NCBI GenBank assembly: GCA_009739215.1
Contig: VSJF01000016.1
Coordinates: 124,001 to 188,000 of the forward strand
Direction of reading: 5' to 3'
DNA: 64,000 nucleotides
Origin: Floccularia luteovirens
Taxonomy: Eukaryota > Basidiomycota > Agaricomycetes > Agaricales > Squamanitaceae
The position numbers were made by a program, and so were the translations under genes. Positions 1 through 64,000 of this stretch are shown in pieces. Position 1 is the first letter of the stretch; every line of letters begins with the position of its first letter. Under the pieces are notes generated by a model. The model did no database searches and was not told where the DNA came from. It worked only from the letters and a program-made list of their open reading frames with translations.

Positions 1-1
1 T

Positions 2-674
2 ATTGCTGATATTAATGATTTGCTTTATCGGCCAGATGGAGAGTCCTCGGAAGATTATATCATTGGGTCTCGTTTGATACCGCCTTCAGCATATGAAGAC
101 CTGGCAAATATCCGAAGAATATATAGTGAACTGTTTAAAGTGGGAACAAAGAAGTATGTCTTTGGTTGTACATAATGCGATGATCGAATTTAGCTGTTCA
201 ATAACCAAGTATCCTTGGAAATCTTGTTTGTTTATTTCCCTCGCATACTACTTCAAAGTCCTTCATTGATGTAGGTCGGGTGGCGGAAAATGCTGATATC
301 CGAAGTGCGGTTCACCTTGGATGGAGGAAGGTAAAAACTTATGTTGGGTGTTTGCCGGGAACGAAACTTGTAAAAAGGGCTGATAATTGACTATTGAAGG
401 AAAAAGTAATGAATGAATTAAACGAGAAAGAATCTGTGGATGAGAATTAGAAAAGATTCAAGGAAAAGCAGCTACCTTTATTGGAACAACTATCGGGTCG
501 AAGTAAAGGCAACTTCTAAGAACATTCTTTGGTCCGCATTACGGAAGATTAAGTAAGATCAAAGCAAAATATGATCCTACGGATTTGTTTATAGTTCCGA
601 ATGTTCAACGTTCAGGCCCAGCAGTTGGTAGCGAAAGATGGACGAGTTTTGCAGGCAAGATCTGTAGGGTGTAG
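2..674 (+). pseudogene. 3' remnant of FAD-linked (berberine-bridge type) oxidase
   Basis: Translated blocks in order match the C-terminal half of FAD_binding_4/BBE oxidases. Positions 2-150 give a block ending near GSRLIPPSAYEDL. A second block near 275-330 reads VGRVAENADIRSAVHLGWRK, the usual segment before the BBE domain. A third near 522-671 reads TFFGPHYGRLSKIKAKYDPTDLF, the BBE signature, and stops at 672. Family members oxidise alcohols, sugars or alkaloid-like substrates with covalently bound FAD and are usually secreted. The blocks lie in different frames. The stretch 330-520 carries in-frame stops (for example TAA at 504) and I could not find splice sites that restore one frame. I therefore favour a decayed gene, but a multi-intron gene cut by the window edge is possible. 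The 5' part lies outside the window. Confidence 0.6.
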
Positions 675-833
675 ATGACGTCACATGTATACGGCAATGA
701 GAGAAAGCACAAGGCCACAGATACAAATAACGCGTCAACAAACGCGTTTAAGTGTCACATTGTACTCGCGTCACAGAGTGTTACCGTGCCTTCAGCGAGT
801 CTTGGAAGACTCGTCAAAGCTGGTGAACTAACT

Positions 834-3800
834 ATGTCTGTTCTTCTTACCCCGCCTAGCACTGCTCATCGCACTGACAAGGAAAACCGTGTCTCATCAA
901 AACCTGCTCAAAGTCGCGTGGTATGGTCAACAAAAAATCAATATCATATCCTTGGATCACCCACAATATCATCCACCCGCTCCATCTCCTCCAAGGACAC
1001 CCCCGTCAAATCCATTCTCAAAAAAATTCAACATGACTTCCTCGCACCACCTCTCGAAGCACAGCGCGAAGTTACCCCAGAACCAGCAGACCCTCTTGTA
1101 AATCTCAACTACTTGGATTATCCAATGTCTCTCCTCCTTACACTGGACGCATCATTACGCGACCTTATTGAGGGTTACAATGTATTGGCTGCTCGACTCA
1201 GGGGTTCTGTTTTGGACTCGACTGACGCTGACGCTTCTTGGCCGCTTTTTCAACCACTCCGAAAAAATTCACAGGCGTTTGTCAACGCTGTTGTACGTGA
1301 TATCACACGGGTCCTAGACGAACCGTGGATACCACCGAAAATGGACGAAGAGGAATGCAAAGATGAAGCCATCTTATCACTTCCTTCCCCGAAAAGTAGT
1401 CCTACCAAGAAAAGATGTGGTATGACCGCAGAACAAGCAAAATATGCACGGGATATTTCTACGACGTGTCATTCTGTTCTTAAACTACTCGGAGTCATGC
1501 TGTCTATCCCAGCAATTCATAACGTGTTCAACGGTAGGCACTGTCATGCCTCATTGTTGAACTCTAATTTAATGTAATGTTATTATAGATGCACAATTAC
1601 GAGAAATTATGACAGCTGTCTTAGCGATTCCCATTTCAGCCAAGCTGCCTACCCCAAACGCCCGGAAGACATTTTCTTTGTCGATATGGCTCTTGCAAGT
1701 TCAAAGGCTTCCCAGCGAGGTGCTTCTTCCTCTTCGAGACCGTATCACAAACGCAATTCGTCGTGGTATTGAGGGAGAACTGGGCAAGGAAGGGAAGAAA
1801 GGGTCTGCTAATGATGGTCTCAAGGTGCATATACTCACTTAAAACGAGGAATATATTCATAACAATTCTACAGGCAATTCATGACCTGTGCATTTTCCAG
1901 CCATCCACATTTGTGCCGGCGTTTACTGTCATATTACCTTCCATATTTTCCAGCTTGCTCTCTCAATCCCTCGTCCTCCGGACTCAAGCATGTCATGCCC
2001 TTGGTGGGTTTGTAATTGGAAGCACTTCGATCCCCCGGTCATATGTGCATACACGCATTGCCAATGCTACAACTAGCTTCATTACAAACACGCAAGATTC
2101 CCCAAAGAGAGGAATAGATAAGCCGTCCGACTCACCCATCGTGCGCACTCTTCGAGCTACCCTCGTCGCAACCGAACCTCTTCATGTCGCACAAGGGCCT
2201 GTTTGGGCTTTGAGTGTTATCGCAAGCCTCATTGTGCTCTTGGGATCTCAGCTTTGCACCAATATCAGAATGACGAGGATCATGACAGCTTTGCTCTCCC
2301 TTACAATGCGCCACAAACGAAACTCCGTCCGAGCTCTTGTTTGTCTGATTTGGCGTCCTGTGGCATGGGCTTATTTCTCGCCTCGCCTTCCATCAAATAT
2401 TGACAGTGATGGAGAGTCAGAAGTTGAAGAAGATGCTGACCGAAATGCTTCCGAAACCAATGCACGAAAGGCGTACTGGAAAATAACAGAGACTGTGGTG
2501 GAACTACAGGCTGGTATTTCTACCATCGCTGCAGTGTTAGATGTGCTGCCGATAGAAGAGAGTCTGCACAAAACATACTCCATTCTGAACAACATGCTCA
2601 CCAAGTCCAACATAACCTGTGAAGAGGCGGTTGCTCTTATGAAGCGCCTTGTCAGCTCAGAAACTCAAGCTCCGGAATGGACTTTAAACAAACTTTTACC
2701 CCACTCTCTTTTTTCGTCAAATCCCGGTTTGCTTTCTGTCGATTACGAGAGCATCAGTGGTGCTGTGAAAATGGTTTACGAGCAGGTTCCAACTATAGAT
2801 GATATCAGGTGTCTCACTGTCGAAGAAATTACTACCGAGGGTGTATTTGATGGTTTTATAACAGTCTGGAAGAAGGCACTTACTCGATTAGTAGTATATG
2901 GCCAGACAGAGTTACCTGTGAGTATCCTGTCCTGTTTATTTCGACATCTGGCTCATTCCACCTCTTGACAGCCTGATTTGGTTAGTGTATGGAATGGGTT
3001 GTTGGCAGCCAACGTCTCAGTGTTGCGAGGTCCGTCTGACATGGAATCATTCACCGAAAATTATTCAAGTGTTACAACAGATAGCCAAGACGAAAACAAC
3101 CCGATGCCTGGATTTGCTACCCGAGTGGTAGACGTTATCATTGACATTCTACAAGACGAGGATCTTGACTTCCGGCCCAAGAGTCCACCTACACGCTGCT
3201 CATCACCCATTAAGATGGAACGACTCTCGGATATGACCAATGGCTTGATGAAATTGAACATTGCACAAAGACTCTGGGTATCTATGCCAGAACACTTCTC
3301 TCCTTCTGATGTTGAGCATGCTTCGGAAAACCTACTAGTTTGTCTGATGAGTAACGAAGAAGAGCTGGTTGGATCTAACGATGCTGCACGTATTGCTTGG
3401 TCTCTACTCTGCACCCAGATTTTGACGATTTCGGATTACTACACGATGCAAATGTTCTGGGGTTATGAACCGCTCAGAGATGGCACCAAACAGACTTGGA
3501 ACTGGACCACAAAGATGAGAGCTTTAGTTTGGAGGACTTGTGTGCAAACATGGCGAGAAGAAGAGGCGAATACAAATGGAGCTGCTTTGCTCCTTGGAAT
3601 TCCATTTACGTGCGTCTTTCGTTTTTGGTTTATATGCCTAATTTTCATCAAGTAATTTTCAAATAGTGACGCATACAGTTGGACTTTGGCGAGCGAAGAT
3701 TGTGAATTGTGGGAGCAATTCTTGGAGCACGCATTTAGCAAGGCTCTTGACTACGGGGTGGACTCGGTCACCGTTATTGACAATATCGCTTGCTTCATTC

Positions 3801-5670
3801 ATCAAAATCAAACTCCAACGAGAGTATCGTCTTCGCGTGCTCCAGATCTACTCATGGCCAATTTGGACATGTCAGATGCCAGAGATATCCCTGTAGGGGC
3901 TCTGGAGTTTGTTAATGAAGCAATGCTGACCACTTATCCTCCTGAGCCTCGTAACAAGGAGGCATCACTATGGCTCGTTCGTGCGCTTCAAACCATCATT
4001 GGCAATTGTCCTCCCGAGCTATGCCTGCGTTTATTCGAGACGATCCAAGAAGGGCTATGTCTTTGGTTCTCTGACGATTATAAAGCGTGGACCACCAGCG
4101 ATTTAGAGTATGATGTACGTATTATTACGCCTTTCCTTCTGATTTGATCGGTAGCTAAGATTGCTTTTGAAACGCCGTCCAGATCATCCCACTTTACCAG
4201 CACTTTTTGCTCCGTGTTGAAGATCTTCCAAAAACCAGTACAACTCTGGAGGCCGTGATGCCTGTCTTGGAGTCCGTCTTTTCCGGTCGTGAAGATATGC
4301 CTGAGCTTATACATGAGGCTTTCCATGAGTTTTGGCAATCGACCTACTCTGAGATATCTCCTCCCAAAGGTGTTTGGCCGACAACAATACAAGATCATTA
4401 CCTTTCTAAGATTTCACAAGAGGAAGTTTGTGAATCGTCTTCTCTGAACTCCGCTGATGAAGTCGCAGAAGAGATATCCGAGCTCGATGAGAATCTAGGA
4501 CACGCCTTTATTACTTTCCCCGCTGCTTCCTCTCTTAATCTCTCGACATCAGATATTGATGAAAAACCAACTTGCAGCAGACTTTTCGTACCTTCAACGC
4601 CCACTTCCATAAAGGATTCTTCTGGATGGAGTCCACCCCGTCCTCACAAGCCATCTCCAGGCCTCTTCGAAGCAATCGTTGCACCTCGATCACCTCAATC
4701 CCCTATTAGAGTACGCAAGATATCGAATCCTCGAACCCCTGTCCGAACCCCCCGCTCTGCTGTTCATGGCCTGTGTGCCAGTTCATCAAGAAAGCGGAGA
4801 AGGATTGCAGATGGGGACAAAGAAAATGCAAGTCCTAATCAGCTAGGAAACATTACTCCCATCGCGGATCGCATTGCGATGACCTCACCTCTGGCACCCA
4901 CATCTGCATCTTCACTTGGAATCAAACCCTTCAGTTTATCCAAGAGGTGTCTAGAAAGAGATGGACACTCTTTGGCGAGGCCCTCTCCATCTAAGAAAGC
5001 AAGATTTGAGGGCCAGTCCCCGTCATCAAGCAATTCTTTGGATATTGAGGAAGAACGTCTCGTTGAAACATCTCTCCTGACTGTGCCCTTCCCTACCCTC
5101 GAGAAGTCTCCCTCTAGTGGCTCAGTATCCCTTCCTGCATCCCCCTTTAGGAAACGTAAGCGGGCATTTATGGAGTCTGTAGAAATTCCACGTCTTGCGA
5201 GGAGTAAAACCATTTCTCAACTTCGGCATACTGGCAGTATGGATTCCCTTGCTTTTCCACCAAAAACACCTTCGACCAAAGGTATCAGGCAAATGCGGTC
5301 GATTAGCAATGCGGAAAACTTCTCGATCAGAACTTCAGTCAAGAGACGGCGGAGCGATAGTGGTCCCTTGCAGCCAGAGACTCCTTCATCCCGACTAGAG
5401 ACTCTGTTCCCGGATAGCGACGACTCCGTCATCACTTACGGGTCAGAGAGAAAAGCTATGCTTAAAAGGGTTGAACAACTTTCTTCTGACGATGACCCGC
5501 ACTTTGGTCAGGTCACTCCACATCATATTATATCTCCAGCGTTGCGCAAATATCAGGACAGTGAGCACGATGACGCATCTAGTGATGATATGCCTTCCAG
5601 CCCGGTCAAACGTATCGTTTCTAGGAGGTTGCGGAGGATTGAGTCATTTACGATTTGCTCCCCTACTTGA
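834..5670 (+). CDS. RIF1: RIF1 telomere/replication-timing protein
   Basis: Six exons join in frame: 834-1533, 1589-1824, 1874-2917, 2972-3609, 3667-4114 and 4183-5670, giving 1517 residues. The start at 834 begins MSVLLTPPST; 53 in-frame upstream residues look non-coding. The N-terminus has a TPP motif, a KEN box (16-18), an RVxF-type PP1 motif (RVVW, 28-31) and a SILK PP1 motif (60-63). Residues about 80-1100 are the alpha-helical repeat region of PF12231 (Rif1 N-terminal). The rest is Ser/Pro-rich and basic with another KEN (1235-1237) and an Arg/Lys-rich tail. Known role: RIF1 recruits PP1 to oppose DDK-driven origin firing and acts at telomeres and double-strand breaks. A diverged second copy lies 1.9 kb downstream in opposite orientation. 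All five introns have GT-AG borders. Confidence 0.88.
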
Positions 5671-5904
5671 AGTAGGATTAAGTTGGCCAGAGTCAACTGT
5701 TGAATTGCACCTTTAATTACCTTTCACTGTAGTGTACCATATTTTTTATTCTTATGTATTTTTTTAACAATGATGTAGATATTTTCGAACTGAAATGAAA
5801 TCTGAGTTTAATGTCGTCGATAAAACAATTATACACATGTATGGGCCCTAGCTGGATGTAGGTATATGATTACTCAATCGAAGAAGATTTCGAAACTAAT
5901 TTGA
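5671..5904. other. convergent 3' intergenic region
   Basis: This AT-rich spacer holds the 3' ends of RIF1 (+) and the WD40 remnant (-). I see no coding sequence or structured element in it. Confidence 0.5.
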
Positions 5905-6790
5905 TCATTTGTGGTTCAAAAACACCAACTTCCCAGTAGAGCGTGCAATGGTGTGAGGTGGTTCGTTTCTCAAAACCCAATCAATAACCTTCCGCCCATC
6001 CTGGTGCATACTCAACCATGGTGTGCTAATCTGACGGTATCAAAAGGCTCATGGAATGTGATGAATATGATAGTACTTAGTTAGTCTATCAGATTATCGA
6101 TGTCCCACATGATGATGCTACCACCATACGTCCCAGTTACAACTCGTCCCGAGGTCTAAACTTACATCTGCGCACGATCATAACCTAATGTATTGATGTC
6201 CCATGTGTGAAGAATGGCTTTTCCAGAGATATCTGTGACAAGAGAAAGTTGATTGGCAGTAAATGCAAAAAAGTCTTCGTCTGAGAACGTCATCATTGTC
6301 ACACTTCCAATTGATGATTTCAATGAAAGAGTAGCTGACAAATATTGAAGGCTCAATACTTGTCAGTTACTCGCCATCGCCAGAGAATTCTACCCAAAAA
6401 CTCCGAATTTCTATGATCAATCAGCCTCTTGCGTAGTCGACTAGTCTGTTCATCCCAGACATAATTGTTTGTCCAGAATGACATACAGCTACTCTTTGCG
6501 CGTCAGGTGAGAATGTTGCACGTAAAACCTTACTTAGATCACTCTTCATCGGCGTCGGGTGGGCCTCTTCCCCGTTCGTTCCGTTGCATATACGAGCTAC
6601 CCTACCGCGATCACAACTGTAGAGATGAGAGCCATTTGGTGACAATGCAATGCCGCAAACTCTGCTATGATATCGTTTAATGAAGTAAGGACGATTAATT
6701 CCGATTATGTTTGAAGAAAATTCGTCGGGTCCATCGCTGATTTGATCGATGCAGACAGTATAATATCAACGTTGAGGCAAGTATTTGATA
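5905..6790 (-). pseudogene. WD40-repeat protein remnant
   Basis: Several WD40 blades read on the minus strand. The block at 6680-6480 contains GIALSPNGSHLYSCDRGR and a blade with RATFSPDAQRVAVCHSGQT. The next blade (NYVWDEQTSRLRK, about 6470-6430) is in another frame, so one base has been gained or lost at about 6472. Further on, TWDINTLGYDRAQM is followed in the same frame by two stops (about 6162 and 6156) before the blade SGRVVTGTYGGSIIMWDIDN. A final block ends FLNHK at a stop at 5905. The frameshift plus two in-frame stops argue for a decayed gene rather than introns. The upstream limit is uncertain. WD40 propellers are scaffolds; no specific role can be given. Confidence 0.6.
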
Positions 6791-7584
6791 GATTGGTTTG
6801 CAAGCACGTAGCACACGATACCACAGATTGTTGGAAGCGTTGTGAGTCAAAAAGCAAGCTGAAGAGATGGAGTTAGTAGGAACGGTTCAGAGGTAAGAGG
6901 CTGTTGTTGTGAAGACAAGGTTCATTCACGCATGCTTTGGATTGATGGGACGATGGTGAAATCGATAGTGACAGACTTTATCTGGATCAACACGTGTCAG
7001 TTATATTAGTGAGCAATCACTTTGAACCCGAAACATCGTTAATAGTACTGGCCTGTCTCGTGACATGAAGTGCCACCGAAAGAACTATTAAGAGGGCACA
7101 CCACACCGGAATACACCGATATGGGACCGACATGAATTACGGGGTGAGCGGTCGTGATCCTGTTGAGAAATTTAGTCCATTGTGAATTGGACGGCCGCTC
7201 AAACGGCGATCTGTATGATGCAGAGCATGTTCTGTACACTTTGCCGTCCAGAAAGTTATACACAAATCAAGAATCTCTAGCGTAGTCATATGTCAACATT
7301 AACTGCCAATATACCTTTTCTGAGCTTTCAACTTAGTACAGCCTCCAGACAACAGACGGGGATGGAGAAGGGGGAGTTATATGTTGGTGCGAAATTGGTC
7401 GTGACAAAAAACTTTCATCACATAAGGCACATATGGCAATACCTCATTATTTTATGGGTAAAACTACATGGGGTATATGCTGAGATTATAGAACTAAGAA
7501 TGAACGCGAAGTCGAAATGTGATAAGGATAGTGGAACATAAAATATCATACACGAATTGAAAAGAAAAACAACAAAAAAGAGAA
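6791..7584. other. intergenic, no supported gene
   Basis: Short open frames exist (for example 7039-7263 on the minus strand) but show no recognisable domain. This stretch may contain further decayed upstream sequence of the WD40 remnant. The 7264-7584 part is the 3' flank of the diverged RIF1 gene. Confidence 0.4.
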
Positions 7585-10500
7585 CTACCTGGGATTTGCT
7601 TCAGCAGCAAGCTTTTTGCTCATCTGATCGTTGAGGACTACATTGATCTGATTAGCCAGACATGTCGCACGAAGTAAATCTTCTATAGGCACTTGCGAGA
7701 CACCTTCTGTTTCGGTGACGACAGCAAACGCATTCTCTAAAGCATCCAATCGCGCTGATGTCGTCTTGCTCCTTTTCAATGGTGGTGGCCGAAGCTCAGA
7801 CGAGGGTTCAGGTGTCCTTTGTGAGTAGGTCCGCCGTTTTCCAGGGCGGTATTTGAGTGGTGGACTAATCCTTGCATTTGGCTGTTGGGAGCCTGTAGGA
7901 GATTTAGTAAGAACAATATATTATATTTTACGTGATATTTTTCAATAAGGGTACCTGGACCATTCGGGATATCTGTATCACTACTGTTTTCAAAATCAGT
8001 TTCGGGCACTGATGCGTCTAGGAGTAGGGGTTCTGTTGAGAGACAGTTTAGGATCCATAGAAGTTTGGTAGGCATACCTGAGTTATTTTGCTGTGATCTT
8101 GGATTGAGTTGGAAATAATCAATATCCTCGTGGACTACTCCAGCGGGTGCACCCTCGCATTCAATTTCGTCCGGAAACAGTGACGCATCCTTCAAGCTGG
8201 GAGGTGACGGTAGAAGACGATTGGGAGTACCTGGTGCACTTTGTGACTTCCGCACACGTTGGTCATTTTTTGGTAACTCAGCATATTCGTGAGAGACATT
8301 CGCAGGTTGCTTGTGTTTCTGCGACGTGGAGGCGGCAGATGATGGTCCCCGCTTCCCATCAGACTGATTTCTTGGCGAAAGTCTTTGGAGGGGTGCGCTG
8401 AAACCACGACTTCTCGTTGTTGGCCCCAGAGAGCAATCTTTACCAATGGAAAAGTTACTTATCGGAGACGCTTTCTCCTGAATGGATGCCAACTCAATCT
8501 TGCGCCGTTTCGCAGAATTAGAACCTTATAAAAATGGTAATTCATATCTAGAACCATTATGCAGAGATTGGTCACTTACGCCTTGTATCAGCAGGTCGCT
8601 TCTTTCCGCCTTGAGAACCATTGGATAGAGCAACTTTTGAGGATGAGGGGCTCCGTGTTGAGGGGTCTTCGAGCGCGTTCTTCGTGCTCCCTTGAGAACG
8701 TCTTTGCATGTAGGGAACCTCTCGTTTTCTTTTGGACTCTGGGGAGGCAGGGACAACGGTGCTTGGCTACAAAACATTAAATTTCAGGTAAAATATTGGA
8801 GAAGATGTCAACTCACTGGGTGCTGTGATTCCGACACGATTGAAAAGGCATCACCAAGACTATCTTCACACATAACGCTCCATGCCTTTAAACAGACTTG
8901 GATATCACTCGGACATGATTGCAAGTCGTCACGATCATGATACTTGGACCGCCAATAAGTTACGAAAGCCTTTGGGCCTAAAGCATTGGCGCGTGAGAAG
9001 ACTGACACGAGAAATGGGGAAAGGGTATGAAGGATATCCATCGTAGGTTCTAGGAGTGAGATATTATCAAGGGCATTGCAGTATACTGAGGTCACCTGGA
9101 AGAGAGCATCGAGTCAGTACGAAGTAAAGAAGAGGACTACGACTTACGATCGTATCATGATCATCATTTGAGAGAATATTTCTTTCATCGCCAATCCAGT
9201 AGCAAAAGCTTTTTTGCAAAATCGAGATGAGTCCCACGACTAAGCTACTCGGACAAGAGGCAATAATAGCTCCCATACGATACAATATATCCATCATGGT
9301 AGGATGCTTCTCTGCACTGGGAGGATAGTTGGAGTATAGAATCCTATCCACAAGGTTGAATATTTCAGTTGCAAATGGTTTCCTGTCGGCGATCGCAAGG
9401 TCTTTTAGTAATAAAAGTACGACATGAGGTACAGATTGAAGCCTGCAATGCTTGCTTGAGATAAAAGGGGGAACGACTGAAAGTGGGTGACCCACAGTTC
9501 GAGATGTTTCTTATCAAGCCTTTGTAGAAAACGATCTACAATTATTCGAGGCTTGTCACTAGAAAGGCTTATTGTGCGCCGATAGGTATCTTCCCATACT
9601 AACATGTCCATGTCAGACATCTCCCGAAACCTGGAACGAAATATTACAAAAGTGCACAACCAAGTAGAAAAGAATGAAAACCCACTCGAAAGGTATTAAG
9701 AGAATCTTGATAATATCATTGTAAGCCATATCTTCATTATCCCAAGGAATATGTTGGCAGAGAGCTTTCCATAGCTGCTTTCTGATATGAATGTTCGTAT
9801 GATCAATATTCTGAAAAGCACCATTCACGAGGGTGGACAAGTCCATGAAAATCAAAGTTGCACAGGCCTGAGTCCAAGCCGTTTCCACAGAGCTATTTTC
9901 TAGATGATAATCTTGTGAAAGGATAGAGGAAAGAATATCCTTTGCAGGTGATGAAAGCCAGGATTTTGTGAATACATGGGTCATGGTCGTACACAGTTTG
10001 CGAACTAATACAAGTCGTTGGATCTGTGATACACTTTCACGGGTCTCGATGACAAATCGGGTGATTGCAGAGGTGATTTTCGTGGCAAAAGCGGAAGATG
10101 CGGTCAGATGAAGATTACCCTGCGTCAGCTGTGCTTGAGCTAGTAGAAGCGCTTGCCATACATGAACAAGTTCGTTCTACAAGACAAATAAAATATCAGC
10201 AAAGCTTTGTATCCACAAAATTTAATTCACTCGCCATATGCGTTTCTAAATCATGTTCCAGAGAGGTATCCATGAGGATTAAGCAAACCTCGAGCAGTTC
10301 ATCCCAATGGTGAACTATCTCCTCTTCAGAGAATTGCCGTACTTCATCAAGGTTGTAGGAAGGCATCAGACGAATCAATTCCTTGAGCTCTCCCACATCG
10401 CAATGCAATAATGTACCATTTATGAGATCGTGGGGAAAGATGGATGATGGACTTGTGTTTGTCGGGTTTCCCGGACGAGAAGCGCCTACTGCACTGACTA

Positions 10501-12025
10501 GCCTCTTTAGCAGTAAGAATCCTTCAAGGCGTCCAGAGTTCCCGTGCTTGGAGACCAAGTCCTGAAGAATGGATATGACTAGTCCAGAATTTGCATTCGT
10601 CTCACGTTGACCTTCTTCTGTTCCGAGGATAATTGCAGCAAATGTTATGCCAATACCGCCTTTGAGTTCTTGTGTAAGGACCTTGAATGCACGCTCCCGC
10701 ACATTGTCTGTAGTAGCAGAATCATAATCATCGTCCGCATCTTGAATATCTCTTTCTTTAGCGATACGAGAAAATGCCCAGAGAAGAGGTTTCCATAGAC
10801 AGGGGAGTAATGAAGAGATTGCACTCGTCCTTGGATTTGCTATACATTCTAGTGTCCGTATGAAAAATTTGATGGACGGTTTTTCGGTGAACAAGGAAGC
10901 GTCTGCGAGAACCACCAGACAGGTATAGACTGCGGCAGTCCATGATGGACCCATGCCTTTCCAGGACGATTCCTTTCCAATCACTGCAACCTTTATAACA
11001 TCGATAAGTGCAATTTCCGCCAATTTTCCACGAGAATTTCTGATGAAAGAATGTATGATGGAAGAGATTTCATCTTGTGGGAGGATAACTGTTTCATGAG
11101 TTATTTTGGTATGGGCGAAACCACTGAGGGCATAAGCAGCTGTCAGTCTGCATGTCACATCTGGAGAGATCAGGCATCTAAGTGTGTCAGGGAGCAGTGG
11201 GAGCAGTGGTTGAAAAAATTCTTTTGGATACTGGGTCAAGAAGTTGGAGATAGCCTGTATTCTAGCATGAGTATCAGATGAGTATACGATACAACCAAGT
11301 AACTTTCCTTCAGTCCGTCTATTCTCGCTTGTTCGCCATAGTCATTATTGACAGCACGGAAGATGGTCGAGCAGATGACACTCTTCTTAACAGTCACAAT
11401 GGCGGATGGGAGTCGCTGGGTTGATAGCACCCATGTAATAATAGACCACGTCTTGCTGGCACTTGGTGTCGGTAAGGTGGGCATAGAGCTGATGAGAAGC
11501 AATTCATGTAATAATGATTGAAGGTCGTGATCTGACACAAAATCAGCCGATGGTAATGCTTGATATTTTGTGTGACTGACCAGAGAAAATACAATACAAC
11601 AAGGGAAGTACGAAGATATCTGATACAAATATAAGAGCGTGATGGCATAATTTCGAGACATCTAGTCTACGCCTTGCAAGAAACAAATCTTGCTCAGTCA
11701 TAGGCGGGGTTGAATACATAGAACCAAGGTTGGGTGTTTGACGTTCGAGTGCATGATCGAGGATACGAACTCTACGTATATCGCGATTCAAACAGTCGAT
11801 TAATTCGGATGAATATGTCTTGACTTGCTCCAGCGCTTGAGTAAGATGGTCCAATCGCGAGCATGCAAGGACATGTTGCTTGATTCTATTAGATAAAATG
11901 GAATATGCCTCAATGAGGTCGTGTAGAGAAACATAGTCATGATGCGGGTCTTGGAGAGATTCTCGTAGGGTTTGAAGAGGTGACTTTAACAGATCTGTGA
12001 AAGTTACATCGCCGATTGTACCCAT
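7585..12025 (-). CDS. diverged RIF1-family paralogue
   Basis: Eleven exons can be joined: 12025-11581, 11531-11293, 11254-10217, 10176-9686, 9630-9496, 9442-9148, 9095-8817, 8766-8580, 8524-8078, 8032-7955 and 7892-7585, giving 1313 residues. Homology to the RIF1 at 834-5670 is clear block by block: SLHDLIEAYSILSNRI versus SLRDLIEGYNVLAARL, and LPTPSASKT..TQRLPS versus LPTPNARKT..VQRLPS. Exon-exon borders 1-4 fall at the same places and phases, for example the GAT codon split after FSG/FNG. This protein starts shortly before the DLIEAY block, so it lacks the TPP/KEN/RVxF/SILK segment. It ends in a predicted helical tail (SQVPIEDLLRATCLANQIN..). Introns 11292-11255 (38 nt) and 10216-10177 (40 nt) are very short, so those borders are less certain. 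A nuclear role in replication or telomeres is inferred from family only. Confidence 0.8.
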
Positions 12026-12963
12026 TACTGGGATAGGTAGCTTTTATTCACAGCAGAATCTGCAGAGTTGATGCAAAGGAAGACAATGTTGCAAAAACGG
12101 CTAGCCTTTATGATTGGTAAGGGAATGTTTATGTCTGCCTTCTGATACAGATCATATGTTCATAGTCGAATCGTAGTTTCTTGAGTGCAATGCCTGAATA
12201 ACGAAGTCGATAGTTATAGTACAAGTCCAAGTTCTAGAGGGGAGATCATAAGGCAGGCATCCGAGTCAGGCTGACAATTAACATGTAAAGAGTCGTCTGG
12301 CCACAGCACAGACAAAGCTAGTGTATGATTGAGTAACAATAACCTAACCTGAATCGTATTTCGGAAATGACTTACTAATGTAGACAGTTCACTTGCCACG
12401 CTTCAACTTGAGGAGCTGGTCCCTAAACTGCCGGCCAAGCGTTGTATCGATAAGAGTCAGCTAAGTGGTCGAGTCGCGGACTCAGTGCGCCTTGTGAGTC
12501 GTGTGCTGTCGTTTACTGTGTCACGGCACACACGTGACTAGCAAGGCCGTGTGACCCAACGCGCTGATTCAATTTTTGTCAAGCATAGACCTGTGGCAAA
12601 GGTACATTGCTCATGGCATGTTCCGGAACTTTGCATTTTTTTTACGAAAATACATCTAGGGTATGCTATGGAACTCCTCGGCACTCTTTGCAGCAAAGGG
12701 TAGAAGACTCGGAAGATTCGGCCCACGCCTAAAGCGTTAATCGTAAACTCTAACAATCCCTTCAGACTCCTGTCAATGCACATGTAGCCAAAATAAATCT
12801 ACATTCTGTAATTTATGCAATAGCAGTGATTCGACTTCACGGATCTTATTGCGAGTACAGGACAGCTACACATGTGAGTCAAATTTGATTTCCGTTCCAA
12901 CTATGTTGTGATCCGCTCCAAAAGTGATTTAGGCTACACTGTAATTCCTCCTATCGGTCCCTT
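12026..12963. other. intergenic region between diverged RIF1 gene and first PF10342 gene
   Basis: No coding sequence is supported. A CACGTG E-box core lies at about 12532-12537. The genes on either side are divergently transcribed, so promoters of both should lie here. Confidence 0.45.
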
Positions 12964-12969
12964 TATAAA
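12964..12969 (+). promoter_or_regulatory. TATA-like box of the first PF10342 gene
   Basis: TATAAA lies about 80 bases upstream of the ATG at 13047, a plausible distance for a fungal core promoter. Position is the only evidence. Confidence 0.35.
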
Positions 12970-13046
12970 CGACACTCCCTTTGCAGAAATGTCCTTGATT
13001 TCATTTTACCTTATCCCCAAATCATATTATCGAACTCACGCCGGTC

Positions 13047-13699
13047 ATGATGTTCAACTTCAACTTCTTTTTATCCTTTATATTTATTGCCTTATTTTAT
13101 TCCATCGATGCTGGCGTTATAAACGGCTGTATGCCATGCCAGGCGCATCTCGGCCAAAAGGTCAATTCCGCTAGGTCGGCGTTATTTTCTCGCGACGTCT
13201 ATAATCCAAAGATCACGAGTCCCACTCACGGAACAGTATGGAAGACGGACTCATATGTAAACGTTACGTGGCAAGTACCTCCCGCTTTGTTAATCTTTGC
13301 TCCAGCTGATCAACGGAGGATTTTCACCTCTCCTAGGGATATCCGTGATATGCCCGCGAACACGACGAATAAGCGTGGACGAATCGTCTTAGGCTATCTG
13401 AACGATGATAACTCAAATGAGCATTTAGACCTTGGTTAGCCGTTAGCCGTCAAATGATGGTTTGAAAATGTTCCCATTCTGATTGTTGTTTACCTAGATC
13501 ACCCGCTTGCAGAGGATTTCGATATTTCTGAGAGCAGTCGTCTTGTCAAAGTTCCACGAGTAAATCCTGCGAATAACTACATTGTCGTGTGTAAGTTGCT
13601 TTCTTGGTATACCAGTCAGAATCAGAAGACTAAATGGAACTTTCAGTGTTTGGCGATTCAGGAAATCGCAGTCCAACTTTTACAATCGATGGCAATTAA
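13047..13699 (+). CDS. small secreted PF10342-type protein, no GPI tail (copy 1)
   Basis: Four exons (13047-13270, 13337-13434, 13498-13590, 13647-13699) encode 155 residues. A hydrophobic signal peptide (about residues 1-22, FFLSFIFIALFYS) is followed by a spacer and one Kre9/Knh1-like beta domain: ITSPTHGTVWKTD..NVTWD, then IVLGYLNDDNSNEHLDLDHPLAEDF, then NYIVVLFGDSGNRSPTF. This is the fold of Ser-Thr-rich GPI-anchored membrane proteins (PF10342), found at the fungal cell surface. The coding region stops right after the domain, with no Ser/Thr stalk or GPI signal, so the product should be soluble and secreted. Intron 1 has a GC donor (TG|GCAAGT). The third gene of this cluster has a GT donor at the same codon split, which supports the GC-AG reading. 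Two nearby ATGs (13047, 13050) are possible starts. Confidence 0.8.
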
Positions 13700-14469
13700 A
13701 TTAGTATACAGCGCTAGTTAGCGGTGCCGGATGGATAGATAGTTCGTCATTACAATTCATTCGAAACTATTGGGTTATAATTCAATTGAGCCTCTGCTTA
13801 TTTTTGTGGACCCAATTAAGTACGTTGTATCCTTTTTACTATGACAAGTAAAGTTGGAGTTCGCCGAATCCTGTCTCTTTCTCTGGCAAGTAAATTCTAC
13901 ACCAAGCTGGGGGGTGTTTACTATTGCAAATGATCAGCTTTTACTTTGCCAACTGCATGCCCGTTCCGAAACGAGTATAACTGTATCTAGTATAAGTACT
14001 ACTTGAACTTCGAATTCTTATTTTCCATCACCACACTGCAATACTGTATCTTGATACTGAGTCCAACAAAGCATACTTGCACTAAAAGTTTCCACCTCGG
14101 CTGGCACCGCCTTTTTCTTTAATTGAATGGAGTAATCCTGAGCAATTTGTTGTACGTCTTGAAGATGTAACAATAACCTAGTTCATGGTAACTTGGGCTC
14201 TTTTGAGATCTGAGCCCCAAAACGCTGCAGAGATAGTCCAGCTTCCTGGAACAGTGCTTCTGAAAGGCATCAAAGTAGGAAAGAAGAGTATGGCTGGTTC
14301 AATCAATGTATTATCGCTCAGCTATAAAATTGCGGCAGTGCGTAGAGCGTTATACTTATCAACAGTAATATCCTTCATCTCTATTGGCAAGTCGACGCTG
14401 AGGTCGATATCATTACAACGAACAATTTCTTTCCAATTTTTGCACTCTTTTTACGCTCGTTGACTCACC
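13700..14469. other. intergenic, promoter region of second PF10342 gene
   Basis: An open frame at 14185-14463 has no recognisable domain and runs into the 5' flank of the next gene. I see nothing else supported here. Confidence 0.4.
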
Positions 14470-15095
14470 ATGTTCTTCTCAAACATACTGGCCACTGTCC
14501 TCCTTGCAGCAAGTGTTGCTTTCGCCGTCCCAGTTGCTGAGCCACACGAGCTCCTTGTTGTCAACCCACGCATAATCTCACCTAAGGCATCTTCCTCTTG
14601 GGTGGTGGGATCAAAGCAAAATGTTACGTGGGGTAATCTCCATTCCTGTTTGATACCAATGAACTTGAAGCTCATGTGGTTTTGTTAGATACATCTGAAA
14701 TACCACACTCTAGGCTGAATGCAACTGGGGTTTTGTTGTTGGGGCATAGGAGCAAAGGCAGCGAGAACCTTGATATCAGTTAAAGTTTTCTCATTATCTT
14801 GTTATGCAGTGACGTTGATGTTTCTTCCAGAGCATGCACTAGCAATGGGATTTCCATTAGTAACAGGGAGGGTCGAAGTGTTGATGCCGAAGAACGTTAT
14901 ACCACGCAAGAACTACTTCGTCGTTTGTAAGTTTGAAATACATTTCTTTCCTTTGACGACTGGAAACTGATTAAAATATTTAGTATTCGGTGATTCGGTA
15001 AGATCATCCTTGCACTAGCTTATAATTGCCCTACTCAACGAGCTGAAATAAAATAGGGAAATACTTCGGAGGAGTTCGCGGTTAGGAGGGCTTGA
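14470..15095 (+). CDS. small secreted PF10342-type protein, no GPI tail (copy 2)
   Basis: Five exons (14470-14632, 14689-14778, 14831-14926, 14984-14997, 15057-15095) encode 133 residues. The start MFFSNILATVLLAASVAFAVPV is a classical signal peptide. The domain reads RIISPKASSSWVVGSKQNVTWD, LLLGHRSKGSENLDI, KHALAMGFPL..VEVLMPKNV, NYFVVLFGDSGNTS, the PF10342 pattern. The protein ends FAVRRA soon after the FGDSGN motif, so there is no Ser/Thr stalk or GPI signal. Exon 4 is only 14 nt and is needed to keep FGDSGN in frame; neither neighbour copy has an intron there. The first intron sits 2 nt away from its place in the other copies (TGG G|AT rather than TG|G GAT). It lies on the same strand as copies 1 and 3. 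Confidence 0.75.
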
Positions 15096-15438
15096 TCTGT
15101 GCCTGAACTAATGGTAATCGTCGTCAATTTTGGCGATAATTAATAGACTCTGGACAGTGAACATTAATGCAATTTAAGGACTAATATCTGTCGTTTCTTC
15201 GCTTTTGTTACACATCTTCATCTTCATAATAATTCTTCGACATACCTAATGTTTTTGGTCATTTATTGTCACGTTTCTCAAGAAATAGTTGATAAATTCC
15301 AGTTTATGATATAACTTTGTGAATGATGGTAAATTTTGGTGAAGATTACGGAACTTAAACGGAATAAAGCAGTACAAGCAATTGGTAGTGTGGAGACCAG
15401 CAACTTTTGGGTATCATGGAACAGTCCCTAAGTTCCGC
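15096..15438. other. convergent intergenic spacer
   Basis: This AT-rich spacer lies between the 3' ends of the second PF10342 gene (+) and the EBP-family gene (-). No coding or structural signal is seen. Confidence 0.45.
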
Positions 15439-16346
<908 letters not shown>

Positions 16347-16962
16347 GGTCAAATTATCCTTATCCACGTTTTCAAATACTTATTAGAAGCGAAAAGGGGG
16401 AAGCTGTATAATCTGACGCTCGAGTGACAAGGAATGAAAGCTATTAAGAACGTTCGACTTTTTCAACACGAAGAAAACTTTCCAAATCAGAAGGTTAGGG
16501 TCGTGTTCTTGGAAAATTCAGGGCAGGTCAGGATTACGAGACTAAGCTTTCCTCCCACGAAGCAATCCAAGGGGAACAATTGTGTTGGACGCGGCAGACT
16601 GCAAGAGGAAGCCATGAAACACTTATGAAAAATTCTGTTCGGCATGATGGATCAAAGCTCTATGGTCGCAACGAGGGTGCAAAATAAGACATCGTACGTG
16701 AGTAAATATAAATCTGTCTGACAACCATATCGTTGTCCATAAGTAATGTTGCTTACTTCTATCATAACTGCGCTAGTGCCAATGATAAGAACAATCGGGT
16801 TTATGTGCTGATAGATCTCGACCAAAGTGTCACTCTACCCCAGTCACATGTTGTTCTGTTTGCCGAATCTACTTAAACCGTATTTCCTTCAACTGGAGCT
16901 CTTGTTGGTTTGGAAAGCTACCCCCACCCCACCCTTTTACACACTCCTAAAGTCCAACCATT
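16347..16962. other. divergent intergenic region
   Basis: This is the shared upstream region of the EBP-family gene (-) and the third PF10342 gene (+). A C/A-rich tract (CCCCCACCCCACCC) lies at about 16920. No coding sequence is supported. Confidence 0.45.
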
Positions 16963-17983
16963 ATGCTCGCCTTTACGACGTTATGCTTTTCTCTTCTTCT
17001 TTCTTTCGTTCACAGCTTCCCCTTGCTCGAAGTTCGTGATGTTTGGGCTCCTCCTATCACTAGTCCCAAGGAGAACGACGTCTGGACTATTGGTACAAAA
17101 CAATTAGTTACCTGGTCAGTTGTCATGTTTCTCATTGGATGTGTTTGGGCCTAATTCGAGTTATTGTAGGGACACTTCGACAAAACCTCAACAAGTGACA
17201 AACCCTGTTGGTCAAATTATACTGGGCCATATGGAAAACGACAGTCTTAACCTTCAGTTTGGTATGTGTTTTACGGTCATTATGGTGGATGCTTTGCTGC
17301 GCTGTTCTGCAATGCGCAGGAGGAACGTGGTGGGAGTTATTCGGTGTCGAATGTCAACTAATCCTTTGTGATATCACACAGATAATCCGCTTGCGAAAGG
17401 GTTCAACCTGACTGATGGACAGGTGGAAGTCACTGTACCAAATGTCCCTCCTCGACAGGACTACCTCATCGTTTGTAAGTTATGTACCGAACCGAAATCT
17501 TATGAGTGTTTCGCTAAATGTATATGATAAGTGTTCGGAGACTCGGGTAATACTAGCCCTACGTTCGTCATCGCTCAAATATCCGACGGTTCGTCTTCCA
17601 GCAGCAAAAGTGCACTTGCCGCGGCTACCAGCTCTACCTTAATATCTACTCCCATACCTATAACCGGTTCCGTGATTACAGGGGGTGAAACGGCCTCTAC
17701 CGAAGCAGCTCCTTCAGACGCGCCTTCGTCCGTTCTCACCAGCATCGAGGCATCACCTACTTCCATCACGCCAACCCCTGCTACTCCTACTCCTTCAATT
17801 TCATTAACTTCCTTATCCGCTTCACCATCATCAACAACATCTTCTTCATCAACATCTTCGGCTGCTTCGGGTACTCTTGGGGCATCTACCTCAAGTAGTG
17901 CCGCATTGTCGCTGCACGACAAACAGTCTAACATTGTTTTGTCTGTTTGCATGTCTGCACTTGCCCTCATGATTTTCATATGA
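16963..17983 (+). CDS. GPI-anchored Ser/Thr-rich PF10342 surface protein (copy 3)
   Basis: Four exons (16963-17114, 17170-17261, 17382-17474, 17532-17983) encode 262 residues. A signal peptide (MLAFTTLCFSLLLSFVHSFP) is followed by the PF10342 domain: ITSPKENDVWTIGTKQLVTWD, GQIILGHMENDSLNLQFDNPLAKGF, VEVTVPNVPPRQDYLIV, LFGDSGNTSPTF. Then comes a Ser/Thr/Pro/Ala-rich stalk of about 120 residues, suited to O-mannosylation. The hydrophobic C-terminus (NIVLSVCMSALALMIFI) after a small-residue region is a typical GPI-attachment signal. The protein is expected at the plasma membrane or cell wall. It is the only copy of the three with stalk and anchor, so it is probably closest to the ancestral form. 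Confidence 0.87.
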
Positions 17984-18319
17984 TCGGATGAATCAAACTG
18001 CGCACGGTTCTGAAATGAACATTTCAAAGACATTCTAGTTTAGTTTGCACATTCACACGCACCCCACCTCACCCTTACTATATCACACTAGCATTTAATG
18101 AACACACTATCTATGTTTTGCATGTACTACTACGTATCCTCGCAAGTTTGGCTTCTGCTTGATATATATGAATGAACTTTGACTCAGATTTTGTTCGAAC
18201 CTATATTTAATTATATTAATCGGAGTGTCGCGTATTTAAGAGTCACGTGAACCAAGGTAGTCAGCTAAAGGGTGAAATAATAAATATTGATACCAAACCA
18301 CTCTTCGTTGTTCAACATA
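17984..18319. other. promoter region of CAF1
   Basis: This holds the 3' flank of the GPI protein gene and the 5' flank of CAF1. A CACGTG core is at 18244-18249, about 70 bases before the CAF1 start. No gene is seen. Confidence 0.45.
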
Positions 18320-19565
18320 ATGGCCCGAATACAAGATGTCTGGGCTCCAAATCTTGATGTTGAGATGCGCAAAATCCGCGAAGTCATCGAGCTATATCCA
18401 TATATTGCTATGGTTCGTATATTTCAGTGATTCGAGCGTAGAGCTTTCAAAACAATAACGTTCTTTCAGGATACCGAGTTTCCGGGCGTTGTAGCCCGTC
18501 CGATTGGTACCTTCAAAACCTCCTCCGACTATCATTATCAAACAATGCGGTGTAATGTCGATCTACTAAAGATAATTCAGGTCGGCATTACCTTGGCCGA
18601 TGAGGATGGCAACTTGGCTCCGGAGTGTTGTTCGTGGCAGTTTAACTTCAAATTCAGTGTCAAGTGAGTTAGTTACCTGGACACATTTGTTGGATATATT
18701 CTGAATTTGTAAATTCAGTGATGACATGTATGCACCCGAATCGATCGAGCTGTTGCAGAAGTCGGGCATTGACTTCCAACGACATGAAGAATTTGGGATA
18801 CATCCGAATGATTTTGCTGAATTGATGATTACATCGGGTATGGTTTTAACACCTGAAACGAAATGGATCTCTTTCCACAGGTGAGGATATGCCTTTTTCG
18901 TTACGAGGAATTACCAATCGTCTCCTTATAGTGGTTATGATTTTGGCTATTTTGTCAAATTGCTTACTGCAGAATCTTTGCCAATAAACGAAGATGCTTT
19001 CTTTGCTCTTCTTCGAACGTGGTTCCCCGTCGTGTATGATATCAAGTTTTTGATGAGAGCATCAAAGGTCTTGAAAGGAGGGCTCCAAGACGTGGCGGAT
19101 GAGCTTGGGGTACGTGTTTTTAGTTTCCGCAAGGAAGATAACTGATATCTTTTGCTTTTTCAGGTTATGAGAAGCGGACCCTCACATCAAGCAGGTTCAG
19201 ACTCCCTTCTTACAGCATCAACGTTCTTCAAAATGAGAGATATATATTTCGGCGGTCATATAGATGATGCAGAATACTCTGGCAAGCTCTATGGTCTTGG
19301 TCAGACATTCTCAGTTTCCAATGGGCTTACTGATCCAACACGTGGGGGCGCAACCATTGCCGAAAGGGAAGACCGGGGTTCAGCAAGGGATGTCCATAAT
19401 CAAACTCCTGGGCCGAATGCCTCCAGTAGCCAGCAAGCACAAAGCCTTGCCCTATCACTGGGACCTATGCAAGCTAGTCTTCAAAATTCCTTGGCAGCTA
19501 CATATGGTTCAATGGCTGCCAATGGGCCATACATGCGAACATCACTAGTAGGTGGTGGACGATGA
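18320..19565 (+). CDS. CAF1: CCR4-NOT deadenylase CAF1/POP2
   Basis: Five exons (18320-18412, 18470-18663, 18719-18880, 18932-19109, 19164-19565) encode 342 residues. It is the DEDD-type poly(A) ribonuclease subunit of CCR4-NOT, which shortens mRNA tails in the cytoplasm. Catalytic residues are all present: D32 and E34 in DTEFPG, D153 in GYDFGY, H217 and D222 in [10 protein letters not shown]. Their spacing equals that of human CNOT7 with a constant offset of eight. The region WISFHSGYDFGY and the helices around [16 protein letters not shown] are typical. The C-terminus (about residues 260-342) is a low-complexity Gln/Ser/Ala-rich extension common in fungi. The gene converges on the transcription-factor gene that ends at 19667. 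Confidence 0.95.
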
Positions 19566-19666
19566 ACATTTTTCACCCAAAAAATGTTATTTGTTCTGTA
19601 ACAGCATATACATTGTATTCAATCAATTAGTATCCTAGTGTGTGTCAATAGGGAATGATTTATCAT

Positions 19667-22600
19667 TTAGAACCAAGCCATATAACTAGTCTCCTCAACT
19701 AAATCAGTATCGAGTGCTCCATATTCAAAATTAAAGTTCTCCTTTTCTTCAAGCCTAGTTGATGATGGAACAAAAGGTGTCGGTCGAGGTGTTGCAAATG
19801 TATATCGATCGTTCATGCTTAACCCAACACTTGCAAAGCGATAAATGTCCGGTAAAAACGAATCTGTATCCATCTTTGCACTTTCCAAAATTTCGTAATA
19901 GCTTTCGTCGCCGTTAGTGAACTCGTGAGTTGGATTTGACATGATGCGTTGGGAGGATTCAGCGAGGAGTGGGTGAACATTCAAGAAAGGTTTTGGAAGA
20001 GCCGAGTGCTGCTGCGGATAGTGTGGATAGGGAAGAAAGCCTCCGTCCCCTCGTTGTGACGGGGAAGGACGGGATTCCATTAGGATTTTACGAGATTTGT
20101 CGCCCAGTGTATTCATTATCGGCTAATAGAGTTCATTTAAAGTTGAAACACCGTTGCTGGGTGATTTATAATTATAAAGACATACCAAAGCTTTTGCACT
20201 AAATGGCAAAATTCGCGCTGCACGCCTGAACAAATGACAAGCCCTCTCTAAATATTGAAGTGCACAAGTAGCCATTGGCATAGTTGGTGCTCGAGATATT
20301 AGCAATGATAATGTTACCTGGGAAGTGAAATGATTAGCAATTCATGTTCACATTACTGTATTGGTAATGGCTTCTTACTGAAGCAGAGAAAGTATTGAAC
20401 CAAAAGTGTAAGAATCGGGCGCTGAGTTGCTCCTCCTTCTCGAAAAGGATTTGGAGGGCGGTGATTAGAGAAGATGCACCAAGATATGTCGCTAATACGG
20501 ATGGGGCGTATCGGTGGTGAAGGTCGAGTGCTAGAGGGAGGTTCATTGCTTCGGTGAAATAACGGCGGTGTAATTGAAGTAGAGCTACGAGAAAGTTAGG
20601 AAATATTGAGGCTGTTGGTGAAACCATTCCGACACACCAATGTTACGACCCATTGTGACTAATGCCCTCTGCATGGAGAGAAAACGAGGTGAGGCGCCGC
20701 TGTTAACAATTTCGTCAAGTAATGCTGGAACATCGAAATCTCTAGCAGCTTTATCAAGATAAATAATTCGTTCGTAATCTGGAGGGACTACAGATGTCAT
20801 TGCCTCAAGCATAGGCGCCAAACAGTGGATAAAAAAGGAATTCTTCCATTCGTGATCTGCACGGGTGGAGTTACATAAAAATAGATAAAATGATAGATAA
20901 ATGAAAGACGCACAAATTATTTCTTCTCGGGGCACATAGATACCTGAGCCCACGTAAGAAGGCGGTTTTGTGTCTACATGCGATAGGCATAGTGACGGCG
21001 GACGTCCAAGTGACAGGCTCTATATTACATCCCGGCATTTCAGATGCAGCGGGTGTTATTTTACAATGGGAGTAGCTTACTCACCATTCGGCAATCCATA
21101 TTCAGCAGTTCCCAGAATACCGCTTTTCGTCGCTCATGCTCTTCCGGGATGGCCTTTAGTCTGGAGTTATCGCGATCTAGGTAATCCTCTTTCAATGTTA
21201 GTTACATAGGATATGTGTGATAAACGTACGGAGACCAAGCTAGCCGATAAGGTATGAATGACTGAGACGTGGAGAGGCAAATAAGAAATGATAACGTACA
21301 CCTTGTGCAAGTTTTGCTACGAACCCCATAAGGTTCCATGCATATCCGACGGCTTTTTTGTTGTCGGAAAAAATGAGGTGATACCAAATCATAAAGAACT
21401 AAAGAGATAAGTTAAATTCGTCGGAGTGGTGCACAAGGGTATATGTACCAATGCATGCAGTTCATCAAAATCAGGTTCCTCCATCAGCGGTATCTCACAT
21501 ACAGCTGCACGAGCCAGGTGATGATAGGCCTCTCCGTTAAGAGACCCTAAAGGTCGGTTTAAGTCAACTAGTGACCCTATAGACATGACCATCAGGAATA
21601 AAGCCAATCTCCTTGGACGGAGATCTTCAATATTGGTGGTGTAACAGTAGTGCAAAAGATTCGGTAAAAATGTCTCAGAAGCATCAAGGTTATACCTACC
21701 GAACATAAGTCATTGTCAGCTGGAACAATGAAGAAAATAGAGTTGCTGAACGTACTGCCAAAGAGCATTTTGTCGAGCTTGTTCACAGATTCTCTGAGCC
21801 TCTTCTCTTGGGGGAAGTGAATCTCTAATTCTCTTGCGGATAGAGAGATCGACCGACCAAGGAAATGGGAAGGTGGTACTCAGCTGTAAGATATCGGGAG
21901 GAACATCTGGTGGAGTAGACTCTCTTTTAAATTTTTCTAGGTCAGATGTATGGGATGCCTTGTAAGGAGGCTGTTTGGTGATTGTCAATGCGCCAATTGA
22001 ATCTCCCAATTGCATTGGATCATCTTTGGAAATTTCCGAGGAAGGCGGGCACTGCAGCCCTTGGTCACTGGTTGGTGATACCCCATAGAGTTCTTGTGAA
22101 GTCTTGATGCGAAGAAGGTCAGGGATGAGGAGAGGGTGGGTTTGATTGGAATTGGCAGATTGCAGGTGCAGCTCTTCCAATGCTTCTTCAAGTTGGCGCA
22201 CGCGGTCACTCAATTCAGAGATTTTCTCATGCAGCTGTTCGGTATTGGCAAGAATGAATCTTTTGATATAGCGGGTTAGCATATATAGAGCGCTTTTCAA
22301 CAAAGCGTAAATCATACCGGCTTCCCCTTCCGGAGGTGAGGGCCCCTAAGGTTTGCGGATAAGATATGGGTAGATGAGAACAAGAAAACTATTGTACAAA
22401 CCTTCTGGACAAAGGCTCCCACAACCTCGTTTCACACAAGACTAACAAGAGAATCAGCATAATGAAGGAGAACAATTGCGATGAACCGACCTGACAGGGA
22501 AACACGCGATCACACTATACGCGAATCAGTAATGATAAGAGTTTGCTTAGAATGAACCATAACGCTTGCCTTTAGTTTTAATCTATGAATAGACAAATCA

Positions 22601-22896
22601 AAACGGTAAGCAAACGAATAAAATTGTTGATTGGAATGATCACACCTCCGACATTCTTTACAAGACAGTTTGCGATGCTTCTCCTCAGGCTTCCCCTTGC
22701 CTGCCGTGGACGGCAAATCATACAACCTATCGGATTTACTCCCAGGTAAGTTTATGGAGAAAGATACCTCATCACGACAGCTGGGCAGGACAGAATCGGG
22801 AAACAAAGCCCCACTAGCAGCTTGTTCGTTGCGTGAGCGTTTTTGAGGACGCTGCAGTGGAGAAATTTGCGTTAAATTCCTCGAGTTTTCTTCCAT
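19667..22896 (-). CDS. Zn2Cys6 transcription factor A
   Basis: A many-exon gene of roughly 800 residues. After an NLS-like PQKRSRN, the zinc cluster SCKECRRLKLKCDRVFPCQSC..C fits CX2CX6CX5CX2CX8C. It is spread over five exons, including a 13-nt micro-exon (22582-22570, coding R-LKLK) followed by a GC donor (GCAAGC). A coiled coil follows (FILANTEQLHEKISELSDRV). The fungal-specific middle homology region reads NALWQYNLDAS, VCEIPLMEE, WYHLIFSDNKKAVGYAW, AQGLGLHRD and ERRKAVFWELLNMDCRM. The GLH part needs a 10-nt exon (21239-21230). The Ser/Pro/Tyr-rich tail (20122-19667) may be the activation region. It should bind CGG-type DNA sites in the nucleus; its targets are unknown. A paralogue is the next gene upstream. 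Confidence 0.85.
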
Positions 22897-23653
22897 GAAA
22901 GAAAAAAATTGGAGATAATAAGAACGGTGAGCAGGAAGAAAGAGAGGGTGTCTTCGCGCACACTAACGAGGGAAGCAAAAGAAACTACAAAGTCGTCGAT
23001 GACCCGTGACTCTCGGAGAAAAGGGTATAGCATCCGCTGAACTAGGCAACAAGGTCCTTTTCTGAGGGCACAACGGGGGTATTGGCGTTTATCATAATAT
23101 GAAACGCGTGGTGGTCATTCTCCATAGCCAATAGATTTCTTCGGGTGACCTGAGACATCTGCATTAATTAAGTACGAATTGTGAGACCTTGTCCAGGGCT
23201 GCATGTCATCGCATTCCCAATCAGTCGCTTTGTCGCCTTGTTATTGACGTAAATGCTAAGCGCTAATTACCGGCTCAATCAAAATGACCGATAATACCTG
23301 ATGCCGACTGGTGTGGTGGTGGCCTGTAAATTGTTGGATTGTATATATGCGCATCATCAATCGATACGTATGTGGGACTGTGTCTTAGGATGAGGAGAAT
23401 ATGGTTGTCTCACTTGGAGTTTACTGAGTAAATGGGGAATAAAAAGGTCATTTGATCAACTTGCAGATATAATTAGTATGTTTTGGATCATGCCCCGGTT
23501 GACTCGGAATGGCATTATATACAAATCACAGATGAATAAGCTAGATACAACTACGGGTCATTCTCAAGTACTGTATCCGATCAGAGATCGTATTGACGAA
23601 AGTGGTTAACTAAAATTTGTTGCCACCGTCTGATCAGAAATCAAAACTACCTA
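22897..23653. other. intergenic region between the two transcription factors
   Basis: This holds the promoter of factor A and the 3' flank of factor B. I see no coding sequence. Confidence 0.45.
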
Positions 23654-26600
23654 TCAGAAAAACGCCATCCAATTTTGGTCACCAGTAAAATGGATTGCAC
23701 CAAGCTCAAAGTTCAGAGAATCAACCACAGCCATTCGTGACGATTGTTGCAACCCTATTGGCACGGAACCATCCATAGATACCGCAGATCGAGGTTTGTC
23801 CTTTACGCTTGCTGATGATCCGGGGCTCATTTGTGTCCACTCCATTGGGGTGTTGTCACGCTGTTGCGTGAATGTCCGGTTATCAGGCGTTGAAGACATG
23901 GAAAACAGCCCATTTTGGATGTCAGATCCCAATGTGGGTAAAACAGGTGGGGCTTGCGGTAACACCTTTGGAGGTTCGCTCCATGAATGCGAAGGTGGGC
24001 AGTTAACTGCCAGATCATCTGAACAATGGCAGGGTTTTCTCATGGGATAGGCAACCTTGTTGCGTTCATGGACTTCCAGGATGCATTGAGACAAAGTGTA
24101 ATGTGCAATCCCAAAAGAGTCCCCACAGCCTTGTGGTTTGGGTGGAAAATTGTAGGGTGTTTCTGTTGACGGGGATGGAGTTTCTCTTGAGGAATCTTCT
24201 GTTATGTGCCGAAGAACAGTGGGAACTTCTCGTCGTTCTAACCAGCTATTGTAGACAAGATTTGCTTTTGCAATCATAGTCACGAGTATTGGCTGCCAAT
24301 ATTTTCAATACAGAGCGGTAGATGGGCCAGTGTCTAGATGAATCCACTTACAAACACCTGTCTCGCAGGAGCACAAAAATCTTTGGCTGAAAAGAATAAT
24401 GAACGAGCCCTTTCCATCTCTTGTAATCCAGCTACTGTGAGACATGTGAAAGGTGCTCTGGAGACCAAGAGGCAGAGAGCGACCTTTAACTGATTCAACA
24501 ACACCCTCTGTGTATGACTTGAGGGCCTAACTCACCACAGATGAGAAAGCATTTGACCAGAAACTCAGGAACCTCGCAGTCAAATGGGGTTCCAGGAAGA
24601 AAGCATCCGAGACGGCCGCGATCACACGTGTCGCGCTTAAAAACACAGAGACGACTGATGGGGCATATTTATGTCGTTTATTGAATGACTCTTCAGGTCC
24701 GCTCAATGCACGCGTGAAATAAACCCGATGCATTTGGAGAAGTACTGTATATTCGCGTCAATTACAAAGAAGACCATTGTATAAGAAGGCCTCACCAGTA
24801 TCCACAGCCATTACCTGGGACGCCTTCTGCATGACATACTGCCTAGAAGATAGACGTTCCTCCCGTAGGGGAAGAGATGCAGAGAAATCGCGTATCTGCT
24901 TGTCCAGCTCAAGAACCCTGAAATAATGGACTGAAGGCTGGTCGATTATCTCGAGCACTGGTACGAGACATGACTCATAGAACAAGTGTTTCCATTCCTG
25001 ATCTACTTCACTAAGGAAAAATCACCGAGTAATGAATGACAACAGAACTCACAGGATAGACCGTGGCTGGGGAAATCAGGGTCATCGGCACGAGCATAAG
25101 AGGGTTTAGGACAACTAATATTCCTGAAGGAGATCGAAGGGGGGCAGCCAAGAGATAGGGCCTATACGTTGCATTCAATACACCCAGACCGGCAAGATGA
25201 TACACTGCATCAGTGGAGACGTACCAATCGAGCGTCAAGATGCAAAAGCTCCCATAATAAAAACCTTCTGTGATCTATCTCCTCTGGAATAACTTTACCC
25301 TTGTTAGAGTTCTTGTCTAAACATAAAGAGACATTCAACATAAGAACGTATCAAGTTGAAACAGGAACATACGAAGCCCAATCTGAGTTGTGACAATCAG
25401 AATTTTTGTCAGCTCCAAGTGTCAATACAATTCGACTCACGGCCTGTGCCAATTTTGATGTTAGACCCAGTAACGCCCAAGCATATGCTGTTGCTTTCTT
25501 CTGATCAGAAAACACGAGTAGATACCAGAGTTCATAGAAAAGCGCAGAAACTGTCTCTAGATTCGTTTCTTCCATCACGGGTATTTCACACATGCTTGCG
25601 CGGGCGAGCTTGTGGAAGTTTTCGGCATCTTGTGATGGATGTGGGCAGGAAAGGTCTACAAGGAAACCGACAGCTAAAATCATACATAGCAACCCAAGAC
25701 GTCGAGGGTTGAGGTCTGTCAGGGGTGCTGTATAGCAATGATGCAAGAGGTTAGGGAAAAACGTAGGGCTGGGGAAAGGATTATATCTGCAAAGAATTAG
25801 TATTCTATACTATTTCAAGGATGGATGGTGACGCACTGCCAAAGTGCGTTTTGCTGCAATTGTGACCAAATATACTCTGCATCTGCACGAGGAGGTAGTT
25901 TATTACGGATTTGCTGGCGCAAAGTAAGGTCTGGGCCCGGATAGACCTTATGAGAGAGCGGGAAGCTGATGTTGAGTTTTGAGATATCAGCTGTCAACTG
26001 TTCACTCGTCTCCTCCCATTGCTGTTGGCAGAGACCAAAAAAAAAAAAGATGATCAGTCAGCCGCAAACGAAGGAACGAACAATTAAGTTATCATCTCAC
26101 GGGGAAGCGAGCTTGTTCCACTGGCAGGGATTCCTCGCTTGACCCTCTCTCTGTTGGGTCCAAGTTCATTCTAGAGTTTGAATCTCTATCTTTCGAGTCA
26201 TCGATCGGTCCTTTCTCGGTTGCAGAAGCCGGAGCATCCTGGCTGACTTGAGCGCCACTGTACAAGCCCATGGTACTCTTGATTCCGAGGAGGTCTGATC
26301 GCATCAGGGGATGAGGGTCGGTTGAACACTGCGCTTGTACTGCCTGTAGAGCATCCTCAAGCAAGCGTATCCGATCGCTCATTTCGTGTATCTTTGTGTG
26401 TAGTTGCTCGGTATTTGCGAGAATGAATCGCGTACCTTTTCCGGAGACCAGGACACCTGTGCAATAAACAGATCAGAGACCAAAGAAGGCGATGCATCGA
26501 TAGGGAGTACCATCAGGACAGATTTCAGCGCATCCTCGTTTCTGAATATCACGTCAATATACTGTTGATTGTTCCGAAGAGAGAGTGAAAGCGGAGGGTT

Positions 26601-27048
26601 GGATCTGCGCTGCTCACCTTGCATGATGCACATGGGAAATTGCGGTCGCACTAGGGAAATAATGGGGGTTGCATTAGGTAGTGCATAAATGAGCTAGTAG
26701 GGATGCATGACGGACTTTAAGTTTCAGTCTGAGATAAAGAATTGACGTTAGTGTGAAATGAGCGGGAGTTGAATCAGGGCACCTTCTGCATTCGCAACAT
26801 GATAATGGGGTCTACGTATAAGAGAGTGGATGGTAAGATTGCGGTAGGATGAAAATGACAAATGCTATAACCTTTTTGCCCCCCGCCTTCTTCGTGATCC
26901 CATCGGTGATGAAAATGTGGTCTATTGGACCGTTATTATTGAACAATTGCTGGTCATCTTGGTCCTGTGTCCTTGAAGATATCGTAGATTTGCGAGGCCT
27001 CTTCTGCGGGCGTGTGTCTGGATCAGTATTGGGGACGGAGGGAACCAT
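23654..27048 (-). CDS. Zn2Cys6 transcription factor B (paralogue of A)
   Basis: A many-exon gene with the same architecture as factor A. An NLS-like PQKRPRK precedes a zinc cluster LSCCECRRLKLKCDRNFPCASC..C (CX2CX6CX5CX2CX8C). A coiled coil follows (FILANTEQLHTKIHEMSDRI), then LRQQIRNKLPPRADAE..QNALWQ, and a middle homology region with MCEIPVMEE, LVFSDQKKATAYAW, IGLH and HRRFLLWELLHLDARL. It also carries a 13-nt exon (26728-26716, R-LKLK) and a 10-nt exon (25382-25373, IGL-H), at the same places as factor A. Here the 13-nt exon uses a GT donor. The tail (24283-23654) is poorly conserved with A and holds extra His/Cys residues. Start: ATG at 27048; an upstream in-frame ATG at 27234 is possible but its leader looks non-coding. 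Targets are unknown. Confidence 0.83.
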
Positions 27049-27644
27049 TGTAGTTGGTGCGAAAATATCGGAAAGTAGCCCAAGGGGTAAACAAGGATGG
27101 CTAGCAACGGTGCTTTGTGGTCTTCGGGCTCGCTCTAAGAACTCAAGTGTTTTTAAAGAGCAATTGCATGAACCAGCTGAAGAGTGTGAAGGGGAAGACC
27201 GGGTAATTGGAGGAAGAAGAGGATGTCCCCACAAAGCTTACTCCCTTTGTATGTATAGTAATAGCGCTGCGGTCATCCATGGATCAATTGATCGAATTTC
27301 TGTAATGTCATACATATCACCCACCAACTCCCATGAGGGTTATTTTTGTGAGCCAATCCAGGGGTGCTTGGCCCTTGCTTACTTCCACAGCCTGTCACTT
27401 GCATCTTCCCTGGGAATGTCCACTGTGACCGGGGCCGGGTCAAATATGGTAAGCATATAAGCAGGGTCCAAATCTTATCAATTTATTAGATAAGATAAGA
27501 TAACAATAAGGTCACGGTACAAACGCCATCACGTGGCAAATCGCGTTGAGAGGTAGAGACAAAGATTCCCACGAGTTCTGTTGACTTTTCCAACTGTGCA
27601 AGACACTCTCAACGTTCACCAAATCCTCTTGGTCACCACAATCC
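27049..27644. promoter_or_regulatory. bidirectional promoter of factor B and the Bud4-like gene
   Basis: The genes diverge from this 596-bp region. It contains three overlapping GATA-type sites in tandem (GATAAG, GATAAG, GATAAC; 27489-27504) and a CACGTG core (27530-27535) about 110 bases before the start at 27645. Regulation by GATA factors is inferred from motifs only. Confidence 0.4.
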
Positions 27645-30600
27645 ATGGCGTCCCAGCACAAATCGCCATTTGCAGACCGTTTGCTATCCAACTCTCCTGA
27701 CCCAATGAAATCCTCTATCCTCCGTGAGTCCGGCTTGGGCTGGAATTCGTCTTCATCGACTGGCTCTTTGAGCTCGACAAACAGTGCCGGATCTATAACG
27801 TCCCCTCTTCGCATCGCTAAACGAGATAGGGACTCACCGGTACGCCCTCGCGGTGCTGATGTAGCTCGCCGGACATCCTCCAGCTTTCGACATGTTCGCA
27901 ACAACAATCTCGTTAGCAAGTCACCTTTTAAGTCGCAACTTCCAACGCCGACCACGCCTACTCGAGTCTTCCCTATGCCTCCCACTCGCCGCGTATCTGG
28001 TGAGAAACGTCCACGCCCCTCTTCTCTGCATGAGTTCTCAGAAGCTGAGAACGAGCGGCCGTTCTCTGCAAAGAGGGAACGAAAACAAAGCAAAACGTTC
28101 CAAGGACTTATCGAAAAGGAACCAGTTACTAAGAGTCCTTTTAAGAATATGCAAGCCGAAACCATTTCTCGTCAGAGTCACCCGCTTCCTCCCATACCTG
28201 GAGTGCCGGTCCCGTCATCGAACGTATCGCCTTTGACTCAACAATTCATAACCGAACAAGTTACTAGCAATGGTTCATCTCCTGTTCGTTCTTCCCTAGT
28301 ATCAAAGAGGATGCATGGCCCTCGTTTGAGTGGTGAGAGACGTGAAAGAAGGAAGACTGTCACTTTTGACGAAAGATGCGATGTTGTCGAATTTGATCGG
28401 GAGGATACAGATGAAGAAGTATTTGACAGCGCGGATGAAGATGACTATGGAGCAGATCCTATACCGGAGCCCGAACGACACGACAACGACTCTTATGAAG
28501 AGATTATGATGCAATTTTCCGAACATGACCATGCGGTTCATTATACAGGCCCAGGGCCTACGGTGGAACAAGATGACTCTTATGAAAGTATACAGCTTTC
28601 CGACGCGGATAACAACAACACAACTCCTTCGTTATTAACACTAGACCCAGACACAAGCATAACCGGGATAGTGGATGACATGTTTTTCTCTGCGCATGCT
28701 GGACGAGCTGATAATAGTGTCGACTCGAATCATAATATCGCCCTTCGTGAAACTGAAACTCTGGCAGATCGGGAAATCGACGACAATCACTACCCTGCTG
28801 AGCAAGTGACGCCAATCTCGTTTTCTCCCCTCCAACGTCAATCACCACACCAGGCGAGCCCAACTGCATATCCGTTCAACCTCAACCTCCCTACCTACGC
28901 TTCACCCCTTGGGCCGCCTGCTACTCCTCCGCGTCGTTCCTCTGTTGTCATCCATAGCACTCCTCCTCTTGGTAGGTCAACGCACATCGAAAGGAATAAG
29001 AAGGCCAGAGAGGAAGAACAGGATGACTTGGTGAATAGGAACACCCCACCCCTGAGCCCGTCACCTATGAAACAGAAGCAACCAACGGGCCCAATGGGCA
29101 GTATTGAGGAGGAAGTTCCAAAACTTGACCTGTTCAAAGGTGGGCATATCATTCTTCACATAGAGATGTTCGGGGGATTTATATTCAATCCACAGGTACA
29201 CATAAAGAGGGAGAGGATCAGTCAGCAATTAAAGATGGTCCAGACACTCCCGTTGAACAAGATGAGCAACCGCAACAACAAAAAAACGAATCCTTCTGCG
29301 CAGATAAGTCAGAGATTTCTCTAGATCCATCGGAGCTTTCCATCGGACAATCTGAGGTCAGCCTGAATGGTTTATTAGGCGATATGAACAATGCAGAGAA
29401 TGTTGGGGAGGTCGGAAGTTTTAAAAAAATTTTTAATTTGTATCTCATGATTTTTGTTTTCTTAGACGCCCCACAAAAATGAGCGGAGTCCCTCCCCCGA
29501 CAACAGGCGGCAGTCTTTACTACCTTATGATCAATCCTTGGAAGACGGCGAGGGTCAAGAATCGAGAGAGAGCCTTAGACTCGATCTGGGAAGCGAGTTC
29601 AGCCAGGGTGACCTTGACATTGACCTTTCCAGGGCGACAAATAGCCATCATACTCCCGAACCTCGGAACGATACTGGGACAACCGGATTGAACCCGGTGG
29701 AAAACAGTCTGAATGTGAAACTGGGTGATGTTGATGTGAACATGGACATGAGAAGCGCTTTGGATAGACTTATCCACGACGTTGCTGGTGCGCGGGCGGA
29801 TGACTCTATGATGTCAGATGATTGCGACAACTCGTTTGAACAGAGACAGGAACAGTCCTATCTCCCGAGTTCCTCACGCCCGATTCTTTCCCATCACACT
29901 GCAACCGATACTGCTATTTCACACTACAATGACCGCAACGGTTTATCTAGTCGAAGTGCTAGTGTTGCGATGACTGCAGGCCCTCCTGCAGTACCTCCAA
30001 AAGATGCTATCAAGGATAGAGAAAAGTTGATTCTTGAGAAGAGACGAGAAGCACGAAGGAACGAAGAGGCCGAAGAAGACGGTTTTTATGTTCCCCAGAG
30101 GCTAGGAGCTGCTCGAAATGCGAAACCCTCACAGAAAGAACTCGGACTTGGACGACCTAGTCGGAGGAGAAGCATGAGTACTGGTGATGCCGAAGAATTG
30201 AGTGGTAATGCGCAAAAGAGGGGACATGCCTTGTTAGACACTGTCACTGTCGAGGCAATAGACGAAGAAAATACGTTCGGTGATAGTATCGAGAAAGAAC
30301 TAAACAAGCTAGTAGAAGTTACTCATAAGACGAGCGTAAGTTATCTTATTCTCTGAATATTTTAACTGTTCTTACCTACCTACTTCTATTTCATTCAGAG
30401 ATACCAGATTCGAGAGAGAGAAACCATCTACGCGTCGTCTTCTGACGATAAGGTCTCGCATATGGCTGGTCCTGGAGACGTTGACACAGGGAGGGCATGG
30501 AAAACAGTTCGGCGTCCATCCGATATGGTTTGTCAATTTACTTTCCTAAGGTTTGGAAAATGGAGTAAACTTTTTTAATATGAACAGAATGAATATGCAA

Positions 30601-32034
30601 AACAGATTAAGGAGTATAGGGCACAGGAAAGGGGGAAAGCGTATGGCAAAGTGTTCGTTAAAGGTCAGTTCTACTTTCTCCAGTTGTTCGCAGGTCCTAA
30701 TGGTGTCATTTCAATAGTTCTTGGTGTCAAGGGAATGCATCTTCCACTCCCACAAGAACCAACGACGATGACTTGTACTTTAAACAATGGGATTCATTAT
30801 GTTACTACTCCGGAGTGTAAATTAGGTCAAGACTGCTGCATTGACCAGGAGTTCGAGCTGTAAGATTGATTTTTTCTGTAAATGAAGTGGTTCGATTATT
30901 TACATTCCTTTTACAGGATCGAGCATAGCAAATTAGAGTTTACACTAACTCTGAAAGTTCGCAAAGACCCCCATATTGTTGCACAGTACAAGTCTTTATC
31001 TCCCCCACCTCCTCCTGCTCCCGCTCCTCCCGCTCCTCCGGTTGTTCAGCAGACGTCCTCTAAGGGAGGGATGAGGGGCTTCTTCTCTTCTTCCCCTAAG
31101 AAAACTTCAAAAGAAAAGATTGTGGTACAACCTCAGCCGCCCCCTCAACCCGTCGTTCACCGCCTTCCTGAAAACCTGGCTCGTTACCTCAAGCCCGACG
31201 CTACTTTGGCGCGCGCCTTTATCTCGTTTAAGGACATTGCTCCTCGTTGTGATGTGAGGTTATTCGAGACTAGTTTTCCGCTCATTGGCCAGCGTGTAGA
31301 AATGGGAGGAAAATTCTCTACTTTGCAGGTCGGGGAGCTTGTGTTGCAACTCTTCAGGTTACCACCTTTGCCGGGTATCCCGCCTGACCAATTACCACAG
31401 AGCTTGGAAGACTGCCATCGTGGTCTAAGGCATATCAATTGGCATAAAGTGACGTATTTTCAAGGCGTGTTGACGCAGAATGGAGGTGATTGCAGTGTAA
31501 GTAACTCATTCTATATTTCTGATTTGATCTGATTTATCTAACTGGTAATTTAGACATGGAGACGACGACAACTACGAGTTGTTGGCGCAAATTTGGTTGC
31601 GTTCAACGATGTTACGAAGAAGGCTACGGCTACGATCAGTCTCAAGAAGGCGATTGCTGTTGAAGACGATCAAGAAGTACGAAATAGCTTATTGAGTCCC
31701 CCTTCAGCTACAAGGGTTCGGAGTAGTCGCTACGACGAGTATGATGGGCTTTACGGAGTGGAGCGTTCCTTCCGTTTGATCTTCCCGCAAGATCAAGAAA
31801 TTTTATTCTTTGCAGATTCGGATGAAGAGAAAGCTCGTTGGTATGTGGTTCTTTTACCTGAAGAATGAAACTTTCTGACAATAACATAGGCTTGAAGTAC
31901 TGCGTGCTCTCGTCGGCCATATTCCTCCTCATCCGTTATGGGCAGAGTTGCTCTGGCAGCGGCAAGAAGATATAGCTAGAGCACTGAAGGTTCCGCCCCC
32001 AAGTAATTTGCAAGGCGCACCACCCCAACGATAG
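27645..32034 (+). CDS. Bud4/anillin-like protein with C-terminal PH domain
   Basis: Nine exons (27645-29139, 29196-29410, 29466-30335, 30399-30527, 30588-30663, 30718-30859, 30917-31496, 31554-31840, 31890-32034) encode 1312 residues. Residues 1 to about 850 are largely disordered, with Ser-Pro-Phe repeats (KSPFAD, KSPFKS, KSPFKN) and acidic stretches. An anillin-homology block follows (VLGVKGMHLPLP, TCTLNNGIHYVTTPE, DQEFELIEHSKLEFTLTLKV, about 930-1000). It is interrupted by a poly-Pro segment (SPPPPPAPAPP) and a basic patch before resuming. A PH domain (about 1150-1280) ends with the helix KARWLEVLRAL. Bud4/anillin proteins scaffold septins and the contractile ring at septa and bud necks; that role is inferred. 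All splice junctions are GT-AG and in phase. Confidence 0.86.
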
Positions 32035-33001
32035 TAAGTAATAACAAGCTTCGTTGTTCCTTCAAAAAGGAGCTTTTGTTTTTATATCGTTAGTCCTTGT
32101 AAATTTGTTGTTTAGTTCCATTGTCGAAGAAAGATCATGATATCTGTATTAGCAAATTACAATATTCACTCCGTATCTTTGTATTTTGGGTTATTTTTAT
32201 CCTGTGAAATTCCTGCTACCTTTAGGTAGGGGTTCTTATAGACTAATTTTCAGCCTTTGGCGTGAAATCGTTGAGTTTTGCAGGATACCCCAAACGCGAC
32301 ACGATCACTCTCGTTCCTAGCAATCACACTCACACTAAACCCCCACACTCACATTCAGACCTGCCATGCCCGCAAGATGAGCACTCTGTGAAGGATTTAA
32401 CTATTATTTGTGTTGGAATAACAATCCTACGCGCGCATTGCCCTCGATCAGTTACCAAAACGGGTTTCTCGAAATTTTATTGTTTTCTCTATTATTTTCG
32501 TCACTCACTCCAATTGTCTCAGATATACGATGATATATAGTCTATGTACTTGTAGTTTGTACACCTCAGACGTTGTTCCACTCTTACGGTGCACGACTCT
32601 GAGCATTTATTTATCAGGTTTTGTACACCTTTCGTCTCAATCTTTCAATTTGTGCAGTCTTTGTCATATCGCCTGCATATTTTTGTGTCTCTGATGTACA
32701 GTCGACTATCTCATAATGCATAACGCCGGTGCAGCATTTTGGCTATGCATTATGAGATTTATGCAATAGGGGGGTTGGACAATATGTGACTCCAGCCCAA
32801 GATGTGACATGATGAGATTATTAATAAGATACAAATTTCCTGCACTACACTAAAAATCTATCAAGAGTTGGCTGAGTTGCTTTCAACAATGCAAAAATAC
32901 AGTAAGCCACTCAAAGAGAGTAAGGTTGTCTCATTTTGTAGGTTGTTGCAATTTTGCTGATATCTTGAGTTGGTCCTATTGTCAGAATCCAAACACCTCT
33001 T
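32035..33001. other. gene-to-transposon boundary
   Basis: This holds the 3' flank of the Bud4-like gene, then non-coding DNA before the first LTR. A perfect 15-bp inverted repeat is listed separately. The open frame at 32262-32540 has no recognisable domain and low complexity. Confidence 0.5.
32708..32758. repeat. 15-bp perfect hairpin
   Basis: ATCTCATAATGCATA (32708-32722) is repeated inverted at 32744-32758 with a 21-base loop. It could be a transcript hairpin or the end of a small non-autonomous DNA element. Confidence 0.6.
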
Positions 33002-33375
33002 GTTGAGCAGCCATGTGTGCAAGACACAGTGGAGGAACTCAAAGTCTTACCTTGTGCTTACTTAGATCACACCTTACGGTTAGTGTTACTACTACTACCT
33101 ATAGAATAGGACAAGGTATCTATTCGCATAAGAGTGTCCTTATATACAGTTCTAGCTGTATGTACATATTTGCATAAGGGTCCGTGCTATGTCCGTCATA
33201 GTCACATGTCTACTTCATAGAACCTTTGTAGAAGGTTATAGAACATGCTTAGTCATACTGCACGTGATACATGGGGCATATGTGAGTGTAGTCATGTGAC
33301 ATATCATGTGACATATCATCTGACTCATCACCTGACGAATTATGTAATCCATCATGTGATCGTGCTGACGCAACA
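33002..33375. repeat. solo LTR, family F copy 1
   Basis: The 374-bp sequence begins TGTTGAGCAGCC and ends GCAACA, a TG..CA inverted-end pattern. CCTCT follows directly on the right; on the left CCTCT is separated from the TG by one extra T, so the target duplication is near perfect. A second copy of the same sequence lies at 48696-49005. Confidence 0.8.
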
Positions 33376-33402
33376 CCTCTGAAACCTTGTATTGAGCAGC
33401 AC

Positions 33403-33794
33403 TGTAAGGGCAACTGGGCAGTTTGCGCGGTGTGTGTTTTGAAGTGTCACAACAGGCTGCAAAACAGGAAGCGTGTCGAACTGGATAGGAAATCTGAAGT
33501 TATTATATTGTAAAGTATACATATTCTATCTACTCACCTGGACAGGAAATCCAAAGAGAAAAGTCTAAGGATTTCTGTCCAGGGGTGTTGCTATATATGT
33601 GGATAAAAATAGAAGAGGTATCGAAGGAGGGTTACCATCTTAGATGGGTGGCAACCTTAGTAACTGTATCTAAATATATAACTCCCTGATAGTAAGCATG
33701 TTGAAGTTGTATTGAGGGTAGTGGGAAGTGGTGTCAAGATATTGCTGAGTGGTTTCAAAGGGTTCAAAAGGTTGAACTTGGGGTTCTCCTTACA
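33403..33794 (-). repeat. gypsy 3' LTR
   Basis: This 392-bp LTR is the 3' LTR relative to the minus-strand coding direction. It differs from its partner at about 25 positions, 24 of them transitions and most at ancestral CpG sites. Confidence 0.95.
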
Positions 33795-33891
33795 TCACCC
33801 CTCTTCTAAGGAGCGGTGTCCCAATGCATCCTAAATGCCATGAAGCTACTGAATCAATAGAGTCTATAGTAGTGAAGGCAGCTCGAATGCG

Positions 33892-36800
33892 TCAAGGTGC
33901 ACCAGGGTTCGAGCGGTAAAATTCTGTAACAAGGTCAGGAGCATAAACATCATCAGCATGAACCCATTGGTTTTCTTCATACCCATAGCCCTTCCATTGT
34001 ACCAGGAATTATAGGTGGTTGTTTCACATGCGACTATCGAGGATGCGATCCACAATGTACTCCTCTTCATTATTGACAAGGACTGGTGCAGGGGGTCGAG
34101 GGGTACGACAACCTGGTATGGGATCTGGTATCGCAAGCAGTAGTTTCACCACATTAAAGACAGGGTGGAGTCATTTCAGGAATGGTGGTAATTGAAGTTG
34201 ATATGCATTCAAACTGACCCTTCACAACACTGTAAATGGACCGAGGTATTGATGTGCAAGTTTTTGTGAAGGTCGAGTGGTTCGAATATCACCTGAATCT
34301 AGATATACCTTGTTACCTGGTGTGAAGACTAGAGCTGGTTCACATCTGCGATCATAGTATCATGCTATCTCTTTCTTTGACTTGGAGAGTACTGCCTTTG
34401 CTTCTTCTAATGACTCACTCATTTGTTGCTTGAATTCGTTAACTGTCTCTATGTTCGAAGCAGTTTGGTGTGGTTCGAAACCCATGCGAGGGTTTCGACC
34501 TATATTGAGCATGAAGGGAGTCTCTTGAGTTGCAGAATGGACATGGTTATTGTACTGGAATTCAGCTAGGGGCAGTAGGTCATCCTAGTCATCCTGTCTT
34601 TCACTCACAAAGAGCCTCAGGTACTGTTCAAGTTCCTGATTGACTTGTTCTGTCTGACCATCCCCTTGAGGGTGGTAAGCAGTGGTGGCTGCAAGTTTGA
34701 TCCCTAAGAGTCGATAAAGTTCTTGAGTGAACTATGTGATAAACTGTGGTCCTCAATCCAAGACCACACATTTTGGGAGACTATGCAGTTTCCAGATGTT
34801 ATGTAGGTATAGGCGAGCTGCACTAAGAGCTGTGATTGTAGTGGTTGTGGGAATGAAGTGTGCATGTTTCGAAACTGTGTCAACAATATTCATGATTGCA
34901 TCATAGCCATGAGAATCTGGGAGCTTGACAATGAAGTCGACACTAACTGTATCCCATTGAGCTTCTGGTATGGGGAGTGGATGAAGCTCCCCAATTGGTT
35001 TTCAATGCTGCAATTTGGTTCGCAGACAGAGATCGCAAGTCTTTACATATTCCCCAATATACCTAGATATCTGTGGCTACCAATAATTACAAGACACTAG
35101 TTCGAGAGTTTTTCAGCATCCAGAATGGCCTACAATACGTGTATCGTGATGTTGTTCGACAATGCAGTGTCGAAGTTCGGGGTCTCGAGGCACGTAGATC
35201 TTGCCTCGAAAGTGGAGCAGGCCATCAGACTTAGACCATTCTGCAGAGTGCACAGATGACCCTCCTGACTTTTCAAGTGCTTGAGTAGCCTGAGCCACCA
35301 AATCCTCTTGATTGCCATTGTGGAAGACATTTCGAATGTCTCGCAGTGTATTGCACTCAGCTCCAGTGAGTTCCAGACCTGAAAGCGCTCATACTGCAAA
35401 GAACTCAGGTTTCAGGAGAATCAGGTTCGAATTGTCTTCATTGCCAGTACCATGATCTGCCCTGCGAGACAATGCATCAGATTTACCCATGGTTTAACCT
35501 GGATGATGGTGCATTGTAAAGTCGAATCGAGCCAGGTAGAGGGACCATTGAGCCTGCCTGTGGTTTAGTTTCTTAGCTGACATGAAATACTCTAGATTCT
35601 TATGATCTGTATGGATCTCGAATTTGTGTTTCGAACCTTCAAGAAAGTGTTGCCATTCTTCGAGTGCACAAATGATGGCAAGCATCTCCTTGTCGTGAAT
35701 CTTGTAGTTTCATTCAACAGGACTCAGGCTTTTAGAGAAGTAGGCAATAGGATGTAGCTTGTCATCATGCTGTGAAACCTGTGAGAGCACTGCACCTGTT
35801 GCAAAATCTGAACTATCTGCTTTGATACAATAAGGAAGGGAGTTGTCAGGGAACATCAAGATAGGTGTGGAAGTGATAGCCTTTTTGAGGGCCTCGAAAG
35901 CATAGTTTTCGTCATCTCCCCATTGTCATGGCATATCCTTTTTGGTGAGGTTAAAAAGGGGTCGAGCAAGTGTCAAGAAGTCCTGTATGAACCTGCGATA
36001 AAAATTCACAAAACCAAGAAAGGACTGCACTTCCTTCTTATGATTTGGTTTAGGCCATTGGGCAACTCCTGCAACTTTGACTAGATCCATCTCAATGTGG
36101 CCTTTAGAGATAATGAGACCAAGGTATTCAATCCATGTTTGTTCAAAATCACATTTCTCAGGTTTGAGGTATAGTTTGTGTTCATGCAGTTTCTCAAGAA
36201 CAGATCATGAAATGTTTCGATGTTCTTCCAGAGTTTTGGTGTAGATAAGAATGTCATCGAGATACATACATACTGAACCCTGCATAATAAGGTTGTGGAA
36301 TACTTCATTTATGAGTGTCTGAAAGGTTGAGGGGCTGTTTGTGAGGCCAAAGAACATGACAAGGGGTTCGAACAGCCTGCGATTTGTGCAAAACGTGGCC
36401 TTCCACTCATCTCCCTCTTTGATGCGAACATTATTGTATCCCCACCTTACATCTAGTTTAGTGAAGTACTATGCACCACAAAGTTGGTTTACAAGGTCTG
36501 AAATAAGGGGGAGAGGGTATTGATTCTTGATTGTCATTGCATTAAGTACTCGATAGTCTTGTACTAGTTGTAATGATCCATCCTTCTTCTTCATAAAGAA
36601 GACTGGTGAAGCCATAGGTGACTTCAAAGGGCAAATGCGATCTGTTGTGAGGTTCTCCTGTAAGAACTGGTTGAGCTCACTTTGTTAATTTGGGGACATA
36701 GGGTAAACCTTGGTTGATACTAGTTTCGAACCTGGCTCAAGTTTGATTGCATGGTTCCAAGTTCTTCATTCTGGAAGGGCATCGAAGGATGTCTTGGAGA

Positions 36801-38849
36801 AGATGTCTTCGAAATCTTGGAGATACTCTGGGATGCTGTTGGGAATAGTCCCAAGGGCCTTTTGCGAAGCTTCAGCCAAGCGTTATGAGGTGGTTGCACT
36901 TGCACGAATATACTGCTCATTTGTATTCATACAGGTGGCAAAAAGGCAGTCTCCCTCCTCTAGTAATAGAGTTTCATCCTGTGTTTCAAGGGTTGTTTTG
37001 ACATCATCGAACACTGGATCAGGGCCAGACTGACAGGTTCGAATGCATTGAGCATCGGCCTATTGAATTATGTGATCCTGTTTCATTTCAGCATGGCAGA
37101 TACTGCATTGTGCTGGACAGCGACTCATCTTGACCTCCTGAGTAGACCAATCGACCTCTGGGTTGTGTTCTCAAAGCCAAGTATACCCCAGAATGAGGTG
37201 TTGTTGTCCTAGTTTTGTGACTGCAAGTTGAGCATATTCGGTATGATCCTTGAAACAAAGTATAGCATCTACAACCTCTGAGATGGCACCAGCATTATTG
37301 AGAGAGCTATCAACATTGTAGACAGGGATCGAACGAGTCAATTTGCATGTTGCAATCTAGTTCGATTTCACATACTCAGAGTCAATGAACAGGCCAGTTG
37401 CTCCACTGTCAAGTAGGGCCCAGACTGCCTTGCATTCATGTGTGTTGGTTGTCTTGATCTCTATCTTTAGGTGTAATAAATTAGGGCTAGGTGTGGTCAC
37501 AATGATATACTGTTTAGTTAGCAGGTGCTCCCAACGTTTGCAATGAGATATTGAGGCAGGGGTATTTGGTGCAACATAAGTTGTTTCGAGCTCAAGCATA
37601 GAAGAATCACAATCAGAAATACATTCATGACTATCTTCTACAACAAGGGCACTGAAACAATTTGTTACAAGCAGTGGGGGCATACTATTCACCCGCTGCT
37701 TGAGGGAAAATCCTCCTCTGCTAGTCTCACTGCAATGTCCCGTGTTTCGAGGGCTGTTTCGACCTCTGGGTTTGCATTTGCAACATCTGCTGTAGTAAGG
37801 AGGTATTGTATCCATTCCTCTCGTTCCTCCTCTGATATGTATCGAATGTCAAAAGCCCTTGGGCATTCTCGTGCAAGATGCCCTGGTTCACCACAATGTC
37901 GACATGTCATCGAGGCCAAGGTGCAGTGTTTCGCAACATCAACATCCATGGGAATGGGGTGATAAACTGCTATAAGAGGTTTAGGGGCAGTCACAGATGC
38001 AGCTGGGACTGGGAGCTGAGGATGAAATGGAGGATTACTATTGGTGCAAAAAGTGAATATGAATCAAGGTGGATTTATGGGGACTGAGAACAGAGGTTGG
38101 GTTGCAGCATGAAAGGCATCATTAGCAGTTCGATTCTGGTCTAGAAGGCGAGTCATGCTATATCAGCCTTTAGGATCATCATCTGCTGGGCGGTTTTCAT
38201 CCATCTCTGCAATCCTGTTCTGTATTCGAGGTTTGAGGCCTCTGCAAAACTTCATCACAATTGCAACACCATCTGTGTATCGAGCTTCCTCAATCAAGTC
38301 CTTGAACTCATCCACATATTCATTCATAGTCCTTTTTCTCTGGAAGTATCAAACTGATTCAAGGGTAGTGAGAGCAACAGTGGTCTCATGTTTTGGGCAG
38401 AATTCTGTGGTGAAGGCCTGTTTGAAACAAGTCCAGTCATTATAGGCAGCTTGGTCAGTTTTGGCTTCACATTGCATAATTCGATGTGTGAAGGTCGCAG
38501 CTCGATCCTCTTTCATGAAGGAAAGGGCCCAGTGAATACGTCGCTGCTCATCAGGGAACTGTTCTGGGCACAGGGTAATATAGAGTTGACAGGAGTTGAG
38601 AAAGGAGTGGCCTCAAGTGTAATCTCCATTGAAATCATTAGGCATTGAAGGTTGCAAGGGTGTGATGCTCTTTGCAACTGGTTTGAGGGTTGGAAGAGGT
38701 GGAGTAGGGACAGGAGAGTCTTGGGGAATTGTGGATAATTGATTAAGTTGTTGTAGGATCTCATTTAGGATGTGTTAGTGGGTTTCACTTCTCACATTGG
38801 CTTCATGGACTGCATTTTCCATGGCAAAGAGACATTCTTCCGCACTCAT
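33892..38849 (-). pseudogene. gypsy gag-pol, broken by stop codons
   Basis: Reading begins at ATG 38849 (MSAEECLFAMENAV). Domains in order are retrotransposon gag, a CCHC knuckle (CRHCGEPGHLARECP, near 37,900), aspartic protease (LLDSGATGLFIDSEYV, near 37,380), RT (36,900-36,000), RNase H ([20 protein letters not shown], near 35,600), integrase with zinc-binding N-terminus (35,300-34,200), and a C-terminal chromodomain (EEEYIVDRILDSRM, FLVQWKGYGYEENQWVHADD) ending at 33892. The chromodomain marks a chromovirus. Numerous in-frame stops occur. Several are TGA where Arg is expected, as CGA to TGA deamination would give. The element cannot make a working polyprotein. Confidence 0.88.
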
Positions 38850-38966
38850 GGTGATGTGGGGCAATAGGCTGCTATGAGAGAGTGGCTAAAGGAGGGGTAT
38901 TGAGGTGCAAAACCTGCTAATTGGTTTGGCTCAATAGCACCAGTCCTTTTGGTGAGACTTTTCTAC

Positions 38967-39358
38967 TGTAAGGGCAACTGGGCAGTTTGCGCGGTGCATG
39001 TTTCGAAGTGTCGCAACAGGCTGTGAAACAGGAAGCATGTCGAACTGGACAGGAAATCTGAAGTTATTATATTATAAAGTATACATATTCTATCTACTCA
39101 TCTGGACAGGAAATCTGAAGAGAAAAGTCTAAGGATTTCTATCCAGGAGTGTTGCTATATATGTGGATAAAAATAGAAGAGATATCAAAGAAGGGTTACC
39201 ATCTTAGATGGGTGGCAACCTGAGTAACTGTATCTAAATATATAACTCCCTGATAGTAAGCATGTTGAAGTTGTATTGAGGGTAGTGGGAAGTGGTGTCG
39301 AGATATTGCTGAGTGGTTTTGAAGGGTTTGAAAGGTTGAACTTGAGGTTCCCCTTACA
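38967..39358 (-). repeat. gypsy 5' LTR
   Basis: This is the partner of the LTR at 33403-33794, of equal length (392 bp), next to the gag start region. Confidence 0.95.
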
Positions 39359-40853
39359 AGCACCCTGTATCACACAGTGAAGGAGACTGATCTTACCTTT
39401 GTGCTTACTTTGTTCTTAGGGGCTTATATAGAAAGTATGATAAAGGAGAGTGAGACAGTATTAATGAATATGTTTATTAATGAGAGGAAGATATTAATAT
39501 AAAGATAACATGTATGTAGTATTGGATTGTTTGACTTGTACTGTTAAGTTACAGTTTGTTACAACTAAATGTGACATGACATAAGTGTAGTCACAATAGC
39601 TTAGGCTAGTACTAACTACTATAAATGTAATTTGACAAAGGACATAAGGTCCAGTAGCTCTACTTATATACATAATTGATATTTGTACACCTTTATATAA
39701 TGGTCCATGCATGTATACACTAACATATCATGTGACTATATATAGAACCTTGTAGAAGGTTATAAAATGTTTGTGAGTATCACATGTTATAGAGCATATG
39801 AGTGTGAGACATGTCATTAGTCACATGCTCCATCACATGATCAATTATATAATCAGTCATGTAATTGTTGCTGTCACAACACACCTCCTCACTTAGTACA
39901 CAGTGTGAGTCCATTGAAGGATGTCATTCTGGTATCTAAGTGGAACAAAGACAGCAACTAGAGAACAATCTCAATAGTGTGTCTCTAGTTAAATAGAGTA
40001 ATAGTGCCAGAGAATTAGCATCATTTTTATGATCTGTAATAGATCTACTATGTGCTTCTCACTCTTGGGAGGCATTAACCAAATTGCTGCAAGTAAAACT
40101 CTAACTGTAGTTGGGTGCAGCACTTGTGAAAAAGAATATTGGACAGAGGTTTTGTTAACATGTCCACTGGATTGTTTACATCTTCAACAAAGAATATCTT
40201 GACTTTTCTGTTTTTGATATACTCTTGTATATAGTAGTAACAAATGTCAATGTGCTTTGTATGCTGTTCAGCAACAGGATTGGATGCGATGAAGTTTGCA
40301 CTCTAATTATCTATATAGATTGGTACTAGTTTTATGAAGGGTAAACCAATCTCATCAAAGACATTTTGCATCCACATGAGTTGGCAACAACAGTCAGAGT
40401 CTGCCATATATTTGGCCTCAGTGGAGCTTAGTGCTATAGTTTTTTGTCAATGGCTTTGCCATATAATAATGCCTTTAGCTAGCATCATATAGAAACCAGT
40501 ATGGGACTTACACAACATTTTGTCAGATGCCCAATCAGAATCAGTGTAGGCATATAACCCTTCACCAGACTTGCCCACATAATTAATTATGTAGTCCCGA
40601 GTACTGACCAAGTACTTCATAATATATTTTGCCTTTTTAATATGGTCTGGTGTTGGGTTTGCTGAAAATGTTGATAACCCAATTACTGCATAGGCAATAT
40701 CAGGTTGAGTTCCAATCATAAGATACAGTAAGCTGCCTATGATTTATTGAAACTCTGTTCTCAGAGCCAGTATTATAATTCCCTCATTAGGAATAGGCTT
40801 ATAGCCAGCAGGGAGTGGTGTATCAGCTCTATGAGCATTTATCATGCTGAAGT

Positions 40854-41003
40854 GCACAAGTGTAGTATGTGACATGTGTCACGTCACAGTCACATTAAGT
40901 TGTAGCAAACTGTAACTACACAGTAGACTTAACACAACTAATCTATATGTTATAATAAACATTCTCTAATTTATTTAACTCCTCTCCAGTACTCTCCTCC
41001 TAT
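40854..41003. repeat. small insertion in copia D RT
   Basis: About 150 bp interrupts the RT between KKILAD and MINAHRADTPLPAG. It is bordered by direct repeats CTGAAGT (40847-40853 and 41004-41010). The family is not recognised. Confidence 0.45.
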
Positions 41004-41350
41004 CTGAAGTCATAGCTATTCATCAGCAAGAATCTTTTTCAGGTAAGCTACTTAGTCTATCTTGTAGAACTGACCACTTCACTCAATATGCATGCCAAGG
41101 AATTTCTTGACATCTCCCAGATTATGACATTCCCATTTCTTCATAAATTTCTTTTTGAGCTTGTTAACTAGGGTAGGATTAGACCCTGTCCAGATTGCAT
41201 TGTCAACATAAACTACTGTAATCACAATATCTTGTTGGTCTTTTGACCAATGGACAAATATTCCTGCATCACTCTAAGTTCTCTGGAAGCCAAGCTCTTC
41301 CATACTTGTTACAAGTCCTCTCCACTATGCTAGAGTGGCTTGTTTAAGGC

Positions 41351-41926
41351 TGTTACCATTTGTGGGGTTTACATCGTCCTGTACTTGTCTCATTGTTTGG
41401 GTTGTCTGGGTTAGGGAACAGGGTTTGTTGCTAGTCAGATTTCTCTAGTGCAATAGTGGGAGATATGACTATACAGGTATTTAACTGCCACCTGTCAGGG
41501 CCTTATGGAGGTCAGTTACCATGGAAAACTAGTCAGGCATTTCAGACTAGATGATGTTGCCCATGCTATTATATATAACTTGCTAGCCATCCTAGACTGG
41601 GGAGAGAGTTATCACAAAGGTAAGAGAGTAATCGCCAATGTTATTGGGTACTCGAAACTAAGATCAAGCTAGTGCTTGTCTATAGTTTTGCACTACTTAA
41701 GTATAAGTATACTACTTCTAATAATAAGCTATTGTGTGCTCAATGAGCAAGTCTTGAGTCAGCTACGAGTCATATAGAAGTATTATGAGTCATTTGGAAG
41801 CAAGTACAAGTCATTTAGAACAATATAAGAGTCAGAGTGTGAGATATAGAGAAATAAGGCATAAATGCATTGTATATGCATTTTAAAGTCCAGGGAGATA
41901 GTGTGTATCCAGATAAGATCATAACA
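41351..41926. repeat. solo LTR, family E copy 1
   Basis: The 576-bp sequence runs from TGTTACC to CATAACA. It is bordered by AAGGC (41346-41350) and AAGAC (41927-41931), a target duplication with one change. Removing it restores the copia RT motif TYGL-KQAT on the minus strand. Confidence 0.85.
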
Positions 41927-44290
41927 AAGACCATATGTTGCTCTTTGTAGGTAGATGACTTTCTTTTCTTGTCCTTTGACAATGAAGTCTTCAGATTGGA
42001 TTATATAGATCTCTTCTTCAAGTTTCCCATACAGAAAGGCACTCTTGACATCCAGGCCTGTAATAGCCCAATTCTTCAATGCTGCTAGTACAAGAAGGAT
42101 GTGCACAGTTTCAAATCTTACAACTGGTGAGAAGATCTCTTTAAAGTCTAGCCCTTCTACTTGTGAGAAACCTTTGGCAACTAGTTGTGCTTTTTTGCGA
42201 CCATTAGACTTGGTCACAAATACCTATTTGTTTTTAACTACCCTTTGACCTTGGGGTAGATCTACAAGACCAGACATTATATTGCACTTACAAAGAGCCT
42301 CTATTTCTTTGCAGCAAGCAATATACTATTCATCTCTGGCAGTTTTGGGTAGGTGTGCTATATCACAAAATTGAGTTGGAGTATCGCCCACAGCTGATGC
42401 ACCCATGGCAAGCAAATATGCCATAAACTCTATACTCCCTTCCTGTGCTAGTTTTGCAACATCAGGTTCATCTGATCCATTTTCCCTAGTGCTCATATCA
42501 GAGTGCATATTATCAGATGGGTGTGATTGTGCAGAACTAGGTACAGGAACCTGTCATGGCTGTGTAACCTAATGTTGGTCTATATTATCTCACCAATATG
42601 CTATATCATTTTGATTCAGGAGTATATCCTGAGGGTTCGTGTTCCCATAAGCATTGTCTTCTGTGACACATCTAGGTATTCTCCTTTGTCTCTCTGAGCA
42701 TTGTGGCAGTTCTTGTCTGGTAACAAACTGCTGTTTAGGCATGCCTGTTCTTTGACAATATATATATTCAATATCATCCGCTGCACTCCTTGGTCTAGGT
42801 GATAGTGGAGATAAGCATTAATATTCCCTATTTGAAGACACAAGGGGAGTTGGGGCTTCATCAAGCCCTTCACTCCCATGGAAAGGAATAGATGGTCTGT
42901 ATACTATCTGTTTGGGTCTTTGCCTTGGTGAGCTAGAGACCTCATCAGATACTATAGGATACTCTGGGATATGGTTGTCTGGTTTAACAGACTCATTATC
43001 AACATTTGGTTTGTAATGTAAGCTATGCTCTGAAGTATCACTATCCTCATTATCTGAGTTATCAGGACTTTGAGATGGGGAATCTTGTCCTAATTCAGTA
43101 ATACCACAATTTTTCTGATCTGGACATTTTGAAAAGAAAAACTCATCAAAGATGGCAGTAGCTGCCATACAAATGCTATTGTTGTGTAGTTGCATGAAGC
43201 AATAGCCCTTTACTCCTTCAGAGTATCTAATGAATACTATTAGCTCTGATTTAGGAGCAAGTTTATTCACCTGTTTTTCTTCAGGATATATGCTGCATAT
43301 CCAAAAACTCTGAGATGATTGAATTCTGGTTTAATTTTATTTAATGCTTCAAATGGAGTGCATCATTTAAGGTGTGCCATAGGAGAATGATTGTAGACAT
43401 GTACTGCTTGTTCCACACTAAATTCTCACTAGCTATCTGGTAGATAGGTGTTATGTCGCATTGCTTCTGCTTTATCCATAATGATGTGATTTAAATGTTC
43501 TGCTCAACTATTCTGCTGTTGTTTATATGGTACTGATTTCTCAATGAGTACTCCTATTTCCTTTAGCAACACTTCAATCTGCTAATATTCACCCTCTTCA
43601 TCAAAGCACCACTTTTTGATTTTAGTGTTGTGTTGTACTTTAATAAATGTAGTAAACTTTCTCATTGCAGCCACTGAATCAGATTTATGGCACAGATTCA
43701 TAGTCTATGCATGAGATGTGAAGTTATCATGGAAGGTTATTATATAGTGATATTTGTAATAACTTGCTATTGGAAACTGCTTTAAGTCAGAGTGAACCAA
43801 CTCAAATGGTGCAGAAGCTCATGAAGAGCTCTGGGGGAAAGACTTACTATATTGCTTTCCTTGGAGATAGCCCGGACATAATGGATATTCCTTAGGCACT
43901 TCCAAAGAGGACGGAAGACCAATTGTATACTCAGGTGCTTTCTGGAGTACCTGTTTAGATGGGTGTCCAAATCTCTTATGCCATGTATCATAGGTAACTT
44001 TATACACCATAACAGAGGCCTTATCACTAGGTTTGCACACAATATGAGCATTACACCAGTATATGATATTACCTTTTATGTGAGATTCACAGGACAAAAA
44101 TGGGACACCTTTATAATCATGCATATTAATGAGGGACTCTTTCCCTCTAACACTGTTCCCCTTTTCAGCCAGGAACTGTCCCATAGAGAGTAGGCAATCA
44201 CTCAATCTAGGAATGTAATCATCCAACAAAGACTTATCACAAGTAGTTATACTGTAGACTTATACTTGCGAAGAACATTGAGAGGTTGAT

Positions 44291-46436
44291 CCATTAACAT
44301 GGAACTCTTTCACTCAATAATTGAGCTGCTACTTGCTCTCAAAAAGTAATCTTTGTTGCAAAAATGAGATAATGTTAAGAGAGAATGGAATCTCTTGTCT
44401 TAATTGACTATAAAAGTATGCTTTCTTATTGAACAATTGGTGAAATTCACATGGTGATGCTTGATTTAATTGCAAACATTCCATTTGCTTATACCATCAC
44501 CTATTATTACTACAGTTTGCAGACATGTCTCCTAATCTGGTTGAAGACTTGGTATGACAATTGGATTCTCTACACCAAGAGACTCTAAGAGTATTTGAGC
44601 AAAAGTTGAAATTATCCACACTATTAGAATTGTAACAGATCATCCATTTTTGACTCTGATTCACTCTGTGGAGAGCAAATATGTAAGACTCTCCTTTCCA
44701 AGCTTGAAACACAGTATCTGCATTGGTCAACTATACTGACATTTAAGCAGATTTCTAGTCACAGGTATTAAAGTAGGATATTCTCCCTTGATGACTGAAA
44801 CAGTCTCATGCAAGCGCTACACCAAGCTGCTGCATTCATCTATTTGAAGGGGTGTATTGCAAAATGAATTCAAAAATCTTGCTGTATAAAGAAAGGGGTG
44901 ACAAGGCATGATGCATTCATTGAGCATAGTGTACATGGATTGCTGCATTATTTTGCGCAACTTGGCAGCATGTAAAATGACCAGAAGACTTAAGTGTCCT
45001 AGTGTATTGCCCTTTCACATCCAAACACTGATGGAAGAAAAATTTTTTAAATGATCTAAATCTATGTGGTTCAAGTCAGAAATCTAAACTGTCTCAAATT
45101 TTATTGAAGTGGACTTGATAAATTGTCTCTCTATTAATTGCAAATGACTTTGTTACTCTAATGAGTTGATGACTTTTTATTGAACACCCTAAACAGAGAT
45201 AAGGACTAATGCTGAAAAGCATATCCACAATAATAACTCTCACTTCAATCCAATTCTGAACAAAAGCAGATATTATCATAACAATAAGATCCAGCTCTCT
45301 AACAAGGATAAGTGATAGTTTTGAGATTTATCTTGCTCCCTCACAAAACATTTGATTAATTAAGATTCTGTTAATTCAAACATTAGACTTAGAGAAATTC
45401 CTAAGACTTTTGGTCAAGAAATTAGTTGATTGCTTGACTAAAACATTACTTGTCACAAAAAAATTCTCCCAATTGTCTACAAGGATATCACCATTCTTAT
45501 CCATTAGAAGAGTCTGACAAGACTCCTATTCACTTTTATCTTCCTTGCAGGACTATCAGTGCTACACCAAGCTGCAGATAGAGATCAAACTTGCATAATA
45601 AATTATAAAAATGCTTGAGTAAATCTAGTTGAGATATAGAAAGTAGTATCTAGTCAGGAAACTGATTCATGCAGTTGTTGCACGAAACCTCTGGTGAATA
45701 ACTGGATTCAGGTTGAAGTCCATTGATAAGGAATTAACCAGTAACCAATCTGGAAATCAGGTAAAGACACAGACATCCTGATCTATCTAGCCACCTTGAT
45801 CATACTAAATGTAATGCCCTGAAAATTGCACTAGGAACATAGATGTTGTATTATACAATGAGCCTACTTAGCTTAGAATGAGGGGTGAACTGACTTTGCA
45901 CTCACTGCACTTTGTGTGATAATTAAAGTTTTGCATCATTAACATTTCCATATAAATTGTGATTCTATCAGCACTTTTATCAGCTATAGATAATCTAAGT
46001 CATTAGATCTTGATGCATATTGGAGAACCCTTACATACTCCAACTTTGCTTGAATGCAATGTTTACTGAATTAAGATACCTACACCAAGGTTGAGGATAT
46101 TAAGAAACAAATGATGTGTATGACTATGTCTGATAGTTATATTTTGCATGACTAATTGTAAACTGATATCTCGTAATTCAAAGAAGTCACTAGCTTCTAA
46201 GAATATGCTTGTAGAAATCTAATTACAACACAAATCAAGGACACAAGTGAGTGATCTATATGCTGCTCTACTCTAGCATAGTAGAAACATCTCAATGAGT
46301 TGTTGAAGAGATCTTGACTCTCACAAACTTAGTAAAAATATGTCTATCTATTGCATTGATGACTAGAGATATCCAAGTTATCTTATGCATCAGCAAACTC
46401 TGTTTTGGTCTGACGAAATCCATAGCAAGCCATAGC
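44291..46436. other. AT-rich repeat-derived sequence without clear coding
   Basis: Gag or protease of copia D would be expected here but no domain is recognisable. The phrase CTACACCAAGCTGC recurs (about 44,819 and 45,562), suggesting old repeat copies. Short open frames show no motifs. Confidence 0.4.
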
Positions 46437-46441
46437 ACTAT

Positions 46442-48198
46442 TGTTACTGTTTAGGGGTTTATATGTCATCGTTTACTAGTCTTGTTGTAGGGATGTCTGG
46501 ATTAGGGAGCAGTTGGTTGTTACCAGTCAGATTTCCCTGGCATGATAGTGGGTTACACCACTACACAGGTTACAAACTACCTGTTGGGGTCTCTCTGAGG
46601 TCAGTTACAGAGGAGAGGACAGCCAGGCATCTCAGGCTATATGGTGTCATCTGTGCCATTATATACAATGATCCTGCTATTCTAGACAGGGGAGGGAGAG
46701 TCACTTAGATTGTTATGGAGGTAACAGAGTAATCACCTATATTAGAGGGTACTTGAAACTAAGGTCAAGCTAAGGCTTGTCTATAGTTTCATGCTACTTA
46801 AATACAAGTATGCTAGTTCTAATAATAACCTATCATGTTGAAGAGAGGTTAAGTACAAGTAGGTTCAGAAACCTATGGGACACAGCACTTCCATCTGTGT
46901 ATCTAAAATGTCTTCTAGAGATCGGTAAGAAGGAGGTTGTATGAGGTTACAGATAAATGCAACGTCGAGAGCAGATAAAGAGAGCAAACACAGGACAAGG
47001 TCGAGAGAATAAGTGAAGGCAAAAGATGTCCAAGCGAAGCAAGGGAGAACAAAGTGATAGCAAGATCCTCACTTGGATGAGTGAGTTTTTTTTTTTTATA
47101 CTAAAGAGTCCTAATATGCCAACAGAAGAGTGTGAATGACGATATTTGACAAGTTAGATGACTTATAGTGGGTGGAAGCGGTGAAATCAGTTGGAAGAGT
47201 GAAGAAACTTAGGGTGAGCTAGTTTTCTCTGCTTCTGAATATTCTCTGAGGAGAGGGGAAAGGAAAAACTAAATTTTCTTTCTAACTACTATACAAGTTT
47301 TTGTTCTTTCTACAGAGAGAGAATATTTGCAAGTAGCTAGCAAAGTATTTTTAATTTTACTGTTTGTAAGACAGTGTGAAAAATAAGATAAATGGAGAAA
47401 TAGTTCAAAGAGTGTGGGAAAATCCAATCTTTAATAAGCAAAAGGGTAGGAGAGAAAATGAAGTAGTTATGAAGAGTTTGGTATAGTCAATAGGCCAGCA
47501 AGTGAGTGTGCAATGCTCACATTGCACATGATCATGGAAGTCTGAGGCATACCTTGCTATTTTTGGAGTCGCACATGAGATAACCAGATAGCACAAGAGT
47601 GGACAAGGGTGCTGAGCGATCAGATAGCACGATCGTCAGGATAGGAAGGGCAATCTCATGGTCTGGTTATCTCAGTGGCTGTTAAGTGGAGAGTTGGTCA
47701 GAAGAAGTCACATGTGATGTCATGGGGTACGGAGATTAAGAGAGGATGTGCAGGGGATTGATTGGTCGCTGGGCTGGAGGAGTAAAAGAAGGAAGTAAGG
47801 GGAATCACATGGTATATTCAAATAGACATGTCCAAGGTTTCTGTAGCTTCTGGATTGGAGTTAATATGACATGGAATCAAGAGAATATGTGGTAGGCTTA
47901 TCAGTCACTTGCTAATTGGATTGCTAAAGTTGTGGGTGGCAATCAATAGTGAGAAATGGTGATTTCCGAGGCAAGGCTGTGCGGCCTTCCCACAACGTGC
48001 TTGCTCAGTAGGCTACAAGTCAGTAACTAGTCATATAGAAGCTAATACTAGTCATTTAGAAGACTATCTAAGTCATAAGAACCAAAGCATGAGTCAGAAT
48101 ATAAACATATATGAGAAAGTAGTAAATGAAATGGGAATGTGTTATATATGTGGCCTAAAGTTCAGGAATATATGTGGAGTCCGGATAAGATCATAACA
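46442..48198. mobile_element. LTR family E copy 2, long form
   Basis: The 1757-bp element has ends matching the 576-bp solo LTR at 41351 (TGTTACTGTTTAGGGG...GATCATAACA) and a perfect target duplication ACTAT (46437-46441 and 48199-48203). Its first 400 bp and last 190 bp align with copy 1. About 1.2 kb between (roughly 46,850-48,000) is absent from copy 1. The interior has no coding signal. Either copy 1 carries an internal deletion or copy 2 carries an insertion. Confidence 0.8.
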
Positions 48199-48204
48199 AC
48201 TATA

Positions 48205-48690
48205 GCAACATATAGTAGTCTATAGTAATCTATAGTAATCCATAGATATCAGCCATTTTTCATAGTGACCCATAGTGACCCATAGTGATCTGTAGTAACC
48301 TGTAGCATTTTGCCCTTTTTTATAGTTGGCCATAGCAGTCTGTAGTAACCCATAGATATCAGGCTAATTTCCATAGCAGCTTATAGTGATCTGTAGTAAC
48401 CCATAGATTTTTGGATTTTCTGTAGTGGCCATAGCAGTCTATAGTATTCCATAGATATTAGGCTAATTTGCATAGTAGTCTGTAGTAGCTTGTAGTAACT
48501 TGTAGATTTTGACATTTTCTATAGTTGGCTATAGCAGCTGTAGTATTCCATAGATGTCAGGCTAATTTCCATAGTAGTCTGTAGTGGCCTGTAGTGTCTC
48601 ATAGATTATTGGATTTTCTATAGTTTACTATAGTATGCCATAGATATTAGGCTAATTTGCATAGCAGCCTGTAGCATGTAGTGTGATGAG
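48205..48690. repeat. degenerate short-unit array rich in CATAG/TGTAG
   Basis: Units of about 10-20 bases such as CATAGTAGTCTGTAGTAAC recur with variation, separated by stretches like GATATCAGGCTAATTT. The right half of the array belongs to the left arm of the large palindrome. Confidence 0.75.
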
Positions 48691-48695
48691 CTTTT

Positions 48696-49005
48696 TGTTG
48701 AGCAGCCATGTATGTGTGACACAGTGGAGAGACTCAAGCCTTACCTTGTGCTTACTTGATTCACATCTTATGGTTAGTGTTACTACTACTACCTATAGAA
48801 TAGGACAAGGTATCTATTTGCATAAGAGTGTCCTTATATACAGTTCTAGCTGTATGTACATATTGACATAAGGTCCGTGCATAGGGCATGGAGCATATAT
48901 GAGTGTAGTCATGTGACATGTCATGTGACATATCACGTGTAACTCATCACCTGATGAATTATGTAATCCATTATGTGATCGTGCTGTCGCAACACTTTTG
49001 ATTAA
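48696..49005. repeat. solo LTR, family F copy 2
   Basis: TGTTGAGCAGCC..GCAACA, same family as 33002-33375, with perfect target duplication CTTTT (48691-48695 and 49006-49010). The corresponding site in the right palindrome arm (GATGAGTTTTGATTAA inverted) is empty, which confirms the insertion. Confidence 0.88.
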
Positions 49006-49012
49006 ATTGTAA

Positions 49013-49310
49013 ACTTTATAGAATAGCACGAGATTTTGCAGAATAAAGATATATGAAATTATAGACATAAAAAGGTGTGCTTATTCGCTTTCAAACGCGT
49101 TGAATAACAGCCAAAACGGTCCAGATTTGAGTGAGATATCATGAAAACATCATAAGAAAACATACCCATAATGTTTTTATTATATCTCACTGAATTCTGG
49201 ACCATTTTGGCTACTCTTTAACACATATGAAAGTGAATAAGCACATCTTTCTATATCTATAATTTTATATCTTTATTCTGCAAAATCTTGTGCTATTCTA
49301 CAAAGTTTAT
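49013..49310. repeat. 300-bp hairpin element, left arm copy
   Basis: The first half (AACTTTATAGAATAGCAC...GATATCATGAAAACAT) is repeated inverted in the second half (ATGTTTTTATTATATCTC...GTGCTATTCTACAAAGTTT). It looks like a MITE or decayed foldback unit. Confidence 0.75.
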
Positions 49311-49589
49311 AGTGATCAATCACTAATTCTATATTATTCTGCTTTCTGGATTACATAAGCAAAATGTCAGACTTGCATTGGACTTTTGAAAAAAAAGTAT
49401 AAGTCCAATCTTTGTCAACAGCAGAGTCATATGACTGTGGGAAATTTATCCTGGATACTTTGAACTTAAATTTTCTTTTTGCTTCTTTTCTATCTTCTTC
49501 TTCAACTACCATCTTCTCTCATTTTCATAGTTGTTAGAGTCTGGTAGTGATAGAAGGAGTTGTACAGATACTGGTATGTTCTTTCTTTT

Positions 49590-49805
49590 CTTTTCTGTTA
49601 TATGTCCGAGTTTTTCTCTTTCCTATGTTTTTTTTATGTTTTTCTATGTTTTATTTCGATGTTTTTCTATGATTTTTTTTGATGTTTTTCTATGTTTTTT
49701 TAAATGTTTTTCCTATGTTTTTATATGTTTTTTGTCATGTTTTTTTATGTTTTTGTATATATTTTTATTATGTTTTTATATGTTTTTTATATGTTTTTTT
49801 ATCTT
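49590..49805. repeat. T-rich low-complexity tract (TATGTTTTT units)
   Basis: Irregular tandem TATGTTTTT-like units. An open frame across it encodes only Phe/Tyr/Cys-rich low complexity and is not a gene. Confidence 0.7.
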
Positions 49806-50220
49806 TGTGTAGTGACATATAGTGTTATATTATATAATTAATATAATTATAAATATATATAAATATGAATAAACAAACAAAATAAATAAATACAAATACA
49901 AATAAAAAATATTATCTATGGCTTACTATAGCTTGCTATGGAGCACTATGGAGTACTCCATAGTACTCTGTAGTAGCTTCATAGTATTGCATAGCATATA
50001 TCAATTATAGATTGCTTATATAAACCATCTATGGAGTGCTACAACACTGCTACAGCATACTACAGCCTATCTATAAAGTGCTACAGCACTGCTACAGCCT
50101 ATCTATGGGGTGCTATGAAGCACTCTGCAGCTTATAACCCCATGCTACAGCTGCTACAGCTGCTATGATGCTATAGAGTACTCCATAGTAAGCCATAGCA
50201 GACCTGGGATTTGCTGATGT

Positions 50221-51470
50221 ATTAGATGTCATACAAGCTATCCAACACTAGATTACTGGGACAAACATTACTAGAGCCACTACTGGCAGTGGAGGACAGG
50301 TGAATAAAATGTTGAACATGAAGCCTAAACAATCAAACTCCCAATATAAAGACCAATCTCAAAATAAAAAAGAAGACTCTTCTAAAGATAGTCAAAAGGG
50401 TGGTAAGAGATAGTCAAAAGGGTAGTAAGAAGCAGTGTGGTAAAAGGGGAAAAGGCAAGAGAGAGAAAGGAAAAGCAAAAACAGTGGAAGAAGAAAATAT
50501 AGGAGAAAGTAGTTCTTATATTATATCTGTGGCTATCATGCTATCTAGTTTATTGGTAAGTCATATTGAGCCTCCCTATGCTTCAACTTCCAGACCCACT
50601 TTCTTGCAGGAAAATCCCCACAAGTTTTATACTCTACCAGCTGCTAGTACCTTCACTGGTATATAGGCATTGAGACATTCTGAGACACTCTATAAAAGTG
50701 TCAAAAGGAGTAGGAAGCTTGTAGACTATGAAGGTCTACCATAGTGACTACAGCATCTTTGTGTTCACAAGGAGACTATGTTGCTTTGTAAGTGGTTGGA
50801 ACTCTCTACTTCTAGATTAAAGGAAGTACCAGAAGAGGTAAGTGCACCTCCACCAAAATGTTTTAAGTCCACAACACTGGAGACTTATGGCCACTAGCTT
50901 GCCCAATCTAATTCAGGTGATTCTATATTTCTCAGATCAGAGGAAGAGGACCAGGATTCTCCATGTCCTGCTAACGGATAGACAGAGAGATGGAGGTTGA
51001 TGAAGAGATTGTGAATGCTATAGGAATTGGGTGCATCAATGAAGCACTTGAATCCAGATATGTGAATGAAAGGCAAGTACCTACTTCTTACACTCATAGC
51101 AACAAGATTGATCATGACCTACAGTGTCTACTTCTAAATGACTGCTATGACAGACTTTTATATACCTTGTCACATATATCTCTTGGCTCTTCTCAGGGCA
51201 ATATTAATAATCATTTTGCTGTTTGTTCAAAGTATAAGGAAAAAGCAAAGGATCCTAACTACACATCATGGATTATGGATTCTGGAGCATTGATGCATTT
51301 TACAAGTTAATTAATGGACTTCATTGAGTATAACACTCTAAAGACACCTATACCCATTGCAATAGCTTCTGATGAAGTTGTATATATTGAGGGACAAGAT
51401 ACCATAATGATGAGTTATAAGATAGTTATATCTCTTAATGGAAACAAAGAGAGAAGAACACACATCAGCA
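50221..51470 (+). pseudogene. copia gag-protease fragment inside the palindrome
   Basis: The segment reads in the plus direction. A basic Lys-rich region (about 50,400-50,500) is followed by gag-like sequence, then the aspartic protease motif in SWIMDSGALMHFTS (about 51,268-51,308), a TAA, and continuing homology MDFIEYNTLKTPIPI. Stops interrupt the frame. Integrase, RT and RNase H are absent; the sequence ends at the right palindrome arm. It is probably related to element D, which lacks this portion. Confidence 0.7.
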
Positions 51471-52023
51471 AATTCCAGGTCTGCTATGGCTTGCTATGGA
51501 GTGCTCCATAGCATCATAGCAGCTGTAGTAGCTGTAGCATGGGGTTATAAGCTGCAGAGTGCTTCATAGCACTCCATAGATAGGCTGTAGCAGTGCTGTA
51601 GCACTTTATAGATAGGCTGTAGTATGCTGTAGCAGTGTTGTAGCACTCCATAGATGGTTTATATAAGCAATCTATAATTGATATATGCTATGCAATACTA
51701 TAAAGCTACTACAGAGTACTACAAAGCACTATAGAGCACTCCATAGTGCTCTGTAGCAAGTCATAGATAATATTTTTATTTGTATTTGTATTTATTTATT
51801 TTATTTGTTTATTCATATTGATATATATTTATAATTATATTAATTACATAATATAACACTATATGTCACTAAGTATCCAGGGTAATTTTCCCACAGTCAT
51901 ATGACTCTGCTGTTGACAAAGATTGGACTTATACTTTTTTTTCAAAAGTCTAATGCAAGTCTGACATTTTGCTTATGTAATCCAGAAAGCAAAATAATAT
52001 AGAATTAGTGATTGATCACTGTG

Positions 52024-52322
52024 GACTTTGTAGAATAGCATGAGATTTTGCAGAATAAAGATATAAAATTATAGATATAGAAAGATGTGCTTATTCACTT
52101 TCATATGTGTTAAAGAGTAGCCAAAATGGTCCAGAATTCAGTGAGATATAATGAAAACATTATGGATATGTTTTCTTATGATGTTTTCATGATATCTCAC
52201 TCAAATCTAGACTGTTTTGGCTGTTCTTTAATGCGTTTAAAAGCGAATGAGCACATCTTTTCATGTCTATAATTTCATATGTCTTTATTTTGCAAAATCT
52301 TGTGCTATTCTACAAAGTTTAC
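52024..52322. repeat. 300-bp hairpin element, right arm copy
   Basis: This is the counterpart of 49013-49310 and is itself an inverted repeat with GATATCTCAC/GTGAGATATAA in the inner stem. Confidence 0.72.
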
Positions 52323-52448
52323 AAGTTAATCAAAACTCATCACACTATATGCTACAGGCTGCTATAGAAATTAGCCTAATATCTATGGCATACTATAGTG
52401 AACTTTAGAAAATCCAAGAATCTATGAGGCACTACAAGCCACTACAGA

Positions 52449-53155
52449 TATTACAATAGTCTACTCCTACATGTATAGACATACTAAGATAGAGGATAAT
52501 AAGAGAATAGTATAGTATAGTATATAATAGTAGACAAGAGGGGAAAGGAAGAATGGGTTCTGGTAGGAAACCAGTGGTCTTATATAGATACCAGAGGTGC
52601 TTCTATCAGGGTAGCCTAGAAGCACTCAGGATAGACTAGAAGCACTCAGGGCAGACTAGAAGCATTGGTATTATAGCAACAGAAGTAGACTAGAAGCTGT
52701 CAGGGTAAGCTAGAAGCACTACCCTGAGCAGTCTAGAACAGTAGTCTAGGCCTTCCTGTATTATATATAAGGAGGCCTCTGTAGCATACTTTCCCCCCAA
52801 GTGAATACACACTATTTATACTCTAATAGGTTATGGGCCCTCAGCTCTAACTGTGCCCCTCCATTAACTCCTTGTCTTACTTGTCCACTGTGCTTGCTCA
52901 ACTACTATCTCCTCTACTCCCTAACTCTTTCCTACTTAGTTTATCTTTCTCCTTTATACTCCAAGTTTTTGGGAAGCTAAACTTAGCTAGTCATTAGCTA
53001 GTCAGTCCATAGTAGTTAGTAAGGACAAAAGATCTCCCTCCCAGGGGGTCTCTTCAGTGAACTGTTGGGTCTGTGCACTTCAGTGGGCCAGCCTTTAACC
53101 CACACAGCAATATCTCAGGTAGTCATCCCTGTAAGCTGTGAGGTGATACAACTGC
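52449..53155 (+). mobile_element. 5' end of copia family-A element C1
   Basis: A 380-bp 5' LTR (52449-52828, ends mutated to TATTACAATAG..CTCTAATA) is followed at once by the primer site GGTTATGGGCCC (52829-52840) and an untranslated leader matching that of the intact element at 53536-59431. The element is cut at 53156 by the family-B element. Its remaining body is not in the window. Confidence 0.85.
52829..52840 (+). promoter_or_regulatory. primer-binding site, tRNA-iMet anticodon type
   Basis: GGTTATGGGCCC directly follows the C1 5' LTR. It is complementary to GGGCCCATAACC, the anticodon-loop region of eukaryotic initiator tRNA-Met. Half-tRNA priming as in Drosophila copia is inferred. Confidence 0.7.
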
Positions 53156-53535
53156 TGTTAAAGTTAGTAGATGCCATAACACAGGCATTAGTAAAGTATT
53201 AGTTCGCACTTTGTGCACTTTAATGTAAATGCCACAATAGTGGCATTAGTAAAATACTTTCATTTCACACTTTTACACTTAGTTTACATTTCTTAATGTT
53301 TCTCCTTTTGTTTTGTAGTTGTAGGTCCACTGAGTGTTGCAAAACACTCAAACGCGATATAGTGGACACTATTTATCACGCCTTATGGTTTCCTGGGTAC
53401 AACAGGACCAAACAAGTGCGCTTTCCTTATGTATCTAGAGATAGATACTAGATACTTGCTGAAAACAAAGTTAATCATATTACACTTGTTTGAACGCATT
53501 TTAGAGGGTTTCTTGCATTGTATCTGACTGCTTAC

Positions 53536-53859
53536 TGTTAGAGTGTGAATAGTGTGTATTCAGTTGAGGGAAAGTATGCTACAGAGGCCTCCTTATATAT
53601 AATACAGGAAGGCCTAGACTACTGTTCTAGACTGCTCAGGGTAGTGCTTCTAGCTTACCCTGACAGCTTCTAGTCTACTTCTGTTGCTATGATACCAATG
53701 CTTCTAGTCTACCCTGAGTGCTTCTAGGCAACCCTGATAGAAGCACCTCTGGTATCTATATAAGACCACTGGTTTCCAACCAGAACTCATTCTTCCTTTC
53801 CCTTCTATTCTACTACTATCTTATACTGTCTGTACATATAGCAGTAGACTATTGTAACA
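53536..53859 (-). repeat. 3' LTR of intact family-A copia
   Basis: 324 bp, TGTTAGAGTG..TTGTAACA as read on the plus strand. The left-flank duplication is CTTAC. Confidence 0.95.
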
Positions 53860-53885
53860 TAGCCCCCTTAATGCTACATGTCAGA

Positions 53886-56800
53886 CTATTTCTTGGATAC
53901 AAGGCCAAGTCCTATTCTACATTTGTCATGCTTGATTCTAGCAAGAGGTTTGGTAAGACAGTCTGCAACCATATCATTGGTACCAACATGTATTGGATTG
54001 ATGATACCAGACTCTACATTCTCTCTAAGCCAGTGGAACTTCAAGTCAAGATGCTTCATTCTACTATGATGTTCTGGATTCTTAGACACACTAATTGCAG
54101 ACTGGTTGTCAATACAAAGAGTAGATGCCTTAGTAAAGGTATATCCAAATTCACCAAGTAGGCTTCTCATCCATTTGAGCTCTTTGCCTGCTTCAACAGC
54201 TGCCATGTACTCTGCTTCAGTAGAAGACAGTGCAACACAAGTCTGCAGCTTAGAAGACCAGCTGACTGCACCATTGCCAATCATAACACAATAGCCACCA
54301 GTAGATCTACCAGTGTCTTTGCATGCACCATGATTTGCATCAGAGTATGTGATAAACAGCTCCTTAGCATCATCTTGCCTGTACACAAGCTCATAGTCCT
54401 TAGTGCCTTGCAAGTATCTAAATACATGCTTGACAGCCTTCCAATGACTTGGGTTAGGATTGGAGTTGTACTTAGCAAGTGTACCAACAGCAAATGAGAT
54501 GTCAGGTCTAGTACATTGAGCCAAGTAGGTGAGAGTGCCAACAGCAGACAAGTAGGGAACCTTGGACATGAACTCTACATCCTCATCAGAGAGGGTTTGA
54601 GTTTTCTCTAGTACAAGTCCTGGATCCATGGGAGTAGAGATTGGATTGCAATCAGTAAAGCCATACTGCACAAGCATGTCATTAATGTACTGTTGCTGGG
54701 ATAAGGAGATAGTGTGTTTGGCAGAATCAACACTGATTTTCATGCCTAACAGCCAAGTAGTAGGTCCAATATTCCTGAGTTTAAAGTGACTCTCTAGCTC
54801 TTTGATTGTGGAATCAATCTTAGAGGTTGAGTTTGATGCAAGTGTAATGTCATCAATATACACAGGAATAATGACTAGGACTCCTTCTTTGGCATACACA
54901 TAGATGCTCCTATCTGATTCCAATCTGCTATAACCCATGCTACTAAGAGCTGCATGCAGTTTCTTGTTCCATTGTCTAGCTGATTGCTTGAGACCATATA
55001 TAGACTTTTTGAGTTTACAAACATAGTCTGGTCCAAGCTGCTCAAAGCCAGCAGGCTGTTGCATATAAATATCCTCTTCCAAGTCTCCATTCAGGAAGGC
55101 AGATGAGATGTCAATAGAGTGCAGATGGTAGTTGTGTTTAGCTGCTAGTGCAATAATGGTTCTGATTGAAGCCATTCTGAATGTGGGTGCAAAGACTTCA
55201 GTGAAGTCCAAGCCAGGTCTCTGAGAGAACCCCTTTGCAACTAGTCTAGCTTTGTATCTTTCAACTGAGCCATCTGCATTCCTCTTTACTTTGAACACCC
55301 ATTTACTACCAATTGCCTGTCTGTCCTTTGGCAACAAGGCCAATTCCCAAGTACCATTGTCCATAAGAGCCTTAAGCTCATCTGTAGCTGCCTGTCTCCA
55401 TAGTTCTGCATCTGGTGCTTTCATTGCCTGTTTGTATGTATTAGGCTCTGTAACACCAGTAGCAGTAGCAACACCACTGAACTCTTCTTCATCATCAGCA
55501 ACATCTGCTTCAGATTCAGAAGAAGTCTCAGGGATTGCAGGGGAGTGTCTGACTTTCCACCATTCACCAGGAGGTTGAATATTCCTTCTGGTTCTCCTAA
55601 GAGCTAAAGGAGGAGTTACTGGATTGGGTGTGAATTGTCTGACAGGAGTGCATGGCAAGGAGATTGGTTGAGGACTAGGTGACTGTAGTGGAGTGGCAAG
55701 TACAAGTGGAGAAGGAGGAGGTTCATATTCTGCTTGAACAGGCAGTACAAGAGGAGAATGCTCATTGTCTGGCTGCATTGGCAGATGAACTACAGATGAA
55801 GAAATAGTGGGAGTGGCTGACTGATTTGTAGGAATGTCATACCCCCCTAAATCTGGCATGTCACTGCCATTGACAGGATTTACAGTATCTGGAGATGGAA
55901 TGGAGTTCATCACAGTGGGTTTTATCCCAGGAAAGTATCTCTCATCAAACTCAGCTCTTTCTGAGATAATGAACTTCCTTGTTACTGGATTGTAAAACTG
56001 CCACCCTTTATATCCTGCTGGATAACCAACAAAGACACATTTCTCCATATGTGATCCAAAAGATCTCCTTTTGTCCTTTTGTACATGGACATATGCTAAA
56101 CATCCAAATACTCTGAGATGTGTCACATCAGGTTTCTTACAGTGCCAAGCTTCATAGGGAGTCCTGTCTTTTAATGAGACAGTAGGGCATTTATTAAGAA
56201 CATGCAGCACTGCCATGAAACAATGAAACCAAAATTGCACTGGCAAGTTGGCTTCTGTTAACATGGCTGTAACTAAGTCTGCAACTGTTCTGTTTGCCCT
56301 TTCAACATCCCCATTTTGCTGTGGCCTGTTTCTGACTGTGTGATGTCTCTGGATACCATTATCAATGCAGTACTGATTAAATTCATTGGACATGAACTCA
56401 GAGCCTTTGTCTTCTCTTATGCATTTAATGCTAGAGTTGTGCAAGTTCTCAGCATATGCTTTGAACTGCTTAAAGGCATCAAAGGTGTCTGATTTCCTTC
56501 TGAGTCCAAAACCACATTTGAATCTAGTACAGTCATCAACAAAGATGATCCAATACTGGTAACCACCTATAGACTTGACTTGGATTGGGCCTTTCAAATC
56601 CATATGCACCAGTTCAAGAGGTTTTAAAGCTCTAGAATCTGAAGTGGGAAATGGACTAGCATGCATTTTGCCTGAAAGGCATGGCTCACAGACTGGGTCT
56701 GATTTGGAGTTATTGCCAAGATGCATGCCAGTTACCATGTGCATGGAATGAAGTTGCTTAACACTAGCATGATTGTAGTGGCCAAATCTCCTATGCCAAA

Positions 56801-58088
56801 GTCCAAGGTCCAGTGGGAGAGTAGAGGAGAGGTTTGCAGATTCTAGGCAAGCAGAGACAGTAATCCCATCCAGGAATGCAGCATTGTGGCTATTAATACT
56901 AGCTGTGAAAAGCTGTCTACTGGATTGATTAAAGTGAATGAATTGAGAATCAATGGATATATCATAGCCTTTGTGTCTGACAAGAAAGAGAATGGAAAGA
57001 AGATTGCTTTGTAATTGTGGAACATGAAGAACTCTAGTAAATAAAAGAGATTGTGTTTCCACACCATTAATAAATGGTCTGAAGAGAATGCTTCCAACAC
57101 CAGAAGAATATATAGTAGTGTTGTCAGCTAGTCTAATAGGGATCTGGCAGGATTTATAATCTCTGAGCCAGTGTTTATGTGGAGTCATGTGGGATGTGGC
57201 TCCTGAGTCTGCATTCCAATCATAGTTAGCATGATGGGAAAGTGGGTTATCTAATTGTACTTGTGAAAAGATACTTGCCTTTCCTGCTGATTCCTGGGAA
57301 TTGACTGCCTTTGCCTCTGCCTGTTTTGCTAAAAATAAAGAACACCTTTTGAAGGAATGACCTTGTTTACCACAGAAGTAACAAGGAGGATAAGTGGTAG
57401 TAGCAGAGCTAGATTGCTTCTGTTTTCCCTTGTCTGTGGAGACCTTGTTTGCAACCTCTGAGACTTGAGGTGCAGATCTCCTTATCCTCTGAGTTTCCTC
57501 AGTGTGGAATGCTAGGGTGATAGAAGCTCTATCCAGTTTGTCACTCTGCATCAGGTTTGACACAAAATTACTGTACTGATCTGGAAGAGCCCTAATCATG
57601 GCCATACACAACAACTCCTCATCCAGCTGTTTCAGAGTGAAGTCCCTAGGTCTCAGATTGTTAATCTGCTGCATTGCTGCAGTGACCCTATTTGCAAGTG
57701 ACTGCAAGGACTCCTCCTCTGTTTTTCTGATGCTGAACAAGTCATCATAGGCATTAAATCTGGCACCAGGTTTTTGCTGGAGGTGCACAGACTTTAAGGC
57801 TTCCCATATTGCAACAGGGTCATCCTCTATCCCAATCAGATGCACAGTCTGAGATGACTCTACACTAAGGTATAGCCATCCAGCTGCTTTCTGGGCTTTA
57901 CTGTCCCAGTCATCCTGTCTTTGTATTTGCAACTCATAATCTTTAGAGGATTCCATGGCTTCAGGTCTCTTTTTGATGCCACACACAATGTGCAACAGCT
58001 GATGAGCCCTGAACCAGGCTTGGATTTCTCCACTCCATTGATTGTAGTTGTCAAGTCCCAGTTTTTTAATATCTGGTCCTTTAGACAT
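53886..58088 (-). CDS. copia Gag-Pol polyprotein, intact
   Basis: A single 1400-residue frame. Order: Gag (UBN2-like, 1-210), CCHC zinc knuckle CYFCGKQGHSFKRC (236-249), aspartic protease with DSGA (D294), GAG-pre-integrase with the HHCC zinc region (about 431-470), integrase core with D497, D560 and E596, a Pro/Ser-rich linker (730-850), reverse transcriptase (911-1150) with the YIDD active site (1077-1080) and YGLKQ, and RNase H (1248-1390) with YSDAN and SSTEAEY. This is the Ty1/copia order. All catalytic residues seen are intact. Gag and Pol share one frame with no slippage site. The start is the first ATG, after a 1-kb leader. Confidence 0.96.
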   Translation of the reverse strand: MSKGPDIKKLGLDNYNQWSGEIQAWFRAHQLLHIVCGIKKRPEAMESSKDYELQIQRQDDWDSKAQKAAGWLYLSVESSQTVHLIGIEDDPVAIWEALKSVHLQQKPGARFNAYDDLFSIRKTEEESLQSLANRVTAAMQQINNLRPRDFTLKQLDEELLCMAMIRALPDQYSNFVSNLMQSDKLDRASITLAFHTEETQRIRRSAPQVSEVANKVSTDKGKQKQSSSATTTYPPCYFCGKQGHSFKRCSLFLAKQAEAKAVNSQESAGKASIFSQVQLDNPLSHHANYDWNADSGATSHMTPHKHWLRDYKSCQIPIRLADNTTIYSSGVGSILFRPFINGVETQSLLFTRVLHVPQLQSNLLSILFLVRHKGYDISIDSQFIHFNQSSRQLFTASINSHNAAFLDGITVSACLESANLSSTLPLDLGLWHRRFGHYNHASVKQLHSMHMVTGMHLGNNSKSDPVCEPCLSGKMHASPFPTSDSRALKPLELVHMDLKGPIQVKSIGGYQYWIIFVDDCTRFKCGFGLRRKSDTFDAFKQFKAYAENLHNSSIKCIREDKGSEFMSNEFNQYCIDNGIQRHHTVRNRPQQNGDVERANRTVADLVTAMLTEANLPVQFWFHCFMAVLHVLNKCPTVSLKDRTPYEAWHCKKPDVTHLRVFGCLAYVHVQKDKRRSFGSHMEKCVFVGYPAGYKGWQFYNPVTRKFIISERAEFDERYFPGIKPTVMNSIPSPDTVNPVNGSDMPDLGGYDIPTNQSATPTISSSVVHLPMQPDNEHSPLVLPVQAEYEPPPSPLVLATPLQSPSPQPISLPCTPVRQFTPNPVTPPLALRRTRRNIQPPGEWWKVRHSPAIPETSSESEADVADDEEEFSGVATATGVTEPNTYKQAMKAPDAELWRQAATDELKALMDNGTWELALLPKDRQAIGSKWVFKVKRNADGSVERYKARLVAKGFSQRPGLDFTEVFAPTFRMASIRTIIALAAKHNYHLHSIDISSAFLNGDLEEDIYMQQPAGFEQLGPDYVCKLKKSIYGLKQSARQWNKKLHAALSSMGYSRLESDRSIYVYAKEGVLVIIPVYIDDITLASNSTSKIDSTIKELESHFKLRNIGPTTWLLGMKISVDSAKHTISLSQQQYINDMLVQYGFTDCNPISTPMDPGLVLEKTQTLSDEDVEFMSKVPYLSAVGTLTYLAQCTRPDISFAVGTLAKYNSNPNPSHWKAVKHVFRYLQGTKDYELVYRQDDAKELFITYSDANHGACKDTGRSTGGYCVMIGNGAVSWSSKLQTCVALSSTEAEYMAAVEAGKELKWMRSLLGEFGYTFTKASTLCIDNQSAISVSKNPEHHSRMKHLDLKFHWLRENVESGIINPIHVGTNDMVADCLTKPLARIKHDKCRIGLGLVSKK

Positions 58089-58178
58089 GGTGGATTATGG
58101 TAAATGCAGCAAGGGAGAGGGGTGTGTAAAAGGAATTAAAGGTGCAAGTCAACTAGAATGCAACCAAGCCCTTGATAA

Positions 58179-58595
58179 TGTTGAAGTTCAAACCGAACTC
58201 TGCAATTGTACTACTGTAAGCAGTCAGATACAATGCAAGAAACCCTCTAAAATGCGTTCAAACAAGTGTAATATGATTAACTTTGTTTTCAGCAAGTATC
58301 TAGTATCTATCTCTAGATACATAAGGAAAGCGCACTTGTTTGGCCCTGTTGTACCCAGGAAACCATAAGGCGTGATAAATAGTGTCCACTATATCGCGTT
58401 TGAGTGTTTTGCAACACTCAGTGGACCTACAACTACAAAACAAAAGCAGAAACATTAAGAAATGTAAACTAAGTGTAAAAGTGCGAAATGAAAGTATTTT
58501 ACTAATGCCACTATTGTGGCATTTACATTAAAGTGCACAAAGTGCGAACTAATACTTTACTAATGCCTGTGTTATGGCATCTACTAACTTTAACA
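58179..58595 (-). repeat. solo family-B LTR inside the leader of the intact copia
   Basis: The 417-bp sequence is the same length as the 5' LTR of the family-B element and nearly identical to it (about three differences in the compared part). It is flanked by a perfect target duplication GATAA (58174-58178 and 58596-58600). It lies between the primer site and the ATG at 58088. Confidence 0.9.
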
Positions 58596-59095
58596 GATAA
58601 AGGTAGGGTTCTAGGACAGCCAAAAGAAATTAAAGGATGAGGGAAAGGAAAAGAAGTGAAAAAAAAGTGAGGGAGGGGTAGGGAGGGGTAGGGAGGGGAA
58701 TAGGGGAATGGGGAATGGATTGTTGTCCTTTGGTCTTCTTCACCACCAGTAAGTGTATGTCAACACCTTTAAACTACAGTGCAGTTGTACCACCTCACAG
58801 CTCACAGGGATGACTACCTGAGATATTGCTGTGTGAGTTAAAGGCTGGCCCACTGAAGTGCACAGACCCAACAGTTCACTGAAGAGACCCCCTGGGAGGG
58901 AGGTCTTTTGTCCTTACTGACTACTATGGACTGACTAGCTAATGACTAGCTAAGTTTAGCTTCCCAAAAACTCGGAGTACAAAGGAGAAAGATAAACTAA
59001 GTAGGACAGAGTTAGGGAGTAGAGGAGATAGTAGTTGAGCAAGCACAGTGGACAAGTAAGACAAGGAGTTAATGGAGGGGCACAGTTAGAGCTGA

Positions 59096-59107
59096 GGGCC
59101 CATAACC
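59096..59107 (-). promoter_or_regulatory. primer-binding site of intact copia
   Basis: GGTTATGGGCCC on the minus strand, directly abutting the 5' LTR. Same tRNA-iMet anticodon-type site as at 52829 and 59474. Confidence 0.72.
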
Positions 59108-59431
59108 TGTTAGAATGTGAATAGTGTGTATTCAGTTGAGGGAAAGTATGCTACAGAGGCCTCCTTATATATAATACAGGAAGGCCTAGACTACTGTTCT
59201 AGACTGCTCAGGGTAGTGCTTCTAGCTTACCCTGACAGCTTCTAGTCTACTTCTGTTGCTATGATACCAATGCTTCTAGTCTACCCTGAGTGCTTCTAGG
59301 CAACCCTGATAGAAGCACCTCTGGTATCTATATAAGACCACTGGTTTCCAACCAGAACTCATTCTTCCTTTCCCTTCTATTCTACTACTATCTTATACTG
59401 TCTGTACATATAGCAGTAGACTATTGTAACA
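59108..59431 (-). repeat. 5' LTR of intact family-A copia
   Basis: 324 bp. It should carry promoter and polyadenylation signals for the element. One base differs from the 3' LTR near the outer edge (AGAATG versus AGAGTG). Confidence 0.95.
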
Positions 59432-59473
59432 CTTACAGTAGTACAATTGCAGAGTTCGGTTTGAACTTCAACA

Positions 59474-59485
59474 GGTTATGGGCCC
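59474..59485 (+). promoter_or_regulatory. primer-binding site of family-B copia
   Basis: GGTTATGGGCCC directly after the CTTCAACA end of the family-B LTR. Families A and B share the same primer site although their LTRs are unrelated by eye. Confidence 0.72.
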
Positions 59486-59629
59486 CGGCCTCTAAAACTT
59501 AATACAAAGTTCTTTCTGTGTGTTGCTGTTGCTTCAACTGTTATTACAGTTACTTGGCCTAGCTATTAGTCTTATCAGACTACAAATTTCGTCTCAGAGA
59601 CACTTCTTGACTTGGGGTACTTGATCAAA

Positions 59630-61378
59630 ATGTCTGATCCTTCTTCCTCCAAATTCAAAGTACTGTCTAATACAAACTATTCTGAATGGAGTGGTTGTAT
59701 GAAGGCTTGGCTAATGAAGATGGGTTATTGGAAGTTGGTGAGTGGCAAAGAGAATAAGCCCACTAAAGATAGTGATGCTCTCGAGTTATGGGAGCAAAGA
59801 GCAGAGAAGGCAGCAGGTGAAATATTCCTGGCTGTAGACTGTGATCAAAGGGTGTACTTCAAAGATTATGAAGAGGACCCAGTGATGATGTGGAAGCTTC
59901 TGGAGCAAGCCCATGTCCAAAAGAAGCCTGGAGCGAGATTTAATGCCTATGATGAGCTGTTTGGCATTCAAAAGAAGGAAGAGGAGTCCCTTACAGAACT
60001 AGGAATTCGCATTTCTAAGAGTATGGGGGACATTCAAGCACTAAGGCCAGCAGGCTTTACAATAGAGAAGTTAGATGAGGAACTCCAATGCATGTCACTC
60101 ATTAGAGCCCTGCCAGAGGAGTATTCACACCTCACTTCTTCTCTCCTGCTGTTGGACACATTATCCAAAGATGTAATCCTACAAGCCTTTAGAGCTGAAG
60201 AACTCAACCACCAGAGGCGAATTCAAATGGCAAATCGCACTCAAACTGGCTTGGACAATAGTATTTGCAAGTACTGCAAAGAAAAAGGGCACTGGATAAA
60301 CAAATGTCCGGTTTTGAAAAAGCAAAAGAAGCAGAAGCAGAGTCAGAAAAAGGAGGAGAAAGGAGATAATGCCAACAAGGCAGAGGAGTCAAAGGCAGAG
60401 TCTAGTGTTGAATCTGCAGGAAATGCAAGTACTGTTTTGGTTCATAATGCACACTCCACAATGGCTAATATTTATGATTGGAACACAGACACAGGGGCCA
60501 CTTCTCATATGACCCCTCACAAACACTGGATCCGAAATTATACTCCCTATAGAGTGCCTATTAGGCTTGCAGATAGTACTGTAATATACTCTGAAGGTGT
60601 AGGCAGTGTTCTGTTTCGTCCCTTCATTAATGGTGTCCAAAGTCGAGATGTAGAGTTATCTAGAGTGCTACATGTACCAGCCTTACAAAGTAATCTCCTA
60701 GCAGTGTTGTTCCTAACTAGACACAAAAGCTTTGATGTTCATATCTCTTCTCATACTATGCAATTTCGTCTTAATGGCAATTTACTGTTTACTGCTTCTA
60801 TCAATGAAAGGAATATTGGTTACTTGGATGGCATTACAGTAGACAAGTCTGAGAGTGTGCATTTGACATCAACTCTGCCTCTTGATCTCGCTCTGTGGCA
60901 CAGGAGATTAGGCCACCACAACTATAATGATGTTAAAATGCTCTTTGACAAAAATATGGTTGCTGGGATGACTATCAATTCAAAGACAAAGCCAGATCCA
61001 ATTTGTGAGCCATGTCTAGCTGGTAAAATGCATGCTAGTCCCTTTAAATCCTCTGAACATCGAAGTGGAAAGCTCTTAGAGCTAGTACACACAGATGTGC
61101 ACCATGTTGGAGTCCCTACACATTCTGGTTACAAGTACTGGGTGTCATTTATAGATGATTACTCGCGTTACAAGGTCATTGTGCCTATTAAAACCAAGGA
61201 TGCAGTGTTCGAAGCTTTTAAGCAGTTCAAAGCATTTGCTGAGAACCAGCTTGATTGCAAAATCAAAGCACTTAGGGATGACAAAGGAGGTGAATACATG
61301 TCTAATGCATTCATAAAGTACACTAATGAGTGTGGCATTGTAAGGCAGCATACAGTTAGAAACAGACCACAACAGAAT
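59630..61378 (+). pseudogene. family-B copia gag-pol, truncated by insertion
   Basis: The frame starts MSDPSSSKFKVLSN (ATG 59630; an in-frame ATG at 59612 is also possible). It runs through Gag, a CCHC knuckle (CKYCKEKGHWINKC), protease with DTGA (WNTDTGATSHMT), the pre-integrase zinc region (LWHRRLGHHNYND..CEPCLAGKM), and the integrase core up to VRNRPQQN, where the LTR of another element begins. The first two integrase acidic residues are present; the third Glu is lost with the break. Before insertion the frame was open, so the family was coding-competent recently. Confidence 0.9.
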
Positions 61379-61758
61379 TGTTAGAGTGTAAATATAGTGT
61401 ATTCACTTGGGGGGAAAGTATGCTACAGAGGCCTCCTTATATATAATACAGGAAGGCCTAGACTACTGTTCTAGACTGCTCAGGGTAGTGCTTCTAGCTT
61501 ACCCTGACAGCTTCTAGTCTACTTCTGTTGCTATGATACTAGTGCTTCTAGACTACCCTGAGTGCTTCTAGTCTACCCTGAGTGCTTCTAGGCAACCCTG
61601 ATAGAAGCACCTCTGATATCTATATAAGACCACTGGTTTCCAACCAGAATCCATTCTTCCTTTCCCCTCCTGTCTATCATTACATACTATACTATTCTAT
61701 CCTCTTACTATCCTCTATCCTAGTATGTCTGTATATATAGGAGTAGACTATTGTAACA
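61379..61758 (-). repeat. 3' LTR of second family-A copia
   Basis: 380 bp, the same length as the C1 LTR at 52449-52828 and 56 bp longer than the LTRs of the intact element. The extra length includes an added copy of the CTACCCTGAGTGCTTCTAG unit. Confidence 0.92.
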
Positions 61759-61786
61759 TAGCCCTCTTAATCCTATATGTAACAGA

Positions 61787-64000
61787 CTATTTCTTGGTAA
61801 CAAGTCCAAGTCCTATTCTGCATTTATCATGCTTGATTCTGGCAAGAGGTTTGGTAAGACAGTCTGCAACCATATCATTAGTGCCAACATGAATTGGAGT
61901 AATAATCCCTGCTTCCACATTCTCTCTAAGCCAATGGAACTTCAAGTCAAGATGCTTCATTCTACTATGATGTTCTGGATTCTTAGACACACTAATTGCA
62001 GACTGGTTGTCAATACAAAGAGTAGATGCCTTAGTAAAGGTATATCCAAATTCACCAAGTAGGCTTCTCATCCATTTGAGCTCTTTGCCTGCTTCAACAG
62101 CTGCCATGTACTCTGCTTCAGTAGAAGACAGTGCAACACAAGTCTGCAGCTTAGAAGACCAGCTGACTGCACCATTGCCAATCATAACACAATAGCCACC
62201 AGTAGATCTACCAGTGTCTTTGCATGCACCATGATTTGCATCAGAGTATGTGATAAACAGCTCTTTAGCATCATCTTGCCTGTACACAAGCTCATAGTCC
62301 TTGGTGCCTTGCAAGTATCTAAATACATGCTTGACAGCCTTCCAATGAGTTGGATTAGGATTGGAGTTGTACTTAGCAAGTGTACCAACAGCAAATGAGA
62401 TGTCAGGTCTAGTGCATTGAGCCAAATAGGTGAGAGAGCCAACAGCAGACAGATATGGAACTTTAGACATAAACTCTACATCCTCATCAGAGAGGGTTTG
62501 AGTCTTTTCTAGTGCAAGTCCAGGATCCATAGGAGTAGAGATTGGGTTGCAACCAGTAAAGCCATACTGAACAAGCATGTCATTAATGTACTGTTGCTGG
62601 GATAAGGAGATAGTGTGTTTGGCAGAATCAACACTGATTTTCATGCCTAACAGCCAAGTAGTAGGTCCAATATTCCTGAGTTTAAAGTGACTCTCTAGCT
62701 CTTTGATTGTGGAATCAATCTTAGAGGTAGAGTTTGATGCAAGTGTAATGTCATCAATATACACAGGAATAATGACTAGGACTCCTTCTTTGGCATACAC
62801 ATAGATACTCCTATCTGATTCCAGTCTGTTATATCCCATGCTACTAAGAGCTATATGAAGCTTCTTATTCCACTGTCTGGCAGATTGCCTTAGACCATAA
62901 ATAGACTTTTTGAGTTTACACACATAGTCTGGTCCAAGTTGCTCAAAGCCAGCAGGCTGTTGCATATAAATATCCTCTTCCAAGTCTCCATTCAGGAAGG
63001 CAGATGAGATGTCAATGGAATGCAAGTGGTAGTTGTGCTTAGCTGCTAGTGCAATAATGGTTCTGATTGAAGCCATTCTGAATGTGGGTGCAAAAACTTC
63101 AGTGAAGTCTAAGCCAGGTCTCTGAGAGAACCCCTTTGCAACTAGTCTAGCTTTGTATCTTTCAACTGAGCCATCTGCATTCCTCTTAACTTTGAACACC
63201 CATTTACTACCAATTGCCTGTCTGTCCTTTGGCAACAAGGCCAATTCCCAAGTACCATTATCCATGAGTGCTTTAATCTCATCAGCAGCTGCCTGTCTCC
63301 ATAGTTCTGCATCTGGTGCTTTCATTGCCTGTTTGTATGTATTAGGCTCTGTAACACCAGAGGCAACACCACTGAACTCTTCTTCATCATCAGCAATATC
63401 TGCTTCAGACTCAGAAGATGTTTCAGGGATAGCAGGAGAGTGTCTAACTTTCCACCATTCACCAGGAGGTTGAATATTCCTCCTAGTCCTTCTTTGAGCT
63501 AAAGGAGGACTAACTGGATTTGGTGTAAAGTGTCTGACTGGAATTTGTGGTAAAGAGGCTGGTTGTGGACTAGGAGATGGTGGTAGAGATACTGGTTCTG
63601 GACTAGGGGATTGTAGAGGTATAGGAAGTGCAAGTGGAGAAGGAGCATCAAGGTCTACTTCAACAGGAATAAAAGGAGGTCTGTCATTATTTGACAACAT
63701 TGGCAAATAGATCACAGAAGATGAGATAGAGGGAGTGGCTGACTGATTTCTAGGAATGTCATACCCCCCTAAATCTGGCATGTCACTACCATTGACAGGA
63801 TTTATGTCATGAGGTACAGGAATGGAGTTCATCACAGTGGGTTTAATCCCAGGAAGATATCTCTCATCAAACTCAGCTCTTTCTGAGATAATGAACTTCC
63901 TTGTTACTGGATTATAGAACTGCCACCCTTTATAACCTGCTGGATAGCCAACAAAAATGCACTTCTCCATATGTGATCCAAATGATCTCCTTTTGTCCTT
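61787..64000 (-). CDS. copia Pol, C-terminal part (partial)
   Basis: The frame is open from the window edge to the stop at 61787. It is almost identical to the polyprotein at 53886-58088: the linker with a longer Pro/Ser repeat (SPSPEPVSLPPSPSPQPASL), reverse transcriptase with YIDD, and RNase H with YSDAN and SSTEAEY, ending GLVTKK. No disabling change is seen in this part. The N-terminal half is outside the window. A start inside this piece would not be the true start. Confidence 0.92.
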   Translation of the reverse strand, partial: KDKRRSFGSHMEKCIFVGYPAGYKGWQFYNPVTRKFIISERAEFDERYLPGIKPTVMNSIPVPHDINPVNGSDMPDLGGYDIPRNQSATPSISSSVIYLPMLSNNDRPPFIPVEVDLDAPSPLALPIPLQSPSPEPVSLPPSPSPQPASLPQIPVRHFTPNPVSPPLAQRRTRRNIQPPGEWWKVRHSPAIPETSSESEADIADDEEEFSGVASGVTEPNTYKQAMKAPDAELWRQAAADEIKALMDNGTWELALLPKDRQAIGSKWVFKVKRNADGSVERYKARLVAKGFSQRPGLDFTEVFAPTFRMASIRTIIALAAKHNYHLHSIDISSAFLNGDLEEDIYMQQPAGFEQLGPDYVCKLKKSIYGLRQSARQWNKKLHIALSSMGYNRLESDRSIYVYAKEGVLVIIPVYIDDITLASNSTSKIDSTIKELESHFKLRNIGPTTWLLGMKISVDSAKHTISLSQQQYINDMLVQYGFTGCNPISTPMDPGLALEKTQTLSDEDVEFMSKVPYLSAVGSLTYLAQCTRPDISFAVGTLAKYNSNPNPTHWKAVKHVFRYLQGTKDYELVYRQDDAKELFITYSDANHGACKDTGRSTGGYCVMIGNGAVSWSSKLQTCVALSSTEAEYMAAVEAGKELKWMRSLLGEFGYTFTKASTLCIDNQSAISVSKNPEHHSRMKHLDLKFHWLRENVEAGIITPIHVGTNDMVADCLTKPLARIKHDKCRIGLGLVTKK

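What the first reader, a model, noticed from the sequence alone, without database searches (positions are those of the whole stretch)
834..12025. Two RIF1-family genes in inverted arrangement, with different retained termini
The plus-strand copy (1517 aa) and minus-strand copy (1313 aa) align through the helical repeat region and share exon borders 1-4 with identical phase, so they are paralogues. RIF1 is normally single-copy. The plus copy keeps the TPP/KEN/RVxF/SILK head; the minus copy lacks it but has a helical tail (IEDLLRATCLANQIN) that I do not see in the plus copy. Division of roles (PP1 delivery versus another RIF1 function) is an inference.
Basis: partly seen in the sequence, partly recalled or inferred. 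Interest (0 to 1): 0.78.

Follow-up and report, generated by a model that had tools for sequence, protein, structure and literature searches.

The report
Ancient second RIF1 gene in mushrooms
This mushroom genome carries, beside its normal RIF1 gene (a regulator of DNA replication and chromosome ends), an old and fast-evolving sister gene that lacks the phosphatase-docking head thought typical of RIF1 and has its own conserved helical tail, which suggests that RIF1 jobs may be split between two proteins in some mushrooms.

The parts
834..5670 (+). RIF1A: canonical Agaricomycete RIF1, 6 exons (834-1533, 1589-1824, 1874-2917, 2972-3609, 3667-4114, 4183-5670), 1517 aa
   Evidence: Gene model; 208 homologues at E<=1e-10 (120 listed), many of the listed ones named 'Telomere-associated protein Rif1' by UniRef
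915..926 (+). RVxF-type PP1-docking motif (RVVW, residues 28-31) of RIF1A
   Evidence: Pattern search; an RVxF-type pattern lies in the first 200 residues of 104 of 125 A-type proteins
1011..1022 (+). SILK PP1-docking motif (residues 60-63) of RIF1A
   Evidence: SILK-type motif in the first 200 residues of 120 of 125 A-type and 0 of 4 B-type proteins
7585..12025 (-). RIF1B: paralogue without PP1-docking head, 11 exons (12025-11581, 11531-11308, 11254-10235, 10176-9686, 9630-9496, 9442-9148, 9095-8817, 8766-8580, 8524-8078, 8032-7955, 7892-7585), 1302 aa; start codon assumed at 12025
   Evidence: Gene model; 24% identity to RIF1A, E 3e-56; clade with P0001, P0002, P0003
10235..11254 (-). Exon 3 of RIF1B: core HEAT segment, predicted to fold like S. 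cerevisiae Rif1 residues 399-731
7588..7764 (-). Conserved two-helix tail of RIF1B (residues 1244-1302)
   Evidence: 50% identical to Imleria over the tail, against 27% for the whole protein; second helix, residues 69-98 of the exon 11 model, blocks at pLDDT 88-94; whole model pLDDT 68, pTM 0.37; not found in any of 125 A-type proteins
11255..11307 (-). RIF1B intron 2, phase 0, non-canonical GA-AG (donor GAAAGT)
   Evidence: same position and phase as the GT-AG intron 2 of RIF1A; the in-frame alternatives with GT donors that I worked out would cost 12 to 24 residues
10177..10234 (-). RIF1B intron 3, phase 0, GC-AG (donor GCGAGT)
   Evidence: same position and phase as intron 3 of RIF1A
6421..6765 (-). 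WD40-like fragment lying between the two RIF1 genes
   Evidence: Pfam WD40 E 3.8e-5, 24.5 bits against a cut-off of 27
1..33000 (.). Part of an arm of a large inverted duplication on contig C8 (this arm C8:122576-157000, other arm C8:43226-77658)
   Evidence: 99.93% over 34,437 columns; RIF1A and RIF1B therefore occur twice in the assembly

Best explanation
The two genes are the products of one ancient duplication of RIF1 in the Agaricomycetes. RIF1A (plus) is the ordinary RIF1: a HEAT scaffold that brings phosphatase PP1, through its N-terminal RVxF and SILK motifs, to its chromosomal sites, where in yeast it counteracts DDK at origins. RIF1B (minus) has the HEAT scaffold but no PP1-docking head, and carries a helical tail that probably makes it oligomerise (with itself, possibly with RIF1A). 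It most likely performs a PP1-independent RIF1 task, such as acting at telomeres or DNA ends. Shown here: homology, predicted fold, shared introns, absence of the docking motifs, conservation of the tail, age of the duplication. Inferred: nuclear location, oligomerisation, the PP1-independent task, and that the GA-AG intron is spliced. My odds: ancient paralogy 0.95; RIF1B functional in this species 0.7; PP1-independent scaffold given that it is functional 0.55; tail oligomerises 0.5.
For: Homology of the bodies. Predicted fold of exon 3 nearest to yeast Rif1-NTD with a wide gap. Five of five RIF1A introns matched in position and phase. B-type proteins in Agaricales, Boletales and Russulales form one clade with the window's, SH-aLRT 100; holding each order's A and B together is rejected, p-AU 4.0e-44, 4.2e-5 and 2.0e-108. 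The tail is in 4 of 4 B and 0 of 125 A (the profile was built from those four). Both PP1 motifs in the first 200 residues of 100 of 125 A; SILK there in 0 of 4 B. Between the window and Imleria the tail is far better conserved than the rest (50% vs 27%). In Imleria badia A (P0032) and B (P0002) are each on one contig of length 75,104. Printed work: Rif1 works against DDK at origins by recruiting PP1 (PMC3989773, title and abstract start in the listing); the HEAT region alone can regulate yeast telomere length when tethered, without PP1 site or C-terminus (PMC8053089: abstract and passages); RIF1 mutants blocked in PP1 binding activate telomeric origins without elongating telomeres (PMC7371424: abstract); C-terminal segments of budding and fission yeast Rif1 multimerise (PMC6362314: passages).
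Confidence: 0.5

Rival explanations
1. RIF1B is an old paralogue that is decaying in this species: the GA donor blocks splicing of intron 2, so that translation stops soon after exon 2.
For: GA donor at intron 2 and GC donor at intron 3, with an unusual GTCAGT at intron 1; if intron 2 stays in, the frame closes 23 codons after the end of exon 2 (ORF 11236-11661); the mirror-arm copy lacks one base in exon 10.
Against: No internal stop or frameshift in the 1302 codons of the window copy once intron 2 is removed; the tail, which would be free of selection if translation stopped after exon 2, is well conserved against Imleria. GA-AG introns are reported in an Agaricomycete, Ganoderma lingzhi (35 of about 92,100 introns; GC-AG 1,706; PMC11590231, passages), and a GC-to-GA donor change in Trema SYMRK is fully functional (PMC10668435, abstract). 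The flanks here (AG before, A after the GA) fit those reported for GA-AG introns in two animals (PMC7072748, passages).
Confidence: 0.25
2. Complementary loss: the single ancestral RIF1 had both head and tail, RIF1A lost the tail, RIF1B lost the head, and the two act together as a split RIF1.
For: C-terminal oligomerisation segments are reported for budding and fission yeast Rif1 (PMC6362314, passages), and a C-terminal DNA-binding motif is described as conserved from yeast to mammals (PMC3410773, passages); no protein among the 129 compared has both the SILK head and the tail.
Against: No detectable similarity between the B tail and the conserved C-terminus of A (68 A-type C-termini aligned; hhalign probability 0.1%), and no Rif1 chain among the PDB hits of the B tail profile at E<=10. 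A keeps a conserved C-terminus of its own. No outgroup RIF1 was at hand, so gain and loss cannot be told apart.
Confidence: 0.3
3. RIF1B binds PP1 all the same, through a degenerate or relocated motif, and is simply a second ordinary RIF1.
For: In animals the docking site sits at the C-terminus instead of the N-terminus (PMC3410773, passages), so relocation is possible; RVxF motifs are short and degenerate (recalled).
Against: No SILK-type and no RVxF-type match to my patterns anywhere in the window protein, P0001 or P0003; in P0002 the two matches lie at residues 178 and 744, inside the aligned helical body.
Confidence: 0.1
4. RIF1B is not RIF1-derived but an unrelated HEAT/ARM protein.
For: PF12231 does not hit it at E<=1.
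Against: and the five shared introns; PF12231 also misses the undisputed RIF1A; it hits the B-type P0001 at E 9.7e-4, below its cut-off (18.7 of 23 bits).
Confidence: 0.02
5. The RIF1A/RIF1B pair is a recent local inverted duplication.
For: The two genes are near neighbours in tail-to-tail orientation.
Against: 24% identity only and the trees. The recent inverted duplication in this contig is another event, which copied the whole pair.
Confidence: 0.01

Closest known systems
Canonical fungal RIF1 (S. cerevisiae Rif1; PDB 5nvr/5nw5)
   Same: RIF1A: HEAT body and N-terminal RVxF then SILK. RIF1B: the HEAT body; its exon 3 is predicted to superpose on yeast residues 399-731.
   Different: RIF1B has no PP1-docking motif and has a tail without detected similarity to a Rif1 chain in the PDB; Rap1-binding and Dbf4-binding regions were not tested in either gene.
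RIF1B-type proteins P0001 (Crassisporium funariophilum), P0002 (Imleria badia), P0003 (Russula earlei)
   Same: Same body, no SILK head, same two-helix tail; one clade with the window protein. Named only 'hypothetical' or 'uncharacterized' protein in the listing.
   Different: 25-32% overall identity to the window protein; their intron structure was not seen.
C-terminal oligomerisation/G4-binding segment of fission yeast Rif1 and the tetramerising C-terminal domain of budding yeast Rif1 (PMC6362314, passages)
   Same: Position at the extreme C-terminus; proposed role in multimerisation.
   Different: No sequence match and no informative fold match; the likeness is one of position only.

Membership tests
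RIF1 (plus-strand gene, RIF1A) | Similarity to annotated RIF1 proteins along the whole length | tested here: met
   208 proteins at E<=1e-10 (120 listed), many of the listed ones named 'Telomere-associated protein Rif1' by UniRef; best hit 46% identity over 99% of the query
RIF1 (plus-strand gene, RIF1A) | N-terminal RVxF and SILK PP1-docking motifs (fungal arrangement) | tested here: met
   RVVW at residue 28, SILK at residue 60
RIF1 (both genes) | Pfam PF12231 Rif1_N match | tested here: inconclusive
   No match at E<=1 for either window protein, but the model matches only 1 of the 14 A-type RIF1s scanned (P0059), is precomputed for only that one of the 120 listed, and matches 1 of 4 B-type proteins, under its cut-off; a miss says little
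RIF1 (minus-strand gene, RIF1B) | HEAT body homologous to RIF1 | tested here: met
   sequence; predicted fold of exon 3; the alignment behind the model held 26 A-type rows, no templates
RIF1 (minus-strand gene, RIF1B) | PP1-docking SILK/RVxF motifs, described as present in all RIF1 homologues (PMC3410773, passages; PMC4448129, abstract start in the listing) | tested here: not met
   No match in the protein; no SILK in the three minus-strand frames of 2.5 kb upstream, two RVxF-type patterns there at 13643 and 12981 without other likeness to the head. I therefore file it as a RIF1 paralogue, not as a canonical RIF1
RIF1 (minus-strand gene, RIF1B) | C-terminal oligomerisation / DNA-binding segment | not testable with these tools
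   A helical tail is predicted, but neither oligomerisation nor DNA binding can be computed from it; PDB searches were uninformative
RIF1 (both genes) | Function in replication timing, telomere length or DNA-end protection | not testable with these tools
   No expression or functional data held

The most novel reading that the evidence does not exclude
Many mushroom-forming fungi run a two-subunit RIF1: RIF1A delivers PP1, while RIF1B, a head-less HEAT scaffold multimerised through its own tail, takes over the PP1-independent work at telomeres or DNA breaks, the pair having been kept, and in some lineages kept linked, since before the Agaricales/Boletales/Russulales split. That would be a natural separation of the two RIF1 functions that yeast genetics has separated by mutation.
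Probability: 0.25. Interest if true: 0.8.

Novelty: new variant of a known kind. Interest (0 to 1): 0.57.

Why it matters
An ancient paralogue that kept the HEAT body but has no docking motifs is a natural separation-of-function experiment: it makes directly testable which RIF1 duties need PP1 and which need only the scaffold. My paper searches for RIF1 with paralog, gene duplication, Basidiomycota, Ustilago and mushroom/Coprinopsis listed no paper whose title or abstract start describes such a paralogue. They cover open-licence papers only; some searches listed 10 of 11, 8 of 843 and 8 of 14 papers; and of the papers those five calls listed I looked inside one only (PMC4748036, its RIF1 passages: no RIF1 paralogue).

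Tried and rejected
PF12231 in the window's own genome returned nothing anywhere, controls included, and is uninformative. The profile search with alignment A1 returned the same 14 proteins as the single-sequence search, so the census of RIF1B beyond four species is open; absence in other species was not shown. Of the 208 A-type hits only the 120 listed could be used. A scan of viral contigs with A1 found no relative. PDB sequence searches with whole-protein profiles gave no hit at E<=10; with the tail profile 15 hits, the best an esterase at E 0.04, none a Rif1; the fold search of the tail model gave none at E<=0.001, best 1.6. I considered that the B tail equals the conserved A C-terminus and found no support. 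I considered that the duplicate pair on contig C8 reflects two haplotypes present throughout the assembly: the 15 MCM matches fall into six loci, which speaks against doubling of the whole genome, but a local haplotype join or an assembly artefact is not excluded. A guess that some of the conserved basic columns correspond to the yeast HOOK lysines was not followed: only spacing suggests it. The comparison of net charge mixed a 340-residue piece with rows of about 1000 residues or more and is not used.

Alternative readings of RIF1B intron 2, worked out by hand: GT donors at 11379 or 11352 joined to the acceptor at 11255 keep the frame but lose 24 or 15 residues; a donor at 11303 with a later AAG acceptor would lose the first helix of exon 3. 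None gives the junction DGLK-AI that RIF1A has and that Imleria shares in full and Crassisporium nearly so.
Full report
The sequence and the gene models. The window lies in a fungal genome of 27.0 Mb in 22 contigs, as contig C8:124001-188000. On the plus strand, 834-5670 gives six exons with GT-AG introns and a 1517-residue protein. On the minus strand, 12025-7585 gives eleven exons and a 1302-residue protein. The minus frame is open throughout if two non-canonical donors are accepted, GA at intron 2 and GC at intron 3. Both sit where the plus gene has a GT-AG intron of the same phase. All five plus introns (phases 1,0,0,2,0) have a minus counterpart of the same phase at the corresponding position; the minus gene has five more. 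With codon usage taken from the plus gene, each of the 11 minus exons scores best in its modelled frame out of six, narrowly in exon 8.

How old is the pair? A search with the minus protein returned 14 proteins. The top three form a family with it (P0001 Crassisporium, P0002 Imleria, P0003 Russula earlei), and the rest are A-type. Their orders are Agaricales, Boletales and Russulales. In a tree of 40 rows (36 of the 125 A-type proteins, chosen by me for spread, and 4 of 4 B-type) the B-type is one side of a branch with SH-aLRT 100. On a 20-row tree, forcing A and B of each order together is rejected: p-AU 4.0e-44 (Agaricales), 4.2e-5 (Boletales), 2.0e-108 (Russulales). These groups were named after the first tree had been seen, the trees are of the quick kind, B-type branches are long, and the program warned of long branches meeting. 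But the tail, whose columns are too thinly filled to enter these trees, and the absent SILK head agree with one origin. For Imleria badia, the A (P0032) and B (P0002) proteins are each reported from one contig of 75,104 bases, so they are very probably on the same contig. In Russula earlei the contig lengths differ (74,010 and 136,221). The protein search needs shared exact words, and a second search with the family alignment returned the same 14 proteins, so how widespread RIF1B is remains open.

What differs. RIF1B has no SILK and no RVxF-type match to my patterns, and there is no SILK in the minus-strand frames of the 2.5 kb upstream. The RVxF-type and SILK-type matches in P0002 (residues 178 and 744) lie in the helical body. 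RIF1B ends in a tail predicted as two helices, the second long and confident, in a model of low overall confidence (pLDDT 68, pTM 0.37). A profile from the four tails finds none of 125 A-type proteins (best E 0.16). The tail is 50% identical between the window and Imleria, against 27% for the whole proteins; for Crassisporium and Russula it is 33% and 30%, against 32% and 25%. A-type proteins have a C-terminus of their own: 68 of 125 match a pattern around SSDDDPHxGQVTP near the end, without detectable likeness to the B tail. The B-type proteins also share, by eye in the alignment, two basic clusters about ten residues apart (KRPAD...AKRRK in the window) that look like a bipartite nuclear signal; this was not tested.

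Is RIF1B alive here? For: the open frame, the conserved tail, and precedents for GA-AG splicing. In the Agaricomycete Ganoderma lingzhi 35 GA-AG and 1,706 GC-AG introns are listed beside 89,855 GT-AG (PMC11590231, passages), and in Trema SYMRK a GC donor turned into GA is fully functional (PMC10668435, abstract). GA-AG sites in two animals have a conserved AG before and A after the GA (PMC7072748, passages), as here. Against: such sites are very rare; if intron 2 is kept, the frame closes 23 codons after exon 2; and the second copy of RIF1B lacks one base at window 7963/7964, which gives a 1238-residue frame without the tail. I put a working gene at about 0.7.

The inverted duplication. Searches with exon 3 of each gene found each gene twice, both on C8, in mirror orientation; at E<=10 the only other match was a weak one at C16, E 0.06. 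C8 (239,683 bases) holds arms 43226-77658 and 122576-157000 at 99.93% identity (9 substitutions, 16 gap positions), continued outward by a 20-kb stretch at 99.33% and by shuffled repeats. The centre, about 45 kb, is not part of the palindrome. MCM matches fall into six loci, so the assembly is not doubled overall. Whether the duplication is real or a joined second haplotype needs reads. It does not affect the antiquity of A and B.

Mechanism. Printed yeast work says that PP1 binding is needed for the origin role but not for telomere length (PMC7371424, abstract), and that the HEAT region alone (residues 177-996) suffices for telomere length when tethered (PMC8053089, abstract and passages). 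C-terminal segments of budding and fission yeast Rif1 form multimers, whereas a similar mouse segment showed no clear oligomerisation (PMC6362314, passages). From this I infer that a RIF1 with HEAT body and helical tail but no PP1 head would act as a PP1-independent, tail-multimerised scaffold at chromosome ends or breaks, leaving PP1 delivery to RIF1A. In the A4 alignment, six columns are basic in all 26 A-type rows; the window's RIF1B keeps three of them, so its binding surface may have changed, and the yeast telomere function needs three positive charges in this region (PMC8053089, passages). This is inference; no function was shown.

Verdict. Membership: RIF1A is a RIF1. RIF1B is a RIF1 paralogue that fails the PP1-docking feature and should not be filed as a canonical RIF1. 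Novelty: a new variant of a known kind.

Noticed in passing
Contig C8:43226-77658 and C8:122576-157000 (window 1-33000); outward C8:23069-43234 with 157372-177535: Large inverted duplication with two identity levels (99.93% and 99.33%) around a spacer of about 45 kb; real palindrome, local haplotype join or assembly artefact not decided.
   Followed up: partly
near C8:68271, opposite window 7963-7964: The second RIF1B copy lacks one base in exon 10, which gives a 1238-residue frame without the tail.
   Followed up: yes
window 6421-6765 (-): WD40-like open frame between the two RIF1 genes, just under Pfam's cut-off (24.5 of 27 bits); possibly part of a broken or intron-split WD-repeat gene.
   Followed up: partly
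window 5482-5670 (C-terminus of RIF1A) and A-type relatives: Conserved A-type C-terminal motif SSDDDPHxGQVTPHH, followed in many by SPSRxxVxRRxQR, found by pattern in 68 of 125 A-type proteins; role unknown to me.
   Followed up: partly
window about 8605-8495 (-), RIF1B linker: Two basic clusters (KRPAD...AKRRK) recur in the four B-type proteins at aligned places (by eye); resembles a bipartite nuclear signal.
   Followed up: no
C8:86787-89785 and C8:92781-95722: A 75% identical inverted repeat of about 3 kb inside the spacer of the inverted duplication; possibly diverged mobile elements.
   Followed up: no
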